64,000 bases of DNA from Gordonia humi (GTDB taxonomy: Bacteria; Actinomycetota; Actinomycetes; Mycobacteriales; Mycobacteriaceae), in NCBI RefSeq assembly GCF_014197435.1, contig NZ_JACIFP010000001.1, forward strand, positions 4,792,908 through 4,856,907, written 5' to 3'. The notes beneath the pieces were generated by a model. It saw only the letters and a list, made by a program, of their open reading frames with translations. It was not told the origin of the DNA and searched no databases. Made by a program: the position numbers and the translations under genes. Shown here one piece after another: positions 1-64,000 of this stretch. Positions within the stretch are counted from its first letter, which is position 1. Each line of letters begins with the position of its first letter.

Positions 1-32
1 CTGATCTCATTCGCGAATAGGTAAGCCTAAGT

Positions 33-57
33 AATTAGTAACCATTGGTCACTAATT
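33..57. promoter_or_regulatory. 25-bp palindromic operator upstream of TetR gene
   Basis: The stretch is an almost perfect inverted repeat. Outer arms are AATTAGT and ACTAATT, and the inner half-sites are ACCA and TGGT around a single central T. Only one position per arm fails to pair. It is AT-rich in a very GC-rich background and ends 42 bp before the start of a TetR-family gene, so it is probably the autoregulatory operator. A divergent gene to the left of the window may share it. Confidence 0.75.
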
Positions 58-99
58 ATGCAAGGGGGTTGGACACCCCGGGCAAGTACGCTCTGACAG

Positions 100-651
100 G
101 TGCGCGAATCGACTCCGGCTCCGGGCCGACCGGCCCGACTCAACCGTCAAGCGATCGTGCAGGCCGCGATGCGCTCGGATCTGCGGACGTTGACGATGCG
201 CGAACTCGCCGCGGCACTGCGCGTGTCCCACTCCGCCCTGTACCGGTGGGTGCCCGACAAGGACGGGTTGTTCGACCTGATCAGTGCAGAGATGGTCGAT
301 CGCGTCCTACCGACCGCCGAACCGACGACGTCGAACTGGCGAGACTGGCTGCGCGACCTCGCCTGGCGGATGCACGACGAATTCCTCGCCGTGCCCGGCT
401 ACGCCGCCCACGTCGCAGCGCCTCATCGACACAATCCCGAGTCGTTCGAACGGCTGCGAGGTCAGGTCATCACGGCATTCCGGGCGGCGGGCGCCGGTCC
501 CGAGATGGCCGAGCAGAGTTGGTACATCTACGGGCTGAGCGTCGTGCGATGGATCGGTGCCGACCACGCCGACTACGATCTCGGCCAGTCCCCGCCCCGA
601 TTCGATCTGTTTCTGGAGACGCTGCTCCGCGGTCTGCCCGCGCAGGAGTGA
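100..651 (+). CDS. TetR family transcriptional regulator
   Basis: This 183-residue protein has an N-terminal TetR helix-turn-helix, roughly residues 15-60, including MRELAAALRVSHSALYRWV and the following KDGLFDLI helix. The C-terminal part is a generic ligand-binding domain of a length typical for the family. The start is a GTG without a strong Shine-Dalgarno sequence. A 25-bp palindrome lies just upstream and is the likely binding site. The regulated gene may be to the left of the window, because the downstream amidase is on the other strand and has its own promoter. The ligand cannot be predicted. Confidence 0.85.
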   Translation: MRESTPAPGRPARLNRQAIVQAAMRSDLRTLTMRELAAALRVSHSALYRWVPDKDGLFDLISAEMVDRVLPTAEPTTSNWRDWLRDLAWRMHDEFLAVPGYAAHVAAPHRHNPESFERLRGQVITAFRAAGAGPEMAEQSWYIYGLSVVRWIGADHADYDLGQSPPRFDLFLETLLRGLPAQE

Positions 652-664
652 GCGGCCCGCGCCC

Positions 665-2071
665 TCAGGCGTCCTGAATCCGCGCGAACGGCCGGGCCGC
701 CTCCAACTCGTAGGAGAGCTCCAGCAGGGTCCGCTCCATTCCGAGGTCGGCGGAGAAGTGGACGGCGACGGGGAGGCCGTCGGGAGTCCGAGACCAGGGC
801 AGGGAGACCGCGGGCGTACCGCTCACGTTGTTGGCGGGCGTGAACGAGACGTAGTCGATCAACTTGTCGAAGGCGTCCTCGAACGATTCGGTCACCGACA
901 GATGCCCGATCTTCGGCGTCGTATGCGCGAGCGTCGGAGAGAGGACCACGTCGAACCGGTCGCACAGACCGCGGAACGACGCGGTCGCCTTGGTGAGCCC
1001 GCGGATCGCGAACGGAGTCCGGTAGAAGCGGCGCAGAAACCTGCTCGACAGCCCCCGAGTGAACGGATCGAGCCGCGAGCGGTCGAAGCCCTTGCCGACC
1101 GTCCGGCCGCCGAACCGGTCGATGCCGAACGCCAGCATCGCCCAGTAGTCGGAGAAGTCGTCGACGAACGAGCGGTCCACCGGCAGCGGGACCGTCTCGA
1201 CGCTGTGCCCCAACGACTCCAGCAGGGCGACGGCGTCGTCGAGTGCCGTCTGGGTCGGCCCGTCGAGCAGACGACCGGTGATCGGAGCGTTCACCAGCGC
1301 CACCCGCAGGCGCCGCGCGCCGGGTCCGTCGACACGGCCGATCGGAGGCAGATCACCACTGCCGCTGCGTGATTCGACGTCGGCGAGGAATATCGCACTG
1401 TCGCGCACCGACCGGGTGATCACTCCGTTGGAGATCAGGTCGATCGGCAGCGACGCACCCATCTTCGACGGCGCCGTCCTCCCCCGCGACGGCTTGAGTC
1501 CGTACAGTCCGCACGCCGCCGCCGGGATGCGGATCGAACCGCCGCCGTCGTTGCCGTGCGCGATCGGCAGCGCGCCGGCCGCGACCAGCGCTGCCGAACC
1601 GCCTGACGACCCGCCCGAGGAGTAGTCGGTGTCCCACGGGTTGCGGGTCGGCGCTCGATCGGCGAACTCGGTGGTCGCGGTGAGTCCGAATGCGGGCGTC
1701 GTCGTCGCACCGAGCACGTTGAGACCGGTCCCGACGAACTGGCCGACGTACGCCTCGTCGCTCGTCGCCGGTGCCGCCGGAGTCGCCGCCGACCCGTTGC
1801 GGGTCGGCAGCCCGGCGAAGTCGGTGTTGTTCTTGATCGCCGACGGCACTCCGGCGAACACTCCGTGAAAGCCGTGGTCGAGTCGAGCGCGCGCCCGATC
1901 CCGGTCATCGAAGGCGAGCCCCGACAACTCCGGCTCCACCCGGTCGATGCGGGCGAGCGCGGACTCGAGCGCTTCCGTCGCGCTGATCTCGCCCGAAGCG
2001 ATCCGCCCGGCGACACCGGTCGCGTCGAGGTCGCCGAGAGCGTCGTCGCAGAAGGCGTGAACGTGTTTCAT
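665..2071 (-). CDS. Amidase (amidase signature family)
   Basis: This 468-residue enzyme belongs to the amidase signature family, which hydrolyses carboxamides. The Ser-cisSer-Lys triad is readable: Lys80 in PSAIKNN, the cis-Ser about residue 155 in the Gly/Ser-rich GGSSGGSAA loop, and the nucleophile Ser179 in NDGGGSIRIP. The reading frame stays open 16 codons further upstream, but a -10 box (TAGTCT) sits exactly 7 nt before the ATG of MKHVHAF, so that ATG is chosen and the mRNA is probably leaderless. The substrate is unknown; related actinobacterial enzymes act on aliphatic or aryl amides. It is a single gene, convergent with the TetR gene. Confidence 0.92.
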   Translation of the reverse strand: MKHVHAFCDDALGDLDATGVAGRIASGEISATEALESALARIDRVEPELSGLAFDDRDRARARLDHGFHGVFAGVPSAIKNNTDFAGLPTRNGSAATPAAPATSDEAYVGQFVGTGLNVLGATTTPAFGLTATTEFADRAPTRNPWDTDYSSGGSSGGSAALVAAGALPIAHGNDGGGSIRIPAAACGLYGLKPSRGRTAPSKMGASLPIDLISNGVITRSVRDSAIFLADVESRSGSGDLPPIGRVDGPGARRLRVALVNAPITGRLLDGPTQTALDDAVALLESLGHSVETVPLPVDRSFVDDFSDYWAMLAFGIDRFGGRTVGKGFDRSRLDPFTRGLSSRFLRRFYRTPFAIRGLTKATASFRGLCDRFDVVLSPTLAHTTPKIGHLSVTESFEDAFDKLIDYVSFTPANNVSGTPAVSLPWSRTPDGLPVAVHFSADLGMERTLLELSYELEAARPFARIQDA

Positions 2072-2078
2072 GCGCCAC

Positions 2079-2084
2079 AGACTA
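2079..2084 (-). promoter_or_regulatory. -10 box of leaderless amidase promoter
   Basis: On the minus strand TAGTCT fits TANNNT and ends 7 nt before the amidase ATG. There is no Shine-Dalgarno sequence in the gap, so transcription should start at or next to the A of the ATG. Confidence 0.6.
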
Positions 2085-2149
2085 CTGTGAACCGCCCAGA
2101 CACGCCCTAAGCGCGACATGACCGGTTACTTCGGAGTAGGAAAGAAGGC

Positions 2150-3346
2150 ATGCAGCTTCGTTTCACACCCGAAGAGGAAGCGTTCCGGACCGAGCTCCGC
2201 GAATTCTTCACCACCGAGATCCCCGAAGACATCCGACGACGCAACGCCGAAGGCAAGCTGAAGTATCCCGAGGACCTCGTCACCACGACACAGATCCTCA
2301 ACAGACGCGGCATCGCCGTGCCCGCCTGGCCCGTCGAGGCGGGCGGCCAGGACTGGACGCCGGTGCAGCACCACATCTGGCGCGAGGAGATGGCGCTCAA
2401 CTTCGTACCCGACCTCCTCCCGTTCAACGCGGGCATGGTCGGCCCGGTCATCGCGCACTTCGGCAACGACGAACAGAAGGAGAAGTTCCTTCCCGTCACC
2501 GCCAACCTCGACCTGTGGTGGTGCCAGGGCTTCTCCGAGCCCGAAGCGGGCAGCGACCTCGCCTCCCTCAAGACCCGCGCGGTGCGCGACGGCGACCACT
2601 ATGTCGTCAACGGACAGAAGACGTGGACCACGCTCGGCCAGTTCGCCGACTGGATCTTCATGCTGGTCCGCACCGACCCGGACGTGAAGAAGCAGGCCGG
2701 CATCAGCTTCCTGCTCATCGACCTGAACACGCCCGGCATCGAGATGCGCCCGATTCAGCTGATCGACGGCAGCCACGAGGTGAACGAGGTCTTCTTCAGC
2801 GACGTGCGCGTCCCGGTGGAGAACCTCGTCGGCGAGGAGAACCAGGGCTGGACCATCGCCAAATTCCTTCTCGGCAACGAACGTTCGGGCATCGCTCGCG
2901 TCGGTTTCACCAAGACCAAGCTGGCCCGCGCCAAGAAGCTCGCCGCCGAGATCACCACGCCGACCGGCACACTGCTCGACGACCCGGCCATCGCCTCGCG
3001 CCTGGCCGATCTCGAGAACCAGCTCCTGGCCCTGGAGATCACCCAGTTGCGCGTCGTGGCGGGTTCGGCGAACGGGAAGCAGAACCCGGCGTCGTCGTTG
3101 CTGAAACTGCGCGGTTCACAGCTGCAGCAGGACGCGATGGAGCTGCTCGCCGACATCGCCGGCCCGGATTCGCTGCCGGTCGCGGGCGTCGACGCGGCGC
3201 TGGCCAACGGCACCGCCGACGTCGACTCGCCGGTCTGGGCGCAGCTCGCCGTGCCCGACTACCTCAACTACCGCAAGGTCACGATCTACGGCGGATCCTC
3301 CGAGGTCCAGCGCCAGATCATCGACAAGGCCGTCCTCGGGCTGTAA
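2150..3346 (+). CDS. Acyl-CoA dehydrogenase, larger member of a tandem pair
   Basis: This 398-residue FAD-dependent acyl-CoA dehydrogenase would introduce an alpha-beta double bond into an acyl-CoA. Family motifs are the middle beta-domain segment WWCQGFSEPEAGSDL and the C-terminal IYGGSSEVQRQII. The usual YEG catalytic region of medium-chain enzymes reads YGGSS. A Glu near residue 244 (GNERSG) is at the place used as catalytic base in actinobacterial heteromeric enzymes. A purine-rich ribosome site (GGAGTAGGAAAG) precedes the ATG. A second, shorter dehydrogenase follows 39 bp downstream, so the two probably form an alpha2beta2 FadE complex like the mycobacterial sterol side-chain enzymes. 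The substrate is unknown. Confidence 0.9.
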   Translation: MQLRFTPEEEAFRTELREFFTTEIPEDIRRRNAEGKLKYPEDLVTTTQILNRRGIAVPAWPVEAGGQDWTPVQHHIWREEMALNFVPDLLPFNAGMVGPVIAHFGNDEQKEKFLPVTANLDLWWCQGFSEPEAGSDLASLKTRAVRDGDHYVVNGQKTWTTLGQFADWIFMLVRTDPDVKKQAGISFLLIDLNTPGIEMRPIQLIDGSHEVNEVFFSDVRVPVENLVGEENQGWTIAKFLLGNERSGIARVGFTKTKLARAKKLAAEITTPTGTLLDDPAIASRLADLENQLLALEITQLRVVAGSANGKQNPASSLLKLRGSQLQQDAMELLADIAGPDSLPVAGVDAALANGTADVDSPVWAQLAVPDYLNYRKVTIYGGSSEVQRQIIDKAVLGL

Positions 3347-3385
3347 GCGGCCTCGACTCCGCCCGACCAGCAGTAAGGGAACACA

Positions 3386-4501
3386 ATGGAATTCGACCTC
3401 TCCGAAGAACAGGTGATGCTGCGCGACACCGTCCGCAGCGTCCTGACCTCCGCGTACGACGTGGAACGCCTGCGCGCGGTGACCGACACCGACCTCGGCT
3501 GGAGCCGCGAGGTGTGGAACTCGCTCGCCGAGATCGGCATCCTCGGCCTCGTCTTCAGCGAAGACGACGGCGGGATGGGCGCGGGCCACGAAGAGCTGTC
3601 GGTGGTGATGGAGGAGTTCGGTGCGAGCCTGGCCCCCGAACCGCTGCTGGGCTCGGTCGTCGTGCCCGGTCTGCTCGTCGCCGCGACCGCCGACGACGCC
3701 ACGCGCGCCGACATCATCGGCGGGCTGTCCTCCGGCGAACGCCTGCTGGCGTTCGCGCACACCGAGGCGGGCGACCGCTGGCCGCACGCCGCCGTCGCGA
3801 CCACCGCCACCGACGGCGCCCTGACCGGCACCAAGACGCTCGTCGACCACGGTGACTGCGCCGATGCGTTCATCGTCTCGGCCCGCGACGCCGACGGCGC
3901 CGTCGGCCTGTACCTCGTCGCCGCCGACGCCGAGGGCCTGGTCCGCACCGCCTACCGCACCCACGACCGTCGACGCGGCGCACAGGTGAGTCTCGCGAAC
4001 ACGCCGGGCATCCGCCTCGGTTCGGGCGACGCCTCGCAGATCATCGCCGACGTCGAGGTCTCGACCCAGTCGGCGCTGTGCGCCGAGGCCGTCGGCGCGA
4101 CGACCCGCACCCTGGAGATGACGACGGGGTACCTCAAGTCGCGTAAACAGTTCGGAGTCCCCCTGGCGACGTTCCAGGCGCTGGCACACCGGGCCGCCGA
4201 CATGTTCGCCTCCGCCGAACTCGCTCGCAGCATGAGCACCTACTTCACCGCGTCGCTGGCCGACGGCGACTATGACCCGATCATCGCCTCCCGCGCCAAA
4301 CTGCAGGTCTGCCGCAGCGCACGGCATGTCGGACAGGAGGGCGTCCAGATGCACGGCGGCATCGGCATGACCGCCGAGTACCCGGTGGCGCACTACGTCA
4401 GCCGCCTCACCGCGATCGCACACACACTGGGCGACGCCGACGCACACCTGGCGCGGCTGTCCGGATCGATCAAGGACTGGGACATGGTCACCGTCGGCTG
4501 A
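3386..4501 (+). CDS. Acyl-CoA dehydrogenase, smaller member of a tandem pair
   Basis: This 371-residue acyl-CoA dehydrogenase begins MEFDLSEEQVMLRDTV and ends with the family motif MHGGIGMTAEYPVAHY. The central flavin/substrate domain (about 120-200) is short and poorly conserved. It lies 39 bp behind a 398-residue paralogue in one operon. In heteromeric FadE pairs one subunit often keeps the catalytic Glu and the other supplies half of the FAD site; the short, diverged member here is probably the second type. Ribosome site: TAAGGGA upstream of the ATG. An independent homomeric enzyme cannot be excluded. Confidence 0.88.
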   Translation: MEFDLSEEQVMLRDTVRSVLTSAYDVERLRAVTDTDLGWSREVWNSLAEIGILGLVFSEDDGGMGAGHEELSVVMEEFGASLAPEPLLGSVVVPGLLVAATADDATRADIIGGLSSGERLLAFAHTEAGDRWPHAAVATTATDGALTGTKTLVDHGDCADAFIVSARDADGAVGLYLVAADAEGLVRTAYRTHDRRRGAQVSLANTPGIRLGSGDASQIIADVEVSTQSALCAEAVGATTRTLEMTTGYLKSRKQFGVPLATFQALAHRAADMFASAELARSMSTYFTASLADGDYDPIIASRAKLQVCRSARHVGQEGVQMHGGIGMTAEYPVAHYVSRLTAIAHTLGDADAHLARLSGSIKDWDMVTVG

Positions 4502-4518
4502 AACCGCCGGTCGGCGGC

Positions 4519-4524
4519 TACAGT
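4519..4524 (+). promoter_or_regulatory. -10 box of leaderless DUF350 promoter
   Basis: TACAGT fits TANNNT and is followed after 6 nt by the ATG of the DUF350 gene. No ribosome-binding site lies between them, indicating a leaderless transcript. Confidence 0.55.
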
Positions 4525-4530
4525 CAACGC

Positions 4531-4971
4531 ATGGAACCGTTGGAGATCTTCCGCGGCGGCATCGCCGACCTCACGTCCTACGGGCTGCTGTCGGTGGCGC
4601 TGCTGATCATCGGCTTCGCCGCGCTCGACTTGATCACCCCGGGCAGCCTGCGCACCAAGGTGTGGGTGGAGCAGAATCGCTCGGCGGTGATCCTCTCGGT
4701 CGCCCAGGTCGCCGGGCTGGCGATCGCCGTCGCCGCGGGGATCGGCGCGTCGACCGGATTCGAGTTGTGGAAGGGAGTCCTGTTCACCCTCGGATACGGC
4801 GTCGCGACCATCGCCCTGATGATGTTCTCGTTCGTCCTCATCGACTGGCTGACGCCGGGACGTCTCGGCAGTGTGCTGCTCGACGAGTCCGACGGCGGCT
4901 ACTCGCGTGCGGCATGGCTCAACGCGGTCGTGTTCATCGCGATCGGCGTGTTCGTGGCGGCGGCACTGTAG
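4531..4971 (+). CDS. DUF350 family membrane protein
   Basis: The 146-residue protein has four predicted membrane segments, roughly 18-38, 52-72, 82-104 and 125-146, with two internally similar halves. Each half carries a LITPG or WLTPG motif after a helix (ALDLITPGSL and IDWLTPGRL). That duplicated layout is typical of DUF350, a family of small inner-membrane proteins of unknown function. The start is the ATG directly behind a -10 box, which implies leaderless translation. Confidence 0.85.
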   Translation: MEPLEIFRGGIADLTSYGLLSVALLIIGFAALDLITPGSLRTKVWVEQNRSAVILSVAQVAGLAIAVAAGIGASTGFELWKGVLFTLGYGVATIALMMFSFVLIDWLTPGRLGSVLLDESDGGYSRAAWLNAVVFIAIGVFVAAAL

Positions 4972-5041
4972 GCGATCCCTGCCGGTGGTCCCGCCCGCCG
5001 GCCGAACAGCAAGTGGTTACCCACGGTTACGCGTACTCGGC

Positions 5042-5047
5042 TATGGT
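5042..5047 (+). promoter_or_regulatory. -10 box for SRPBCC gene
   Basis: TATGGT matches TANNNT and overlaps an in-frame ATG at 5043. If this is the promoter, transcription begins near 5054. The upstream in-frame ATG would then not be on the mRNA, which supports the GTG start at 5082. Confidence 0.4.
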
Positions 5048-5081
5048 GACGGGCACGACAACCGCCCGAAAGGACACTTCT

Positions 5082-5543
5082 GTGGCTGCACCCCTGATCG
5101 AAGACTCCATCGACGTCGCCGCGTCGCCCGAAGCCGTGTGGTCGGTCATCAGCGACCTGCCGCGCATGGGCGAGTGGAGCCCCCAGTGCAAGAAGATGTT
5201 CGTACTCGGCGGCGAGGTCAAGGCCGGCGCCCGCACGGTGAACGTCAACCGCCGCGGCCCGCTGTTCTGGCCGACCACCGCCAAGGTCGTCGCCTTCGAA
5301 CCGAACCGCGAGATCGCCTTCCGCATCGCCGAGAACCACACCGTGTGGTCGTACAAGATCGAGCAGACCGCGACCGGCTCGCGCGTGACCGAGTCGCGCG
5401 CCGCGGCGGGTGGGAAGACCACCGCGGTCTCGTCGTTCCTCGTCGACAAGGTGTTCGGCGGCAACGACTCCTTCGAGGACGAGCTGCGCGAGGGCATCCG
5501 CGAGACGCTCGGCAAGGTGAAGCGGGCCGCCGAAGCGGCGTGA
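5082..5543 (+). CDS. SRPBCC (START/Bet v1-like) family protein
   Basis: This 153-residue protein fits the polyketide cyclase/START-like SRPBCC fold, a hydrophobic ligand-binding cup. It starts with a typical first strand (IEDSIDVAASPEAVWSVISD), followed by the conserved PRMGEWSP helix region, and ends with a long amphipathic helix (FEDELREGIRETLGKVKRAA). The GTG start at 5082 is preferred because GAAAGGA lies 6-7 nt upstream; an in-frame ATG at 5043 would add 13 residues but overlaps a likely -10 box. The ligand is unknown. Confidence 0.82.
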   Translation: MAAPLIEDSIDVAASPEAVWSVISDLPRMGEWSPQCKKMFVLGGEVKAGARTVNVNRRGPLFWPTTAKVVAFEPNREIAFRIAENHTVWSYKIEQTATGSRVTESRAAAGGKTTAVSSFLVDKVFGGNDSFEDELREGIRETLGKVKRAAEAA

Positions 5544-5637
5544 CGGGACGCTCCGTCGACGCGGGGCCTAGACTTTCTCCAACGAACCGCGCCCGGCGAG
5601 CACCCGCCGCCGGAGCCGAGACCCGAGGAGACTCCCG

Positions 5638-6354
5638 GTGGCACGACGCCCCGCACAGCCCGACGACCGCACCGGCGTCGGACATCTGATCGACCTGTTC
5701 AACGCGACGGTCCCGCCCGTTCATCGGCGCGGGCTCCCGTTCGTCGCGGCGCCCGCCGCGGTCGCGTTGATCGGTAGGAAGCATCCGTGGCTGGCCCGGT
5801 CCGCGGCCGCCACCGCGGCCGCATCGGCACTGTTCTTCCGGCACCCGTCACGGGTGCCGCCGGCCGGCCCCGGCCTGGTGGTGGCCCCCGCCGACGGCGC
5901 GATCGCGCTCGTCGACGAGGCCGTCCCCCATCCGGAGCTGGGTCTGGGCGACCAACCGCTCCCCCGCGTCTGCACGTTCCTGTCGATCTTCGACGTGCAC
6001 GTCCAGCGTGTGCCGATCGCCGGACGCGTCGAGTCGGTGGTGCACAAGCCCGGCGAGTTCCTCTCCGCCGATCTGCCCGAGGCCAGCACCGCCAACGAGC
6101 GGACGTCGATGACCATCGCGACCGGCGAGGACGGGACGGGGCCGAGGGTCGGCGTCGTGCAGATCGCCGGTCTGCTCGCGCGTCGCATCGTCAACGAGGC
6201 GTCCGTCGGCGACGACCTGACGCTCGGCGACACCTACGGCCTCATCCGCTTCGGTTCCCGAGTGGACGTCTACCTCCCCGCCGGATCGGTCCCCAAGGTG
6301 ACCGTCGGCCAGCGGGCGGTCGGCGCCGAGACCGTCTTCGCGGAACTGGTCTGA
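5638..6354 (+). CDS. psd: Phosphatidylserine decarboxylase
   Basis: The enzyme converts phosphatidylserine to phosphatidylethanolamine at the membrane, using a pyruvoyl group made by self-cleavage. The cleavage and pyruvoyl site is visible as Gly-Ser in IRFGSRVDVYLP, close to the C-terminus. Other family landmarks are VVAPADGAI, FDVHVQRVPIAGRV and the NER triplet. At 238 residues it has the compact size of the archaeal-type Psd. A GTG start follows GAGGAGAC. The stop codon overlaps the start of pssA by one base, so decarboxylase and synthase are translationally coupled; M. tuberculosis has the same pair (Rv0437c/Rv0436c). Confidence 0.95.
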   Translation: MARRPAQPDDRTGVGHLIDLFNATVPPVHRRGLPFVAAPAAVALIGRKHPWLARSAAATAAASALFFRHPSRVPPAGPGLVVAPADGAIALVDEAVPHPELGLGDQPLPRVCTFLSIFDVHVQRVPIAGRVESVVHKPGEFLSADLPEASTANERTSMTIATGEDGTGPRVGVVQIAGLLARRIVNEASVGDDLTLGDTYGLIRFGSRVDVYLPAGSVPKVTVGQRAVGAETVFAELV

Positions 6355-7382
6355 TGACCGGCCCCACCGCTCGGCGACGCCCCCTGGGCACTCGCCGCAA
6401 CGGTCAGCCGCGCCGCCGTCTGCACGTCGCCGGTCGTGCCCGACGCGAGGATCGGGCCGCCGGCCGCTCACTGCGGAGCGGCCGGATGTTCATTCCGTCG
6501 GCGCTCACGATCCTCGCTCTGTGCGCGGGTCTGACCGCGGTCCGATCGGCCGACACCGGACAGGTCGACATGGCGATGGGGCTGCTCGTGGTCGCGGCCG
6601 TGCTCGACGGCCTCGACGGACGGGTCGCCCGTCTGATGGACGCGACCACCAGGATCGGCGCCGAGATCGACTCACTCGCCGACGCCGTCAACTTCGGCGT
6701 CGCGCCGGCGCTCATCGTGTACGCGACGATCCTGCGCGACAACGTCGGCGTCCGCCAGGACATCGGCTGGGTCCTGGTCCTGATCTTCTGCGCGGCGATC
6801 ATCCTGCGTCTGGCCCGCTTCAACACGCTCCTCGACGACGACGCCGCCCCCGGCTACACCAAGGACTTCTTCGTCGGCGTGCCCGCTCCGATGGCCGCGT
6901 TGATCGCCCTGCTGCCGGTCGGCCTGATGCAGCACTTCGGCGACGGCTGGTGGACCTCGACCGGGGCGGTCGGCGCCTGGATGGTGTTCACCGCTCTGCT
7001 CGCGGTGAGCCGTGTCCCGACGCTCTCGATCAAGACCGCGCGGGTCCGCCCGAGCGCGCTGGCCGGCCTCCTGATCGTCGTCGCCGCCGCCGCCGCTCTC
7101 CTGATGACCTTCCCGTACCTGCTGATGACGCTCGTCGTGGCCGCATACCTGATCCACATCCCGTTCGCGTGGCGGATGCAGCGCTGGGTGGCCTCGCGGC
7201 CCGAGCACTGGGAGGCTCCGGCCCGCGACCGCCGCATCCAACGCCGGGACGAGCGACGAGCAGCGGGCGGACCGCTCCGCCGCACCGTTCCGCGCAAGCC
7301 CACGGCCGCCCGCCTCGGCCTGCGCCGCCCCTCGGCGCCGGCGCACATCCAGGACGCTCACCCGTACGACGTGGAGGACTGA
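6354..7382 (+). CDS. pssA: CDP-diacylglycerol-serine O-phosphatidyltransferase
   Basis: This is a CDP-alcohol phosphatidyltransferase of 342 residues that makes phosphatidylserine from CDP-diacylglycerol and serine. The signature is complete: DGLDGRVAR, then G and D spaced as in RIGAEIDSLAD, about residues 86-111. There are six to eight membrane segments between residues 45 and 275. A basic N-terminal extension of about 40 residues and a basic C-terminal tail of about 75 residues lie outside the core; both are longer than usual. The start overlaps the psd stop (TGATG). Confidence 0.94.
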   Translation: MTGPTARRRPLGTRRNGQPRRRLHVAGRARREDRAAGRSLRSGRMFIPSALTILALCAGLTAVRSADTGQVDMAMGLLVVAAVLDGLDGRVARLMDATTRIGAEIDSLADAVNFGVAPALIVYATILRDNVGVRQDIGWVLVLIFCAAIILRLARFNTLLDDDAAPGYTKDFFVGVPAPMAALIALLPVGLMQHFGDGWWTSTGAVGAWMVFTALLAVSRVPTLSIKTARVRPSALAGLLIVVAAAAALLMTFPYLLMTLVVAAYLIHIPFAWRMQRWVASRPEHWEAPARDRRIQRRDERRAAGGPLRRTVPRKPTAARLGLRRPSAPAHIQDAHPYDVED

Positions 7383-7400
7383 CCGCTGAACCGCCCGTCG

Positions 7401-9593
7401 TTGACCCTGACCGCCCGAGTGAACATCTCGGCCGCGGATTCGCGCCGCGGTCTGGTTCGCGTGCACCCGGAGGTGCTGACCGCTCTCGCACTGCGCGAAT
7501 GGGATGCGATCTCCCTGACCGGCGCCCGCACGACGGCGGCCGTCGTCGCCCGTGCCGACGACATCGCACCGGGCGTCGTCCTCCTCGACGACATCACCTT
7601 CTCGAACCTGGGAGTCCGAGAGAACACCCAGGTCGTCGTCGGCCCGACGGTGGTGCACGGTGCGTCGCGAGTCACCGTCAGCGGTTCAACGGTCGCGATG
7701 TCGGCGGTCGCCGAGGCGACGCTGCGCCGCGCTCTGCTCGGCAAGGTCCTGACCGTCGGCGACACCGTCGCCCTGCTGCCCCGAGATCTGGGGCCGGAGC
7801 TGTCGGCGAGTCCCGCCACCCGGTCGCTCGCGAACACTCTCGGCATCACCTGGACCAACGAACTGCTCACCGTCACCGACACCGACCCCGCCGGCCCGGT
7901 CAGCGTGCAGACCACCACTGCGGCGCTGTGGGCGCGGGGCGGCCGTCTCGACTCCGGTTCCGCGGAGGAGAGTCGACGGGTCCCGGCGGCGGCCGACGAT
8001 CGCGCGGCGAGGGCGGCGGCCCCGCGTCCCGTGCGTGCGGTCGCCGAACTCGTCGGCGTCGACACGCAGGTGGCCCGCCTGACCGAGTGGCTCGCCGTCA
8101 CTCTCGACACCCCGGACATCCTGCGGTCGCTGGGTGCACAGCCGCGGCTGGGCGTCCTGGTGACCGGTCCGGCCGGTGTCGGCAAGACGACGGTGGTCCG
8201 TGCCGTCTGCGCCGACCGGCCGTTCACCGAACTCGACGGTCCGACGACCGGCGCCCTCGTCGCCGACGCCCGCCGCGCCGCCGTGACCGACGCGATCGCG
8301 CGGCTGCGCGCACAGGGGCCCGGAGTGCTCATGATCTGCGAGATCGAGGCACTTCTGCCCGCCGATCCGGAACCCGTGGCGACGCTGATCCTCGACGATC
8401 TGCGTGCCGCCGTGGCCGCGGGCGACGTCGTGCTCATCGCCACCAGCACCGACGCGGCGCGCATCGACTCCAGGCTGACCGAACCCGAACTGTGCGACCG
8501 CACCCTGACCGTCGGTCTGCCGGATGCGAACCTGCGGGGCCGACTGCTCGCCGCGATCCTCGCCGGGGTGCCCGTCGACGGGCGACTCGACCTCGACGAC
8601 GTCGCGGCCCACACACCCGGATTCGTCGCCGCGGACCTGGCGGCCGTCGTACGCGACGCCGCGCTGCGGGCGGCGGCCCGCGCCGCCGCCGACTCCGACG
8701 ACCCCGCACTGCGGACCGAGGATCTGCGCGAGGCGCTCACGGTGATCCGGCCGAGTTCGCGCGCCGATTCCCCGGACGTGGCGCTCGGCTCGATCACCCT
8801 CGACGACGTCGGCGACATGGTCGCGACCCGGCAAGCGCTCACCGAAGCGGTGCTGTGGCCGCTGCAGCATCCGGACACCTTCGCCCGCCTCGGCGTCGAC
8901 CCGCCGCGCGGCGTGCTGCTGTACGGTCCGCCCGGCTGCGGGAAGACCTTCGTCGTGCGTGCGCTCGCGGCGTCTGGCCGACTGTCGGTGCACACCGTCA
9001 AGGGTGCGGAACTGCTCGACAAGTGGGTCGGCTCCTCCGAGCGCGCCGTCCGCGACCTGTTCGACCGCGCCCGCGAGTCGGCGCCGTCGTTGATCTTCCT
9101 CGACGAGGTCGACGCGCTCGCCCCGCGGCGCGGCGGCTCCACCGATTCGGGAGTCGCCGACCGCGTCGTCGCCGCGCTGCTCACCGAACTCGACGGTGCC
9201 GAACCGCTGACCGACGTCGTGGTGCTCGGTGCGACGAACCGCCCCGACCTCATCGACCCGGCCCTGCTGCGTCCAGGCCGACTGGAGCGACTGGTGTTCG
9301 TGCCGCCGCCCGACGGACCGGCGCGCGCCGAGATCCTGCGCGCCGCCTCGCGCGGTGTGCCGCTCGACGGCGTCGACCTCGACGAGCTGGCGGACGATCT
9401 CGACGGCTACTCGGCCGCCGACTGCTCGGCGCTGCTGCGCGAGGCCGCGCTGGCCGCCATGCGCCGCGACATCGACGCCGCCACGGTCACCGCTGACGAT
9501 GTGGCGACCGCTCAGGAGACGGTCCGTCCATCGCTCAATCCGGTGCAGGTGACCGAACTCGCCGAGTACGCGCAGCGCCGACAGGAGAGATGA
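7401..9593 (+). CDS. Cdc48/p97-like tandem AAA ATPase
   Basis: The 730-residue protein has an N-terminal p97-like N domain (about 1-200) followed by two AAA modules. D1 has Walker A GPAGVGKTT near residue 255, but its Walker B region reads LMICEIEAL, with Cys where the magnesium-binding Asp belongs. D2 is complete: GPPGCGKTF near 508, LIFLDEVDAL and the arginine finger region LLRPGRLER. It corresponds to mycobacterial Rv0435c, a hexameric ATPase presumed to unfold or remodel proteins. The nearest allowed start is TTG 7401; CTG at 7386 lies at better spacing from GGAGG (7373-7377), so the true start may be non-standard. Confidence 0.93.
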   Translation: MTLTARVNISAADSRRGLVRVHPEVLTALALREWDAISLTGARTTAAVVARADDIAPGVVLLDDITFSNLGVRENTQVVVGPTVVHGASRVTVSGSTVAMSAVAEATLRRALLGKVLTVGDTVALLPRDLGPELSASPATRSLANTLGITWTNELLTVTDTDPAGPVSVQTTTAALWARGGRLDSGSAEESRRVPAAADDRAARAAAPRPVRAVAELVGVDTQVARLTEWLAVTLDTPDILRSLGAQPRLGVLVTGPAGVGKTTVVRAVCADRPFTELDGPTTGALVADARRAAVTDAIARLRAQGPGVLMICEIEALLPADPEPVATLILDDLRAAVAAGDVVLIATSTDAARIDSRLTEPELCDRTLTVGLPDANLRGRLLAAILAGVPVDGRLDLDDVAAHTPGFVAADLAAVVRDAALRAAARAAADSDDPALRTEDLREALTVIRPSSRADSPDVALGSITLDDVGDMVATRQALTEAVLWPLQHPDTFARLGVDPPRGVLLYGPPGCGKTFVVRALAASGRLSVHTVKGAELLDKWVGSSERAVRDLFDRARESAPSLIFLDEVDALAPRRGGSTDSGVADRVVAALLTELDGAEPLTDVVVLGATNRPDLIDPALLRPGRLERLVFVPPPDGPARAEILRAASRGVPLDGVDLDELADDLDGYSAADCSALLREAALAAMRRDIDAATVTADDVATAQETVRPSLNPVQVTELAEYAQRRQER

Positions 9594-9703
9594 GGAGCGG
9601 CCGGGCAGCACATGCACACCGCACGCCCAGGCTCCTTCCAGGAATCGGAGGTCTACTCGATTCCAGTCGCGACCGCCCCGGGTCGCCGAACGGGAGGTAC
9701 TCC

Positions 9704-10258
9704 ATGACGTCACCCCACGACCAGAATCCGGACGACCGGAACCCGGCCGACCACGCCCCCGAGGACCCGGCGGTGCACGATCAGCCGCCGGGGGCGGATC
9801 CGGCCGGCGAGGCGCCGACCGCTCCGCTGGAATCGACGCAGCCCGATCCCGGCCAGGCCGCCCCCGCTCCGCAGCCGACACCGGTCGCCGCCGCACCCCG
9901 CCCCGGGCCCACCGTGGTCCCGGTCCAGAAGCGCTGGCTGGTCGCGGGATCGGCGGTCGGCGCGCTCGCCGTGGTCGGCCTCGCGTTCGGCGCGGGATTC
10001 CTCGTCGGCGACAACACCGGCGACGACGGCCACGGCGACCGCGGCCGAATGTCCGCCGAATACGGTCAGATGCCCGGGTTCGGCTCCGGATCGGGCGGCG
10101 GCCGCCGACTGTTCGTCATCCCGGATCTGCCCGGACAGGAGCAGGGCCAGGGGCAGCAGGACAGGTCGGGCCAGGACGGATCGGGTCAGGACGGGACAGG
10201 CCAGGACGGATCGGGACAACAGCAGACGCCCGCCCCCTCGTCGAGCATTCCGGGCTGA
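9704..10258 (+). CDS. Single-pass membrane protein with low-complexity tails
   Basis: The protein is 184 residues. The N-terminal 80 residues are Pro/Asp/Ala-rich and presumably cytoplasmic. One membrane helix follows at about 85-106 (WLVAGSAVGALAVVGLAFGA), then an exported Gly/Gln/Asp-rich tail with a GQDGS/T repeat. No enzymatic motif is visible. The start is the ATG preceded by GGGAGG; the frame is open further upstream but has no ribosome site there. It is convergent with a lipoprotein gene 12 bp away. Function unknown. Confidence 0.72.
   Translation: MTSPHDQNPDDRNPADHAPEDPAVHDQPPGADPAGEAPTAPLESTQPDPGQAAPAPQPTPVAAAPRPGPTVVPVQKRWLVAGSAVGALAVVGLAFGAGFLVGDNTGDDGHGDRGRMSAEYGQMPGFGSGSGGGRRLFVIPDLPGQEQGQGQQDRSGQDGSGQDGTGQDGSGQQQTPAPSSSIPG
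10168..10212 (+). repeat. Three tandem 15-bp repeats (GQDGS/T)
   Basis: Three consecutive 15-bp units, close to GGGCCAGGACGGATC, encode GQDGS, GQDGT and GQDGS in the exported tail of the membrane protein. The period is five codons, so copy-number change would preserve the frame. Confidence 0.8.
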
Positions 10259-10270
10259 CCCGGGCGGCCG

Positions 10271-10702
10271 CTACTTCGGCTTCTTATCGACCCGCTCCAC
10301 CTGATAGAACAGCGACGATCCGCCGCCCGACGCATCGGCCGACACCCCCACGCTGACCCACAGGGTGTCATCGCCGACGTCCTTCCACAGCGTCACCGTC
10401 TGGTTGGCCGGATCACCCGCGCGGCTGGACTCCTCGTACCCCGCGTCCTCGAGCTTCTTCGTCGCCGCGGTGAGCGGGTTGCCCTCGGCGGCATTCGCCT
10501 GAATGCTGAACCGCCACGACTGATCGTCGCCGGACGGACTCAGCACGGCCCCGTCGACGAGCGGAACGTCGTCGACGGGGAATCCCGCGGGCAGCGATTC
10601 GCCGGGTCGATCGGGGGCGTCGTCGCCCCCGCAGGCGGCCAGCACGACGCCACCCAACAGCGCGATCGTGAGAACGATGCAGACGCGAAATAAAGCCTTC
10701 AT
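10271..10702 (-). CDS. Putative lipoprotein
   Basis: The 143-residue protein begins MKALFRVCIVLTIALLGG and carries a lipobox VLAAC, so it should be lipidated and anchored outside the membrane. The mature part is a small alpha/beta-looking domain containing SWRFSIQAN and ending FYQVERVDKKPK. No family was recognised with confidence. A -10 box (TACCGT) 7 nt before the ATG fixes the start and indicates a leaderless mRNA. It lies divergent from the Mrp operon. Confidence 0.8.
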   Translation of the reverse strand: MKALFRVCIVLTIALLGGVVLAACGGDDAPDRPGESLPAGFPVDDVPLVDGAVLSPSGDDQSWRFSIQANAAEGNPLTAATKKLEDAGYEESSRAGDPANQTVTLWKDVGDDTLWVSVGVSADASGGGSSLFYQVERVDKKPK

Positions 10703-10709
10703 GCCCGAA

Positions 10710-10715
10710 ACGGTA
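10710..10715 (-). promoter_or_regulatory. -10 box of leaderless lipoprotein promoter
   Basis: On the minus strand TACCGT (TANNNT) is followed by 7 nt and the lipoprotein ATG, without a Shine-Dalgarno sequence. Confidence 0.5.
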
Positions 10716-10772
10716 GAGTAGGACGCGGCAGGACACCTGTCCGACACCCCGCCCGCCCCTCTATCCGACGGA

Positions 10773-13679
10773 GTGCCTCTTTTGATCGTTGTGATGATCG
10801 CGCTGGCAATCGGCGCGCTCGTGTCACCTCCGATCATGAAGGCGTGCGGTACGCGCGGCTTCTACATCCTGGCTCTGATGCCCGCCGCGGCGCTGGTCTG
10901 GGTGATCTGCAACTGGCCGGATCCGCACGAGCCCCCCCGCACCGAGACGTTCACCTGGGTGCCCAGCCTGCAGATGGACATCGACGTCCGCTTCGACACG
11001 TTGTCGGCGATCCTGTCCGTCCTGATCCTCGGCGTCGGCTCCCTGGTACTCGTGTACTGCGCCAACTACTTCGACATCATGCGGCGACGCGTCGCGACCT
11101 TCGGCGGCGAGATCGTCGCGTTCGCCGCCGCGATGTTCGGCCTCGTCGTCAGCGACAACACGTTGGTGCTGTACGTGTTCTGGGAAGCGACGACGATCCT
11201 GTCGTTCATGCTCGTCGGCTTCAACATGGTGCGTGCGACCAGTCGCCGGGCCGCCACCCAGGCCCTACTGGTCACCACGTTCGGCGGGCTGGCGATGCTC
11301 GTCGGCATCATCATGCTCGGCGAGCGGACCGGCAGCTACCGCCTGTCGGATCTGATCGCCGATCCGCCCACCGGCGGCGTGTACATCGACATCGCGGTGG
11401 TCTGCATCCTAGTCGGCGCCATCTCCAAATCGGCGATCGTCCCGTTCCACTTCTGGCTGCCCGGCGCGATGGCCGCTCCCACCCCGGTGAGCGCGTACCT
11501 CCACGCGGCGGCGATGGTGAAGGCCGGCGTATACCTCGTCGCCCGTCTGGCGCCCGCGTTCGCGGACCTGATCAGCTGGCAGGTCATCGTCCTCGGCCTC
11601 GGCGCACTCACCATGGTCCTGGGCGGATGGCGCTCCCTCCGCGAACGCGACCTGAAACTGATCCTGGCCTTCGGCACCGTCTCCCAGCTGGGCTTCATGA
11701 TGGTGCTCGTCGGCGTCGGCGACGCCGGAGTGGCCATGGCCGGACTCGCGATGGTCGTCGCCCACGCCATGTTCAAGGCCTGCCTGTTCATGGTGGTCGG
11801 CATCATCGACCATTCGACGGGCACTCGCGACATCCGGCTTCTCGCACGTCTGGGGCACCGTCTCCCGTTGCTCGCCGGCGTCGCCGCCGTGGCCGGCGCC
11901 AGCATGGCCGGCCTGCCGTTCACCTTCGGGTTCGTCGGCAAGGAGACCGCGTTCGGATCCATGTGGGCCACCGGCGCGCTCGATCCGAGCGTCGCGCACC
12001 TGGTCGACATCGTGCTGCTGATCGGCTCGGTCATCACCTTCGCGTACACCACGCGTTTCCTATGGGGTGCGTTCGGCCGCAAGGTCCGCCGCCTCCCGAC
12101 CCGCGCCGTGGCCACCCTGCACCCGCCGAACGCCGCCTTCCTGGCTCCACCCGCCGTCCTGGCCGTGCTCGGCGTCGTCTCGTCGTTCTTCGCGCATCAG
12201 ATCGGCGACCTGTTCGAGCCGTATGCGGAGAGCCTGCCGACCTACGGCCACGAGATCGAACACCTCGCGCTCTGGCACGGATTCGGACTGCCCGTCGTCT
12301 TCTCGATCATCGTCGTGGTCGCCGGCGCCGCCCTGTTCCTGGTGCTGCGCGCACGCCGACGCAAGGTGTTCAAGAATCCGCCGCCGCTCAACGCCGACCG
12401 CGTGTACGACGCGACGCTGCGTCTGGCCGACAGCGCGTCCCTGTGGGTCACCCGCAACACCCAGCGCGGCTCGCTGCCGATCACCCAGGCCGTCATCCTC
12501 AGCACGGCCATCCTGTTCCCGCTGATCGTGCTGTTCCTCGGCACCCGCGACGCCCTGTCGGTCCGCGGCTTCGACACCCCCGAACAGGTCGTCGTCGGGG
12601 TGTTGATCGTGGCGGCCGCGATCGCGACCACCGTCCTGCGCAACCGACTGGCGAGCACTCTCGTCGTCGGCCTCACCGGCTACGGCTGCGGTGCCCTGTT
12701 CGCCATGTACGGCGCACCCGATCTGGCCCTGACCCAGTTCCTCGTCGAGAGCGTCACCCTCGTCGTCTTCGTCCTGGTGCTGCGCAAGCTGCCGAGCGAG
12801 TCGGCGCAGCGCCACGCCGCCGGATTCCGCCTCGGCCGCGCCCTCATCGGTCTGGCGTTCGGCGCGATGCTCGTGCTGGTCGGCCTGTACGCCGCCGCGG
12901 CCCGGTCCACGCAGCCGCTGCAACTGCGCCTGGGCGACGCCGCCTACGAGTTCGGGCACGGCGCCAACGCGGTCAACGTCCTGCTCGTCGACATCCGCGC
13001 ATGGGACACCATCGGAGAGGTCTCGGTGCTGATCGTCGCCGCCACCGGCGTCGCGTCGATGGTCTTCCGCAGCCGACGGTTCGGCGCCGCGCCGCGTATC
13101 ACCGACGCGGCCCGCCTGCAGGCCGGGATCTCCGACGACGACGTCGTCAGTGAACGCACCACCTGGCTCGTCGGCAGCGAGCTCCGCGATCCGCGTCACC
13201 GCACCATGGTGCTGGAGGCCACGACCCGCGTCGTCTTCCCGACACTCGTGATCCTGTCGCTGTACCTGTTCTTCGCCGGCCACAACGCGCCCGGCGGCGG
13301 ATTCGCCGGCGGGCTCGTGATGGGCCTGGCCCTGGTGCTGCGGTACCTGGCAGGCGGCCGTTACGAGCTCGGCGAAGCCCTGCCGGTCGAGGCGGGCACC
13401 GTGCTCGGCGCGGGCCTGCTGATCTCGGCGACCACCGCGGTCGCCTCCCTGTTCGTCGGCGCTCCGGCGCTCTCGTCCGCCGTCATCGCCCTGCACCTGC
13501 CGGTCTTCGGCGACATCCACATCGTGACCGCACTGTTCTTCGACCTCGGGATCTACCTGATCGTCGTCGGACTTGTCCTCGATGTGCTGCGCAGCCTCGG
13601 TGCGCGTCTGGACGTGGCCGACGACGCCCCCACCACCGGCCCCCTGCCGGCCCAGCCGCAGCAGGAGGTCCGCAAGTGA
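10773..13679 (+). CDS. mnhA: Mrp/Mnh Na+/H+ antiporter subunit A, fused A+B
   Basis: The protein has 968 residues. The N-terminal two thirds is the proton-translocating subunit related to NuoL, with motifs such as FWEATTILSFMLVGF and the histidine/lysine-bearing helices around SAIVPFHFWLPGAM. It is followed by a small DUF4040-type segment. The last about 150 residues are an MnhB domain (LYLFFAGHNAPGGGFAGGL). Fusion of A and B is usual in actinobacteria. It is the first gene of a six-gene operon with four junctions overlapping or directly abutting. The complex exchanges Na+ for H+ and supports pH and salt homeostasis. Start GTG, with GGAG very close to it. Confidence 0.95.
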   Translation: MPLLIVVMIALAIGALVSPPIMKACGTRGFYILALMPAAALVWVICNWPDPHEPPRTETFTWVPSLQMDIDVRFDTLSAILSVLILGVGSLVLVYCANYFDIMRRRVATFGGEIVAFAAAMFGLVVSDNTLVLYVFWEATTILSFMLVGFNMVRATSRRAATQALLVTTFGGLAMLVGIIMLGERTGSYRLSDLIADPPTGGVYIDIAVVCILVGAISKSAIVPFHFWLPGAMAAPTPVSAYLHAAAMVKAGVYLVARLAPAFADLISWQVIVLGLGALTMVLGGWRSLRERDLKLILAFGTVSQLGFMMVLVGVGDAGVAMAGLAMVVAHAMFKACLFMVVGIIDHSTGTRDIRLLARLGHRLPLLAGVAAVAGASMAGLPFTFGFVGKETAFGSMWATGALDPSVAHLVDIVLLIGSVITFAYTTRFLWGAFGRKVRRLPTRAVATLHPPNAAFLAPPAVLAVLGVVSSFFAHQIGDLFEPYAESLPTYGHEIEHLALWHGFGLPVVFSIIVVVAGAALFLVLRARRRKVFKNPPPLNADRVYDATLRLADSASLWVTRNTQRGSLPITQAVILSTAILFPLIVLFLGTRDALSVRGFDTPEQVVVGVLIVAAAIATTVLRNRLASTLVVGLTGYGCGALFAMYGAPDLALTQFLVESVTLVVFVLVLRKLPSESAQRHAAGFRLGRALIGLAFGAMLVLVGLYAAAARSTQPLQLRLGDAAYEFGHGANAVNVLLVDIRAWDTIGEVSVLIVAATGVASMVFRSRRFGAAPRITDAARLQAGISDDDVVSERTTWLVGSELRDPRHRTMVLEATTRVVFPTLVILSLYLFFAGHNAPGGGFAGGLVMGLALVLRYLAGGRYELGEALPVEAGTVLGAGLLISATTAVASLFVGAPALSSAVIALHLPVFGDIHIVTALFFDLGIYLIVVGLVLDVLRSLGARLDVADDAPTTGPLPAQPQQEVRK

Positions 13680-14332
13680 CCGTCGACCTCGGCCTGCTCA
13701 TCGTCGCGGGCGCCCTCGCCGCGGCGGGCGCCTACCTGATCATGGAGCGGAGCCTGATCCGCATGCTGTTCGGGCTGATGCTCGTCGGCAACGCCATCAA
13801 TCTGCTGATCATCACGCTCGCCGGTCCTCCCGGTCATCCGCCGATCCGCGGCCGTGAGTCCGACGGCCAGACGGCCGACGCCGATCCGCTCGCGCAGGGC
13901 ATGGTCCTGACCGCGATCGTCATCACGCTGGGCATCGCGGCGTTCGTCCTCGCGCTCTCGTACCGCCTGTTCGTCATCAACCGGCGCAGCCGCGAGACAC
14001 CGCCCGACCTGGAGCCGACGTCCACCGAGAGCCCCCAGGACGACGACCTGCAGGACGACCCGGAAGACGTCAAGATCGCTACCGGATCGCTGCAGGGATT
14101 CGGCGACCGCGACCGCAGCGACGACCCGTTGACCGGTGCCGACACCGTCGCAGGCGACTTGTTCGACGATCACGGCAACCCGTTGACCGCCGAGGAGTTC
14201 GAGGCCGTCCACGCCGGCGTCATCGAGACCGACCTGATGCCCGAGGACGCCGAGCTGATCGCACATCTGGCCGAGACCGACGACGACATGCCCGGAGACA
14301 CCGACATCGACGACGAGGAGGACGATCGATGA
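13676..14332 (+). CDS. mnhC: Mrp/Mnh antiporter subunit C with acidic C-terminal tail
   Basis: Residues 1-103 form a NuoK-like MnhC subunit with three membrane helices (LLIVAGALAAAGAYLIMERS, MLFGLMLVGNAINLLIITLAG, and LTAIVITLGIAAFVLALSYR). The other 115 residues are strongly acidic and probably cytoplasmic, ending in DDEEDDR. The usual MnhC is only about 110-120 residues, so the tail doubles its length. The GTG start overlaps the mnhA stop (GTGA) and its own stop overlaps mnhD (ATGA). Confidence 0.94.
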   Translation: MTVDLGLLIVAGALAAAGAYLIMERSLIRMLFGLMLVGNAINLLIITLAGPPGHPPIRGRESDGQTADADPLAQGMVLTAIVITLGIAAFVLALSYRLFVINRRSRETPPDLEPTSTESPQDDDLQDDPEDVKIATGSLQGFGDRDRSDDPLTGADTVAGDLFDDHGNPLTAEEFEAVHAGVIETDLMPEDAELIAHLAETDDDMPGDTDIDDEEDDR

Positions 14333-15942
14333 TCCCCCAACCGTCGTGGATCACCGTGCTGATCGTGCTGCCCACGCTCGCACCGATGCTCGGCGCGGCA
14401 CTCGCCCTCGTCCGCGGACGCAGCCCGTCGTTCCAACGCGCGATCAGTGTCACCGCGATCAGCGTGGCCCTCACCGCATCGGGCATGATGCTGTACCTGA
14501 CCAGCGTGCACGGCCCGTTCGCGGTGCACATCGGCGGCTGGGGCGCCCGCGACGGCGGCGACGGTCCGCTCGGCATCACCCTGGTCGTCGACCGTCTCGC
14601 CGCATTGATGCTGGTCGTGTCGACGACGGTCCTGCTGTGCGTGGTCGTATACGCCATCGGGCAGGGCATCCGCGACGGCACCACCGAGCAGCCGGTGTCG
14701 ATCTTCCTGCCGACCTACCTGATCCTGACGGCCGGGGTGTGCAACGCCTTCCTGGCCGGCGACCTGTTCAACCTCTACGTGTCCTTCGAGGTGCTGCTCG
14801 CCGCGAGCTTCGTGCTGCTGACGCTCGGCGCGAGTGCCGAACGCGTACGAGCCGGCGCTTCGTACGTCATGGTGTCGATGGTGTCGTCGCTGATCTTCCT
14901 GGCGGGCATCGCCTTCGCCTACGCGGCCACCGGCACCCTGAACCTCGCCGAGATGGCGGTGCGGCTCGACGACGTCCCCGACGGCACCCGCAACGCGCTG
15001 TACGCGGTGCTGCTGGTGGCCTTCGGCATCAAGGCCGCTGTGTTCCCGCTGTCGACATGGCTGCCCGACTCGTATCCGACGGCCCCTGCACCGGTCACCG
15101 CGGTGTTCGCCGGTCTGCTCACCAAGGTCGGCGTGTACGCGATCATCCGGGCGCACTCGCTGCTGTTCCCGGGCGGGACACTCGACACCGTCCTGATGAT
15201 CGCCGGCCTCCTGACCATGCTGGTCGGCATCTTCGGTGCGATCGCGCAGACCGACGTGAAGCGACTCCTCTCGTTCACACTGGTCAGTCACATCGGCTAC
15301 ATGATCTTCGGCATCGCCGTCGGGTCGCTGGAGTCCACCTCGGCCGCCATTTACTACGTGGCGCACCACATCCTGGTGCAGACGACCCTGTTCCTCGTGG
15401 TCGGACTCATCGAACGTCAGGCGGGATCGTCGTCGTTGCGGCGTCTCGGCGGTCTCATCGCGAGTCCACTGCTGGCCGTGCTGTTCCTGATCCCGGCGTT
15501 GAACCTGGGCGGCATCCCGCCGTTCTCCGGGTTCATCGGCAAGGTGGCCCTGCTCCAGGCGGGCGCCGCCGACGGTTCGGTGCTGTCATGGATCCTGGTG
15601 GCAGGCTCGGTCGTCACGAGCCTACTGACGCTGTACGTGATGGCCCGCATCTGGACGAAGGGCTTCTGGCGGGCACGCGCCGACGCCCCCGAGGGCGATA
15701 TGGCCGCCAGCACACCGTCGGCGCTGGTCGAGGAGGGCACCGACGTCCTGCTCGACGAGCGGGAGGACGTCGGCCGCATGCCGGTCGCCATGGTGGTGCC
15801 GACGGCGGTGATGGTCGTCGTCGGACTCGCGTTGACCGTGTGGGCCGGACCGATCTTCGAATTCACCGACAGCGGCGCCCACGGCGTCCTGGATCGGAAC
15901 GTCTACATCGGCACCGTCCTCGGCACGGGAGGTGGCCGGTGA
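14329..15942 (+). CDS. mnhD: Mrp/Mnh antiporter subunit D
   Basis: The 537-residue membrane protein is related to complex I subunits NuoM/NuoN and has about 14 membrane helices. Diagnostic parts are CNAFLAGDLFNLYVSFEVLL, with the conserved acidic residue, KAAVFPLSTWLPDSYPTAP, and GGIPPFSGFIGK. It is the second proton-channel subunit of the Mrp complex. The start overlaps the mnhC stop by four bases, and its stop overlaps the mnhE GTG. Confidence 0.95.
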   Translation: MIPQPSWITVLIVLPTLAPMLGAALALVRGRSPSFQRAISVTAISVALTASGMMLYLTSVHGPFAVHIGGWGARDGGDGPLGITLVVDRLAALMLVVSTTVLLCVVVYAIGQGIRDGTTEQPVSIFLPTYLILTAGVCNAFLAGDLFNLYVSFEVLLAASFVLLTLGASAERVRAGASYVMVSMVSSLIFLAGIAFAYAATGTLNLAEMAVRLDDVPDGTRNALYAVLLVAFGIKAAVFPLSTWLPDSYPTAPAPVTAVFAGLLTKVGVYAIIRAHSLLFPGGTLDTVLMIAGLLTMLVGIFGAIAQTDVKRLLSFTLVSHIGYMIFGIAVGSLESTSAAIYYVAHHILVQTTLFLVVGLIERQAGSSSLRRLGGLIASPLLAVLFLIPALNLGGIPPFSGFIGKVALLQAGAADGSVLSWILVAGSVVTSLLTLYVMARIWTKGFWRARADAPEGDMAASTPSALVEEGTDVLLDEREDVGRMPVAMVVPTAVMVVVGLALTVWAGPIFEFTDSGAHGVLDRNVYIGTVLGTGGGR

Positions 15943-16748
15943 GCAACACCCCGTACCCGGAGCGACCGCGGGCGAAGTCCGTCGGCAAGAACCCGGTGGC
16001 TCGATTCTTCGGCACGCTGTGGCGGCTGGCCGTCCTGTGGTTCGCCTGGCCGACCACGAATCTGATCGTATGGCTGTCACAGAACCTCAAGTTCCCCGTC
16101 TGGGCGGGCGGCGATCTCCGCGAGGTCGCCATGCGCCTGTGGGGCGTGGCGTGGCTGACGTTCGTGTGGGTGCTTCTGTGGGGCGAGGTCACCTGGACCA
16201 ACATCATCGTCGGCATCGTGTTCGCGGTACTCGTCATGGTGCTGCTGCCGCTGCCTCGGGTGCCCATAGAGGGCCGGGTCCACCCGCTCGCGGCGGCGAA
16301 GCTCCTGCTCACCCTGATCGGCAGCTTCATGGTGTCGTCGGCGCAGGTCGCCTGGGCCGCGGTGAAACCGGGTCCGCCACCTCTGGGCGCAGTGGTCCGG
16401 GTGCACCTGGCGATCAAGTCCGACCTCGTCCTCACTCTCGCCATCGACTACATCAACCTGGTGCCCGGCACCATGGTCGTCGAGATCGACCACCTGCGGC
16501 GCATGCTGTACATCCACATCTTCGACGTCCGCAAGCAGTCGCAGATCGACTCCTTCTACCGGACGATGGCCTATGTGGAACGCCAGTTCATCAAGGCCTT
16601 CGAGCGCGACTCCGAGTGGCATCCGAGCCCGTTCCACGGCGTCGACGACGACTACCACCACGTTCCGTTCAGCGACCGCCGGCGCGTCGCCGACGAGGAG
16701 CGCCACGCCTCGCAGGGTCGGCTGCGGCGCCGGTTGAGGGGCGAGTAG
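15939..16748 (+). CDS. mnhE: Mrp/Mnh antiporter subunit E, extended
   Basis: The 269-residue protein contains the MnhE core (two or three membrane helices, then VKPGPPPLGAVVRVHLAIKS and LVPGTMVVEID), about residues 60-195. It has a longer N-terminus with an extra hydrophobic segment and a charged C-terminal tail; typical MnhE is about 160 residues. The GTG start overlaps the mnhD stop. The frame is open far upstream, but the overlap position is the natural start in a coupled operon. Confidence 0.92.
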   Translation: MSNTPYPERPRAKSVGKNPVARFFGTLWRLAVLWFAWPTTNLIVWLSQNLKFPVWAGGDLREVAMRLWGVAWLTFVWVLLWGEVTWTNIIVGIVFAVLVMVLLPLPRVPIEGRVHPLAAAKLLLTLIGSFMVSSAQVAWAAVKPGPPPLGAVVRVHLAIKSDLVLTLAIDYINLVPGTMVVEIDHLRRMLYIHIFDVRKQSQIDSFYRTMAYVERQFIKAFERDSEWHPSPFHGVDDDYHHVPFSDRRRVADEERHASQGRLRRRLRGE

Positions 16749-17009
16749 ATGACCTACGTCTGGAGCATCGCGGCAGCCATGCTGCTGATCGCCGTCGTGC
16801 TGACCACCTACCGCTCCATACGCGGCCCGAGCACCCTGGACCGCCTGGTCGGGATCGACGCGATCGTCGCCATCATGATCTGCGGCCTGGCGATCTGGGT
16901 GGCGGCCAGCGGTGACACGACGATCGCCGCCGCCATCGTCGTGCTGAGCCTGGTCAGTTTCATCGGATCGGTGGCGGTGGCCCGCTTCCGCGTGCGAGAC
17001 GACGAGTGA
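16749..17009 (+). CDS. mnhF: Mrp/Mnh antiporter subunit F
   Basis: The 86-residue protein has three membrane helices and the family hallmark STLDRLVGIDAIVAIM, in which the Asp residues are conserved. Its ATG directly abuts the mnhE stop codon. Confidence 0.94.
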   Translation: MTYVWSIAAAMLLIAVVLTTYRSIRGPSTLDRLVGIDAIVAIMICGLAIWVAASGDTTIAAAIVVLSLVSFIGSVAVARFRVRDDE

Positions 17010-17022
17010 ACGGAGCCGCCCC

Positions 17023-17376
17023 ATGATCGCAGACGTCTTCTCCGCCGTGTTCATCCTCGCCGGCTCGTTACTCGCCCTGACCGCGGCCGTCGGCATCGTC
17101 CGCTTCCCGGACACGCTCAGCCGCATGCACGCGGCCACCAAACCGCAGACCTTCGGCATGATCCTGGTGCTCATCGGGGCGCTGATCCAGCTCGACGGCC
17201 ACGTCGACTCCGGCATGCTGGTCCTCACCGGGCTCTTCACGCTCATCACCGCGCCCGTCATCGCTCAACGCGTGGGGCGCCTCGTCTACCGCGAACAGCG
17301 CATCGACGAACAGCTGCTCGACGAGAGCCAACTGCGGTCCCGGGTGAGCGACGACTCCCGGCAAGCCGATCGATAG
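17023..17376 (+). CDS. mnhG: Mrp/Mnh antiporter subunit G
   Basis: The 117-residue protein has three helices, and the conserved cytoplasmic loop VRFPDTLSRMHAATKPQT identifies MnhG. It is the last gene of the antiporter operon, 13 bp behind mnhF, with CGGAG as ribosome site. Only 5 bp separate its stop from the stop of the convergent TetR gene. Confidence 0.94.
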   Translation: MIADVFSAVFILAGSLLALTAAVGIVRFPDTLSRMHAATKPQTFGMILVLIGALIQLDGHVDSGMLVLTGLFTLITAPVIAQRVGRLVYREQRIDEQLLDESQLRSRVSDDSRQADR

Positions 17377-17381
17377 GCTGG

Positions 17382-17951
17382 TCAGAGTTCCGAGCTCGCC
17401 TCTCGCAGCGTGTCCAGAGCGGCGACGGCGTAGGGCCCGAAGCCGGTGTCGTCGTCCGCCTCGATCCACGCGGCGTACCCCTGCTTGAACGCGAGAACAC
17501 CCACCTCGGCGGCGAGCTGCGCGACCGGCACCGCGACCCCGCGCGCAGCGAGTGCATCGGTCATCGCGACGGACAGGCCGACTCGTTTGAGCGCGTCCCG
17601 CTCCTGAAGCTCGGCACTGGAGGCGATCGCCGCTCTCAACTGCGGACCGATCGCGCGGTTCACGGGACCGAACGCCTCACTCGCCCGCTCCAGTCCGGCG
17701 GCCACCGCGTCCAGCGGCGAGACGTCCGGCGGCGCGTCTGCGATGCCCTCGGCCAGCCGACCGCTCAGGGCCTCCTGCCCGGCGGAGAGGATCTCGCGCT
17801 TATCGGAGAAGTGTCGGAAGAGCGTGCTCTTGGTGACCCCGGCTCGCGCGGCGATCTCGGTCACCGTGGTCGCGTCGTACCCCTGATCGGCGAACAGTTC
17901 GACGGCGGCGACGACGAGCCGCTCACGTGCTCCCGGTTCCCAACGTGCCAT
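17382..17951 (-). CDS. TetR family transcriptional regulator
   Basis: The 189-residue protein has a classic TetR DNA-binding domain: residues 9-55 with AVELFADQGYDATTVTEIAA, RAGVTKSTLFRHFSDKREIL. The C-terminal half is a generic ligand pocket. It is divergent from an NmrA-like SDR gene, and a 32-bp inverted repeat lies between them, so local repression of both genes is likely. A -10 box 6 nt before the ATG indicates a leaderless mRNA. Confidence 0.92.
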   Translation of the reverse strand: MARWEPGARERLVVAAVELFADQGYDATTVTEIAARAGVTKSTLFRHFSDKREILSAGQEALSGRLAEGIADAPPDVSPLDAVAAGLERASEAFGPVNRAIGPQLRAAIASSAELQERDALKRVGLSVAMTDALAARGVAVPVAQLAAEVGVLAFKQGYAAWIEADDDTGFGPYAVAALDTLREASSEL

Positions 17952-17957
17952 GCACCC

Positions 17958-17963
17958 ACCCTA
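17958..17963 (-). promoter_or_regulatory. -10 box of leaderless TetR promoter
   Basis: On the minus strand TAGGGT ends 6 nt before the TetR ATG. The palindromic operator begins 13 bp upstream of this box and so would cover the -35 region. Confidence 0.5.
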
Positions 17964-17976
17964 TCCGATGGGACTT

Positions 17977-18008
17977 TTGTCTCGTCACCCTGTACAGTGA
18001 CGGGACAA
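17977..18008. promoter_or_regulatory. Operator between divergent TetR and SDR genes
   Basis: Inverted repeat with 12-bp arms TTGTCTCGTCAC and GTGACGGGACAA, one mismatch, around an 8-bp centre CCTGTACA. It lies 26 bp from both start codons and contains the possible -10 box TACAGT for the SDR gene. It is the likely site of the adjacent TetR protein. Confidence 0.78.
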
Positions 18009-18034
18009 GAGTCTCATGACACTAGGAGGGTTCC

Positions 18035-18916
18035 ATGAAGGTCTTCGTCACCGGTGCGACCGGCAACATCGGAGCGGCAGTCGTCACCGAGCTGCTCGCG
18101 CACTCCCATGAGGTGATCGGCCTGGCACGTTCGGAGACCTCGGCCGCCAAGCTCGAAGCCGCCGGAGCCTCGGCGGTACGGGGCGGGCTGGCCGACCTCG
18201 ACGTGATCCGCAGCGCGGCGGCCGACTCCGACGGCGTCATCCATCTCGCCTTCAGCAACGACTTCAGCGCCCCCGAGGCGCTCGCCGCGGGCATCGCGGA
18301 GGAGACCGCCGCGATCACCGCCGTCGGTGAGGCTCTGATCGGCAGCGGGAGACCGTTCGTCGTCTGTTCCGGAACACCGTCGATCCCGGGGCGCGCCTCG
18401 ATCGAGTCCGATCCCCTGCCCCTCGACGGCCCGGTCGGCGGCCGCGCGGTCGCCGTCGACCGCACCCTCGCACTGAAGGACCGGGGCGTGCGCAGCTCCG
18501 CTGTGCGCCTGCCCCGAACCGTCCACCGGAACGGCGAGGGCGGCTTCGCCGGCATCCTCACGCAGATCGCGCGCTCCAGCGGCCTGTCCGGCTATCCGGG
18601 CGACGGATCCCAACGATGGCCGGCCGTCCACTCCGCCGATGCCGCCGCGCTGTTCCGCTTGGCACTGGAGGCAGCACCGGCCGGGACGTCGTGGCACGCC
18701 GTCGCCGACGAGGGCGACCCGGTGAGGGCGATCGCCGAGATCATCGGTCGCCGCCTCGGAGTACCGGTGGGGCCCGCACCGGCGGAGACCTACGGGGCGA
18801 TCGGCGCGGTCTTCGCGCTGGACCAACCCTCCTCCAGCGCTCACACGCGCGAGATCCTGGGCTGGGAGCCGACCGGCCCGTCGCTGCTCGAGGACCTGGA
18901 ACTCATTCGGCCCTGA
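18035..18916 (+). CDS. NAD(P)-dependent epimerase/dehydratase-like SDR
   Basis: The 293-residue extended or atypical SDR has the N-terminal nucleotide-binding motif TGATGNIGAAVV. A catalytic Tyr-x3-Lys is not evident at the usual place, so it may be an NmrA-like or ligand-sensing reductase. The start follows a strong AGGAGG site. It is divergent from a TetR gene across a palindrome, the typical layout of an inducible detoxification gene. Substrate unknown. Confidence 0.85.
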   Translation: MKVFVTGATGNIGAAVVTELLAHSHEVIGLARSETSAAKLEAAGASAVRGGLADLDVIRSAAADSDGVIHLAFSNDFSAPEALAAGIAEETAAITAVGEALIGSGRPFVVCSGTPSIPGRASIESDPLPLDGPVGGRAVAVDRTLALKDRGVRSSAVRLPRTVHRNGEGGFAGILTQIARSSGLSGYPGDGSQRWPAVHSADAAALFRLALEAAPAGTSWHAVADEGDPVRAIAEIIGRRLGVPVGPAPAETYGAIGAVFALDQPSSSAHTREILGWEPTGPSLLEDLELIRP

Positions 18917-18937
18917 GCGCGCACGGAAGCTAGCCTG

Positions 18938-20071
18938 CTACGCCAGTTCGTCGACCACCGACCCCACCACGTCCACCAGGCTCCCGGTGCGCGCGTACAC
19001 CTCACGCTGGCGCTTGTAGCTGACACCGCGCGCCACGATGTCGGCGACGGAGGCGAGTTCGTCGAGACAGCCGAGGGAGGCGGCGACCGGCTCGAGTCGG
19101 ATCAGCAGGTCGGCGAGGTCCTCGGTCACCAGACGCTCGGCACAGGCGGAGTCCTCGATGATGATGGCGTCGATACCGTAGCGGGCGGCCCGCCACTTGT
19201 TCTCCTGGACCAGCCAGGGCGCCATGTGCGGCAGCGTCTGCCCCGCGGTGAGGCGACGATCGAGGTCGACGATCAGGCAGTGGATGAGAGCCACGATGCC
19301 CGCGAGTTCGCGACGGTTCGACACGCCGTCGCACACTCGCACCTCGATGGTCCCCAGATGCGGCGAGGGGCGGATGTCCCAGCGGATCTCGTTGAGGTGA
19401 TCGATGATGCCGGTGGTCTTCTGGTCGGCGACGAACGCCTCGAACTCGCTCCACGTCTCGAACTGGAACGGCAGTCCAGCCGTGGGAAGCTGCTGGAACA
19501 TCATCGCCCGGTTACTGGCGTAGCCGGTCTCCTGACCGCCCCACATCGGCGAGGACGCCGACAGTGCGAGCAGGTGGGGGTAGTACTTGAGCAGCGACGA
19601 CAGGATCGGCAGCACCTTGTCGCGGTGGCTGATGCCGACGTGGACGTGCACGCCCCAGATCAGCATCTGGCGACCCCACCACTGCGTGCGCTCGATGAGT
19701 TCGGCGTAGCGCGGTCCCTCGGTGAGCTGCTGTGTGGACCACTCGGCGAACGGATGAGTGCCCGCACCGTAGAGATCCACACCGATCTCGTCGGTCAGCC
19801 CGCACACCACGTCGAGCGTGGCGCCGAGATCGGCCATGGCCTCCCCGACCGTGCGGCACACGCCGGTCACGAGCTCCACCGTGTTGCGGAGCAGCTCCTT
19901 GTGGATCCGGCCCGCACGGTCGACGCCGCGGGCCCTGATCAGATCGAACAGTTCCGGGGCCGCATTCGACAGGTCGCGGGTGTCCCGGTCGACCAGCGCC
20001 AGCTCCCATTCGACGCCGAGCGTCGGCTCGGGCGAACCATGGAACTCGATGGCCGACACCGGGACCCCCAC
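18938..20071 (-). CDS. Carboxylate-amine ligase (YbdK / glutamate-cysteine ligase 2 family)
   Basis: The 377-residue protein belongs to the YbdK-type ATP-grasp-like glutamate-cysteine ligase family. Visible motifs are TLGVEWELALVD at the N-terminus (the glutamate-binding Glu), HVHVGISHRD, and RPSPHLGTIEVRVCDG. The E. coli relative shows weak gamma-glutamyl ligase activity; the mycobacterial counterpart Rv0433 sits next to sodC, as here. Its physiological role in a mycothiol-producing organism is unclear. It is 16 bp downstream of sodC and probably cotranscribed. Confidence 0.9.
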   Translation of the reverse strand: MGVPVSAIEFHGSPEPTLGVEWELALVDRDTRDLSNAAPELFDLIRARGVDRAGRIHKELLRNTVELVTGVCRTVGEAMADLGATLDVVCGLTDEIGVDLYGAGTHPFAEWSTQQLTEGPRYAELIERTQWWGRQMLIWGVHVHVGISHRDKVLPILSSLLKYYPHLLALSASSPMWGGQETGYASNRAMMFQQLPTAGLPFQFETWSEFEAFVADQKTTGIIDHLNEIRWDIRPSPHLGTIEVRVCDGVSNRRELAGIVALIHCLIVDLDRRLTAGQTLPHMAPWLVQENKWRAARYGIDAIIIEDSACAERLVTEDLADLLIRLEPVAASLGCLDELASVADIVARGVSYKRQREVYARTGSLVDVVGSVVDELA

Positions 20072-20087
20072 CCCCAGACTCGTTTCG

Positions 20088-20696
20088 CTACTCGGCGATG
20101 ACGCCGCAGGCCAGGCGCTGCGTACCGTCGGTGTCGCCGACCTCGTGCACGATGAGCGCCCTGCCGCGGATCTGCTCGAGCTTGAACGCGTCGGTCCTGC
20201 TGGTGACCTGGCCGGTGCCGTTCTCCAAGACGGTGACGCTGGTCAGGTCGCCGCTCTCGGGCTTGCCGGTGTGGCCGTCGACCTGCAGATGCCCGCCCGC
20301 GGTCGCGAAGCCGGTGGACGCCTCACACTTGCCGACCTCGTGGATGTGCACACCGTGCGAGCCCGCGTCCATGCCCGACACGCGCAGCGAGACGGTGACG
20401 GCGTCGTCCGCTTCGGTGAAGGTGGCGAAGCCGACGCTGCTGCCCGCCTTGTCGCGCAGGGTCACCGTCATCTCGGTGGTGGCCTCGGCGCGCGGGCCGT
20501 CGGCGTTCACCTGATCGCCCGGATGGGCCTGATCACCGGTGATGACCGGCGGCGTGGTGCCCCTCTCGTTCGTCGGGTACTGGTCGGGCGTGCAGCCCGC
20601 GAGGACAGCGCCCGTGGCGCCTGCCGCGGCGAGGACCGCCAGGACACGGGTGGTCGAGATTCCGGTGGCGGCACCGCTGTGCTTACGGGCGAACAT
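20088..20696 (-). CDS. sodC: Superoxide dismutase [Cu-Zn]-type lipoprotein
   Basis: The enzyme dismutates superoxide outside the membrane. The signal sequence ends in a lipobox VLAGC (about residues 31-35), so the protein is lipid-anchored. Copper ligands are visible in GVHIHEVGKC, in AGGHLQ and in ALIVHEVGD; the active-site Arg is in RLACGVI. The zinc loop reads HTGKPESGDL, where classical enzymes have a His before the Gly-Asp. Zinc binding is therefore probably lost, as in the copper-only SodC of M. tuberculosis. The start at 20696 is chosen for its AAGGAGC site; an in-frame start seven codons earlier lacks one. Confidence 0.93.
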   Translation of the reverse strand: MFARKHSGAATGISTTRVLAVLAAAGATGAVLAGCTPDQYPTNERGTTPPVITGDQAHPGDQVNADGPRAEATTEMTVTLRDKAGSSVGFATFTEADDAVTVSLRVSGMDAGSHGVHIHEVGKCEASTGFATAGGHLQVDGHTGKPESGDLTSVTVLENGTGQVTSRTDAFKLEQIRGRALIVHEVGDTDGTQRLACGVIAE

Positions 20697-20741
20697 GACG
20701 CTCCTTATGTGTTCCATGTACAGGCTGGGCTGGACGTTGTC

Positions 20742-21257
20742 TTACTTGCTGACGACGACGACGGCGAGGTCCTCGTCCGGGCAGGTGGAGAAGGCCGAGG
20801 GCCGCGGATCCACCGACGCGCCGCCGGGCACCGACTCGGCGACCTTCTTGGCCGCCGCCTCCCTGCCCTCGGTGTAGAAGATGGTGTTCTCGCTGATGCT
20901 CGCCGTCGACAGGTTCGACGTGCTCGCGACCTCGTAGCCCGCGGCCTCGAGGGTCTTGGTGACGTCGGCGGCCAGACCGGTGATCGTTCCGGCGTTCAGC
21001 ACGCACATCGATCCGACGTTCGCGGCGTCGACGGCACGGGAACTCGACGGCGCCGACGACTCTCCGGTCGACGCGTCCGGCTGGGCCGGGGCCGTCGCGA
21101 CCGTACTCGCGTCGCTGTCGGACAGTCGCGGTTTCGAATCGTCGCCACTGGTGACTGCGTGGTGCCAGCCGAGGCCGATGAAGACCACGGCGACAGCCAG
21201 CAGCAGCATGGCGCCTGCCCGCAGAGGCAGTCGGTTGGTTTCTCGGTCAGCTTTCAT
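20742..21257 (-). CDS. Membrane protein with LytR_C domain (Rv0431-like)
   Basis: The 171-residue protein has one membrane anchor near residues 14-36 (AGAMLLLAVAVVFIGLGWHH), a Ser/Ala/Asp-rich linker, and a C-terminal LytR_C domain of about 85 residues beginning MCVLNAGTITGLAADVTKTL. LytR_C domains accompany cell-wall glycopolymer ligases; the stand-alone form next to sodC corresponds to M. tuberculosis Rv0431. An ATG is chosen over a GTG one codon earlier because a -10 box TAAAGT lies exactly 7 nt before the ATG. Confidence 0.85.
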   Translation of the reverse strand: MKADRETNRLPLRAGAMLLLAVAVVFIGLGWHHAVTSGDDSKPRLSDSDASTVATAPAQPDASTGESSAPSSSRAVDAANVGSMCVLNAGTITGLAADVTKTLEAAGYEVASTSNLSTASISENTIFYTEGREAAAKKVAESVPGGASVDPRPSAFSTCPDEDLAVVVVSK

Positions 21258-21264
21258 CACGGCA

Positions 21265-21270
21265 ACTTTA
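21265..21270 (-). promoter_or_regulatory. -10 box of leaderless LytR_C gene promoter
   Basis: On the minus strand TAAAGT lies 7 nt before the ATG at 21257; no ribosome site is present. Confidence 0.55.
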
Positions 21271-21327
21271 GCTCACGACGCCGTGTAGGAGACGAGCCGT
21301 CCGTGTGACATGCCCGCAGTCTCTGCC

Positions 21328-21675
21328 TCAGATCTCGAATCCGAGGCGGCGCGCGGCCCGCGCCTTCTGCCGCGAGGCCCGCAGGCGGCGCAGACGCTTC
21401 ACGAGCATCGGGTCGGCCGCGAGCGACTCCGGTCGGTCGACCAGGGCGTTCAGAATCTGGTAGTAGCGGGTCGCCGAGAGATCGAAGAGCTCTTTGATGG
21501 CCTCTTCCTTCGACCCCGCGTACTTCCACCACTGGCGCTCGAACGCCAACACCTCGCGTTCACGTCGAGTCAGCCCGTCGGGGCCCATCTCGTGCGGATC
21601 CACCTGCTGGCCGGACTGCTCGACGACGATCGGGTCATCGTCGTTGCTGGGTGTACGCGCGGTTGCGCCGTCCAT
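21328..21675 (-). CDS. DUF3263 family protein (Rv0430-like)
   Basis: The 115-residue protein matches DUF3263: LTRREREVLAFERQWWKYAG followed by SKEEAIKELFDLSATRYYQILNAL, a helix-turn-helix-like pattern resembling sigma-70 region 4. The C-terminus is very basic (RRLRRLRASRQKARAARR), suggesting nucleic-acid binding. The ATG at 21675 is preceded by AAGGGGCGAG; the frame is open for over a kilobase upstream but only antisense to def. It is probably cotranscribed with the LytR_C gene downstream and is divergent from def. Confidence 0.88.
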   Translation of the reverse strand: MDGATARTPSNDDDPIVVEQSGQQVDPHEMGPDGLTRREREVLAFERQWWKYAGSKEEAIKELFDLSATRYYQILNALVDRPESLAADPMLVKRLRRLRASRQKARAARRLGFEI

Positions 21676-21841
21676 CTCGCCCCTTAAAACCGTCGAATAG
21701 TCGCATCCACTCGCTCGGTTCCCCTTGCTCCAGAGCACCGACGTCCGGGTGGAATCACAAGCGTGTGGTTCGCACAAGAGTGTAGCGGCGTTCACGCTCG
21801 CCTTCACGACGACGCACCGCTGGCATGTCGTATTGCAGCGG

Positions 21842-21847
21842 TAAACT
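21842..21847 (+). promoter_or_regulatory. -10 box of leaderless def promoter
   Basis: TAAACT fits TANNNT and ends 8 nt before the def ATG; no Shine-Dalgarno sequence lies between. Confidence 0.6.
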
Positions 21848-21855
21848 GTCCCGCT

Positions 21856-22446
21856 ATGGCAATACTTCCGATCTGCATCGTCGGCGAACCCGTCCTCCAC
21901 GAGCCGACGACCCCGGTCGATCTCGACGACTCGGGACGTCCGTCGGCCGAGATCGTCGAACTGCTCGACGACATGTACGCGACGATGGACGCCGCGAACG
22001 GGGTCGGCCTGGCCGCCAATCAGGTGGGCCGCGGCCTGCGCATGTTCGTCTACGACTGCCCGGACGGCCCGACGCGCCGTCGCGGCGAGGTGATCAACCC
22101 GGTCCTGCAGACCTCGGAGATCCCCGAGACGATGCCCGACCCCGACGACAACGACGAGGGCTGTCTGTCGGTGCCCGGCGAGGGCTTCCCCACCGGGCGC
22201 GCCGACTGGGCCAAGGTCGTCGGCACCGACCGCAACGGGGACCCGGTCGAGATCGAGGGCGACGACTTCTTCGCCCGCATGCTCCAGCACGAGACCGGCC
22301 ATCTGGACGGATTCCTGTATGTCGACGTCCTGATCGGGCGCAACGCACGGGCCGCGAAGAAGGCGATCAAGCGCAACGGTTGGGGCGTTCCGGGCCTCAC
22401 GTGGCTGCCCGGCGCCGATCGCGACCCGTTCGGGCACGATGACTGA
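21856..22446 (+). CDS. def: Peptide deformylase
   Basis: The metalloenzyme removes the formyl group from nascent proteins. All three motifs are present: [10 protein letters not shown] (residues about 49-58), [10 protein letters not shown] with the metal-binding Cys, and QHETGHLDG with two His ligands and the catalytic Glu. At 196 residues it has the normal length with the longer mycobacterial-type C-terminus. The -10 box 8 nt upstream of the ATG indicates a leaderless start, so the upstream open frame is ignored. Confidence 0.97.
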
Positions 22447-22458
22447 CAAGATGAGAGC

Positions 22459-23136
22459 ATGATCGATCCAACCGTCGGCGACCGCATCGTCGTCCGCTAT
22501 CGACTCGATCACGCCGCCGCACCCGCGGACTGGCGTGCCGAGTCGAATCCCGCACTGTCCGGCGGACCGTCGCAATCGGATGTGACGGGCGTGCTGAAGA
22601 CCTCCGACGAGAAGTCTCTGCTGATCGACCGCGACGGCGTCGAGGTCGCGATACCGCGCACGGCGATCACCTCGATCCGCCTGCTGTCTCGGGAGGTGGT
22701 GCGCAACTCGGAGATCCGGGACGTTGAGCGCGCCCTGTGCGACGCCGCCGACGCCACCGAGCGGGAGGAGATCGACGGTTGGATCGTGCTGTCGGGCGGG
22801 TCCACCCTCCGCGGACGCTCGGCGATCCCGGTGGAGTTCAACGCGCCGTCGGCCGCCGTCGACGAGATCTGCGCCTGGTACGACGATCTCGACGAGGTCC
22901 CGATGGCACTGCTCCCCGACCGGCTGACCCGGCCCGGACGCGTGCCGATCACCGACGTCCGCGACCTGGAGGTCCTCGTCGCCGATCGGCCCATCGACGT
23001 GGCCGGCCTCGCTCCGGCGCGGGTCGACGACGGACTGTGGGCGGTCGACGTCGACGCCGACGACTCGGCGTTGCGCGCCGCCGCCCGCGACGCGGGCTAC
23101 CGACTGCACCACACCGCGCAGGTCGGCGAGCTGTAG
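22459..23136 (+). CDS. N-terminal-type remnant of a CG3035/Rv0428c-like GNAT protein
   Basis: The 225-residue protein sits between def and xthA, exactly where mycobacteria carry Rv0428c, a GNAT acetyltransferase with a long N-terminal region. The N-terminal half fits that family: DRIVVRYRL, ITSIRLLSREVVRNSEIRDVERAL, and EIDGWIVLSGGSTLRGRSAIP. After about residue 170 the protein stops without a recognisable acetyl-CoA-binding GNAT core (no R/Q-x-x-G-x-G/A). It looks shortened and is probably not an active acetyltransferase. It starts 12 bp after def and may be cotranscribed. Confidence 0.65.
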   Translation: MIDPTVGDRIVVRYRLDHAAAPADWRAESNPALSGGPSQSDVTGVLKTSDEKSLLIDRDGVEVAIPRTAITSIRLLSREVVRNSEIRDVERALCDAADATEREEIDGWIVLSGGSTLRGRSAIPVEFNAPSAAVDEICAWYDDLDEVPMALLPDRLTRPGRVPITDVRDLEVLVADRPIDVAGLAPARVDDGLWAVDVDADDSALRAAARDAGYRLHHTAQVGEL

Positions 23137-23180
23137 CCGCGGCCGGGCCGGAGCGAATTCGATTCCGACGGCTCAGCCGC

Positions 23181-23186
23181 TACCGT
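23181..23186 (+). promoter_or_regulatory. -10 box of leaderless barnase-like gene promoter
   Basis: TACCGT fits TANNNT and ends 8 nt before the ATG of the ribonuclease gene; there is no ribosome site, so the mRNA is probably leaderless. Confidence 0.5.
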
Positions 23187-23194
23187 GGAACGCG

Positions 23195-23704
23195 ATGTCT
23201 GCTTCGAACTCCGACCCCGATCAGTCCCGCCGTCGCCTGCTCGCGTCCGGGCTCGGCGTGGTCGTCCTACTGGCCGTGGTCGCTCTGACCTGGTGGGTCG
23301 ACGGTCGCAGTTCGCTCGACTCCGTGGAGTCGACGTCGTCCGGAGCGAGCATCGTCGCGCCGAGCGCCACGGGCTCCGAGCACTCCCGCACCGCCGGAAA
23401 GCCGTCCGACGACGTGCCTGCGCGGGTACAGCAGACGCTCGACTACATCGACGCGGGCGACTGGCCGGAGGCCGCGAACGCACCGGGCACCCACGGCGGC
23501 GACCTGTTCCGCAACGCCGAGGGACGGCTGCCCCGACGCACGGCCGACGGACAGAAGATCACCTATCGGGAGTGGGATGTGAACGCCAAGCAGCGGGGCC
23601 GCGGGCGCGACGCCGAGCGCATCGTGACCGGCAGCAACGGTTCGGCCTACTACACTCTCGACCACTACGAGAGCTTCACGGCGATCCGAGGGCCCGCCGC
23701 ATGA
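23195..23704 (+). CDS. Membrane-anchored or secreted barnase/RNase Sa-type ribonuclease
   Basis: The 169-residue protein has an N-terminal SRRRLLASG Tat-like twin-arginine motif, a hydrophobic segment at about 15-35, a Ser-rich linker, and a C-terminal microbial guanyl-specific ribonuclease domain (about 75-165). Catalytic residues align with RNase Sa: Glu126 in YREWDV, Arg142 in ERIVTG and His157 in LDHYESF. The stop overlaps the start of a barstar-family gene by four bases, the classic toxin-inhibitor order. There is no clear signal-peptidase site, so anchoring is possible. Roles could be extracellular RNA degradation or contact-dependent antagonism. Confidence 0.9.
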   Translation: MSASNSDPDQSRRRLLASGLGVVVLLAVVALTWWVDGRSSLDSVESTSSGASIVAPSATGSEHSRTAGKPSDDVPARVQQTLDYIDAGDWPEAANAPGTHGGDLFRNAEGRLPRRTADGQKITYREWDVNAKQRGRGRDAERIVTGSNGSAYYTLDHYESFTAIRGPAA

Positions 23705-24129
23705 CCGCACTCTCCTCATCCGCCCCCAGCCTGTTCGGAACCGGATGGGTGGCACGCCGGGTGGACGGCGAGGCGATGCGGACCGTCGACGGCGTCCTCG
23801 ACTCCCTCGCCGCGGCCTGGCGTTTCCCCGACCACTTCGGACGGAACCGCGACGCTCTCGACGACTGCATGCGAGATCTGCCCACTGATCTGCCGACCGC
23901 CGAGGGCGGACCGTCGACCGGCCTGCTGACGATCGTCGTGCACGCCGGCGCGCTGCTCGCCGACGCCCCCGACGAGCTGGAATGGTTCGCCGAATCGGTC
24001 GACTTCTGGCACGACCACTACCACGATCGCCGCTTCGCCGTCTTGCTGACCGACGACGACCCGGCGGCCGTCCGCGACCGGTGGGCCGCCGTCGGCACTC
24101 AGCTGACCGACCCGACCGAGGAGATCTGA
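23701..24129 (+). CDS. Barstar family ribonuclease inhibitor
   Basis: The 142-residue protein contains the barstar fold signature, especially the helix FPDHFGRNRDALDDCMRDL (about residues 40-58), plus the acidic surface expected of a barnase inhibitor. It would bind and block the ribonuclease encoded immediately upstream if that enzyme remains in or re-enters the cytoplasm. The ATG overlaps the ribonuclease TGA (ATGA), enforcing coupled synthesis. xthA follows 3 bp later, so the pair is embedded in the housekeeping transcript. Confidence 0.9.
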   Translation: MTALSSSAPSLFGTGWVARRVDGEAMRTVDGVLDSLAAAWRFPDHFGRNRDALDDCMRDLPTDLPTAEGGPSTGLLTIVVHAGALLADAPDELEWFAESVDFWHDHYHDRRFAVLLTDDDPAAVRDRWAAVGTQLTDPTEEI

Positions 24130-24132
24130 CCC

Positions 24133-24921
24133 GTGCGCCTGGCGACCTGGAACGTGAACTCGATCCGCGCGCGTTCGGAGGACGTCGTCGCGTGGATGAC
24201 CCGGCATGCGATCGACGTCCTGGCGCTGCAGGAGACCAAGTGCTCCGACGACCAGTTCCCGGTGATGAGTTTCGCCGCACACGGCTACGACGTCGCGATC
24301 TGCGGCGACGGCGGATACAACGGGGTCGCCATCGCGTCCCGCGCGGGTCTGACCGATGTGCACATCGGCTTCGACGGTCAGCCGACGTACAACGGCGTGC
24401 GCGAGTCGCGCGCGATCTCGGCGACATGCGGCGGCGTGCGCGTGTGGAGCCTGTACGTGCCGAACGGCCGGACACGGACCGATCCGCATATGAGTTACAA
24501 ACTGGAGTGGCTCGACGCCCTCGCCGACGTCACCAGACTCGAGCTCGGACACGATCCGGCCGCCCAAGTGGCGTTGGCCGGCGACTGGAACGTAGCACCG
24601 ACCGACGCCGACGTATGGGATCCCGAGCTGTTCGCCGACCGCACGCATACCTCCGACGCCGAGCGCGCCGCGTTCGCCCAGTTCGGCGCCGCCGGTTTCG
24701 TCGACAGTGCGGGACCGTTCGCACCCGGTCCGGACACGTACACGTTCTGGGACTACCAGGCCGGCCGATTGGAGCGCAACGAAGGCATGCGCATCGACTT
24801 CGCGCTGTGCTCGCCCGCACTGAACGACCGGGTCTTCGACGCCTTCATCGACGTCGCCGCCCGCAACGCCAAGGGCGCCAGCGACCACGCTCCGCTCGTC
24901 CTCGACGTCTCGTCCGCGTAG
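24133..24921 (+). CDS. xthA: Exodeoxyribonuclease III (AP endonuclease)
   Basis: The 262-residue EEP-fold nuclease cleaves at abasic sites and removes 3'-blocking groups in base excision repair. Motifs seen are WNVNSIRAR, the catalytic LQETKCSD with the metal-binding Glu, GDWNVAPTDAD, RIDFALCS and the terminal SDHAPLVLD. The start is GTG. It follows the barstar gene after 3 bp, so expression may depend on the promoter of the ribonuclease gene. Confidence 0.96.
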   Translation: MRLATWNVNSIRARSEDVVAWMTRHAIDVLALQETKCSDDQFPVMSFAAHGYDVAICGDGGYNGVAIASRAGLTDVHIGFDGQPTYNGVRESRAISATCGGVRVWSLYVPNGRTRTDPHMSYKLEWLDALADVTRLELGHDPAAQVALAGDWNVAPTDADVWDPELFADRTHTSDAERAAFAQFGAAGFVDSAGPFAPGPDTYTFWDYQAGRLERNEGMRIDFALCSPALNDRVFDAFIDVAARNAKGASDHAPLVLDVSSA

Positions 24922-24964
24922 ACCCGCCCCCGACTCCCCCGCCGGTGGAGTATCGAGGCCCCTC

Positions 24965-25315
24965 CTACACCGGCACCAGCGGGACCACTCCCGGATGCTC
25001 CTCGATGAACTTCCTGGTGAACGTGCAGACGGGACGGACTTTGAAGCCGTTGTCGCGCATGTACGACATGGCGCTTCCGGTCAGTCTGGTCGCGAGGCCG
25101 TGACCGGCGTACTCGTCGTACATGACGGTGTGCAGAATGGTCGCGATCGTGCCGTCGGGAGCGTCTTCGAGGCTGTAGCCCAGCACGCCGACGAGATCGC
25201 CCGCCACCCACAGTTCGAAGCGTTCCCGTTCCGGGTTGTGGACCACTTCGGAGATCTGTTGGAGCAGCGAACGAGCGGAATTCTGCGGCGCCTGATGGCG
25301 ATTCCTCAGATGCAT
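24965..25315 (-). CDS. Small GNAT-type N-acetyltransferase (YidJ/NATD1-like)
   Basis: The 116-residue protein is a minimal GNAT. It has RFELWVAGDLVGVLGYSLE, then ILHTVMYDEYAGHGLATRL with the acetyl-CoA loop GHGLATRL, and RPVCTFTRKFIEEHP. This short form matches the Gcn5-related NATD1/YidJ group of unknown substrate. The ATG at 25315 is chosen because GGGAGG lies 5 nt upstream; an in-frame start six codons earlier would overlap that site. It is convergent with xthA. Confidence 0.85.
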   Translation of the reverse strand: MHLRNRHQAPQNSARSLLQQISEVVHNPERERFELWVAGDLVGVLGYSLEDAPDGTIATILHTVMYDEYAGHGLATRLTGSAMSYMRDNGFKVRPVCTFTRKFIEEHPGVVPLVPV

Positions 25316-25456
25316 GACACCTCCCTGTGACAACGATCACAACACTACGTGGCGCAAGCAATGTGCCGCAACTCACACCAGTCTCATCTGCATCACGGTT
25401 AGGTGTGACTCGAGTTACCTGGAGAGGCCGACTGGAACCGCACCGCGGCTTGTGGT

Positions 25457-25462
25457 TAGAGT
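25457..25462 (+). promoter_or_regulatory. Possible -10 box for the thiC leader
   Basis: TAGAGT fits TANNNT and lies about 40 bp upstream of the TPP riboswitch. No good -35 match was found, so the assignment is tentative. Confidence 0.3.
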
Positions 25463-25499
25463 GGCACCGTGCGCTGTGAGCGCACACACAACTGCACAC

Positions 25500-28127
<2,628 letters not shown>

Positions 28128-28190
28128 GCGCCCCGTTCGCGACGCGGCCGCTCCGCGACACCGGTGTGCCTGCCGAGCCGAGGCGCCGCG

Positions 28191-28883
28191 TCACGCCGTA
28201 ACGGGCGCGGTGACCGGCCGCGCGTCCCGCTTGGCCACCACCAGTGCGATGAACGAGGCGGAGAAGAAGCACAGCGCGCCGATGAAGGTGCCGGTGTTGG
28301 CCAGCACCGCGTCCACGGTGTTACCGGTCCTACTGACGAAGCCGCCGACGGCCGACACTCCGAACGCAATACAGCCCAGCATGTTGATCTGACCGCACCA
28401 CCAGTCCGAACTCCGCGGCGCCCACACGCGACCGTCGGTGTGTTTCAACGCGACCAAGACGAACCAACCGCTGACGAGGAAGAACACCGATCCGCCCGCG
28501 TCCGGATTCCAGACCAGCTGCTGGGTGCCGTGCACCGACTTGATGTACAGCGCGGCCGTGGTGCTCACATTGAACAGCACGGTGCCGACCGACTGCGTCG
28601 ACGCGGCGAGCCACTCGGCGCGGAACATCGTGCCCGATCCGTAGGAGACCTTCGTCGTCATCGCACCCGAGAGCGCCAACTGCACCAGGCCCGCGGCCGT
28701 GAAGAACCACGCCCCGATGAAATACGAGACGTTCGACGCCGTCGCACCGGCCCACGTACCGAACCCGGGGGCCGACCCCAACGCGAACAGGAACGACCCG
28801 ATCATGAATCCGATGCACTGTTTGGCCAGTGTCGGCATCAGGAGCCGTCCGACGAACGAACCGCGGGCGACGCTCACACGCAT
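28191..28883 (-). CDS. Six-TM membrane protein next to glutamate decarboxylase
   Basis: The 230-residue protein has six predicted membrane helices, near residues 15-38, 50-74, 85-112, 125-146, 160-182 and 195-220. It has internally similar motifs such as IGSFLFALGSAPGF and YFIGAWFFTAAG, somewhat like two YrhK-type units. No transporter family was recognised, and it is not a GadC-type antiporter. It lies 67 bp downstream of gadB on the same strand, so a role in acid or GABA physiology is possible but unproven. The ATG at 28883 follows GAGAGGT closely; a TTG eight codons earlier is less likely. Confidence 0.7.
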   Translation of the reverse strand: MRVSVARGSFVGRLLMPTLAKQCIGFMIGSFLFALGSAPGFGTWAGATASNVSYFIGAWFFTAAGLVQLALSGAMTTKVSYGSGTMFRAEWLAASTQSVGTVLFNVSTTAALYIKSVHGTQQLVWNPDAGGSVFFLVSGWFVLVALKHTDGRVWAPRSSDWWCGQINMLGCIAFGVSAVGGFVSRTGNTVDAVLANTGTFIGALCFFSASFIALVVAKRDARPVTAPVTA

Positions 28884-28950
28884 ACCTCTCTTCTGAAGAA
28901 ACGCCAAAGGACGTCCCGCGTCGCGAACGACTCGGGACGTCCCGCACCGG

Positions 28951-30330
28951 TCAGTGGTGGAAGGCCGAGGTCTGGCCCTCGGTCGGCATCGGACCGGTCA
29001 GACGCTCGAGGAACTCGACCTCGGTCTTGATGTCGGCGAGCAGTGAGCCGGCCAGATCCTTGCTCAGCCCGGCACGCACGACGATGCGCTGCACGGTGAC
29101 CTCGGCGAGATCGTCGGCGAGCGGGTAGGCGGGAACCTGCCAGCCCTTCATCCGCAGACGGTCCTGGAGATCGTAGAGAGTCCAGTTGTCGGTGTATCCC
29201 TTGCGCATCCGCCACGCGAACACCGGGATCGTGTCGCCCTTGCTGACGAGTTCGAACGGCGCCATCTCGGCGATCGACGCCGAGAGGTACTGGGCGACGT
29301 CGAGCGACCCCTGCTGGACCTCGCGGTAGCCCTCCTTGCCCAGACGCAGGAACTGGTAGTACTGCAGCAGGACCTGCGCGCCCGGGCGCGAGAAGTTCAG
29401 CGCCAGGGTCGGCATGTCGCCGCCCAGGTAGGCGCAGTGGAAGATCAGGCTCTCGGGCAGAGCGTCCTTGTCACGCCACACGATCCAGCCGACACCCGGG
29501 TACACGAGGCCGAACTTGTGGCCCGAGGTGCTGATGGACGCGACGCGGTCGACGCGGAAGTCCCAGTTGAGCTCGGGCTGGCAGAACGGGGCGATCATCG
29601 CGCCGGACGCGCCGTCGATGTGGATGTTCACGTCCAGGCCGGTATCGGCCTGGATCTGGTCGAGCTTGGCCGCGATCTCCTCGACCGGCTCGTAGGCGCC
29701 GGTGTAGGTCTGGCCCATGATCGCGACGACGCCGATGGTGTTCTCGTCGACGTACTTCTCGAGGTCGTGGCCGTCGAGGAACAGGTGGTCCTCGGTGATC
29801 GGCACCCAACGGGGCTCCACCTCGAAGTAGTTGCAGAACTTCTCCCAGCACACCTGAACGGCGGTCGAGAGCACCAGGTTCGGCGCCTCCGTCGACTTGC
29901 CCTCGGCCTTGCGCTTGGTCTGCCAGCGGCGCTTGAGCGCCAGGCCGCCGAGCATGCACGCCTCGGACGAGCCGATCGTCGAGGTGCCGATCGAGTTCTC
30001 CACGTCCGGGTTGTGCCACAGGTTGCCCAGGATCCGCCAGCAGCGGTCCTCGATCTCGGCGGTCGCCGGATACTCGTCCTTGTCGATCATGTTCTTGTCG
30101 ACGGTCTGCATGTACAGGAGCTGGGCTTCCTTGTCCATGTACGTCGAGACGAACGTCGCCATGTTCAAGCGCGAGTTTCCGTCGAGCATCGCCTGGTCGT
30201 GGACGATCTGGTACGCGGTGCTCGGCAGGAGCATCCCGTCTGCCATCTCGTGGCGCGGCAGCGACGACTGCTCGCCGAGCCGGTTGAACACCGGGCTGAG
30301 AGCCATCCGCTGGTAGTCCTTGTCGGCCAT
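28951..30330 (-). CDS. gadB: Glutamate decarboxylase
   Basis: The PLP enzyme converts glutamate to GABA and CO2, consuming a proton. It has 459 residues. The PLP lysine lies in STSGHKFGLVYPG, the cofactor-pairing Asp in NIHIDGASG, and further family motifs are TIGSSEACMLGG and VVAIMGQTYTGAYEP. The C-terminus ends in two histidines (AFHH), reminiscent of the pH-responsive tail of E. coli GadB. An AGGAGAAG site precedes the ATG. A membrane protein follows downstream; no glutamate/GABA antiporter is seen in the window. Confidence 0.95.
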   Translation of the reverse strand: MADKDYQRMALSPVFNRLGEQSSLPRHEMADGMLLPSTAYQIVHDQAMLDGNSRLNMATFVSTYMDKEAQLLYMQTVDKNMIDKDEYPATAEIEDRCWRILGNLWHNPDVENSIGTSTIGSSEACMLGGLALKRRWQTKRKAEGKSTEAPNLVLSTAVQVCWEKFCNYFEVEPRWVPITEDHLFLDGHDLEKYVDENTIGVVAIMGQTYTGAYEPVEEIAAKLDQIQADTGLDVNIHIDGASGAMIAPFCQPELNWDFRVDRVASISTSGHKFGLVYPGVGWIVWRDKDALPESLIFHCAYLGGDMPTLALNFSRPGAQVLLQYYQFLRLGKEGYREVQQGSLDVAQYLSASIAEMAPFELVSKGDTIPVFAWRMRKGYTDNWTLYDLQDRLRMKGWQVPAYPLADDLAEVTVQRIVVRAGLSKDLAGSLLADIKTEVEFLERLTGPMPTEGQTSAFHH

Positions 30331-30397
30331 GTCTTCTCCTATTTTCTGGTCAGCGAATCAAATGTGTCGGGAAGGCACAGGTCACGCCTGTACCGGG

Positions 30398-32278
30398 TCA
30401 GACTTCGACTGGCGGATAGAGCCTGTCCATCGTGTACTGCCGGTTTCTTCGAGCGGCGAACGTCGACACGATCAGGCACAGGAGCGTGATCCCGATGAGG
30501 ACCGCGAACGCCACCCAGAATCGATAATCGACGCCGCCCATGATCATTTGTCTCAACCCGTTGACGGTATATGTCATCGGATCCACCCAATGGATGTACT
30601 GGAATGGTTTCGTCGTCGTCTGAACGGGGTATATACCGCCGGCAGAAGTCAGCTGAATCATCAAGAACGCCAACGTGACCACACGGCCGACGGCTGGACC
30701 GAACAATGCGTTGAACATCTGAATTATCGCGAGGAACGTCGCGACCACCAACACCATGAATCCGAATGTGCCGAAAAGATGCGCCGGTTTCATGCCGACC
30801 GCGTACACGGTCACGAGGTACAGGATCAGGGCCTGCAGGACGCCGACGCCGAACGTGGGAGCGTACGAGGCGAGCACGGCGCGCACCGAGTTCAGCCCCT
30901 GTGCGATCGGACGGGACTGCAACGGTGTGAACAGCATCCAGGCGATGATGCCGCCGACGAACAGCGCCAGGGAGAAGAAGAACGGCGCGAAGCCGGTGCC
31001 GAAGGTCTCGGCCTCGTTCTTGTACTTCTCCTCCAGGGTCACCGGCGCCGCCAGAGTCTTGGCGAGCGCGTCCTGCTGGGCCTTGGTCCACTTCGGGATG
31101 GCGTCGCCGGCCTCGTCGAGACCGCTCGCGAGCTGCGCCGAACCGGTCTGCAGTTCGCCCAGACCGGACGACAGCTCATTCGCACCGTCGCTGAGCTCGG
31201 TCATGTCCGAGCGGACCGTCATGATGTCGTTGTGCAGCGCACCGGTCTCGGCCAGGCCGAGGAAGGTGTTCAGCGGGCTGCCCGGCGTGTTGAACTGCGA
31301 CGAGATCAACGACGAGTCGGACTGCAGCTGAGTGAGGGTGTTGTCGGCGTCGGGGCCGAGCCCCTGCGTCGTCAGGTACTGCTTGGCCGGCGCGAGGGTC
31401 GACGCGAGCGCGCGCATCGACGGGTCACGGCTGTTCGACAGACGCGAGACGACCGTGTCCAGGGCGTTCGCCGCCCGCGACTGGGCCCCCGCCGCGTCGC
31501 TCATCACCGTGTTCAGCTTGGTCACGTTCGTGTCGATGCGGGTCGACGCCGCCTTCACCTCGGCGGGGCTGAGTCCGCCCCCGTCGCTCGTCAGAGACAC
31601 GAGCGGATCGGTGGCCTTCAGCACGGCACTGGAGAGTTCGTCGACGCCCCCGGCCAGCTGTTTGCCGCCGGAGTTCGCGGTCACCAGCCCCGCGGCGAGC
31701 TCATTGGCGCCGTCGATGGCCTCGGTGACCTTCGGCAGCATGCCGCCGACCTGCTGGAAGACGATGTCGAAGGTCTGGGTGCCGACCTGCGCCGACACGT
31801 TCGCCACGACCTGCTGAGCGGCGTCGCCGCCGAGGACCGACGCCAGATAGTTGTTGGCGTCGTTGTACGTGAAGATCAGTTGAGCCGATCTCGCGTTGCC
31901 GGACGTCGGCGATACGACGGCCTGGCTGAAGTCCTTGGGCAGGGTGATCGAGAAGTAGTACTTGCCGTGGTCCACGCCGTCGGTGGCCTCGGACTCGGAG
32001 ACCACGTCGAGGTCGAGTTGCTTGGACTCCAGGAGTCCCTGGACCACCTGCTCGCCGGCCTTCAACTCCTTGCCGTCCATCTGCGCGCCGGTGTCCAGAT
32101 TCACCAGGGCGATCGGGATCCGGTTGACCTCGTTGAACGGGTTCCAGAACGCCCACAGGTAGAGCGCGCCGTACATCAACGGCATCAGGATGATGACAGC
32201 GAACGCCAACCTCGGCATCCTGCCGCGGTAGTAACGCTTGAAGTCGCTGCCCGGGGAGAATGCTGCGAGCATCTTCAT
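30398..32278 (-). CDS. YhgE/Pip-type ABC-2 membrane protein
   Basis: The 626-residue protein has the YhgE/Pip architecture. There is one N-terminal helix (about 24-46, LAFAVIILMPLMYGALYLWAFW), then an extracellular domain of about 370 residues with repeated DGANELAAGL / DGANELSSGLGELQ hydrophobic heptad-like units. Five C-terminal helices follow (about 420-610), related to ABC-2 permeases. Relatives include phage-infection protein Pip and the membrane part of type VII-linked EsaA. The start overlaps the stop of an ABC ATPase-like gene by four bases, so the two should form a complex. The transported substrate is unknown. Confidence 0.9.
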   Translation of the reverse strand: MKMLAAFSPGSDFKRYYRGRMPRLAFAVIILMPLMYGALYLWAFWNPFNEVNRIPIALVNLDTGAQMDGKELKAGEQVVQGLLESKQLDLDVVSESEATDGVDHGKYYFSITLPKDFSQAVVSPTSGNARSAQLIFTYNDANNYLASVLGGDAAQQVVANVSAQVGTQTFDIVFQQVGGMLPKVTEAIDGANELAAGLVTANSGGKQLAGGVDELSSAVLKATDPLVSLTSDGGGLSPAEVKAASTRIDTNVTKLNTVMSDAAGAQSRAANALDTVVSRLSNSRDPSMRALASTLAPAKQYLTTQGLGPDADNTLTQLQSDSSLISSQFNTPGSPLNTFLGLAETGALHNDIMTVRSDMTELSDGANELSSGLGELQTGSAQLASGLDEAGDAIPKWTKAQQDALAKTLAAPVTLEEKYKNEAETFGTGFAPFFFSLALFVGGIIAWMLFTPLQSRPIAQGLNSVRAVLASYAPTFGVGVLQALILYLVTVYAVGMKPAHLFGTFGFMVLVVATFLAIIQMFNALFGPAVGRVVTLAFLMIQLTSAGGIYPVQTTTKPFQYIHWVDPMTYTVNGLRQMIMGGVDYRFWVAFAVLIGITLLCLIVSTFAARRNRQYTMDRLYPPVEV

Positions 32279-33039
32279 ACGATTCGATCTCCGTGCTCGA
32301 GACGAACGAACTCGTCGTCGGTCAGATTGGGAACGTCCACGACGTCGGTGATCCCGTCGACCGGGTCGACGCCGTTGACGTCGGCCGTGATCACGGTCTG
32401 CTCACGACCGAGATCGATGAGCCGTTCCAACATCAGGGCGGCGCTCGCGGTGTTCCGCAGGTTGTCGATTCCGCCGACGACGAGAAGCTCCGGTCGGCGG
32501 ATGTTGGCCATGGCGATCCGGAACAGCGCACCGGTGAGCTCGGGAAGCTCCTCGACGTAGGCGTCCAGCGTGGGCAGTGTCAGCGGGCCGAACACCGGGC
32601 GGCACAGCCGCTCCAGATCGTCGGCGGTCGACTGCCCGACGAACTTGTACCAGGGCGCCGTCCAACGAAGCTGTTCGGTCAGCACGTCGTGCACGCGGAT
32701 GGTCTGCTCGATCTCGTCGACCTCGTCGACGAAACCGAGGGCCGAACGCGAGAACAGTCGGTGCGCGGAATTGCGCCTGCCGAACGAGTCGAGGGTTCCC
32801 GCCGTCGGCTTCATCCGCCCGGCCAGGGTGAGGAGAAGCGCGGTCCGGCCGCGGCCTCCGGACCCGACGAGGACGGTCACACCACCGCGTCGGATGTCCA
32901 GGTCGACCGGTCCGTAGATGTGACCCCAGGACGCTTTGACCTGCATATCGCGTGCCTGCAGAATCGTCTCTCTGGGCAGCACGGTCTCCACTGTGGGAGC
33001 CTCATCGGAGAACGATTCGGCACCGTAGGGCTCAGTCAT
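32275..33039 (-). CDS. Degenerate ABC transporter ATP-binding protein
   Basis: The 254-residue protein keeps the ABC nucleotide-binding fold (an IYGPVDLDIRRGGVTVLVGS start), but every catalytic motif is altered. Walker A reads GSGGRGRT with Arg65 instead of Lys. The LSGGQ signature region reads ELPELTGALFRIAMA. Walker B reads LLVVGGID, lacking both the Asp and the catalytic Glu (about 185-192). Nucleotide hydrolysis is therefore doubtful. It is translationally coupled to a YhgE/Pip permease gene. The ATG at 33039 is chosen because upstream sequence is not ABC-like; the ribosome site is weak. Confidence 0.85.
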   Translation of the reverse strand: MTEPYGAESFSDEAPTVETVLPRETILQARDMQVKASWGHIYGPVDLDIRRGGVTVLVGSGGRGRTALLLTLAGRMKPTAGTLDSFGRRNSAHRLFSRSALGFVDEVDEIEQTIRVHDVLTEQLRWTAPWYKFVGQSTADDLERLCRPVFGPLTLPTLDAYVEELPELTGALFRIAMANIRRPELLVVGGIDNLRNTASAALMLERLIDLGREQTVITADVNGVDPVDGITDVVDVPNLTDDEFVRLEHGDRIV

Positions 33040-33460
33040 CGATGCGCCCGTTTCGACGAGCGTGAATATCGGCTTTCCCCACACGGACCGAGAATTCCCC
33101 TCGGTCTGAAGGACCTGCTGAGAAACCCCCGTCTAGAGCGTCGACACCGATCCGGTGACAAGAATAAGCCATGGCAGAAGCATAGTTAAGCCCCTCAGCA
33201 GACGTTAAGCAATGGTTCGGGGCCTCGGGTCGGTCCGAACCCACCGTCGCCCCGCCTTACCCCGCGCCGTAGCGACTACCTGCGGTTTCCGCCAATGCAC
33301 GGATGCGTGATGATTGCCTCGGGCGTCACTGAGCGGACAAACATGTCACAGTTTTCAGCGCCGATGGCAGGTAATTGCGCATACGCAACTTCGATGCGTG
33401 ACGCCCGCCCGGGACGTCTCCGCGCACCCGTCACGGCACGCGTTCAGGGTCCGCCGGGTG
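33040..33460. other. 421-bp intergenic region without a gene
   Basis: No credible coding frame was found. The region is less GC-rich than its surroundings. It contains a promoter for the ABC/YhgE operon, small hairpins at 33086-33106 (GACCGAG/CTCGGTC) and 33214-33241 (GGTTCGG/CCGAACC), and a TTGCG-CATA-CGCAA palindrome at 33375-33388. The right end holds the 3' side of the acyl-CoA dehydrogenase operon, with no clear terminator. Confidence 0.6.
33161..33189 (-). promoter_or_regulatory. Promoter of the pseudo-ABC/YhgE operon
   Basis: On the minus strand TTAACT (33189-33184) and TATTCT (33166-33161) are separated by exactly 17 bp, a good vegetative promoter pattern. It predicts a 5' leader of about 115 nt, which includes the hairpin at 33086-33106. 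Confidence 0.5.
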
Positions 33461-34681
33461 TCAGCGCTCTGTGCGCTTGCGGAGCTCGGCCTTGGCCAGC
33501 GAGTTCTTGTGAACCTCGTCGGGACCGTCGGCGAAGCGCAGCGTACGGATGCCCGCGTACGCCTCGGCGAGCGGGAAGTCCTGCGACAGACCGCCGGCGC
33601 CGTGCACTTGGATCGCCTTGTCGAGGATCCATTGGACGGTACGCGGGGTGGCGATCTTGATCGCCTGGATCTCGCTGTGCGCCCCCTTGTTTCCGACGGT
33701 GTCCATCAGCCATGCGGTCTTGAGGACCAGAAGTCGCAGCTGCTCGATGCGCACGCGCGATTCGGCGATCCAGTCGCGGATCACACCCTGCTCGGCGAGC
33801 GGGCGACCGAACGCGACACGAGCGGATGCACGGTCGCACATCAACTCGACGGCGCGCTCGGCGAGGCCGATCGATCGCATGCAGTGGTGGATGCGCCCCG
33901 GTCCCAGACGGGCCTGCGCGATGGCGAAACCGGCGCCCTCGTCGGCGATGACGTTCGCGACCGGCACGCGGACGTCGGTGAACTTCAGTTCGGCATGTCC
34001 GCCGTGGCTGTGGTCGTCGTAGCCGAAGACCTCCATACCGCGGATCACCTCGACGCCCGGGGTGTCCCGCGGGACGAGGATCTGCGACTGCTGCCGGTGA
34101 CGCGGCGCCTCCGGATCCGTCTTGCCCATCACGATGAGGATCTTCGCGTTCGGATTCATCGCACCGGTGATCCACCATTTGCGACCGTTGACGACGTACT
34201 CGTCGCCGTCGCGGCGGATCGACAGCTCGATGTTGGTCGCATCCGAGCTCGCGACGTCCGGTTCGGTCATCGCGAATGCCGAGCGGATCTCGCCGTCGAG
34301 CAGCGGGCGCAGCCACTGCTCCTGCTGGGCCGCGGTGCCGAACTCGTTGAGGACCTCCATGTTTCCGGTGTCCGGCGCGGCGCAGTTGAAGACGGCGGGT
34401 GCCAGCTGCGGGCTGCGGCCGCTGAGCTCGGCGAGCGGAGCGTACTGCAGGTTGGTCAGCCCCGCACCGTTCTCGCCGGGCAGGAAGAAGTTCCAGTAGC
34501 CGCGCGAGCGCGCCTCGCCGCGCAGTTCGGCCAGCACCGGCACGCTGTCCCAGGCCCACTTGTCGTCGAGCTGGGCGAGCTGGTCGTGAAAGACCTGCTC
34601 ATTCGGGTAGACGTGGCTGTCCATGAAGGCGCTGACGCCCTCGATCAGCTCGCGGGTCTCGTCGTCGAATGCGAATTCCAT
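33461..34681 (-). CDS. Acyl-CoA dehydrogenase, ACAD10/11-like (LvaC-like)
   Basis: The 406-residue FAD enzyme resembles the dehydrogenase half of ACAD10/11. Features: [72 protein letters not shown], and the C-terminal [14 protein letters not shown]. It starts one base after the stop of an APH-type kinase gene, the partner that is fused to it in animals. Together they may convert phosphorylated 4-hydroxyacyl-CoA; alternatively it is an ordinary FadE. It is the last gene of a four-gene operon. Confidence 0.9.
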
Positions 34682-34682
34682 G

Positions 34683-35699
34683 TCAGTTCTCCTTCAGTGC
34701 GGCGAGCCCCGCGTCGAGCAGTCCGTACACGCCCTCGCCGATCTGCGAGAAGCCGTCGCCGACCGTCTGGCCGTTGACGAAGCGGTAGTGGATTCCTTCG
34801 ACGATGCCCGCCAGTTTGAAACAGCTCAGGGCGATGTAGAAGCCGAGGTCCGACAGATCACGGTCGCTGCCCGCGGCGTACCGGGCGATCACCTCGTCCT
34901 CGCTCAGGTAACCGGGGGCCTCCGTCGCATCGGCGACGGTGTCCGGCGAGAACTTCGCCATGCGGCCGTAGACCAGCATCAGCGCGAGGTCCGTGAGCGG
35001 GTCGCCGATCGTCGACAGCTCCCAGTCGACGACGCCGACGACGCGGTCGTCGCCGTCGACGAGGACGTTGTCGAGCCGGTAGTCGCCGTGCACGATCCCG
35101 GGCGCGGTGTCGGCCAGAACCCGCTGCGACAGTTCGGCGTACAGCGCCTCCATCGTCGGGAGCTCACGGGTGTGCGCGGCCTCGAACTGCTTGTGCCACC
35201 GCTCGACCTGACGCCCGAGGAAGCCCTCGGGACGGCCGAAGTCGGCCAGCCCGACCTCCGCCGGGTTCACGCGGTGCAGTTCGGCGAGGACGTCGACGAA
35301 GTTCTCCGACATCGCCCTGGTCCGCTCGGCGCCGACGGCGGCGAGGTCGGCCTTGGAGCGGTAGGTGGCACCGTCGACGCACTCCATGACGTAGAACGGG
35401 GCGCCGAGCACGTCCGGATCGTCACACAGCGCGTACATCGCGGGCACGGGCACGGGAGTCGGCGCGAGCGCCGACATCATGCGGTGTTCGCGGACCATGT
35501 CGTGGGCGGTCGCCAGCAGGTGCCCCACCGGCGGCCGACGCAGAATCCACACCGCCGTCCCGTCGGTGATCCGGTACGTCAGGTTCGACTTTCCACCGGC
35601 GATCAACGTCGCGCTCAGCTGCGAGCCCGCGCCGTCGACGTGCTCGGGAAGCCAGCGGCCGAGGACATCCAGGTCGAGTCCGGGATGCGGCTGCGTCAT
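34683..35699 (-). CDS. APH-type phosphotransferase (ACAD10/11 N-domain / LvaA-like kinase)
   Basis: The 338-residue protein-kinase-like fold enzyme belongs to the aminoglycoside phosphotransferase group. Landmarks: [12 protein letters not shown] (nucleotide loop), the catalytic [15 protein letters not shown] (Asp, Asn), and [18 protein letters not shown]. This subgroup is found fused to, or beside, acyl-CoA dehydrogenases, and in known cases phosphorylates 4-hydroxyacyl-CoA rather than antibiotics. The ATG overlaps the stop of the upstream MaoC gene (ATGA). The long open frame further upstream is antisense noise over MaoC. Confidence 0.9.
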
Positions 35700-36151
35700 C
35701 AGAACGCCAGCACCGACACGGTCTCGGCGACGCATGCGGGCTTGTCGCCGCCCTCGCGTTCGACGGTGACGCGGTTGATCACCTGGTACCCGGCGGCCGT
35801 CTCCGTGACCGACACGATCTCGACGCCCGCGCGCACGCGCGAGCCGACCGGGACCGTCGACGGGAAGCGGACCTTGTTGCTGCCGTAGTTGATGCCCATG
35901 GTGTTGCCCTCCACCTTGTACACCTGCCACGACAGCATCGGGATCAGCGACAGCGTCAGATAGCCGTGCGCGATGGTGGCGCCGAACGGTCCGGATGCCG
36001 CGCGCTCGGGATCGACGTGGATCCACTGGTGGTCGCCGGTCGCGTCGGCGAACTTGTCGATGCGGGCCTGGTCGATCTCGACCCAGTCGGAGTAGCCGAG
36101 GTGCGTGCCCTCGGCGGCTTTGAGCTCATCGGCGCCGTTGAGGATTCTCAT
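35699..36151 (-). CDS. htdZ: MaoC-like (R)-specific enoyl-CoA hydratase
   Basis: This single hot-dog-fold hydratase has 150 residues. The hydratase-2 motif is complete: FADATGDHQWIHVDPERA, with catalytic Asp and His, followed by PFGATIAHGYLTLSLIPML. The sequence closely resembles M. tuberculosis HtdZ (Rv0130) as recalled. It hydrates trans-2-enoyl-CoA to (R)-3-hydroxyacyl-CoA. Its ATG overlaps the stop of the SDR gene upstream, and its stop overlaps the kinase start, so it is the second gene of the coupled operon. Confidence 0.93.
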   Translation of the reverse strand: MRILNGADELKAAEGTHLGYSDWVEIDQARIDKFADATGDHQWIHVDPERAASGPFGATIAHGYLTLSLIPMLSWQVYKVEGNTMGINYGSNKVRFPSTVPVGSRVRAGVEIVSVTETAAGYQVINRVTVEREGGDKPACVAETVSVLAF

Positions 36152-36903
36152 GCCTTCGGCCCGCCCGCCACGTAGAGCACCTGGCCGGAGACGAAGCCCG
36201 CACCTTCGCTGGCGTAGAAGCTGACGGCGTGCGCGATGTCGGCGGGCTCGCCGACGCGCTGGACCGGGATCTCCTTGGCGGCCGCGGCCTTGAAGTCGTC
36301 GAAGCCGACGCCCATGCGCTCGGCGGTCGCGGCGGTCATCTCCGTGGCGATGAATCCCGGGGCGATCGCGTTGGCGGTGACGCCGAAGCGGCCGAGCTCA
36401 AGGGCGAGAGTCTTGGTGAAGCCCTGCATCCCGGCCTTGGCGGCCGAGTAGTTGGCCTGGCCGCGGTTGCCCAGCGCCGACGTCGACGACAGGTTAACGA
36501 TGCGGCCCCAGCCCTCCTTGGTCTGATACGCCTGCACCTCGCGGGACATGAGGAACGCACCGCGCAGGTGCACGGCCATGACCGAGTCCCAGTCGGAGAC
36601 GGTCATTTTGAAGATCAGGTTGTCGCGGATGATGCCTGCGTTGTTCACCAGGATGGTCGGCGCGCCGAGTTCGGCGGCCACCCGGCTCACCGCGGCTTCG
36701 ACGGCGACCTCGTCGGAGACGTCCGCACCGACGGCCAGCGCCTTGCCGCCGTCGGCCACGATGCCGTCGACGACCTTCTGGCAGGCGGCCTCGTCGAGGT
36801 CGAGCACCGCGACGGCGTGGCCGTCGGACGCGAGACGACGGGCGACTTCGGCCCCGATGCCGCGGGCTGCTCCGGTGACGATGGCGGTTCGCTGGGTACT
36901 CAT
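36148..36903 (-). CDS. SDR family 3-oxoacyl reductase/dehydrogenase (FabG-like)
   Basis: The 251-residue classical SDR has [15 protein letters not shown] for cofactor binding, NNAGI, and the catalytic Ser-Tyr-Lys set in NLSSTSALGNRGQANYSAAKAG, with the C-terminal YVAGGPKA. It would interconvert 3-oxo- and 3-hydroxyacyl-CoA, or reduce a 4-oxoacyl-CoA as LvaD does. AGGAG lies 6 nt before the ATG. It is the first gene of the operon; a perfect 14-bp palindrome lies about 57 bp upstream. Confidence 0.92.
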   Translation of the reverse strand: MSTQRTAIVTGAARGIGAEVARRLASDGHAVAVLDLDEAACQKVVDGIVADGGKALAVGADVSDEVAVEAAVSRVAAELGAPTILVNNAGIIRDNLIFKMTVSDWDSVMAVHLRGAFLMSREVQAYQTKEGWGRIVNLSSTSALGNRGQANYSAAKAGMQGFTKTLALELGRFGVTANAIAPGFIATEMTAATAERMGVGFDDFKAAAAKEIPVQRVGEPADIAHAVSFYASEGAGFVSGQVLYVAGGPKA

Positions 36904-36959
36904 GAATCTCCTCTGACAATGACGGCGCCGACGGTCGCATTCACCATGCTCAAACCGAG

Positions 36960-36973
36960 TAAGCGATCGCTTA
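36960..36973. promoter_or_regulatory. Perfect 14-bp palindrome upstream of SDR-MaoC-kinase-ACAD operon
   Basis: TAAGCGATCGCTTA is a perfect inverted repeat in an AT-rich patch 57 bp upstream of the operon's first start codon. Its form resembles TetR-family operators that control fatty-acid catabolism in actinobacteria. No regulator gene is adjacent, so the binder would be encoded elsewhere. Confidence 0.6.
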
Positions 36974-37155
36974 TTTTTCCGGTTCCCACTATGCCGGAGG
37001 GTGTGACCGTCGTCAACCGTCGGCGAGGGAATCGCCCGGCGAGCCGTCGCCGCGCGCCGGTATCGCTCATGTTCCCGTCGATCGTGTCGCGGTACAACAG
37101 TGCCCCGGCGAGTCGATACTCGTCGGGGCACCGTCTGCGGTACGGCCGGACCGTT

Positions 37156-37932
37156 CTACTTCGGAGGCATCCGGATGCCGCCGTCGACGCGGATCACCTC
37201 GGCGTTCATGTACGAGTTGGTGATCAGCTCCTCGACCATCGACGCCAGCTCGTCGGGCACGCCGAGACGCTTCGGGAACAGAACGCTCTCACCGAGCTTG
37301 GCCTTGAACGCTTCGGCGTCGGGACCCTCGCCGTAGATGGGGGTGTTGATCAGACCCGGCGCGATGCAGTTGACGCGCACGCCGATCGCCGACAGGTCAC
37401 GGGCGACGGGCAGGGTCATGCCGACGACGCCGCCCTTCGACGACGAGTACGCGGCCTGACCGATCTGACCGTCGAACGCCGCGACGCTGGCGAGGTTGAC
37501 GATCGCACCGCGCTCGCCGTCGCCGGACGGCTCGTTGCGGCTCATCGCGGTGGCGGCGAGGCGAACGCAGTCGAAGGTGCCGATCAGGTTGATCGCGATG
37601 ACCTTCTTGTACAGGTCCAGGTTGTGAGCGGAGGCGAACTCCCCGTCGCGTCCGACGGTGCGCTGCGCCCAGCCGATACCGGCCGAGTTGACGACGGCCT
37701 TCAGCGGGCCCAGCTCGGTGGCCTTGTTGACCGCGGCCTCGATCTGCGCGGTGTCGGTCACGTCGACGGTGACGAAGACGCCGTCGATCTCCTTGGCCAG
37801 GGCCTCGCCGTCTTCCGCCTTCAGATCGGCGATGACGACTTTGGCGCCGCGGGCGGCCAGACGACGGGCCGACGCCGCGCCGATGCCCGACGCGCCACCG
37901 GTGACGATTGCACTTGCTCCATTGAGTTCCAT
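37156..37932 (-). CDS. SDR family 3-hydroxyacyl-CoA dehydrogenase (type II/HSD10-like)
   Basis: The 258-residue SDR has the cofactor motif [15 protein letters not shown], followed by [11 protein letters not shown], where the Asp after the second strand implies NAD(H). The pattern around [23 protein letters not shown] contains the catalytic Ser, Tyr and Lys. It is most like the mitochondrial type II 3-hydroxyacyl-CoA dehydrogenase. A -10 box TAAGCT 6 nt before the ATG implies an independent leaderless transcript. It is separated from the upstream SDR operon by about 250 bp. Confidence 0.9.
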
Positions 37933-37938
37933 GTCCGG

Positions 37939-37944
37939 AGCTTA
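37939..37944 (-). promoter_or_regulatory. -10 box of leaderless SDR promoter
   Basis: On the minus strand TAAGCT (TANNNT) ends 6 nt before the ATG at 37932, with no ribosome site. Confidence 0.5.
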
Positions 37945-38057
37945 ACCAACCGGTGACGGTCGACACAGGCGGGGTATGCAACAAAGTGCAGTGAACTTGC
38001 GCACAGGGGTCTCGACCCGCGCTCGACCGGCGGAAGACTCGTCCGGCGCCAGGCGAG

Positions 38058-39767
38058 TCAGCGACAGCGCACGAACGGCTCCGGATCGTATTTCACTTCT
38101 CGCGTGTGCCGGGAGATCTCGCGACCGGTCCGGTGATCGGTGATGACGCGGGTGTTCGACGCGGTGAAACCGCCCACACCGCTGCTGGGCACGCAGTCGT
38201 CGCCGGCGGGCAGGGTGATCGTCTCGGGCGACGTGGGTGCGGTGCGCGGCCCGGTGATCGACTCGACGTCGACGGTCTTGGTGCTCCACATGCGAACGGT
38301 GATGCTCGACGGCGACCACAGCGTCTCGATGTACACGCCGTGCTTGGTGTTGTTGGTGAACTGAAGGTCGATCTGACCTTCGAAGACCGTCGCCTCCCGG
38401 GCCTCGGGATACCGCGAGATGTAGTACGAGTGCTCGGTGTGCCCGGCGTCCTCGAGGCCCGCGAAGTACGCGGCGTTGTACAGGGTGGTCGCGAACTGGG
38501 AGATGCCGCCGCCGACCGCGTTCGACGGCCTGCCGTGATCGATGATCCCGGACTCGACGTACCCCTGGGCGGTGCCGCGAGGGCCGGTGTACCCGTTGAG
38601 CGAGAAGGTCTTTCCCGGTCGGACGAGAGCGCCGTCGACTTCCTGAGCGACGAGTCGGATGTTCTCCCCCGACGGTCCGGAGAAGCCCCCGGTGGTGAAC
38701 TCGGAGACCACTTCGGTCACGCCGAGCCTGCGGGCGCCCGCCGTGGTCAGCGAGGGCTTGCGGATCCGGTAGTCGATCTCGCCGGAACGCTCGTCCTCGG
38801 ACACCGCGAGCTTCTCGATCGCCGCGGCCGTCTTCGGCCAGTCGACGCGTGCGCCCTCGACGGACGGCACGACCTTCGGCGAACCGCCGGAGAGGCGGAA
38901 AGTCGCGCTCACCGGCTCGGACTCGGTGGGCGCGGTCCGCGCCGCCAGTAGTTCCTCGGCCTTCTTCGGGTCGACGCGCGGCACGAGACCTCCCCGTCCG
39001 TCGGCGACGAAGGTGACGAGCCTGCCGATCTCGCGAGGAGCGACGACCACGGTGCGGCCGCGACGCCCCTCCAGCCGGATCGGCATCATGGTGACCGTGC
39101 GGCCGATCCCGCGGATCACCTCGTCGACGGTCTGAGCGGACACGGTCGGCGCGAACGGCTCCATCGCCAGGTCGATGGTGCCGCCGTCGAGCCACCGCTC
39201 TTCGACCGCCCGCAGCGCCGCATCGCGGTCGATGCGCATGCCCTTGGCCGGATAGTCGGCTACCGGGGTCAATCCGTCGAAGTGCACACCGCCCTCCACG
39301 GCGGCCTTCTCCAGAACCTTCTTCTGCGCGTCGAGTTCGACGCCGAACGCCTCGTGGTCCACGTGCACCACCGGACGCACATCGTGTTTGACGCCGAACA
39401 CCGCGGCGAGCCGGTCGATCGGGTTCCGCGGCTGCTTCTTCAGTTCAGCGAGGGTCGCGTCGACGTCGAAGGTCGCGCCGAGTGCGGCGGGATCGAGCGT
39501 CGCGGTGCCGGACGCGGTGCGGACGCTGATCGGCCCGTGCGAGACGACGGACAGCCGTTCGAGTTCGGCCCGCGCCTGTTGGTCGGTCTTGTCGCCGAGA
39601 TCGAACTCGGCGATCTGAGCCCCGCGCGCGGTCTTGCCGTGGCCGAGTGCCGCGTCGACGGCGAATCCCAAGACGACGAGGAGAACCACTGCGAGGAGAC
39701 CTCGCGCGATGGTTCGTCGTGCGCCCGCGCGGCGTTCGCGTCGTGAAGTCACTGCAGTGGGAATCAT
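38058..39767 (-). CDS. VanW family protein with peptidoglycan-binding-like domains
   Basis: The 569-residue protein has one N-terminal membrane helix (about 19-40, TIARGLLAVVLLVVLGFAVDA). Two repeated exported domains of the putative peptidoglycan-binding type follow (about 50-330, with DLGDKTDQQARAELERL at the start). The C-terminal VanW domain carries FTTGGFSGPSGENIRL, VRPGKTFSLNGYTGPRG, GGGISQFATTLYNAAYF. VanW proteins are wall-associated and often found in Gram-positives; their activity is not settled. The start is ATG without a clear ribosome site. A terminator-like hairpin lies directly upstream and would isolate it from the MarR operon. Confidence 0.92.
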   Translation of the reverse strand: MIPTAVTSRRERRAGARRTIARGLLAVVLLVVLGFAVDAALGHGKTARGAQIAEFDLGDKTDQQARAELERLSVVSHGPISVRTASGTATLDPAALGATFDVDATLAELKKQPRNPIDRLAAVFGVKHDVRPVVHVDHEAFGVELDAQKKVLEKAAVEGGVHFDGLTPVADYPAKGMRIDRDAALRAVEERWLDGGTIDLAMEPFAPTVSAQTVDEVIRGIGRTVTMMPIRLEGRRGRTVVVAPREIGRLVTFVADGRGGLVPRVDPKKAEELLAARTAPTESEPVSATFRLSGGSPKVVPSVEGARVDWPKTAAAIEKLAVSEDERSGEIDYRIRKPSLTTAGARRLGVTEVVSEFTTGGFSGPSGENIRLVAQEVDGALVRPGKTFSLNGYTGPRGTAQGYVESGIIDHGRPSNAVGGGISQFATTLYNAAYFAGLEDAGHTEHSYYISRYPEAREATVFEGQIDLQFTNNTKHGVYIETLWSPSSITVRMWSTKTVDVESITGPRTAPTSPETITLPAGDDCVPSSGVGGFTASNTRVITDHRTGREISRHTREVKYDPEPFVRCR

Positions 39768-39782
39768 AGGTGGATGGCAAGA

Positions 39783-39827
39783 CTCCGGCTGAACCGCCGG
39801 GTCGGGGGTCTGGCGGTTCAGCCGGAG
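39783..39827 (-). terminator. Hairpin with 16-bp perfect arms behind the MFS-MarR operon
   Basis: CTCCGGCTGAACCGCC pairs perfectly with GGCGGTTCAGCCGGAG across a 13-nt loop, starting 34 bp beyond the MarR stop codon. It lacks a strong T-tract, as is usual in high-GC actinobacteria. It separates the MarR operon from the VanW gene on the same strand. Confidence 0.7.
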
Positions 39828-39860
39828 CTACCAGGTTTATAGCCGTACGGCGTCCGGGCG

Positions 39861-40361
39861 TTACACATTCCTTCGGAAATCTTCTGCGCCGTCCTGAACT
39901 GGCGTTTCGTGGGCGTCGAGACGGACGGTCGCATCCAGCACGCGGCCCAGGGAGCTCAACAGCACCGCCTGTTCGTCGTCGGAGAGATCGACGAGGAGAG
40001 CGTCGGCCAAGCGCGCGAAACGGATGCGGGCCTCGCGTGTCGCGGCCGCCCCCGACTCGGTGAGGTGATGTCCCATCGCACGCCCGCCGAGCGCTTCGCG
40101 CCGCACCATGCCCGCGTCCACGAGGCGACACAGCACTTGGCTGACCGCTTGCGGCGTCGTGTGGGTGGCCTCGGCCAGCTCGAGCCCGGTGCTGCCCGGC
40201 AGATCCCCGATGACCGACAGCACGGGGATCTGCGCCTGCGAGAGCCCCAGGTCCTGCAGGTCTGAGGCCCCGTGCCGCGACAGCGCGAGATTGAGGTCAC
40301 GGATCATCAGCGCGAATTTGAGCGACGGGTCGTCGACGCTCTCCGATGCGAGACGGGGCAC
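39861..40361 (-). CDS. MarR family transcriptional regulator
   Basis: The 166-residue winged-helix regulator has LGLSQAQIPVLSVIGDLPGS, GLELAEATHTTPQAVSQVLCRLVDAGMVRRE with the recognition helix, and GGRAMGHHLTESG as the wing. The GTG start lies 4 bp after the MFS transporter stop and is preceded by GGAGG. The regulator is thus coexpressed with the exporter it probably represses; a 20-bp palindrome at the transporter start is the likely operator. Confidence 0.92.
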   Translation of the reverse strand: MPRLASESVDDPSLKFALMIRDLNLALSRHGASDLQDLGLSQAQIPVLSVIGDLPGSTGLELAEATHTTPQAVSQVLCRLVDAGMVRREALGGRAMGHHLTESGAAATREARIRFARLADALLVDLSDDEQAVLLSSLGRVLDATVRLDAHETPVQDGAEDFRRNV

Positions 40362-40365
40362 GCCG

Positions 40366-41961
40366 TCACACCTCCACAGACTCTTCGGCGTCGACACGGC
40401 GACCGCCGGCCACGCGCAGGGCGGCGCATCCCACGGCGAGGAGCGCGAACACGACACACGCGGCGATCGCGGTGACGCTGAAGCCGTGCGCCTGTGCCGA
40501 GCTCAACGCGTCGTGCAGACCGAGTTCGGGGAACTTCGCCGTCGCGACCGCGCCGCCGTGCTGGATGCCCTGCGCGTCGACGAGTTCGGTGACCGCCGCG
40601 GCATGCGCCCGATCGACGCCCGCGTCGAACAGCTTGTCCGGCAGCGCACTGAGCGCCCACGAGGCCGACAGGATCGAGAAGACGGCCGGGCCGAGTGCAC
40701 CGCCCGTCTGACGCACCGCGTTGATCGCGGCACTGGCCATACCCGCCTGCTGGTACGGAACCGCGTTGACCGCCGCCGCCGTCACCGTCGCGAGGACGGC
40801 GCCGATGCCGATCCCGGCGAGGACCAGTCGCAGGTCGGCCTGCCAGACCGGCGCCGACGAGTCGATGAACGACAGGAACGCCATCGCCGCTGCCGTCCAC
40901 CCGCATGCGGCGGCGAGGACGCCCTGCGCGTTGAACCGGTGCAGCGCCCGGCCGGCGACGTTCGATCCGATCACCGAACCGCCGATGATGAAGATGTACC
41001 GGTTGGCGACCTGAATCGGGGTCAGGTCCAGGGCGCTGAAGTACAGGGCGAGTCCGAAGTTGACGCCGAGATAGGCGAACATCGCGATCGCGGCGACCAG
41101 GGCCGACATCGAGAAGTTGATGTTGGAGAACACGCGCAGATCGAGCAGCGGTGTGGCCGAACGGAGTTCGACGACGATGAAGCCCGCGATACCGACCGCC
41201 GCGACCACGAACGCCACGATCGCCTTCGGATTCGAGAAGCCGTCGGCGCCGCCGACGATCACCGCGTACACGAGGGCGGCGACGCCGACGGCCGTCAGAA
41301 TCTGACCGGGCACGTCCATCCGGCCGGCACCGCCGGCGCGGCTCTCCGGCACCAGCCGGACGCCGAAGACGAGGAGCAGCGCGGAGGCCACGACCACGGG
41401 GACGAACAGCCAGTACCAGTCGAGCGAGTCGAGGATCGCGGCGGAGACGTACACGGCGACGGCCATGGCGGCCATCATCGAACCCGACCACGCCGCGATC
41501 AGCACCGCGCGGCGACGATGATCCGGTTCGGCCACGCTGATGATCGCCAGGGTCGTCGGGATCAGCGCGGCGGCGCCCGTTCCGGCCAGACCCTGGCCGA
41601 CCCACACGAAGTAGATCGCCGCCGATCCCTCCACCAGGCCCGCGGCGGTCGCGACGATGCCCCCCAGCATGGCCAGCACCAGCCCGATCGCGAGGACTCG
41701 GCGTCGTCCCCACTTCTCCGCCCACGCGCCAAAGGCGAGAATGAGCGCGGCCATCGGCAGCACGAGCATCGACACGACCCACTCCAGGTCGGACGACGAC
41801 GCCTCGGTGGCTCGCGCGATCGCCGACAGGCCGACCGTCGCCGCCATGATCGGGAGGTATCCGACGAAGATGCCCGCACAGGCGACCGCGGCGATGAGCC
41901 CCGTGCGGCCTCGCGGTTCATCGGATGTCGACGGCGGCATCGTCTCGCTCTGCGTACTCAT
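40366..41961 (-). CDS. MFS transporter, DHA2-like drug/proton antiporter
   Basis: The transporter has about 531 residues with 14 predicted helices, the DHA2 (EmrB/QacA) layout. Motif A appears in AFGAWAEKWGRRRVLAIG after helix 2, and GQGLAGTGAAALIPTTLAII fits the fourth/fifth helix region. It probably exports hydrophobic or cationic compounds. Starts at 41970 and 41991 are also in frame. The furthest one lies inside the palindromic operator, so a start at 41961 or 41970 is preferred; no clear ribosome site is present at any of them. It is in an operon with MarR. Confidence 0.9.
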   Translation of the reverse strand: MSTQSETMPPSTSDEPRGRTGLIAAVACAGIFVGYLPIMAATVGLSAIARATEASSSDLEWVVSMLVLPMAALILAFGAWAEKWGRRRVLAIGLVLAMLGGIVATAAGLVEGSAAIYFVWVGQGLAGTGAAALIPTTLAIISVAEPDHRRRAVLIAAWSGSMMAAMAVAVYVSAAILDSLDWYWLFVPVVVASALLLVFGVRLVPESRAGGAGRMDVPGQILTAVGVAALVYAVIVGGADGFSNPKAIVAFVVAAVGIAGFIVVELRSATPLLDLRVFSNINFSMSALVAAIAMFAYLGVNFGLALYFSALDLTPIQVANRYIFIIGGSVIGSNVAGRALHRFNAQGVLAAACGWTAAAMAFLSFIDSSAPVWQADLRLVLAGIGIGAVLATVTAAAVNAVPYQQAGMASAAINAVRQTGGALGPAVFSILSASWALSALPDKLFDAGVDRAHAAAVTELVDAQGIQHGGAVATAKFPELGLHDALSSAQAHGFSVTAIAACVVFALLAVGCAALRVAGGRRVDAEESVEV

Positions 41962-41970
41962 GACAGTCAT

Positions 41971-41990
41971 TGAATCAAGGACTTGATTCA
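41971..41990. promoter_or_regulatory. MarR-type operator at the MFS transporter start
   Basis: TGAATCAAG and CTTGATTCA form a perfect 9-bp inverted repeat with a 2-bp centre. Size and shape are typical of MarR sites. It abuts the likely start codons of the transporter gene, so binding would block transcription initiation of the MFS-MarR operon. Confidence 0.8.
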
Positions 41991-42055
41991 TGGCGCCAGA
42001 AGAAAGTCGTCGCGGGTGTGGAACATCACCGCGTCGGTCCGAATCCGCTTGCCGT

Positions 42056-42085
42056 GGAATGCGACTACCCGGAATGCGACTACCC
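42056..42085. repeat. Perfect tandem duplication, 2 x 15 bp
   Basis: GGAATGCGACTACCC occurs twice head-to-tail. The second copy supplies the outer part of the left arm of the adjacent terminator hairpin, and the first copy gives a spare, competing arm segment. Confidence 0.85.
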
Positions 42086-42117
42086 CGCTCCACAGATCTC
42101 GTGGAGCGGGGTAGTCG
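42077..42117. terminator. Hairpin with 17-bp perfect arms behind the thiolase gene
   Basis: CGACTACCCCGCTCCAC pairs perfectly with GTGGAGCGGGGTAGTCG around the loop AGATCTC. It starts 20 bp beyond the thiolase stop codon on the minus strand. There is no T-tract. It may also block read-through in the opposite direction. Confidence 0.75.
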
Positions 42118-42136
42118 GGGTTCAGGGCCCGGAACC

Positions 42137-43444
42137 TCAGCCTTCGACGATGGCGGTGACGCCTTGGCCGCCCGCGGCGCAGATGGAGACGAGGGCGCGA
42201 CCGCCGCCGTTCTCCTTGATCTGCTTGGCCGCCTGGGCGATGATGCGGCCGCCGGTCGCGGCGAACGGGTGCCCCGCGGCCAGCGACGAGCCGTTGACGT
42301 TCAGCTTGCCGCGGTCGATCGCGCCGAGCGCCTTGTCGAGGCCGAGGCGCTCGCGGCAGTACTCGTCCGACTCCCACGCGGCCAGGGTCGCGAGGACGAC
42401 GGAGGCGAACGCCTCGTGGATCTCGTAGAAGTCGAAGTCCTGCAGGGTCAGGCCGTTGCGCTCGAGCAGCCGCGGCACGGCGTAGGTCGGCGCCATGAGC
42501 AGTCCGTCCGGTCCGTTGACGTAGTCGACGGCGGCGGTCTCGGTGTCGCGCAGGTAGGCCAGGACCGGGAGCTTGTGCTCGGCGGCCCAGTCGTCGCTGG
42601 CGAGCAGCACCGTGGACGCACCGTCGGTGAGCGGGGTCGAGTTGCCCGCGGTCATGGTGGCGTCGCCCAGCCCCACGCCGAAGACCGGCTTGAGGGTGGC
42701 GAGCTTGTCCACCGAGGAGTTCGGACGCAGGTTCTCGTCGCGCGTCAGACCCATGAACGGGGTGATCAGGTCGTCGAAGAACCCGCGGTCGTACGCGGCG
42801 CCCATCTTCTGGTGGCTGGCGGCGGCGAGAGCGTCCTGGTCCTCGCGTTTGACGCCGAACTCCTTGGCGGTGATGGCGGCGTGCTCACCCATCGACATGC
42901 CGGTGCGCGGCTCGCCGTTGCGCGGGATCTCGATGCCGAGCTTGGTGGCCAGGCCGAGCGCCGCCTTGATGCGGTCGGCGGTGCTCTTGGCGCGGTTCAC
43001 CTCGAGCATCTGACGGCGCATCTGTTCGGACACGCCGATCGGAGCGTCCGACGTGGTGTCGACGCCGCCGCCGACGGCGACGTCGTAGCGACCCGAGGCG
43101 ATGCCGTCGCCGACGGCCGTGATGGCCTGCAGGCCCGTGCCGCACGCCTGCTGGAGGTCGAAGGCCGGGGTGTACGGCGAGAGACCGGAGCCCAGGACCG
43201 ACTCGCGGATCAGATTGAAGTCGCGCGAGTGCTTGAGGACGGCGCCGCCGGCCACCATGCCGAGCTGCTCGCCCTGCAGGTTGAAGCGGCTGATCAGCCC
43301 CTGAAGGGCCGCGGTGAACATCTCCTGGTTGCTCGCGGTCGCATACGCACGATCCTGCCGCGCGAACGGGATACGGTTGCCACCGAGGATGGCGACGGGG
43401 CGAAGCTGGCGGGTTTCGGGCTTGCGGGGCGTGTACGAGGCCAC
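42137..43444 (-). CDS. fadA2: Acetyl-CoA acetyltransferase / thiolase, FadA2-like
   Basis: The 435-residue thiolase catalyses reversible Claisen condensation or thiolysis of 3-oxoacyl-CoA. The nucleophilic Cys is in DLQQACGTGLQA. The NEAF-equivalent is YEIHEAFASV, the GHP motif is SLAAGHPFAATG, and the second active-site Cys is in ALVSICAAGGQG. The GTG at 43444 is chosen because AGGAG lies 7 nt upstream. It is divergent from fabG4-htdX, as recalled for M. tuberculosis Rv0243/Rv0242c, and shares a promoter region with a CTTAC-N6-GTAAG operator. Confidence 0.94.
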   Translation of the reverse strand: MASYTPRKPETRQLRPVAILGGNRIPFARQDRAYATASNQEMFTAALQGLISRFNLQGEQLGMVAGGAVLKHSRDFNLIRESVLGSGLSPYTPAFDLQQACGTGLQAITAVGDGIASGRYDVAVGGGVDTTSDAPIGVSEQMRRQMLEVNRAKSTADRIKAALGLATKLGIEIPRNGEPRTGMSMGEHAAITAKEFGVKREDQDALAAASHQKMGAAYDRGFFDDLITPFMGLTRDENLRPNSSVDKLATLKPVFGVGLGDATMTAGNSTPLTDGASTVLLASDDWAAEHKLPVLAYLRDTETAAVDYVNGPDGLLMAPTYAVPRLLERNGLTLQDFDFYEIHEAFASVVLATLAAWESDEYCRERLGLDKALGAIDRGKLNVNGSSLAAGHPFAATGGRIIAQAAKQIKENGGGRALVSICAAGGQGVTAIVEG

Positions 43445-43470
43445 GTGCTCTCCTGTGATCGGACCGACTG

Positions 43471-43499
43471 TTGTCAACATTCTTACTCCCGAGTAAGTT
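43471..43499 (+). promoter_or_regulatory. fabG4 promoter containing CTTAC-N6-GTAAG operator
   Basis: TTGTCA (43471-43476) and TAAGTT (43494-43499) are 17 bp apart, a near-ideal vegetative promoter directed to fabG4. The palindrome CTTAC-TCCCGA-GTAAG (43482-43497) fills the spacer and overlaps the -10 box. A bound regulator would therefore block it, and it also covers the start of the divergent fadA2 transcript. The same palindrome occurs upstream of the TetR gene near 46.67 kb. Confidence 0.78.
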
Positions 43500-43628
43500 G
43501 TTTGTCGACCTCAGTGATCTGCGTTTAGCGTCACAACGCCACCTGGTGCGGGTGACCGCTCGACGCGCATATGGTCACCACCGAAGGTAACGACTCGAAC
43601 AGTCACCGACCTACCAAAGGAGTCAGTC

Positions 43629-44990
43629 GTGGCAGGCAACACCGACCTCTACTCAGCGTTCGTGAACTCGGGCCCCGGCGGTTTCATCGCCAGCCGCGTC
43701 GGCCTCCCCCAGCCGCCTAAGCTGCGCCGCTATTCGGCCACGCAGCCGCCACTCGGCGGCCCGGTGCTGCTCGGCGGCACCGGACGCCTGGTGGAGCCGA
43801 TCCGCGAGATCCTCACCGCGGGCGACGACTACAGCCTGGTGGAGAACAACACCGGTGGCCGCAGCGCCGACAAGTTGGGCGCGGCCGTCTTCGACGCGAC
43901 CGGCATCAGCAACGCCGCCGAGTTGGAGCAGCTGTTCGAGTTCTTCACCCCGATCATGCGTTCGACGGGCAACTCGGCGCGCTTCGTCGTCCTGGGCACC
44001 ACGCCCGAGCTGACCGCGAGCCCGGACGAGCAGGTCGCCCAGCGCGCCCTCGAGGGCTTCACCCGCTCACTCGGCAAGGAGCTCCGCAACGGCGCCACCG
44101 CGCAGCTCGTCTACGTCTCACCGAAGGCCACGACCGGCCTGTCGGGCGTCGAGTCGACACTGCGGTTCCTGCTGTCGGGCAAGTCGGCGTACGTCGACGC
44201 CCAGGTGATCCGCATCGGCGACGCCGACGGCGCCACCGTCGAGAACTGGGACAAGCCCCTCGCGGGCAAGGTCGCCCTGGTGACCGGCGCCGCCCGCGGC
44301 ATCGGCGCCACCATCGCCGAGGTCCTCGCGCGCGACGGCGCCCACGTCATCGCCGCCGACATCCCCGCCGCGGGCGAGGCCCTGTCGGAGACCGCGAACA
44401 AGGTCGGCGGCACCGCACTGCCCCTCGACGTGACCGCCGAGGACGCCGGCGCCACGATCGCCGAGCACGTCCTCGAGCGCCACGGCGGTCTGGACATCAT
44501 CGTGAACAACGCGGGCATCACCCGCGACAAGCTGCTCGCCAATATGGACGCCGGCCGCTGGAACTCGGTGATCGGCGTCAACCTGATCGCTCCGCAGACG
44601 CTGGTCAACGAGCTGATCTCCCGCAAGGCCCTCAACTCCGGCGGCGCCGTCGTGGACGTCTCGTCGATCGCGGGCATCGCGGGCAACCGCGGCCAGACCA
44701 ACTACGGCGCGTCGAAGGCCGGCGTCATCGGTCTGGTGAACGCGTACGCTCCGATCCTGGCCGAGAAGGGCATCACCATCAACGCGGTGGCGCCGGGCTT
44801 CATCGAGACCGCGATGACCGCAGCCATTCCGCTCGCCACCCGCCAGGCCGGACGCCTGATGAACTCGATGCAGCAGGGCGGTCAGACGATCGACGTCGCC
44901 GAGACCGTGGCGTACTTCGCCAGCCCCGCCAGCAACGCGGTGACCGGCAACGTGGTCCGTGTCTGCGGTCAGAGCCTCCTGGGCGCCTGA
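43629..44990 (+). CDS. fabG4: High-molecular-weight 3-oxoacyl reductase FabG4
   Basis: At 453 residues it is almost twice the size of ordinary FabG. Residues 1-200 are a flavodoxin-like N-terminal domain without its own activity. The C-terminal SDR domain has [30 protein letters not shown] and the catalytic set [22 protein letters not shown]. The mycobacterial enzyme is NADH-dependent and acts on long 3-oxoacyl-CoA. The GTG start follows AAAGGAG. The stop overlaps the htdX start (TGATG). Confidence 0.95.
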
Positions 44991-45871
44991 TGAGCACCGT
45001 GACGTTGACGTCGGTTCCCGGACCGGCGCAGATCTACCCGAAGGCCGTCGGCGCGATGTTGCCGGTGATCGGCAAGCCCGCTCGGGTGGCGGCCGACGCC
45101 GTCGTTCCCGACACGGTGTACCGGCTGGAGAATCTGACGATCGACCGCGCACAGCTGCAGGCGTACTGCCGTACCACGGGGCTGCCGTTCGGTGCGACCG
45201 TCCCGGTCACGTACCTGTTCGTGCTGTCGTTCCCGCTGGCCATGACGGTGATGGTCGACCCGAAGTTCCCGCTGGGCGCCATCGGTTCGGTGCACATCGA
45301 GAACACGATCGAGCGGTTCCGCGCGATCGGCGTCGACGAGCCGCTGACCGTGCAGACACACGCGGAGAACCTCCGCGAGCACCGCAAGGGCATGCTCGTC
45401 GACATGGTCAGCGAGTTCTTCGTCGGCTCGGAACGTGTCGCGGCGCAGACCAGCACGTTCCTGAAGCAGCAGCGCACCAGCCTGTCCGGCGGGGAACGAG
45501 GCCCGGCTCCGAAGGAGATCGCTCCCCCGCCGCCCGACCGCGTCGTCTCGGTGGACCTCGGGCTGATCCGCCAGTACGCGGAGACCTCCGGCGACCGGAA
45601 TCCGATTCACATGGCCGATCTGTCGGCCAAGGCGTTCGGCTTCTCCAAGGCCATCGCCCACGGCATGTGGTCGGCGGCGACCGCGCTGGCCAACATCGAG
45701 GGCTCACTGCCCGGCGCGGTGACCTACTCGGTCCGCTTCGGCAAGCCGATCCTGTTGCCCGCCAAGGTGAACGCGTACACGAAACCGGTCGACGGCGGCT
45801 ACGACGTGTCGCTGCTCAACCGTCGCAAGGGCTACCCGCACGTGACGGGGACCGTCCGCCCGCGCGGCTGA
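44990..45871 (+). CDS. htdX: MaoC-like 3-hydroxyacyl-thioester dehydratase HtdX
   Basis: The 293-residue double hot-dog protein has a degenerate N-terminal hot-dog. The C-terminal one carries the hydratase-2 motif YAETSGDRNPIHMADLSAKAFGF and AIAHGMWSAATAL. It would dehydrate or hydrate long-chain 3-hydroxyacyl thioesters beside FabG4. With FadA2 these enzymes supply thiolase, reductase and dehydratase activities for chain modification. Its start overlaps the fabG4 stop. A very strong terminator follows 10 bp after the stop. Confidence 0.93.
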   Translation: MSTVTLTSVPGPAQIYPKAVGAMLPVIGKPARVAADAVVPDTVYRLENLTIDRAQLQAYCRTTGLPFGATVPVTYLFVLSFPLAMTVMVDPKFPLGAIGSVHIENTIERFRAIGVDEPLTVQTHAENLREHRKGMLVDMVSEFFVGSERVAAQTSTFLKQQRTSLSGGERGPAPKEIAPPPPDRVVSVDLGLIRQYAETSGDRNPIHMADLSAKAFGFSKAIAHGMWSAATALANIEGSLPGAVTYSVRFGKPILLPAKVNAYTKPVDGGYDVSLLNRRKGYPHVTGTVRPRG

Positions 45872-45881
45872 AGATCTCTCG

Positions 45882-45923
45882 ACGAGAAGGCGCCGCCGGA
45901 ATCTTCCGGCGGCGCCTTCTCGT
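45882..45923. terminator. Terminator hairpin with 20-bp perfect arms after htdX
   Basis: The arms 45882-45901 and 45904-45923 are perfectly complementary over 20 bp (GAGAAGGCGCCGCCGG in the left arm), with only TC between them. It lies between htdX and the convergent TetR gene and may serve both directions. Confidence 0.85.
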
Positions 45924-46046
45924 GCGGGGTCGGCACGCGCCGAACGAAGACGCTCACGCCTCAGGCGTGGGTTCTCGCTGCGTGTCGGACAGGGTGCGCG
46001 AGCCGATGCCGCACGCGTATCCGCCCGACGAGGCCGGACGGGCGTC

Positions 46047-46661
46047 TCAGCCCTCGTCCCCCAACGTCGATCCCACTCCGCGCAGCCCGCGCCAGGTGAT
46101 GCCGAGCAGCAGGTCGGTCGCGTCGTCGAGATCGATGTCGCCGTCGGAGATGCGGTCGGCGACGGCCTCGCCCGCGCCGACGAGAGCGACGGCGGTGAGC
46201 TCGAAGTCGATGTCGCGCGTGCCTTCGACAGTGGTGCCGCGTCGGATCAGATCCGTGATCATCCGGGTGATCGCGTGCCGACTCTCGGTGACGACGTCGG
46301 CGAACGCCGCGGTACCGACGGAGACGCGGTAGAGCACCCCCCACGACTGCGCGTTCTCGTAGACGAAACGCAGGAACTCGCGGACCAGGGTGCGCGCCTG
46401 ATCGCGCTGGCGGAGATCGGGATCGAAGCCCGCGCTCATCGCCTCCATGAACCGCCCGGACTCTCGCGCGATGCATGCGCTGAACAGCTCGTCTTTGGAA
46501 CCGTAGTACAGGTACAGCATCGGCTTGGAGATCTCGGCCTGCGCCGCGATGGCGTCCATCGAACTGTCGGAGTACCCGTGCTCGGAGAACACCGCGATCG
46601 CGGCGTCCAACATCTGCTGCTCGCGGACTGCACGGGGCAGTCGCTTCGTCCCGCTGGCCAT
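46047..46661 (-). CDS. TetR family regulator of the fabG4/fadA2 locus
   Basis: The 204-residue regulator has a canonical DNA-binding domain: MLDAAIAVFSEHGYSDSSMD, AIAAQAEISKPMLYLYYGSKDELF. Its position between htdX and lpqI corresponds to Rv0238 of M. tuberculosis as recalled. The gene's own promoter carries GAGAACTTAC-N6-GTAAGTTCTC, and the same core occurs in the fabG4 promoter. The protein therefore probably represses itself, fabG4-htdX and fadA2, with an acyl-CoA as likely inducer. A leaderless start is predicted from the -10 box 7 nt before the ATG. Confidence 0.92.
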   Translation of the reverse strand: MASGTKRLPRAVREQQMLDAAIAVFSEHGYSDSSMDAIAAQAEISKPMLYLYYGSKDELFSACIARESGRFMEAMSAGFDPDLRQRDQARTLVREFLRFVYENAQSWGVLYRVSVGTAAFADVVTESRHAITRMITDLIRRGTTVEGTRDIDFELTAVALVGAGEAVADRISDGDIDLDDATDLLLGITWRGLRGVGSTLGDEG

Positions 46662-46665
46662 ACCA

Positions 46666-46691
46666 GAGAACTTACCACTCAGTAAGTTCTC
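46666..46691 (-). promoter_or_regulatory. Self-operator and leaderless promoter of the TetR gene
   Basis: Perfect 10-bp arms GAGAACTTAC and GTAAGTTCTC flank CACTCA. On the minus strand the half-site nearer the gene contains TAAGTT (46674-46669), a -10 box that ends 7 nt before the TetR ATG. Operator and promoter thus coincide. The other end overlaps the lpqI stop codon. Confidence 0.8.
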
Positions 46692-47877
46692 ACTGGCAGT
46701 CGATCACGCCTTTCGACCGCAGAATGCGGACGACCGACCGGTCGACGCGCGCCTGCGTCAACTTCTTGTCGGCGACGGCCTTCTCGAGCGAGTCGAGGAC
46801 CGATCCGACCTTATCGGTGCTCAACCACAGGGCGACGTCCGACCCCGCGTTGATCGCCTTGCGCACCGCGACCTCGATCGGGTACTTGTCGCTGATCGCG
46901 GCCATCCCCGACAGGTCGTCCGAGAACACGACGCCGTTGAACGCCGGTCCGCCGTACCGTTCGCCGCTGCGAAGCATGCCGATCGCGCGCGGGCTGATGC
47001 TCGACGGCGTCTCCGGACCGGTGAGCCCCGGAACGATCAGATGACCGACCATCACACCGACGTCGCCGGGATCGGCCAGCAGCGTCTTGTAGGGGACCAG
47101 GTCGGTGGCGACCAGTTCGTCGATCGGCGGGGTGCGCACCGTGCCGGTGTGCGAGTCGCCCGATCCGTGACCGTGCCCGGGGAAGTGCTTGTAGACCGGC
47201 ATGATCCCGGCGTCCTGCAGACCTCGTGCGAACGCGCCCGCGTACTCGGTGACGACGGCCGGGTCGTCGGAGAACGAGCGGTCGCCGATCACCTCGTCGT
47301 CGGCCTCGTCGCTGACGTCGGCGTCGGGCGCGAAGTCGACCGTGATGCCCAGCCTGCGCATCTTCTCGCCCGCGTCCTTGGCGAGGGCACGCACCTGCTC
47401 GGGCGTCTTCGTCTTCGCCAGGACGCGTGCCGACGGCATGTCGATGCCCAGCGATGACAGACGACTCACCCGACCGCCCTCCTGGTCGACGGTCACCATC
47501 AGCGGATACTTCTGCGCCTTCGACAGTTCGCCGATCGAACCGTCGCTCAGCATGTTCAGATCACTCCAGCTGCCGACGAACACGCCGCCGATGTGCTCGT
47601 CGCGCACCACCTGCCGCGCATCGCCCGCATCGGTCACGCCGACGACGAGGAGCTGAGCGAGCTTGTCACGCAACGACATCGACTTCAGTTCCGCGGCACC
47701 GCACGTCTGCGCGACCGGCGTCGTGCTCGATGAGGAGACCGTGCTGGTCGACGTCGCACTGCTCGCCGTCGTCGAGGTCGACGTCGGGGCCGCTGAGGGG
47801 TCACCGCTGCTGCAGGCCGCCGTCGACAGAAGTCCGGCGGCCGCGACGACGGCGATCAGGCGACGATGGGCACGCAT
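46690..47877 (-). CDS. lpqI: Beta-N-acetylhexosaminidase-type lipoprotein (NagZ/LpqI-like)
   Basis: The 395-residue GH3 enzyme is exported and lipidated: signal peptide with lipobox STAAC (Cys about residue 22), then a Ser/Thr-rich linker. GH3 motifs are VTVDQEGGRVSRL, KHFPGHGHGSGDSHTG (catalytic His dyad) and VVFSDDLSGM with the nucleophilic Asp. It removes N-acetylglucosamine from muropeptides in wall recycling. The order lpqI-TetR matches the mycobacterial locus. The upstream region faces the DUF2613-aftD genes. Confidence 0.94.
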   Translation of the reverse strand: MRAHRRLIAVVAAAGLLSTAACSSGDPSAAPTSTSTTASSATSTSTVSSSSTTPVAQTCGAAELKSMSLRDKLAQLLVVGVTDAGDARQVVRDEHIGGVFVGSWSDLNMLSDGSIGELSKAQKYPLMVTVDQEGGRVSRLSSLGIDMPSARVLAKTKTPEQVRALAKDAGEKMRRLGITVDFAPDADVSDEADDEVIGDRSFSDDPAVVTEYAGAFARGLQDAGIMPVYKHFPGHGHGSGDSHTGTVRTPPIDELVATDLVPYKTLLADPGDVGVMVGHLIVPGLTGPETPSSISPRAIGMLRSGERYGGPAFNGVVFSDDLSGMAAISDKYPIEVAVRKAINAGSDVALWLSTDKVGSVLDSLEKAVADKKLTQARVDRSVVRILRSKGVIDCQ

Positions 47878-47917
47878 GCGACCAGTCTTGCACGCCGAGC
47901 CGACGACGGGCGGGTGG

Positions 47918-47923
47918 TACCTT
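47918..47923 (+). promoter_or_regulatory. -10 box of leaderless DUF2613-aftD promoter
   Basis: TACCTT fits TANNNT and ends 7 nt before the ATG of the DUF2613 gene, with no ribosome site. Confidence 0.55.
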
Positions 47924-47930
47924 GTGGTTC

Positions 47931-48134
47931 ATGGTTCGCGACCGCTTGATCTACGGGATTCTCGCCGCGATCGTCGGCGTGATCGTCGGCGTCGGCGGAG
48001 TCTTCCTCGGCGGCGCCCTCGCCTCCGAGAACAAGCCGTCGACCGATGTGAACAGCTTCAACGGCCAGGACGGCTTCGTGCAGGGCTCCGTCGAATACGG
48101 GACCCGCGGCGGCTCCGGGGCCGACAACTCGTAA
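47931..48134 (+). CDS. DUF2613 small membrane protein (Rv0236A-like)
   Basis: The 67-residue protein has one N-terminal membrane helix (ILAAIVGVIVGVGGVFLGGAL) and a short polar tail. It corresponds to the small secreted or membrane protein Rv0236A that precedes aftD in mycobacteria (DUF2613). It lies 6 bp upstream of aftD and is certainly cotranscribed, so a partner role for AftD is plausible. Confidence 0.88.
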   Translation: MVRDRLIYGILAAIVGVIVGVGGVFLGGALASENKPSTDVNSFNGQDGFVQGSVEYGTRGGSGADNS

Positions 48135-48140
48135 ATCCAG

Positions 48141-51100
48141 GTGGGCCACGACAGGTTGCTCACGCGACGCGGCGTCGGCATCACCGCCCTGATCTTCCTT
48201 CTGCTGTCGCTGTGGCAGGCGCCCGGCAAGATCTCGCCGGACACCAAGCTCGACCTCACCGCCGACCCGATCGGGTTCCTCGCACGGGCGACGCACCTGT
48301 GGTCGCCGACGATGCCGATGGGACAGATCCAGAATCAGGCGTACGGCTACCTGTTTCCACACGGGGCGTTCTTCGCGCTCGGTCACCTCGCCCACGTCCC
48401 GCCGTGGCTCACCCAGCGGTTGTGGTGGGCGGTCCTCCTCACCGTCGGCTTCGTCGGCGTGGTCCGCGTCGCCGAAGCCCTGCGAACCGGATCGTTCGCA
48501 TCCCGGCTGATCGCGGCCGCGGCGTTCGTCGCGTCGCCGCGCGTGCTGACGACCCTCGGCACGATCTCGTCGGAGACGTTGCCGCTGATGCTGGCCCCGT
48601 GGGTGCTGCTGCCGGTGATCCGCGCGCTCGACGCCGCGCCGGTGCGACCCGCCTGGCGAGAGGCCGCGCGGTCGGGATGCGCCGTGGCCCTGATGGGCGC
48701 GGTGAACGCCGTCGCGACCGCGGCCGCGGTGGGTGTCGCCGCGCTCTGGTGGATCGCCGCCACCTGTTCCCGCCGACAGCGACCACGCGGCCTCCGGTTC
48801 GGCGGCGCGTGGGTCGTCGCACTCGGCGCGGCGTGCCTGTGGTGGGTGGTGCCGCTGCTCATGCTGTCGCGGGTGTCGCCGCCGTTCCTGGACTTCATCG
48901 AGTCGGCGCAGGTGACCACCGAGTGGACCTCGTTGACCGAGGTCCTGCGCGGCACATCGTCGTGGACGCCGTTCGTGTCGGCCGAGCGCGCCGCGGGCGC
49001 GGTGCTGGTGTCCGAGTCGGCTGCGGTGCTGGCCACCGGGATCCTCGCCGCCGCCGGTCTCGCCGGTCTGACGATGCGCGCGATGCCGCACCGTCGACGG
49101 TGGCTCGCCCTGCTGGTGATCGGGCTGATCGTCATGTGCCTCGGTTATCCCGGAGCGCTCGGCTCGCCGATCGCCGGAACCGTCCGGGAGTTCCTCGACG
49201 GCTCCGGCGCGGCGCTGCGCAACGTGCACAAGTTCGAACCGCTGGTCCGGATGCCGCTGGTTCTCGGCGTCGCCCATCTGCTGGCGCGAGTACCGTTCCG
49301 GTCGCTGATCGCGGCGCCCTCGAAGGCGAACGGCTTCGCCCGACCGGCGGCCGCCGCGATGGTCGTGGTGACCGCGGTGTTCGGCGCCGGATCACTCGCC
49401 TGGACCGGTGGCGTGGCCCCGGCCTCCAGCTACGACGCGATCCCCGACTACTGGCAGCAGACCGCCGACTGGCTCGACGAGCACGCCCACGACACACGTG
49501 CACTGGTGGTTCCGGGCGCGCCGTTCGCCGACCAGAACTGGGGTCTGACGCGTGATGAGCCGCTGCAGGCGCTCACCGAAGCGCCGTGGGCGGTGCGCGA
49601 CGCCATCCCGCTGACACCGCCCGGCGCGATCCGCGCGATGGACTCGGTGCAGCGCGCGCTCGTCTCCGGCCGCGGATCGGCGGCGCTCGCCGACACGCTC
49701 ACCGCCCAGGGCGTCGGCTATCTGGTGCTGCGCGCCGATCTCGATCCCGCGACGTCGCGGTCGGCGCGTCCGCTGGTCGTCGCCGATGCTCTGCGCCGTT
49801 CCCCCCACATCACGCCGGTCGCCCGGTTCGGCCCGGACGTCGCTCCGCCGACCGTCGACGGCGTGGTCGTCGACGACGGACTGCGCCCGATGATGCCCGC
49901 CGTGACCGTCTATCGGGTCGGCGACGCACGAGGTACCGGTCCGCTCCTGACCCCGCTCGATGCGATGCCGCGGGTCGTCGGCGGTCCGGAGTCGCTGGCC
50001 GCGATCGACGAGGTGCGCGCTCGCACCGGTCGCCCACCCCTCGGCACCTCGCTGCTGACCGCCGACGCCCGCCGCGCCGGAGTCGGCGACGGTCCCGGTC
50101 TCACGGTGACCGATTCACCGGTCGATCGGGAGACCGACTTCGGGCGCGTCGACGACCATTCGTCGGCCGTCCGCGCGCCGGGCGATCCCCGTCTGACGAA
50201 GAACGCCGCCGCCGACTACCCCGTCGACGGAACGGCGAAGGTCGAAGGGCAGTGGCTGCTGAACAACGAGCCCGGACAGATACGCGTCACCTCGTCCGGG
50301 TCCGCGGCCGACGCGACCCAGCCCGGCCGGACCTCACCTGCCGCCTCGACGGCGGCCGCGTTCGACGGCGACCCGAACACCGCGTGGGTCAGTCGCGGCC
50401 TCGAATCCGCTGTCGGACGCTGGGTGGCGATCGAGTTCACCCGCCCGCGCCGGGACCTCGCGCTGACCGTGACGACAGCGAAGGCGCTCGGCCCGGACGT
50501 GTCGTCACTACTGGTCACCACCGATGCGGGCAGCACCGTGGTCGCCGATGTGCGTCCGGGCGTGCCGACGCGGATCGTCGCCCCGGCCGGCGAGACCGAG
50601 CGCGTCGAGATCCGCGCGATCCGCACCGCGAACGGCACCGCGGGCAACCAGTTCGCCCTCGCCGACGTCCGACTGTCCGACACCGCCACCGGCCTGGACT
50701 ACGCGATCCGACACCGTGCGGTGCTGCCGCAGCTCGACGCCGCCGACCGGGTGGACGCCTGGGTGCTGCGGAACGAACTGGGCGGGCGGGCCGAATGTGC
50801 GGCCGACGCCGACCGCGTCCGTTGTGCCCCGACGCTCGGCGTGGCACCGGAGACGCCGGGCGTCTTCGGTCGGGTGCTGTCGGTGCCGTCGACCGTGGAC
50901 GTGCACCCCACGGTGGTGCTGCGGCCGTCGGCGGGTGGCGCGCTGTCGGATCTGCTGTCACGACCGAGCACGGTGACGGCGGAGGGGCCGTCGAACGTCG
51001 CCGATCCGCGCGGGTCGGCCGCGGCCGCCGTCGACGGAGATCCCGCCACCGTGTGGACCGCACCGGAGGCCCCGGTGACCAGCGGGAGGAAGAAGCCTGC

Positions 51101-52394
51101 GAAGCCGTCGTTGACGCTGCACCTGCCGACCGCGCGCGAGGTCTCGGGCTTGAAGTTGACCCTGCCCGACGACTATCCGGCCCGCCCGACGAAGGTCCGC
51201 GTCGACCTCGGCGACGGCGATCAGACCGTCCGCGTGGCCGACGACGGGACCGTGCCGCTGCGCCCGACCCGGACCGACCGCATCGTGCTCACCGTCGAGT
51301 CCTCGAGCGACCTGATCGATGTGAACGACCTGGGTTTCGCCCGCCAGTCGCCGGTCGGCATCGCCGACATCGCGGTGCTGCCCACCGTCGCCGCCGTCCC
51401 CGCCGATCTCGAGCGACCGATCGTGATCGGCTGCGACACCGACCCGCAGGGACCGCTCGGGCTCGGGCTGTCGGCGGGCGGGGTGGTCCACCGACTGCAG
51501 GTGTCCACCACGGCGCGGGCCCTGCGCGACGGCGATCCCGTCGTCGCCACCGTGTGCCCGAGCGACCCCGTCGCGCTTCCGGCGGGCGAGCAGGAGGTGT
51601 CGGTGAATCCCGGCGCCGCGTTCACCGTCGACTCGGTGGAACTGCGCGTCTCGGACGACGATCCGGTCGGCACGAGCACACCTGCACGGACCGGCCGGTG
51701 GGACGCGACCTCGCGAGAGGCGATCGTCGACGCCGCCGACACCCCGCGAGTCCTGTCCGTGCCGGAGAGCACCAACTCCGGCTGGCACGCCCGTCTCGGC
51801 GACGACGAACTCCGGCCGATCGTGGTGAACGGTTGGCAGCAGGGCTGGATCGTGCCCGCCGGCGCGTCCGGAACCGTCGCCCTGACCTTCGACCTCGACA
51901 CGCCCTACCGCTGGGTCCTGCTGATCGGTCTGCTGCTGGTGGCGGCGCTGTTCGCGGTCGCGTTCTGGCCGCGTTCCCGCCGGTCGAGCGGCCTCCGCCG
52001 GCCGAATCCCCTCCGCCGGTCGAGCGAAGTCGAGCCCCCTCGCCTCGACCGGAACGAGACGACGAGCGTGCGGCGAGGCGAACTCGCGGACCGAGGCCCG
52101 ACCCGGTTCGCCTGCGTGCTCCTCGCTCTCCTCGCCGCCTACGTCCTCACCGGTCCATGGGGAGTCGCGGCCGCGGCCGCGACGGGCGCCGTGGTCGCCG
52201 TCGTCTCCCCCGCGGCCCGCGTGTCCCTCACGTTCTGCGCGATGGCCGTCGCTACCCTCGCACTGGCGGCCGGCCCCTGGAATTCGGGCATGGCCTACAC
52301 CGGATACGACGTCCTGCCGCAGCTCGCGGCGTTGGTGGCGGTGATCTCGGCCATCTTCTCGGCCGTCCTTCCACGCTTCCCGCGCCGAACCTGA
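48141..52394 (+). CDS. aftD: Alpha-(1->3)-arabinofuranosyltransferase AftD
   Basis: The protein has 1417 residues, the normal AftD size. The N-terminal part is a GT-C-fold membrane region (about ten helices in 1-430) with the acidic loop APGKISPDTKLDLTADP near residue 30. A long periplasmic part follows with F5/8-type C carbohydrate-binding-like modules (for example around AAFDGDPNTAWVSRG and AAVDGDPATVWTAP). The C-terminus again has membrane helices. It transfers arabinofuranose from decaprenyl-phosphoryl-arabinose in arabinogalactan/lipoarabinomannan synthesis. GTG start, no strong ribosome site. A Ser/Arg-rich linker near residue 1290 is made of repeated DNA. Confidence 0.95.
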   Translation: MGHDRLLTRRGVGITALIFLLLSLWQAPGKISPDTKLDLTADPIGFLARATHLWSPTMPMGQIQNQAYGYLFPHGAFFALGHLAHVPPWLTQRLWWAVLLTVGFVGVVRVAEALRTGSFASRLIAAAAFVASPRVLTTLGTISSETLPLMLAPWVLLPVIRALDAAPVRPAWREAARSGCAVALMGAVNAVATAAAVGVAALWWIAATCSRRQRPRGLRFGGAWVVALGAACLWWVVPLLMLSRVSPPFLDFIESAQVTTEWTSLTEVLRGTSSWTPFVSAERAAGAVLVSESAAVLATGILAAAGLAGLTMRAMPHRRRWLALLVIGLIVMCLGYPGALGSPIAGTVREFLDGSGAALRNVHKFEPLVRMPLVLGVAHLLARVPFRSLIAAPSKANGFARPAAAAMVVVTAVFGAGSLAWTGGVAPASSYDAIPDYWQQTADWLDEHAHDTRALVVPGAPFADQNWGLTRDEPLQALTEAPWAVRDAIPLTPPGAIRAMDSVQRALVSGRGSAALADTLTAQGVGYLVLRADLDPATSRSARPLVVADALRRSPHITPVARFGPDVAPPTVDGVVVDDGLRPMMPAVTVYRVGDARGTGPLLTPLDAMPRVVGGPESLAAIDEVRARTGRPPLGTSLLTADARRAGVGDGPGLTVTDSPVDRETDFGRVDDHSSAVRAPGDPRLTKNAAADYPVDGTAKVEGQWLLNNEPGQIRVTSSGSAADATQPGRTSPAASTAAAFDGDPNTAWVSRGLESAVGRWVAIEFTRPRRDLALTVTTAKALGPDVSSLLVTTDAGSTVVADVRPGVPTRIVAPAGETERVEIRAIRTANGTAGNQFALADVRLSDTATGLDYAIRHRAVLPQLDAADRVDAWVLRNELGGRAECAADADRVRCAPTLGVAPETPGVFGRVLSVPSTVDVHPTVVLRPSAGGALSDLLSRPSTVTAEGPSNVADPRGSAAAAVDGDPATVWTAPEAPVTSGRKKPAKPSLTLHLPTAREVSGLKLTLPDDYPARPTKVRVDLGDGDQTVRVADDGTVPLRPTRTDRIVLTVESSSDLIDVNDLGFARQSPVGIADIAVLPTVAAVPADLERPIVIGCDTDPQGPLGLGLSAGGVVHRLQVSTTARALRDGDPVVATVCPSDPVALPAGEQEVSVNPGAAFTVDSVELRVSDDDPVGTSTPARTGRWDATSREAIVDAADTPRVLSVPESTNSGWHARLGDDELRPIVVNGWQQGWIVPAGASGTVALTFDLDTPYRWVLLIGLLLVAALFAVAFWPRSRRSSGLRRPNPLRRSSEVEPPRLDRNETTSVRRGELADRGPTRFACVLLALLAAYVLTGPWGVAAAAATGAVVAVVSPAARVSLTFCAMAVATLALAAGPWNSGMAYTGYDVLPQLAALVAVISAIFSAVLPRFPRRT
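51977..52052. repeat. REP-like repeat cluster inside aftD
   Basis: CCGCCGGTCGAGCG occurs at 51977-51990 and again at 52013-52026. The second copy also forms an inverted repeat CCGGTCGAG/CTCGACCGG with 52044-52052. The stretch encodes the Arg/Ser/Pro linker before the last membrane helices of AftD and keeps the reading frame. Confidence 0.6.
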
Positions 52395-52421
52395 TTCCGC
52401 CTGCACCGGACGAACATCGAC

Positions 52422-52460
52422 AGCACGCGGTGCCGAGCTCTCGGCTCGGCACCGCGTGCT
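52422..52460. terminator. Bidirectional terminator after aftD
   Basis: AGCACGCGGTGCCGAG pairs perfectly with CTCGGCACCGCGTGCT over 16 bp around a 7-nt loop. It sits between the convergent aftD and quinone oxidoreductase genes. Confidence 0.8.
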
Positions 52461-52480
52461 CAGTGCTCTCGGGCGGATCG

Positions 52481-53449
52481 TCAGTGCGTCAGCAGGATCT
52501 TGCCCGTCGTCTCCCGCGACTCCAGGGCGGAGAAGGCGTCGGACGCCTCCTCCACGGGGTACCGGCCACCGATCGACACGACCAGGTCTCCCGACGCCAA
52601 CCAGGCGAACAGGTCACGCGCGCGAGCACGCAGTTCATCCGGCGTGCGGACGTGATGAACGACGCTCGGGCGAGTGACGAACAGCGATCCACCGGAGTTC
52701 AACCGCGGAATGTCCAGCGGCGGAGTGGGACCGCTCGACGTACCGAACACCACATATGTGCCGCGAACGGCAAGGCTCGCCAGGCTCCCGTCGAACGTCG
52801 CCGCTCCGACACCGTCGTAGACCGCGGCGACGCCGGTGCCGCCGGTGATGCGTTCGACCTCCGAGGGGAAGTCGTCGTAGCCGACGACGTGATCGGCTCC
52901 GGCGCCTCGCGCGACGGCGGCCTTCTCCTCCGTGGAGACCGTTCCGATCACCGTCGCCCCCTTGAGCTTCGCGATCTGCGTCAGCATCTGACCGACGCCA
53001 CCGGCGGCAGCATGAATGAGGACCGTGTCGCCGCGTTCGATCGGATAGGTGTCCGTTGCGAGATAGTGGGCCGTGACGCCCTGCATGAGCACCGCGACGG
53101 CGCTCTCGTCGGAGACGTCGTCCGGGATCACGACTGCCTTACCCGCATCGACGACGGCGAAGTCCGCGAAGCTTCCCTGACCGCCCGCGAGCCACCCGAT
53201 CCGCCGGCCGACGTCGAGGTCGACGACGTCGGGACCGCGTTCGGCGATGACGCCCATGCCCTCGACTCCGGCGAGGAACGGCGCGGAGACGGGGGTTCCG
53301 CCGACCCGCTGGTAGACGTCCAGGAAGTTCACACCCGACAGTCGCACCTCGACGAGCACCTCGCCCGCCCCGGGTGCGGGCCGTTCGATGTCGACGACCT
53401 GCAGATTCTCCGGCCCGCCGTGCGTCGCCACTTCGATTGCACGCATCAT
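52481..53449 (-). CDS. NADPH:quinone oxidoreductase-like MDR protein
   Basis: The 322-residue zinc-free medium-chain dehydrogenase/reductase has NFLDVYQRVGG at the quinone-oxidoreductase position, the cofactor motif LIHAAAGGVGQM and the C-terminal YPVEEASDAFSALESRETTGKILL. Zinc ligands of alcohol dehydrogenases are absent. It reduces quinones or enones with NADPH. It is the last gene after the aldehyde dehydrogenase, separated by 27 bp, with AAGGGA before the start. The ATG is doubled, so 53446 is an alternative. Confidence 0.9.
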   Translation of the reverse strand: MMRAIEVATHGGPENLQVVDIERPAPGAGEVLVEVRLSGVNFLDVYQRVGGTPVSAPFLAGVEGMGVIAERGPDVVDLDVGRRIGWLAGGQGSFADFAVVDAGKAVVIPDDVSDESAVAVLMQGVTAHYLATDTYPIERGDTVLIHAAAGGVGQMLTQIAKLKGATVIGTVSTEEKAAVARGAGADHVVGYDDFPSEVERITGGTGVAAVYDGVGAATFDGSLASLAVRGTYVVFGTSSGPTPPLDIPRLNSGGSLFVTRPSVVHHVRTPDELRARARDLFAWLASGDLVVSIGGRYPVEEASDAFSALESRETTGKILLTH

Positions 53450-53476
53450 CGAATCCCTTCTACGTCACGACGCGTT

Positions 53477-54943
53477 TCAGACGTCGATCTTGACGTTGAT
53501 CTGCTTGGTCTGGGTGAAGCCGGCGATCATGCCCTCGAGCGAGACCTCGCGGCCGCTGCCCGAGTCCTTCATGCCGCCGTACGACTGGCCGACCACCTGG
53601 CCGCCGCCCTGGTTGACCTGGACCCAACCCGCCTCGATGCGATGCGCCGCGCTGAGTGCCTGGTTGATGTCGTTGCTCCACACGTAGGCGGCGAGACCGT
53701 ACGAGGTGTCGTTCGCCATCGCGATGACCTCGTCGAGGTCGGTCCACGGAATCGACACGACGACCGGGCCGAAGATCTCCTCGCGGGCCAGCCGGAACTC
53801 GTTGTTGCCGCCGGTGAAGAGGGTCGGCACGTGGAAGTTGCCGCCCGCCAGCGGTCCCTCGGTCGGGGGCAGACCGCCGGTGGCGACCGTCAGGCCCGCG
53901 TCGTTGACGCCTTCCTCGATGTACTCCTGGATGCCCTTGTACTGCGACTCGTTGATGACGGCGCCGATGTCGGAGGCCTCATCGGTCGGGTCGCCGACGA
54001 CCATCGACGCGAACTTGGCGGCCAGACGCTCGTTGACCTCGTCCTCGACGTCGCGGTGCACGAACAGGCGGGTGCCGGCCGTGCAGCTCTGCCCCTGGCG
54101 GTGGATGCGCGAGGACATCAGCAGACCGTCGATCAGCTTGTCGGTGACCTGCCCCGGGAACACGATCGACGGGTTCTTGCCGCCGAGCTCGAGCGAGACG
54201 TGCGCGAGGCGCTCACCGGCGTCGCGGGCGATGCCGCGGCCGACCTCGGTGGAGCCGGTGAACGACACCTTGTCGACGCCCTTGTGATCGACGAGCATCT
54301 GGCCCGCGGTACGCCCGCCGCCGGTCAGCACGTTGAGGAGACCCGCAGGCAGGTACTCGTTGCAGATCTCGGCGAGCATGATGATCGACAGCGGAGCATC
54401 CTCGGCGGCCTTCAGAATCACCGCATTGCCCGCGGCGATCGCGGCCGGGACCTTGAAGCCCGCGATCATCAGCGGCGAGTTCCACGGCAGGATGCCCGCG
54501 ACGACGCCGAGCGGCTCCTGCCGGGTGTACTGCAGCTGATCCGCACCGGCGGGCAGGGTGTTGCCCTTGACTTCCCCTGCGACGCCGCCGAAGTAGCGGA
54601 ACAACGACGCGAGGGTCGCGACTTCGGGGCGGGCCTGGGTGCGCAGCGCGTTACCGGTGTCCTGCGCGGTGATCAGCGCGAGGTCCTCGGCGCGCTCGTC
54701 GATCGCGTCGGCGATCTTGAGGAGAGCCCGCGCGCGGACGGTGAAGTGCACGTCGCGCCATGCTTCGAAGGCGCGGCGGGATGAGGCGACAGCGCGGTCG
54801 ACGTCCTCCTGACCTGCGCGGGGCACCCGGGCGATGACCTCGCCGCGGCGCGCGGGATTGGTGATGTCGCGCCACTCTCCGGTGCTCGACTCGGCCCATT
54901 CGCCGTCGATCAGCATCAGTTTGGTGGGGGTGTCGGTAGTCAT
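53477..54943 (-). CDS. NAD(P)+-dependent aldehyde dehydrogenase
   Basis: The 488-residue ALDH superfamily enzyme has PWNSPLMIAGFKVPAAIAAG, VSFTGSTEVGRGIA, the general base Glu in LELGGKNP and the nucleophilic Cys in HRQGQSCTAGTR. Its length and lack of CoA-type features argue against methylmalonate-semialdehyde dehydrogenase, in spite of the neighbouring 3-hydroxyisobutyrate-type dehydrogenase gene. The substrate is probably a semialdehyde or aromatic/aliphatic aldehyde of the same pathway. Confidence 0.92.
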   Translation of the reverse strand: MTTDTPTKLMLIDGEWAESSTGEWRDITNPARRGEVIARVPRAGQEDVDRAVASSRRAFEAWRDVHFTVRARALLKIADAIDERAEDLALITAQDTGNALRTQARPEVATLASLFRYFGGVAGEVKGNTLPAGADQLQYTRQEPLGVVAGILPWNSPLMIAGFKVPAAIAAGNAVILKAAEDAPLSIIMLAEICNEYLPAGLLNVLTGGGRTAGQMLVDHKGVDKVSFTGSTEVGRGIARDAGERLAHVSLELGGKNPSIVFPGQVTDKLIDGLLMSSRIHRQGQSCTAGTRLFVHRDVEDEVNERLAAKFASMVVGDPTDEASDIGAVINESQYKGIQEYIEEGVNDAGLTVATGGLPPTEGPLAGGNFHVPTLFTGGNNEFRLAREEIFGPVVVSIPWTDLDEVIAMANDTSYGLAAYVWSNDINQALSAAHRIEAGWVQVNQGGGQVVGQSYGGMKDSGSGREVSLEGMIAGFTQTKQINVKIDV

Positions 54944-55027
54944 ATCTGGCCTTTCTAGATGGGAGAAAACATGCTCGCCACGACAGGTGCGTCGGCGGGC
55001 GAGATCGTGCGAGCGATCAGGTCCGTG

Positions 55028-55924
55028 TCATCGGTCGACGTGGTCCCGGATCGAGGTGATCAGCGACGAGCAGTCCAGCAGCGCATTGCCCGCCTCTTTG
55101 TGCTCGGTGAACTGACGTAGCACGGTCTGACCGGTCTGGAGGGGAGTCCCGGTCGCCTGACCTGCCGAGACGGCCAGGTTGAGATCCTTGACCAGCAGTG
55201 CGGTCGTGAACCCCGGGGCGAAATCGCGGTTGCTCGCCGCCGTCTCCACCACTCCGGGGATCGGATACCAGTTCCGCAGGGCCCAGTTGTCACCGGAGGA
55301 ACGCGACACCATGTCGAACAGTGCCGAGGTGTCGAGTCCGAGTCGTTCGGCGAGGACGACGCCTTCACATGTGGCGGCCAGGCAGGCCCCGACGATCATG
55401 TTGTTGACGATCTTGACCGCCTGGCCGCTGCCCGCACCACCGATCAGTCCGACGTGGCCGCCGTAGCCCTCGAGCACCGGACGGGCCACCTCGAAGTCGG
55501 CCGCGTCGCCGCCGACCATCACCGCCAGCGTTCCGGCCTGCGCTCCGGCGACACCCCCCGACACCGGCGCGTCCAGGAATGCGACGCCGCGGCGCTTCGC
55601 CTCGTCGTGGAGGTCCCGGGTCTGCACGACGTCGACCGTGGACGAGTCGATCGCCACCGCACCGTCGCGCATGAGTGCGAAGACGCCGTCCTCCCCGGTC
55701 AGCACGGCCGCCACGAGGTCGCCCGTCGGGAGCATCGTGAACACGAAGGCCGAATCCGGCACGCTCTCGGCGGCCGAGTCGTGCATCACGATGCCCGCGG
55801 CGGCGGCCGCCGCCGCCATCTCCGGATCGATCTCGACGCCGTGCACTTCATGACCGGCGCGCACCAGATTCGTCGCCATCGGCAGGCCCATCTGGCCGAG
55901 ACCGATCCACGTGATGACTGACAT
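55028..55924 (-). CDS. mmsB: 3-hydroxyisobutyrate dehydrogenase family protein
   Basis: The 298-residue beta-hydroxyacid dehydrogenase has the Rossmann motif WIGLGQMGLPMATNLVRAGH, the substrate motif FLDAPVSGGVAGAQAGTL, and the catalytic Lys in GSGQAVKIVNNMI. It oxidises a 3-hydroxy acid to a semialdehyde with NAD(P)+. The neighbouring aldehyde dehydrogenase could act on the product. GAGGAG precedes the ATG at 55924; the frame is open upstream, but into the regulatory region. It is divergent from a LysR gene. Other members of the family (tartronate semialdehyde or 6-phosphogluconate types) cannot be excluded. Confidence 0.88.
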   Translation of the reverse strand: MSVITWIGLGQMGLPMATNLVRAGHEVHGVEIDPEMAAAAAAAGIVMHDSAAESVPDSAFVFTMLPTGDLVAAVLTGEDGVFALMRDGAVAIDSSTVDVVQTRDLHDEAKRRGVAFLDAPVSGGVAGAQAGTLAVMVGGDAADFEVARPVLEGYGGHVGLIGGAGSGQAVKIVNNMIVGACLAATCEGVVLAERLGLDTSALFDMVSRSSGDNWALRNWYPIPGVVETAASNRDFAPGFTTALLVKDLNLAVSAGQATGTPLQTGQTVLRQFTEHKEAGNALLDCSSLITSIRDHVDR

Positions 55925-55992
55925 TGGCAATCTCCTCTGTTGACCGATGACGTGAGGCAAGTCTTCGTCGACTACGAGAATGGCCCAACGCA

Positions 55993-56037
55993 TACATGCA
56001 AACAAGCAACGAGTTGGAAACCCGTACATGCTAAATT
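55993..56037. promoter_or_regulatory. LysR-type binding region between mmsB and LysR gene
   Basis: TACATGC occurs at 55993-55999 and 56025-56031, 32 bp apart, about three helical turns. TAAATT (56032-56037) is a fitting -10 box for the LysR gene. The region is AT-rich against the surroundings. The layout fits autoregulation plus control of the divergent catabolic genes. Confidence 0.5.
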
Positions 56038-56063
56038 GCAAAACTAAAGGTGAGAGCCTGGCA

Positions 56064-56996
56064 ATGACGAGTGGAAAGGCCGTGATGGACGCTCAATCGG
56101 TGCTCCGAAACCTCAAGACCGACGACCTCCGTTATCTCCTCGCCGTGGCCAACACCGGTCGGATCGGCGCCGCGGCCGACCATCTGAGCGTCGATGCGAG
56201 CACGGTCTCACGCCGACTGCGCGCGCTGGAGAAGGTACTCGGCACGAGGGTGATCACCCGGTCGTCGGACGGCTGGGAGCTGACCGAGTTCGGTGGATCC
56301 ATCGTCGAACGCGCCCGCCCGATCGAAGAGGCGCTCGAAAGCGTGGCCCGAGCGGTCGGAGGCGAGTCCGGGGACTCGGTCCGCGGCGACTTCCGACTGA
56401 CCGCGCCGGACGGGTTCGCCACGGTGTTCGCGGTCCCGGCGCTGCAGAAGCTGCGCACGCAGCACCCCGGACTGAATGTCGAACTGTTGACCGCGACCCG
56501 CCAGCTGAACCTTCATCAGGCCGGCTTCGATCTCGCGGTCGCGGTCGGCACCCCGATAACCAAGCGGCTCTTCACCGAAGCGCTCACGCAGTACCGTCTG
56601 TCGTTCTACGCGACCGACGAGTACCTCGAACGCAACGGAACGCCGGCCACCCTGGACGAGCTGAGCGGACACACCATCGCGTTCTACGTCGAGTCGCTCC
56701 TGCAAGTCGGTGACCTCGACTTCAGTCATTACGCGCCGGGCGTCGACGTCCGTTTCGCGTCGACGAACATCTTCGCCCAGCTCGAGGCCGCGGTCTCCAG
56801 TGCGGCGATCGCCCTGATCCCTCGGTTCATGGCCCTGCGATCACCCGACCTCCGCGAGTTGGACCACCTCCGCCCGTCCACGCCGTTGAGGTATGTGCTC
56901 GCGACCCGACGCGAGTCGCTCGCGCGCCCGGCGGTGAAGGCCGTCCGAGACGCGCTGGCGCGCGAGGTCGCAGTTCGCCGACACGAACTGCTCTGA
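56064..56996 (+). CDS. LysR family transcriptional regulator
   Basis: The regulator has 310 residues from the chosen ATG. Its N-terminal helix-turn-helix spans DDLRYLLAVANTGRIGAAADHLSVDASTVSRRLRALEKVLG (about 16-56, positions only approximate), followed by a substrate-binding domain. The start is set behind a -10 box (56032-56037) and AAAGGTGAG; the open frame upstream to 55980 lies in the control region. It probably regulates the divergent mmsB-aldehyde dehydrogenase-oxidoreductase genes. The stop codon falls inside a tandem duplication. Confidence 0.9.
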   Translation: MTSGKAVMDAQSVLRNLKTDDLRYLLAVANTGRIGAAADHLSVDASTVSRRLRALEKVLGTRVITRSSDGWELTEFGGSIVERARPIEEALESVARAVGGESGDSVRGDFRLTAPDGFATVFAVPALQKLRTQHPGLNVELLTATRQLNLHQAGFDLAVAVGTPITKRLFTEALTQYRLSFYATDEYLERNGTPATLDELSGHTIAFYVESLLQVGDLDFSHYAPGVDVRFASTNIFAQLEAAVSSAAIALIPRFMALRSPDLRELDHLRPSTPLRYVLATRRESLARPAVKAVRDALAREVAVRRHELL

Positions 56997-57016
56997 GCCG
57001 ACACGAACTGCTCTGA
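56977..57016. repeat. Perfect 20-bp tandem duplication at the LysR stop codon
   Basis: GCCGACACGAACTGCTCTGA is present twice without any change; the first copy ends exactly with the TGA stop codon of the LysR gene. The exactness suggests a recent slippage event. Confidence 0.9.
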
Positions 57017-57092
57017 CTCGGACCTGCGGTTCTGCACACCCGAATCCCTCACCGCCGTTCGCACATGCGCGTCTGCGATCTGCCGGGGCGGG

Positions 57093-58247
57093 TCAGCCCT
57101 CGCTGCTCAATCCGCGCAGTTCGGCGATGACCTCGTCGTTGTGCGCGCCGAGATCCGGCGGCGCGATGCGCGCGGTGGCGACCTCGCCGTCGATGTGCCA
57201 CGGCGAGTTCGGCGACTTCAGCTCGCCCAGACGCGGATGCTCGGCGGTGAGGACCATCTGGCGTGCGAGCAGCGCCGGGTCGGTGAGCACCTGGCCGATC
57301 GGTGCGATGGCGCCCGCCGGAACACCCGCCTTGTCGGCGGCGGCGAGGAGTTCGTCGGTGGTGACGTTCCGCAATGCGCCCTCCAGTGCGGTCTTGAGCT
57401 CAACCGAGTTGGCCACCCGCTTGCCGTTGTCGACGAACCGTGGGTCGGTCAAGAGCTCCGGCGCGCCGATCGCCTCGCACAGACCCGTCCACTGGCGCTC
57501 GTTGCCGACGGAGATGTTGGCGGATCCGTCACTGGTCGCGAAGGTGCCGTACGGCGCCAGCGACGCGTGCTGGTTGCCGCGACGACTGGGCGACTCGCCC
57601 GTCGCGAAGAAGGCGCCGGCCTGGTAGGTGAGCATCGAGACCAGCGAGTCCTGCATCGCCAGGTCGATGTGGGCGCCCTCGCCGGTCTGCGCGCGGCGCA
57701 GCAGCGCGGCGAGAACCGCCTGGGTGGCGAACATGCCGGACGAGATGTCGGCGATCGGCAGACCGCTCTTGGTCGGCTCGCCGTCGGCGGTGCCGGTGAT
57801 GCTCATCCAGCCGGACGTGCCCTGCACCACCTGGTCGTATCCCGGGCGCTGCGACTCCTGACCGAAACCGGAGATCGAGCAGTACACGACGTTCGGGTTG
57901 GTCGCACGCACCGCGTCGACGCCGAGTCCCAGCCGCTCCGCCGTGCCCGGACGCCAGTTCTCGACGACGACGTCGGCGTGCCGCGCGAGCCGCTGGGCGA
58001 TCTCACGGTCGTCCTCGGACTTCAGATCGAGGGCCAGACTGCGCTTGTTCCGGTTCACCGACAGGTAGTACGCGGCGGTGTCACCGACCCACGGCGGACC
58101 CCAACGACGCGAGTCGTCGCCGCTGCCCGCGCGCTCCACCTTGACGACGTCGGCGCCGTAGTCGGCGAGGAGCATCGTGCAGAACGGCCCGGACAGTGCC
58201 TGTGAGAAGTCGGCGACACGAATGCCCTCGAGAGGAAGCGTCCCCAT
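57093..58247 (-). CDS. CoA transferase family III (CaiB/BaiF)
   Basis: The 384-residue enzyme transfers CoA between an acyl-CoA and a carboxylic acid. Family motifs are IRVADFSQALSGPFCTMLLADYGADVVKVE at the start (positions about 9-38), NRNKRSLALDLK, and the catalytic Asp in HIDLAMQDSLVSML. It is preceded by TAGGAG. It stands between LysR and IclR regulators, with a palindrome in the gap to IclR. Substrates are unknown; activation of the acid degraded by the neighbouring dehydrogenases is possible. Confidence 0.92.
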   Translation of the reverse strand: MGTLPLEGIRVADFSQALSGPFCTMLLADYGADVVKVERAGSGDDSRRWGPPWVGDTAAYYLSVNRNKRSLALDLKSEDDREIAQRLARHADVVVENWRPGTAERLGLGVDAVRATNPNVVYCSISGFGQESQRPGYDQVVQGTSGWMSITGTADGEPTKSGLPIADISSGMFATQAVLAALLRRAQTGEGAHIDLAMQDSLVSMLTYQAGAFFATGESPSRRGNQHASLAPYGTFATSDGSANISVGNERQWTGLCEAIGAPELLTDPRFVDNGKRVANSVELKTALEGALRNVTTDELLAAADKAGVPAGAIAPIGQVLTDPALLARQMVLTAEHPRLGELKSPNSPWHIDGEVATARIAPPDLGAHNDEVIAELRGLSSEG

Positions 58248-58265
58248 GGCGATCTCCTAGTCTGA

Positions 58266-58282
58266 TACCTCGAACTGAGGTA
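58266..58282. promoter_or_regulatory. 17-bp palindrome upstream of CoA transferase gene
   Basis: TACCTC-N5-GAGGTA is a 6-bp inverted repeat 19 bp from the CoA transferase start and facing the IclR gene. Size and place fit an IclR-type operator. A TATATT box at 58322-58327 could be the IclR promoter. Confidence 0.5.
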
Positions 58283-58432
58283 CAAGTTTCATTATTCGGC
58301 ACAACTTCTGGACTGGTGCCGTATATTGGACTATTTCAGGGTAGGTAAGGACTGTCAGGCCGTCAACGGAATCGCCGAATCCTCACGCCGGGCGGCGAAT
58401 TCGACGATCGGTCGCGGAACGAGGAGACGACG

Positions 58433-59176
58433 ATGCAGCAGACGGTCGTGACCGCATTGCGCGTGCTCGACGAGGTCGCCAAACATCAGCCCGCCGGCGT
58501 CAGCGATCTCGCGGCGCGGATGGACATGAGCAAGAGCACGATGCAGCGGACGCTGCGCGCCCTCGAAGCGGCGGGGTGGATCCGACCGGCGGGCGGCCGT
58601 AACGACGGATGGGTCCTCACCGCCAAACCGATCGACTTGTCGCGGTACGTCGCGGCCGACACGGGCCTGCGCAGGCACACCCGTTCGGCGATGGCTGCCC
58701 TGCGCGACGAGACGGGCGAGTCCGTGCACCTGGCCGTCCGGGAGGGCACCGAGGTCGTGGTCGTCGAGGTGGAGGAGTCGTCCAGCCCGGTGCGCATCTA
58801 CTGGCCGGCGGGCACGCGGTCGGCGTGCCACGCCTCCGCCAACGGGAAGGCGATACTCTCCCGCCTGCCACCCGATGAGGTCGACGATCTCCTCACCGAC
58901 GACCTGCCCGGCTTCACTCCGCTGACGATCACCGCGCGGGCGGCGCTGCTCGACGAATTGAGCCTCGTGCGCGAGCGCGGGTTCGCCGTCGCGGAGGGCG
59001 AACTGCGCGACGACATCGCCTCGGTCGCGTCGCCGATCCTCGGCAAGGCGGGCGCACCGCTCGGATCGATCTCGGTCTTCCTCCCCCGCCATCGGCTCGC
59101 CGACGGCGACGTCGACAGGTTGGGGCGCGCCACTCGCATCGCTGCGACGACGATCACCGAGAGTCTGCGGGCGTGA
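58433..59176 (+). CDS. IclR family transcriptional regulator
   Basis: The 247-residue regulator has an N-terminal winged helix (VLDEVAKHQPAGVSDLAARM, MDMSKSTMQRTLRALEAAGWI) and the C-terminal effector domain with SACHASANGKAILSRLPPDE and ELRDDIASVASPILGKAGAP. A GAGGAG site precedes the ATG. It is divergent from the CoA transferase gene and is likely to control it. Its last 23 bp overlap the end of the convergent acyltransferase gene. Confidence 0.92.
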   Translation: MQQTVVTALRVLDEVAKHQPAGVSDLAARMDMSKSTMQRTLRALEAAGWIRPAGGRNDGWVLTAKPIDLSRYVAADTGLRRHTRSAMAALRDETGESVHLAVREGTEVVVVEVEESSSPVRIYWPAGTRSACHASANGKAILSRLPPDEVDDLLTDDLPGFTPLTITARAALLDELSLVRERGFAVAEGELRDDIASVASPILGKAGAPLGSISVFLPRHRLADGDVDRLGRATRIAATTITESLRA

Positions 59177-60353
59177 GGTCGTCGGACCGTCGCCGGTCGG
59201 CGCGGCGCGTCTCCCGTCGCTTCAGCGCACGACGGCATGGTTCTTCGACGAACGTGTAGCTCGCCGCCGAGACGCCGACGGTGACGATCACGGTCAGCAC
59301 CCAGACGCCGACGAACCGGCCGTCGAACGCGGGGATCCCGAACAGGCCGAAGACGACCGTCAGCACCGCGACATGCCAGATGAAGATGCCGTACGACCAC
59401 CGTCCCAGAGCCGCCATGATCGCGGAGTCGAGAAGGCGAAACGGGCCGTCGCGCAGGACGAGAGGGGCCAGGATCGCATAGGCGCCGACAGCGCCGAGAA
59501 ACATCTTCGCGGCGTACTGCGGGTCGCTCATGGGAGCCAGTCCCACCGGACCCGCCAGCGGAGTGCACGCGAGGCCGTAGGCGATCACCAGAACGGCCAA
59601 CATCAGCGGTCGATTGGTCGACCATCGGATCACCCGCGACGGTTCGGCGACGCGCCCGGCCTCGACCGCGGCGACGATCTCGGCCAGCACCAGACCGGCG
59701 GCGAACCACGGCAGATGCCCGAACACCCAGTTCTGGCCTTCCACTCCGTCGGGGAGCGGCAGCAGCTCCGCGACCCATGCCCAGCCGAGACTGAGCGCGC
59801 TGACGCCGAGAATCACCGGGATCCGATGCCGGGCGCGCGCGCCGCGCACCGCGCTCAGCACGTAGCCGATGAGCGGAAGCAGCAGGTAGAACGCGACTTC
59901 GACGGACAGGCTCCACATCTGCGTGAGACCGGGCGCCAGGGTGAGCGGCACGAACACCTGCGTCAGCGTCAGGTTGGCGATCCAGACGGTCGGCGACGCG
60001 TCGCGCGCCTGCGGCAGCAGGGCCAGGACCGCCACGACCACGATCGCGTAGGCGGGCCAGATCCGGACGAAGCGGTGACGGAAGTAGCGACGGACGCCCG
60101 GTGGATCGCCCTGCCCGCGTGCCGCGCTCGCGTACGGACGCCACAGCAGGAATCCGCTCAACGCGAAGAAGAGCGCGACGGCCAGATCGAGCCTCCCCAG
60201 AACCGGACCGATCACCGGCCAGTGCAGGGATCGCGTCTGGAACGCCACGTGCGTGGTGAGGACGCCCAGGGCGGCGACCGCGCGCATCCCCTCGAGCTGC
60301 GGATAGAACCGCCGGGGCGGCGGTGTCGCAGTCGTCGTGTCCTGGCCCGTCAT
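59154..60353 (-). CDS. Acyltransferase family 3 (OafA/YrhL-like) membrane protein
   Basis: The 399-residue protein has about ten membrane helices. The family signature is RFYPQLEGMRAVAALGVLTTH with the catalytic His, plus FFALSGFLLWRPY and MWSLSVEVAFYLLLP. It O-acylates an envelope polysaccharide or lipid. The ATG at 60353 is chosen; an in-frame ATG further upstream would add residues without family similarity. It is convergent with IclR and close to other envelope genes. Confidence 0.9.
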   Translation of the reverse strand: MTGQDTTTATPPPRRFYPQLEGMRAVAALGVLTTHVAFQTRSLHWPVIGPVLGRLDLAVALFFALSGFLLWRPYASAARGQGDPPGVRRYFRHRFVRIWPAYAIVVVAVLALLPQARDASPTVWIANLTLTQVFVPLTLAPGLTQMWSLSVEVAFYLLLPLIGYVLSAVRGARARHRIPVILGVSALSLGWAWVAELLPLPDGVEGQNWVFGHLPWFAAGLVLAEIVAAVEAGRVAEPSRVIRWSTNRPLMLAVLVIAYGLACTPLAGPVGLAPMSDPQYAAKMFLGAVGAYAILAPLVLRDGPFRLLDSAIMAALGRWSYGIFIWHVAVLTVVFGLFGIPAFDGRFVGVWVLTVIVTVGVSAASYTFVEEPCRRALKRRETRRADRRRSDDLTPADSR

Positions 60354-60467
60354 AACGGCGTCCAATGTACTCACCGCGGCCGCGCCGTCTGCACCGAAAC
60401 GAATCGGGTGCTCCCGACGAGACACCGTGCCGGAGAAGTGCCGGATTCGTCTCGCACCCTCTGCCGA

Positions 60468-60473
60468 TAAAGT
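60468..60473 (+). promoter_or_regulatory. -10 box of leaderless DUF3068 promoter
   Basis: TAAAGT fits TANNNT and ends 7 nt before the DUF3068 ATG; no ribosome site is present. Confidence 0.6.
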
Positions 60474-60480
60474 CGACGGC

Positions 60481-61602
60481 ATGGCCGAGACCCCCTCACC
60501 GCGTCTGCGCGCACGCGATCTGCTGGCGCCGACCGCGTTCTTTCTCGGGGCCTTGCTGATCGCGGCGGCGATCGCGGTCGGCCCGGTGATCGGTTCGGGG
60601 CTCAAGAAGATCCCCCTCGACGTCGATCAGACCTGGGTCGCCGACGGCTCGGACGGATCGCGGGTGCTCGACAGGTGTTCGATCGACAGCCCGCACGCAC
60701 GGGTCCTGCCCGCACAGGTGCAGCAGCGGCGCCGCATCGTCGTGGTGCGCCCCGCCGACTCCGACCTGGTGACGTTGCAGGCGGGGACCTCGCTGGGAGT
60801 GAGCGAGTATCAGGTGGACGGCGCCTCGGTCGACGCCGAGAAGGTCTGCGCGGAGGAGACCCTCTCCGCGGTCATCGACCGCGTGAGCATCGACCGCCGC
60901 AGCGCGCTGCCGACCGGCAGCCCCTCGGAGATCCAGTACGACGACAAGAAGGGAGCGGTGCAGCTGCCCGACCGGACCGGGTACACCTACCTGCTGCCGT
61001 TCGAGTTCGCCGACTCCGACGCCTCCTATTTCGACGTCGTGAGCCGATCCGCGGTCCCGTTGAAGAACGCGGGCACCGAGACCGTCGCAGGCCGAGACAC
61101 CGTGCATTTCACGGCCGCCGTCGACGATGCCGACCTGTCGCGCTACGACTCCCGCGCCGTGCTCACTCGTCCCGCCTCGTGGTTCGGAACGTTCCCGGGG
61201 GTGCGCCCCGACGACGAGCTGACGGCGACGCTGCACTACAGCGCCGCACGCGACCTCTACGTCGACGAGACCACCGGAGTCGTGATCGACGAGCGGGTCC
61301 GGCTCGTCGAGGAGTACCGCTTCGCGCCCGACGTCGCCGCACGCTCGCCCGAGCTCGCCGACTTCCGACTCACCAACGTCGACACGACGCTGCGCGGCGA
61401 CCGGCAGAGTCTCACCGACGCCGCCGCTGCCGCGTCGTCACGCGACTGGCCGGTCACCGCGACGACGGTCATCGCGCCGATCGTGCTCGGGCTGATCGGG
61501 GTCGCGGCGCTCACGGTCGGCGTGGCGGTGACCCTGCGCGATCGACGGCGCGGGCTACCCGACGGCTCTCATCCAGGCCCAGGTGCCGATCACCGCGGCT
61601 GA
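60481..61602 (+). CDS. DUF3068 family membrane protein (PorA-like)
   Basis: The 373-residue protein has membrane helices at both ends (about 17-38 and 323-350) and a large extracellular middle part. That layout is typical of DUF3068 proteins, which occur mainly in mycolic-acid bacteria and related actinobacteria. Function unknown; a cell-envelope role is inferred from its neighbours. The start follows a -10 box after 7 nt. The last 48 bp overlap the end of the convergent flippase gene. Confidence 0.85.
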   Translation: MAETPSPRLRARDLLAPTAFFLGALLIAAAIAVGPVIGSGLKKIPLDVDQTWVADGSDGSRVLDRCSIDSPHARVLPAQVQQRRRIVVVRPADSDLVTLQAGTSLGVSEYQVDGASVDAEKVCAEETLSAVIDRVSIDRRSALPTGSPSEIQYDDKKGAVQLPDRTGYTYLLPFEFADSDASYFDVVSRSAVPLKNAGTETVAGRDTVHFTAAVDDADLSRYDSRAVLTRPASWFGTFPGVRPDDELTATLHYSAARDLYVDETTGVVIDERVRLVEEYRFAPDVAARSPELADFRLTNVDTTLRGDRQSLTDAAAAASSRDWPVTATTVIAPIVLGLIGVAALTVGVAVTLRDRRRGLPDGSHPGPGADHRG

Positions 61603-62742
61603 CGCACACGCCGCGGCGATCGCCGCCAGACCGAGCACCGAATCGGCGACGCTCACGATGAGCACCACCTCGACGATGAGCACGGCGAAGGCGGGAGCGG
61701 CTCCCCGCGCGCTGTTGCGGGCGATCGCGGCGAGCAGCATCACCTGCAGCACCGCCAACAGCGAACCGGTGAGCGCGAACAGCCACATCCAGCCCGCGAC
61801 GGGCCGGTAGTCGTCGGAGATCACCGCCGGCACCAGCGGCCCGCAGGCGACGGCCGCGACGGTCACCGCGCACCCGATGCCCGCCAGAACCGTCACCGCT
61901 CGGCGCAGTGCGACGGCCGACCGGACCGGGTCCGCGAGCCGCGGAAACACGACCACGCCGATGGCCTGCGGCAGCCAGAACGCGGCCTTCGTCGCGACGG
62001 CGCCCAAGGCGTAGACCCCGGCGTCGTCGGCCGACAGCACCGACCGAGACAGCAGCAGGTCCACCGAGACGGCGACGATCATGACGAACTGCACACTCGA
62101 CGCGGACAGCACGTCGCCCATCCCGATGCGGGCGGCGCCAGACCCCGACCCCGCTCGATCGGCACGAGAGTCCGCGGCGAGCACCGCCACCACGATCGCC
62201 GCGACGACGCTCCCGATCGTCCCCGCCGCGAGCGCGCCGGTCGGGCCGGCACCGAAGGCGATCGCGGCGATGATCGGCGCCGACTTGGCGACGCCGACAC
62301 CGGCGAGGACACCGCCGAGTAGACCGAATCGCCCCTCACCCTGCAAGAAGCCCTGCCCGCCCGCGATCACCGCCAACGGTGCGGCGCCGGCGAGCGCGGC
62401 GAGCGTCGTCGCCCAGGAGGTGTGCGCCAGCGGCATCATCACGACGACGCCGACCGCCGAGCCGACCGCGACGACGACGCCGACCAGTCCGATCAGACGC
62501 CACAGGCGACGCCGCGACGTCCCCTTCACCACTTCGCGCGCCACCACGGCCTGCACGGCGAGCGCGGGAACCGACAGGACGAGCATCGCCGCGTTCAGGA
62601 CGGAGAACTGGCCGAATCCGTCCGGACCGAGCACCCGGCTGGCCGGAACCTGCACGACGTAGGCGAGGAGGTTCGCCAACAACGTTCCGACGGTGACCGC
62701 GCCGAGTGCGCGCACCGTGGTTCCTCGCGCCGTCGTGGTCAT
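61555..62742 (-). CDS. Polysaccharide flippase-type membrane protein (Wzx/MOP superfamily)
   Basis: The 395-residue protein has about 12 membrane helices. The N-terminus GTLLANLLAYVVQVPASRVLGPDGFGQFSVLNA is characteristic of Wzx-like lipid-linked oligosaccharide flippases (approximate positions 18-50). It probably moves a lipid-linked glycan or envelope precursor across the membrane. The ATG at 62742 is the first start after which the sequence is flippase-like; the frame is open much further upstream but antisense to the CitE-like gene. Confidence 0.85.
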   Translation of the reverse strand: MTTTARGTTVRALGAVTVGTLLANLLAYVVQVPASRVLGPDGFGQFSVLNAAMLVLSVPALAVQAVVAREVVKGTSRRRLWRLIGLVGVVVAVGSAVGVVVMMPLAHTSWATTLAALAGAAPLAVIAGGQGFLQGEGRFGLLGGVLAGVGVAKSAPIIAAIAFGAGPTGALAAGTIGSVVAAIVVAVLAADSRADRAGSGSGAARIGMGDVLSASSVQFVMIVAVSVDLLLSRSVLSADDAGVYALGAVATKAAFWLPQAIGVVVFPRLADPVRSAVALRRAVTVLAGIGCAVTVAAVACGPLVPAVISDDYRPVAGWMWLFALTGSLLAVLQVMLLAAIARNSARGAAPAFAVLIVEVVLIVSVADSVLGLAAIAAACASAAVIGTWAWMRAVG

Positions 62743-62768
62743 GGCACCAGTGTGCCTGTACCGGCGGG

Positions 62769-62774
62769 TAGACT
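62769..62774 (+). promoter_or_regulatory. Possible -10 box for CitE-like gene
   Basis: TAGACT fits TANNNT and would start transcription near 62781, giving a 50-nt leader with GCAGAGAG as ribosome site before the ATG. Confidence 0.35.
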
Positions 62775-62830
62775 TGCGCGGCGGCATCCGCCCCACCCCG
62801 TCACCGAGCACCACAGCAGGCAGAGAGTCG

Positions 62831-63742
62831 ATGTACGACACCGAATTCACCGAGCCCGATCCCACCGACGTCGGCTCCCGGATCGATCCGGTACTCGCGC
62901 GCAGCTGGCTGCTCGCGAACGGCGCGCAGTCCGAACGCTTCGAGGCGGCCTCGCGGTCGCGTGCGGACATCGTCGTCCTCGACATCGAGGACGCCGTGGC
63001 TCCCAAGGACAAGGACGCCGCCCGCGAGAACGTCGTGTCGTGGCTGGCCGACGACCACGCCGACTGGGTCCGGATCAACGGGTTCGGCACACCGTGGTGG
63101 CAGGCCGACATCGACGCGCTCGCGCCGACGACGATCGGCGGCGTGATGCTGGCGATGGTCGAGTCGGTCGACCACATCACCGAGACCGCCCGTCGCCTGC
63201 CGAACATCCCGGTCGTCGCGCTGGTCGAGACCGCCCGCGGTCTGGAACGCATCACCGAGATCGCCTCCGCCAAGGGCACGTTCCGACTCGCCTTCGGCAT
63301 CGGCGACTTCCGCCGCGACACCGGATTCGGCGACAACCCGACGACGCTGGCGTACGCGCGTTCCCGCTTCACGATCGCCGCGAAGGCAGCGGGCCTCCCG
63401 TCGGCGATCGACGGTCCCACCGTCGGCTCGAATCCGCTCAAGCTCAGCGAGGCCACGGCGGTCAGCTCCGAGTTCGGGATGACCGGCAAGATCTGTCTGA
63501 CTCCCGACCAGTGCGCCGCGGTGAACGACGGCCTGTCGCCGTCGTTGGACGACATCAGTTGGGCGCGCGAGTTCTTCGCCGAATTCGAGGCCGACGGCGG
63601 TGAGATCCGCAACGGCTCCGATCTGCCGCGCATCGCCCGCGCCACGAAGATCCTCGACCTGGCGCGGTCGTACAACATCGTGCCGAAGGATTACGGCGTG
63701 TCCGACCAGTCACACGCCTCGACCGACACCTTCCACTACTGA
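62831..63742 (+). CDS. HpcH/HpaI aldolase / citrate lyase beta-like protein (CitE-like)
   Basis: The 303-residue TIM-barrel lyase has RSWLLANGAQSERFEAA, VVLDIEDAVAPKDKDAAREN with metal- and substrate-binding acidic residues, RINGFGTPWWQADI, and VALVETARGLERI. Stand-alone CitE-like enzymes in actinobacteria act on CoA thioesters such as malyl-, citramalyl- or beta-methylmalyl-CoA; no other citrate lyase subunit is near, so true citrate lyase is unlikely. It is followed after 4 bp by the partial gene at the window end. Confidence 0.9.
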   Translation: MYDTEFTEPDPTDVGSRIDPVLARSWLLANGAQSERFEAASRSRADIVVLDIEDAVAPKDKDAARENVVSWLADDHADWVRINGFGTPWWQADIDALAPTTIGGVMLAMVESVDHITETARRLPNIPVVALVETARGLERITEIASAKGTFRLAFGIGDFRRDTGFGDNPTTLAYARSRFTIAAKAAGLPSAIDGPTVGSNPLKLSEATAVSSEFGMTGKICLTPDQCAAVNDGLSPSLDDISWAREFFAEFEADGGEIRNGSDLPRIARATKILDLARSYNIVPKDYGVSDQSHASTDTFHY

Positions 63743-63746
63743 TTCG

Positions 63747-64000
63747 ATGATCTGTCTGATCAGTGCCCTCCTCACGGCGCTGATCTGCGCGCCGATGTTC
63801 GGCGGGCACCTGATCTACCGGGACGCGGTGGCGGTGCCCCGGTTCTCCTTGTCGCCCGCGGCGTTCGGGATCGACGGATCCGCACCGCGCGCCGTTCCGC
63901 AGGACGCCGTCCTCGGGCTCGTATCGCGGATCGTCGACGGCGGTTGGCTCGTCGCCGGGCTGACGGCCGCGGCCGTATTCGGCGCGGGGGTCGGATTCGG
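63747..64000 (+). CDS. Partial membrane protein, continues beyond the window
   Basis: An open frame starts with ATG 4 bp after the CitE-like stop and runs to the window edge (84 codons). It begins MICLISALLTALICAPMFGG, then HLIYRDAVAVPRFSLSPAAFG, IDGSAPRAVPQDAVLGLVSR and a second hydrophobic stretch. The YRDAVxVPR plus APRAVPQD pattern recalls large mycobacterial polytopic envelope proteins such as Rv3635, but this is from memory. No ribosome site is strong; translational coupling is likely. Confidence 0.65.
   Translation, partial: MICLISALLTALICAPMFGGHLIYRDAVAVPRFSLSPAAFGIDGSAPRAVPQDAVLGLVSRIVDGGWLVAGLTAAAVFGAGVGF

What the first reader, a model, noticed from the sequence alone, without database searches (positions are those of the whole stretch)
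33461..36903. Coupled SDR-MaoC-APH kinase-ACAD operon: candidate 4-hydroxyacyl-CoA degradation system
Four genes on the minus strand overlap by one or four bases or lie 1 bp apart, so they form one translational unit. An APH-type kinase next to an ACAD10/11-like dehydrogenase is the split version of the animal ACAD10/11 fusion. It also resembles Pseudomonas LvaA/LvaC, which turn 4-hydroxyacyl-CoA into 3-hydroxyacyl-CoA through a phosphorylated intermediate. Here an (R)-specific MaoC hydratase and an SDR are part of the same unit. They could hydrate the enoyl-CoA intermediate and oxidise the product, or make the 4-hydroxyacyl-CoA from a 4-oxo acid as LvaD does. The combination with HtdZ seems distinctive. 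Annotation pipelines would label the kinase an aminoglycoside phosphotransferase, which is probably misleading.
Basis: partly seen in the sequence, partly recalled or inferred. Interest (0 to 1): 0.75.

Follow-up and report, generated by a model that had tools for sequence, protein, structure and literature searches.

The report
Bacterial 4-hydroxy fatty acid breakdown operon
Four tightly packed genes in a Gordonia-like bacterium look like a bacterial version of the animal ACAD10/ACAD11 enzymes, which remove a stubborn hydroxyl group from 4-hydroxy fatty acids, and they appear to belong to a wider, commonly controlled gene set that may degrade gamma-lactones.

Summary
In detail: SDR, MaoC, APH kinase and ACAD genes abut on the minus strand. 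The ACAD has the residues by which ACAD11 holds the 4-phosphate (R626, H634, R637) and its catalytic Asp753; 0 of 7 conventional ACADs do. The kinase keeps ACAD11's catalytic residues. The gene order recurs across actinobacteria; in the genus 13 of 15 genomes with the ACAD orthologue, and 0 of the other 44, have the kinase orthologue. New here: (1) a palindrome, TAAGCGATCGCTTA, 56 bp before the first gene; the motif precedes related clusters, and its three copies in this genome precede cluster homologues, so the operon looks like part of a dispersed TetR regulon. (2) A fuller Tsukamurella cluster adds thiolase, SDRs, a phosphotriesterase-family (lactonase-like) gene, CoA ligase and an HAD. (3) Such HADs share the D-x-G-G-V motif of ACAD10's HAD, and HAD-APH fusions exist. 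The cluster resembles a disassembled ACAD10. No chemistry was assayed. The core chemistry is known (LvaA/LvaC, ACAD10/11); arrangement and regulon are a new variant.

The parts
36988..37016 (-). sigma-70-like promoter (TTGACG, 17 nt, CATAGT), putative
   Evidence: consensus scan, 9 of 12 matches, 1 found against 0.3 expected; weak evidence
36960..36973 (.). operator-like palindrome TAAGCGATCGCTTA, 56 bp before the SDR start
   Evidence: only occurrence in the window; 3 in the genome; in 147 related loci 42 of 43 sites lie within 150 bp upstream of a cluster gene, control patterns 1, 0, 1, 0
36148..36903 (-). SDR (FabG-like), proposed (R)-3-hydroxyacyl-CoA dehydrogenase, probably NAD type
   Evidence: Pfam and NCBIfam; [20 protein letters not shown] present, Asp at the end of the second strand (cofactor reading recalled)
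35699..36151 (-). MaoC, HtdZ/Rv0130-like, proposed (R)-specific enoyl-CoA hydratase
   Evidence: PF01575; Rv0130 structure 2c2i, E 1.2e-50, 58% identity
34683..35699 (-). APH-fold kinase, proposed 4-hydroxyacyl-CoA kinase
   Evidence: PF01636; ACAD11 kinase part E 1.9e-48; D220, N225, R176 and the alphaC Arg-Glu pair conserved
33461..34681 (-). ACAD10/11-type acyl-CoA dehydrogenase, proposed 4-phosphoacyl-CoA phosphate-eliminating enzyme
   Evidence: ACAD11 E 1.8e-138; R626, R631, H634, C635, M636, R637, D753 all conserved

Best explanation
The operon is a 4-hydroxyacyl-CoA entry module for beta-oxidation. The APH-fold kinase phosphorylates the 4-hydroxyl of a 4-hydroxyacyl-CoA (inferred from homology and residues). 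The ACAD11-like enzyme, with redox-active FAD but no net oxidation, eliminates the phosphate to give a 2-enoyl-CoA (inferred: same residues as those shown by mutation to be needed in mouse ACAD10/11). The HtdZ-like MaoC hydrates it to the (R)-3-hydroxyacyl-CoA, and the FabG-like SDR oxidises that to the 3-ketoacyl-CoA for thiolysis (inferred). A TetR-family repressor acts at TAAGCGATCGCTTA until an inducer, perhaps a lactone or an acyl-CoA, appears (inferred from motif conservation; the best candidate gene is at 2.16 Mb of the same contig). In this genome the regulon lies in three places. In Tsukamurella, Nocardioides, Cryobacterium and others more of it is in one cluster, which in Tsukamurella has a phosphotriesterase-family gene and a CoA ligase gene, suggesting gamma-lactones and 4-hydroxy or 4-oxo acids as natural substrates.
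For: The residue set R626/H634/R637/D753 is complete in the window ACAD and in the five other ACAD11-like copies of this genome; 0 of 7 conventional ACADs have it. Changing R626, H634 or R637 in ACAD10/11 made the phospho-intermediate pile up (PMC12440821, section 7 read). Kinase positions D220, N225 and R176 kept. Four-gene run in three samples. Genus co-inheritance 13 of 15 against 0 of 44 (Fisher 2.6e-11, not corrected for shared descent). Motif: 42 of 43 sites upstream of cluster genes; in the 80 named loci, fetched after the motif was drawn, 22 of 23 (counted). All three sites of this genome precede cluster homologues: this operon, TetR/ACADx with divergent SDRb (L142), SDRa (L144). Fuller Tsukamurella cluster. 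Database fusions of related kinases with HAD, SDR, CoA ligase and ACAD11.
Against: No activity was measured. 48 of 80 named loci, many of them Streptomyces, have only the APH-ACAD11 pair, and 12 of 80 have the kinase without an ACAD11 label next to it (some are at contig ends). 15 of 40 order loci have no APH label of 40% identity or more in the fetched stretch (one, L092, has one at 37-38%). One genus member, G175, kept FabG and ACAD but lost MaoC and kinase (L112). The motif also marks other TetR-ACAD pairs in species without the operon, and those TetRs (53-58%) are no less similar to the Tsukamurella TetR than this genome's candidate (50%), so neither the specificity of the motif nor the identity of the repressor is settled. 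Lactonase, CoA ligase and HAD are not beside the operon here; three PTE-family genes and one 31%-identical HAD lie elsewhere.
Confidence: 0.74

Rival explanations
1. Levulinate-type system: the SDR reduces a 4-oxoacyl-CoA to the 4-hydroxyacyl-CoA as LvaD does, and kinase plus ACAD do the rest; MaoC is incidental.
For: Same kinase-ACAD core as LvaA/LvaC; LvaC shares ACAD10/11-specific residues (passages of PMC12440821). An SDR heads the operon.
Against: No LvaB-like small gene and no ligase gene in the operon: the four genes abut. Several fuller clusters keep FabG-MaoC as a pair and add two other SDRs, which would fit the 4-oxo/4-hydroxy step. LvaD's sequence was not compared.
Confidence: 0.15
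2. The module acts on a hydroxyl at another position or on a bulky (terpenoid or steroid-like) acyl-CoA rather than on aliphatic 4-hydroxy acids.
For: Several clusters continue with an ACAD_B/ACAD_C pair whose best models are pimeloyl-CoA dehydrogenase large subunit and IpdE2, both well below cut-off; such pairs are known with large substrates (recalled). This genome has six ACAD11-like copies, so their substrates probably differ.
Against: The window's operon lacks ACAD_B/C. In the ACAD11 model the conserved residues hold a phosphate at C4 (PMC12440821, section 7).
Confidence: 0.2
3. An antibiotic or other small-molecule kinase that happens to lie in a fatty-acid operon.
For: Databases call relatives phosphotransferase or aminoglycoside phosphotransferase, and the best solved structure, 9o56, is labelled Aminoglycoside phosphotransferase by its depositors (no paper on it was seen).
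Against: Next best are 3dxp, labelled putative acyl-CoA dehydrogenase (2.8e-58), and ACAD11 (1.9e-48); two other APH-like entries come at 2.2e-11 and 2.7e-10, and capreomycin, viomycin, macrolide and hygromycin kinases at 1.4e-5 or worse. NCBIfam drug-kinase models reach 47 bits at most against cut-offs of 205 or more. Conserved linkage to ACAD11.
Confidence: 0.02

Closest known systems
Animal ACAD11 and ACAD10 (PMC12440821: abstract, passages, sections 7 and 10; PMC11342911: abstract, passages, section 8, section 10 part 1)
   Same: Kinase plus atypical ACAD with the same phosphate-binding residues and catalytic Asp; related bacterial clusters also hold an HAD with ACAD10's incomplete DxD motif.
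   Different: Separate genes, in one operon with MaoC and FabG, behind a TetR-type operator; in this genome no HAD beside them.
Pseudomonas putida lvaABCDE levulinate operon (Rand et al. 2017: not held; seen only as cited in the two ACAD papers)
   Same: Separate kinase (LvaA) and ACAD (LvaC) genes acting on 4-hydroxyacyl-CoA; an SDR (LvaD) belongs to the operon (recalled).
   Different: No LvaB or LvaE here; has MaoC; origin of the substrate probably differs. Sequences were not compared.
Rhodococcus erythropolis qsd gamma-lactone operon (passages of PMC6262395, PMC6476934, PMC3689677)
   Same: Lactonase plus CoA ligase under a TetR repressor; the Tsukamurella cluster has a phosphotriesterase-family gene directly followed by a CoA ligase gene.
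   Different: The passages seen name qsdR, qsdA and qsdC, no kinase or ACAD11; the open-chain product is said to go through a beta- or omega-oxidation step. The window has neither lactonase nor ligase. Identity of the Tsukamurella genes to QsdA/QsdC was not measured.
HtdZ (Rv0130) and FabG families
   Same: Family, motifs and probable reactions of the MaoC and SDR.
   Different: Coupled to a kinase-ACAD pair; the SDR scores below the FabG equivalog cut-off although it just reaches a broader FabG subfamily cut-off.

Membership tests
ACAD10/11-type (4-phosphoacyl-CoA) dehydrogenase | R626, H634 (HCMR), R637 and catalytic D753, mouse ACAD11 numbering | tested here: met
   controls 0 of 7
ACAD10/11-type (4-phosphoacyl-CoA) dehydrogenase | phosphate elimination without an electron acceptor | not testable with these tools
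   needs an enzyme assay
ACAD11-type 4-hydroxyacyl-CoA kinase | D220, N225, R176 and the arginine next to the alphaC glutamate | tested here: met
   The paper's number for the last one (R86) did not land on an arginine in my numbering of the printed chain; I scored the Arg-Glu pair instead
ACAD11-type 4-hydroxyacyl-CoA kinase | falls with ACAD10/11 kinases and not with other APHs | tested here: inconclusive
   two of three control APHs are set apart (100/98); the forks that join window and ACAD10/11 kinases have 91/87 and 86/63; the third control (2323k) joins an ACAD-linked paralogue on long branches
ACAD10 | HAD domain with only the first Asp of DxD | tested here: not met
   no HAD in the window's operon. 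In relatives: 10 of 10 HADs extracted have D-x-G-G-V
Lva operon | lvaB and lvaE together with lvaA, lvaC, lvaD | tested here: not met
   no room for lvaB between the abutting genes and no ligase in the operon
Lva operon | orthology to LvaA/LvaC by tree | not tested
HtdZ (R)-specific enoyl-CoA hydratase | MaoC domain and close similarity to Rv0130, with its GDHQWIHVDPERA stretch | tested here: met
   activity not tested
FabG 3-oxoacyl-ACP reductase (TIGR01830 equivalog) | score over the curated cut-off 297.75 bits | tested here: not met
   247.9 bits; it equals the cut-off (222) of the broader subfamily model NF009466
qsd gamma-lactone operon | phosphotriesterase-like lactonase with CoA ligase under a TetR repressor | tested here: not met
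   absent from the window's operon; PTE followed by LIG in Tsukamurella

The most novel reading that the evidence does not exclude
Actinobacteria carry a disassembled, operon-encoded ACAD10 (HAD, kinase and ACAD as separate genes, sometimes HAD-kinase fused) embedded in a TetR regulon for gamma-lactone and 4-hydroxy/4-oxo acid catabolism. The HAD is a non-phosphatase brake on the kinase, and animal ACAD10 is the fused descendant of such a set. The module supplies the missing step between lactone opening plus CoA ligation (as in the rhodococcal qsd pathway) and beta-oxidation.
Probability: 0.4. Interest if true: 0.75.

Novelty: new variant of a known kind. Interest (0 to 1): 0.62.

Why it matters
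Genes filed as aminoglycoside phosphotransferase and acyl-CoA dehydrogenase in many actinobacteria would be re-read as a 4-hydroxy acid pathway. It offers a genetically simple system in which to test how the puzzling HAD domain of ACAD10 restrains its kinase, suggests an unassigned step of gamma-lactone (and so of quorum-quenching) catabolism, and predicts an operator and a regulator that can be tested directly.

Tried and rejected
Drug-kinase reading: rejected on scores and linkage, although the best solved structure bears an aminoglycoside label. Levulinate operon proper: rejected as membership, kept as a mechanistic analogue. FabG equivalog: below cut-off. Putting LvaA/LvaC in the trees: not possible; the 2017 paper is not held. 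The first control alignment of conventional ACADs had two rows in the wrong frame; redone. The first operator script stopped on a naming error; redone. Number of sites is weak evidence: with the looser pattern this genome has 3 against 4 for the control, with the stricter one 3 against 0. By my hand count, the 15 genomes with the ACAD orthologue hold 30 sites (control 7) and the other 44 hold 40 (control 51). The argument rests on where the sites lie. Two of the 43 sites (L142, L144) come from stretches fetched because of the site, and the motif was drawn from the window and the loci; the 80 named loci are the independent set. Terminator scan: none found. Literature: in the rows listed by searches (several lists were cut at 10 or 20 rows) I saw no title or abstract start that joins ACAD10/11-type genes with actinobacterial MaoC or lactone clusters; subscription journals are mostly not held, and Barbey et al. 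2012 on gamma-caprolactone was not seen.
Full report
Anatomy. On the minus strand lie SDR 36,903-36,148, MaoC 36,151-35,699, APH kinase 35,699-34,683 and ACAD 34,681-33,461; neighbours overlap by 4 and by 1 base, then lie 1 base apart. Downstream are two genes that look by eye like an ABC ATPase and a large membrane protein; upstream is a separate SDR at 37,156-37,932. The genus is very probably Gordonia: among the nearest named kinases are several from Gordonia, and the contig lengths of genus members G149, G170 and G155 equal those given for proteins of G. phthalatica, G. spumicola and G. shandongensis.

The dehydrogenase. The ACAD matches ACAD11 (8v3u, 465 bits; 2wbi, 459) and 4hr3, labelled putative acyl-CoA dehydrogenase (436), far better than any other solved ACAD (155 bits or less). 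I numbered the printed ACAD11 chains so that their two engineered mutants fall on D220 and D753. The window then has R626, R631, H634, C635, M636, R637 and D753. R626, H634 and R637 hold the 4-phosphate in the published model and are needed for activity (PMC12440821, section 7). All 71 bacterial rows keep R626, R637 and D753; one (L125) has Tyr at H634. Of seven conventional ACADs none has the set. The window copy and the five other ACAD11-like copies of this genome (51, 412, 860, 892 and 1,813 kb) all have it. Four of those five have an APH gene next to them or one gene away; the 860-kb copy has none in the 16 kb read.

The kinase. Best solved structures are 9o56 (8.8e-64, labelled Aminoglycoside phosphotransferase), 3dxp (2.8e-58, labelled putative acyl-CoA dehydrogenase) and ACAD11 (1.9e-48); two other APH-like entries follow at about 1e-11 to 1e-10, and named antibiotic kinases at 1.4e-5 or worse. 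Positions D220, N225 and R176 are D, N and R, with the alphaC Arg-Glu pair. In the tree it groups with genus, Tsukamurella and Rhodococcus rows, then with other actinobacterial kinases, and more deeply, with 91/87 and 86/63 support, with ACAD10/11 kinases and 3dxp. The ACAD tree puts window and mouse ACAD11 in one supported set apart from four conventional ACADs; some branches there are long.

MaoC and SDR. MaoC is 58% identical to Rv0130/HtdZ. The SDR has the glycine motif, NNAG, LSS and YSAAK, scores below the FabG equivalog cut-off but at the cut-off of a broader FabG subfamily, and ends its second strand in Asp, which in this family usually means NAD (recalled). Such an SDR next to an (R)-hydratase fits oxidation of (R)-3-hydroxyacyl-CoA.

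Conservation. In a draw of 121 genomes of the order, 77 have an ACAD match at E 1e-150 or better. The run FabG-MaoC-APH-ACAD11 occurs in 10 of 40, 9 of 20 and 7 of 80; the APH-ACAD11 pair in 24, 11 and 68 (with identity limits per label). Named holders of the four-gene run: Tsukamurella pseudospumae, an Actinophytocola MAG, Cryobacterium suzukii, Prauserella flavalba, Amycolatopsis dendrobii, A. roodepoortensis and A. suaedae. 48 of 80 have the pair alone. On an R. opacus plasmid HAD-FabG-MaoC-APH occurs without ACAD11 behind it. In the genus, 15 of 59 genomes have the ACAD orthologue (77% identity or more) and 13 have the kinase orthologue (66% or more); all 13 are among the 15 and in each the two genes lie under 70 bp apart. 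The exceptions are G175, where FabG and ACAD remain about 70 bp apart with MaoC and kinase gone (L112), and G126 (L119). Fisher 2.6e-11 ignores shared descent.

Wider cluster. On a Tsukamurella tyrosinosolvens plasmid the order is ACADx and TetR, then divergently thiolase, SDRa, SDRb, quinone-oxidoreductase-like, HAD, FabG, MaoC, APH, ACAD11, ACAD_B, ACAD_C, phosphotriesterase family, CoA ligase. The phosphotriesterase-family protein is closest to 4if2 and then to SsoPox-type entries; relatives such as SisLac and SacPox are described as lactonases (abstract starts in the listing); this protein itself is untested.

Regulon. TAAGCGATCGCTTA at 36,960-36,973 sits 56 bp before the SDR and just after a promoter-like pair. 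In 147 related loci (2.15 Mb) TAAGCRNNYGCTTA occurs 43 times, in 33 loci; 42 sites are within 150 bp upstream of a cluster gene of 40% identity or more, while four control patterns occur 1, 0, 1 and 0 times. The one other site lies 133 bp before a ligase of 39% identity. The remaining 114 loci have no exact site. In the 80 named loci, fetched after the motif was drawn, 22 of 23 sites are so placed. This genome has three sites: before this operon; between TetR (50%, open frame) with ACADx (75%) and SDRb (59%) at 2.162 Mb; and before SDRa (84%) at 0.328 Mb. Of 32 site loci checked (29 from the genus, 3 from this genome), 31 have a homologue of that TetR or of a cluster gene beside the site. In genomes without the operon the neighbours are usually a TetR homologue and a different ACAD. 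So the motif is that of a TetR subfamily tied to acyl-CoA genes; within this genome it links three scattered pieces. Which TetR binds here is not shown.

HAD and ACAD10. The Tsukamurella HAD as annotated best fits TIGR02247, epoxide-hydrolase N-terminal-like phosphatase (74 bits, below its cut-off of 125). 10 of 10 HADs extracted read D-[YWF]-G-G-V at motif I, lacking the second Asp; in Tsukamurella the motif lies just upstream of the annotated start. HADs of the 80 named loci were not examined for it. ACAD10's HAD likewise has only one Asp of DxD, shows negligible phosphatase activity and restrains its kinase (PMC11342911, section 8 and part 1 of section 10). A joined HAD-kinase-ACAD query, scored on residues 1-560, found 87 proteins, among them four HAD-APH fusions of 575 aa aligned over 98% of that part (one named, from an Actinomycetota MAG) and seven HAD-APH-ACAD proteins aligned over 81-99%, five of them named ACAD10-like animal proteins. 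Of 12 HAD-bearing proteins examined, 10 show D-x-G-G-V in the first 140 residues; P0154 and P0182 do not. Fusions of such kinases with SDRb, SDRa, CoA ligase and ACAD11 also occur; single-contig cases may be assembly or frame errors. An HAD lies in the APH run in 4 of 40, 0 of 20 and 6 of 80 loci, and not here; this genome has one distant HAD with D-F-G-G-V elsewhere.

Against known systems. The core chemistry is that of LvaA/LvaC and ACAD10/11. The rhodococcal qsd pathway opens gamma-lactones and ligates CoA (passages of PMC6262395 and PMC6476934); what follows is described as a beta- or omega-oxidation step (passage of PMC3689677). A 4-hydroxyacyl-CoA needs the kind of step this module offers. 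That connection, and the substrate, are inference.

Verdict. The thing is a new variant of a known kind; the regulon, the HAD link and the lactone-cluster context are what a specialist would not expect.

Noticed in passing
G000 at 51, 412, 860, 892, 1813 kb (L023-L027): Five further ACAD11-type dehydrogenases with the phosphate-binding residues, four of them with an APH gene next door or one gene away: one genome with six such enzymes, substrates unknown.
   Followed up: partly
L112 (G175) 3001-5032: Natural loss of MaoC and kinase between FabG and ACAD, about 70 bp left between them; no kinase match elsewhere in that genome at E 1e-70.
   Followed up: partly
window 42137-45871: Thiolase, then divergently what looks by eye like a two-domain FabG4-like SDR and a MaoC gene, resembling the mycobacterial fadA2-fabG4-htdX set (names recalled).
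   Followed up: no
L127 (Tsukamurella tyrosinosolvens plasmid) 3129-18045: Most of a possible lactone/4-hydroxy acid pathway on a 55-kb plasmid, so it may move between strains.
   Followed up: partly
P0121, P0123, P0124, P0126, P0129, P0131: Database proteins fusing this kinase type to an SDR or a CoA ligase.
   Followed up: partly
L230, L231, L236, L238-L240, L244, L245: Genus members without the operon have the same motif between a TetR homologue (53-58%) and a different ACAD gene: perhaps a sister regulon.
   Followed up: no
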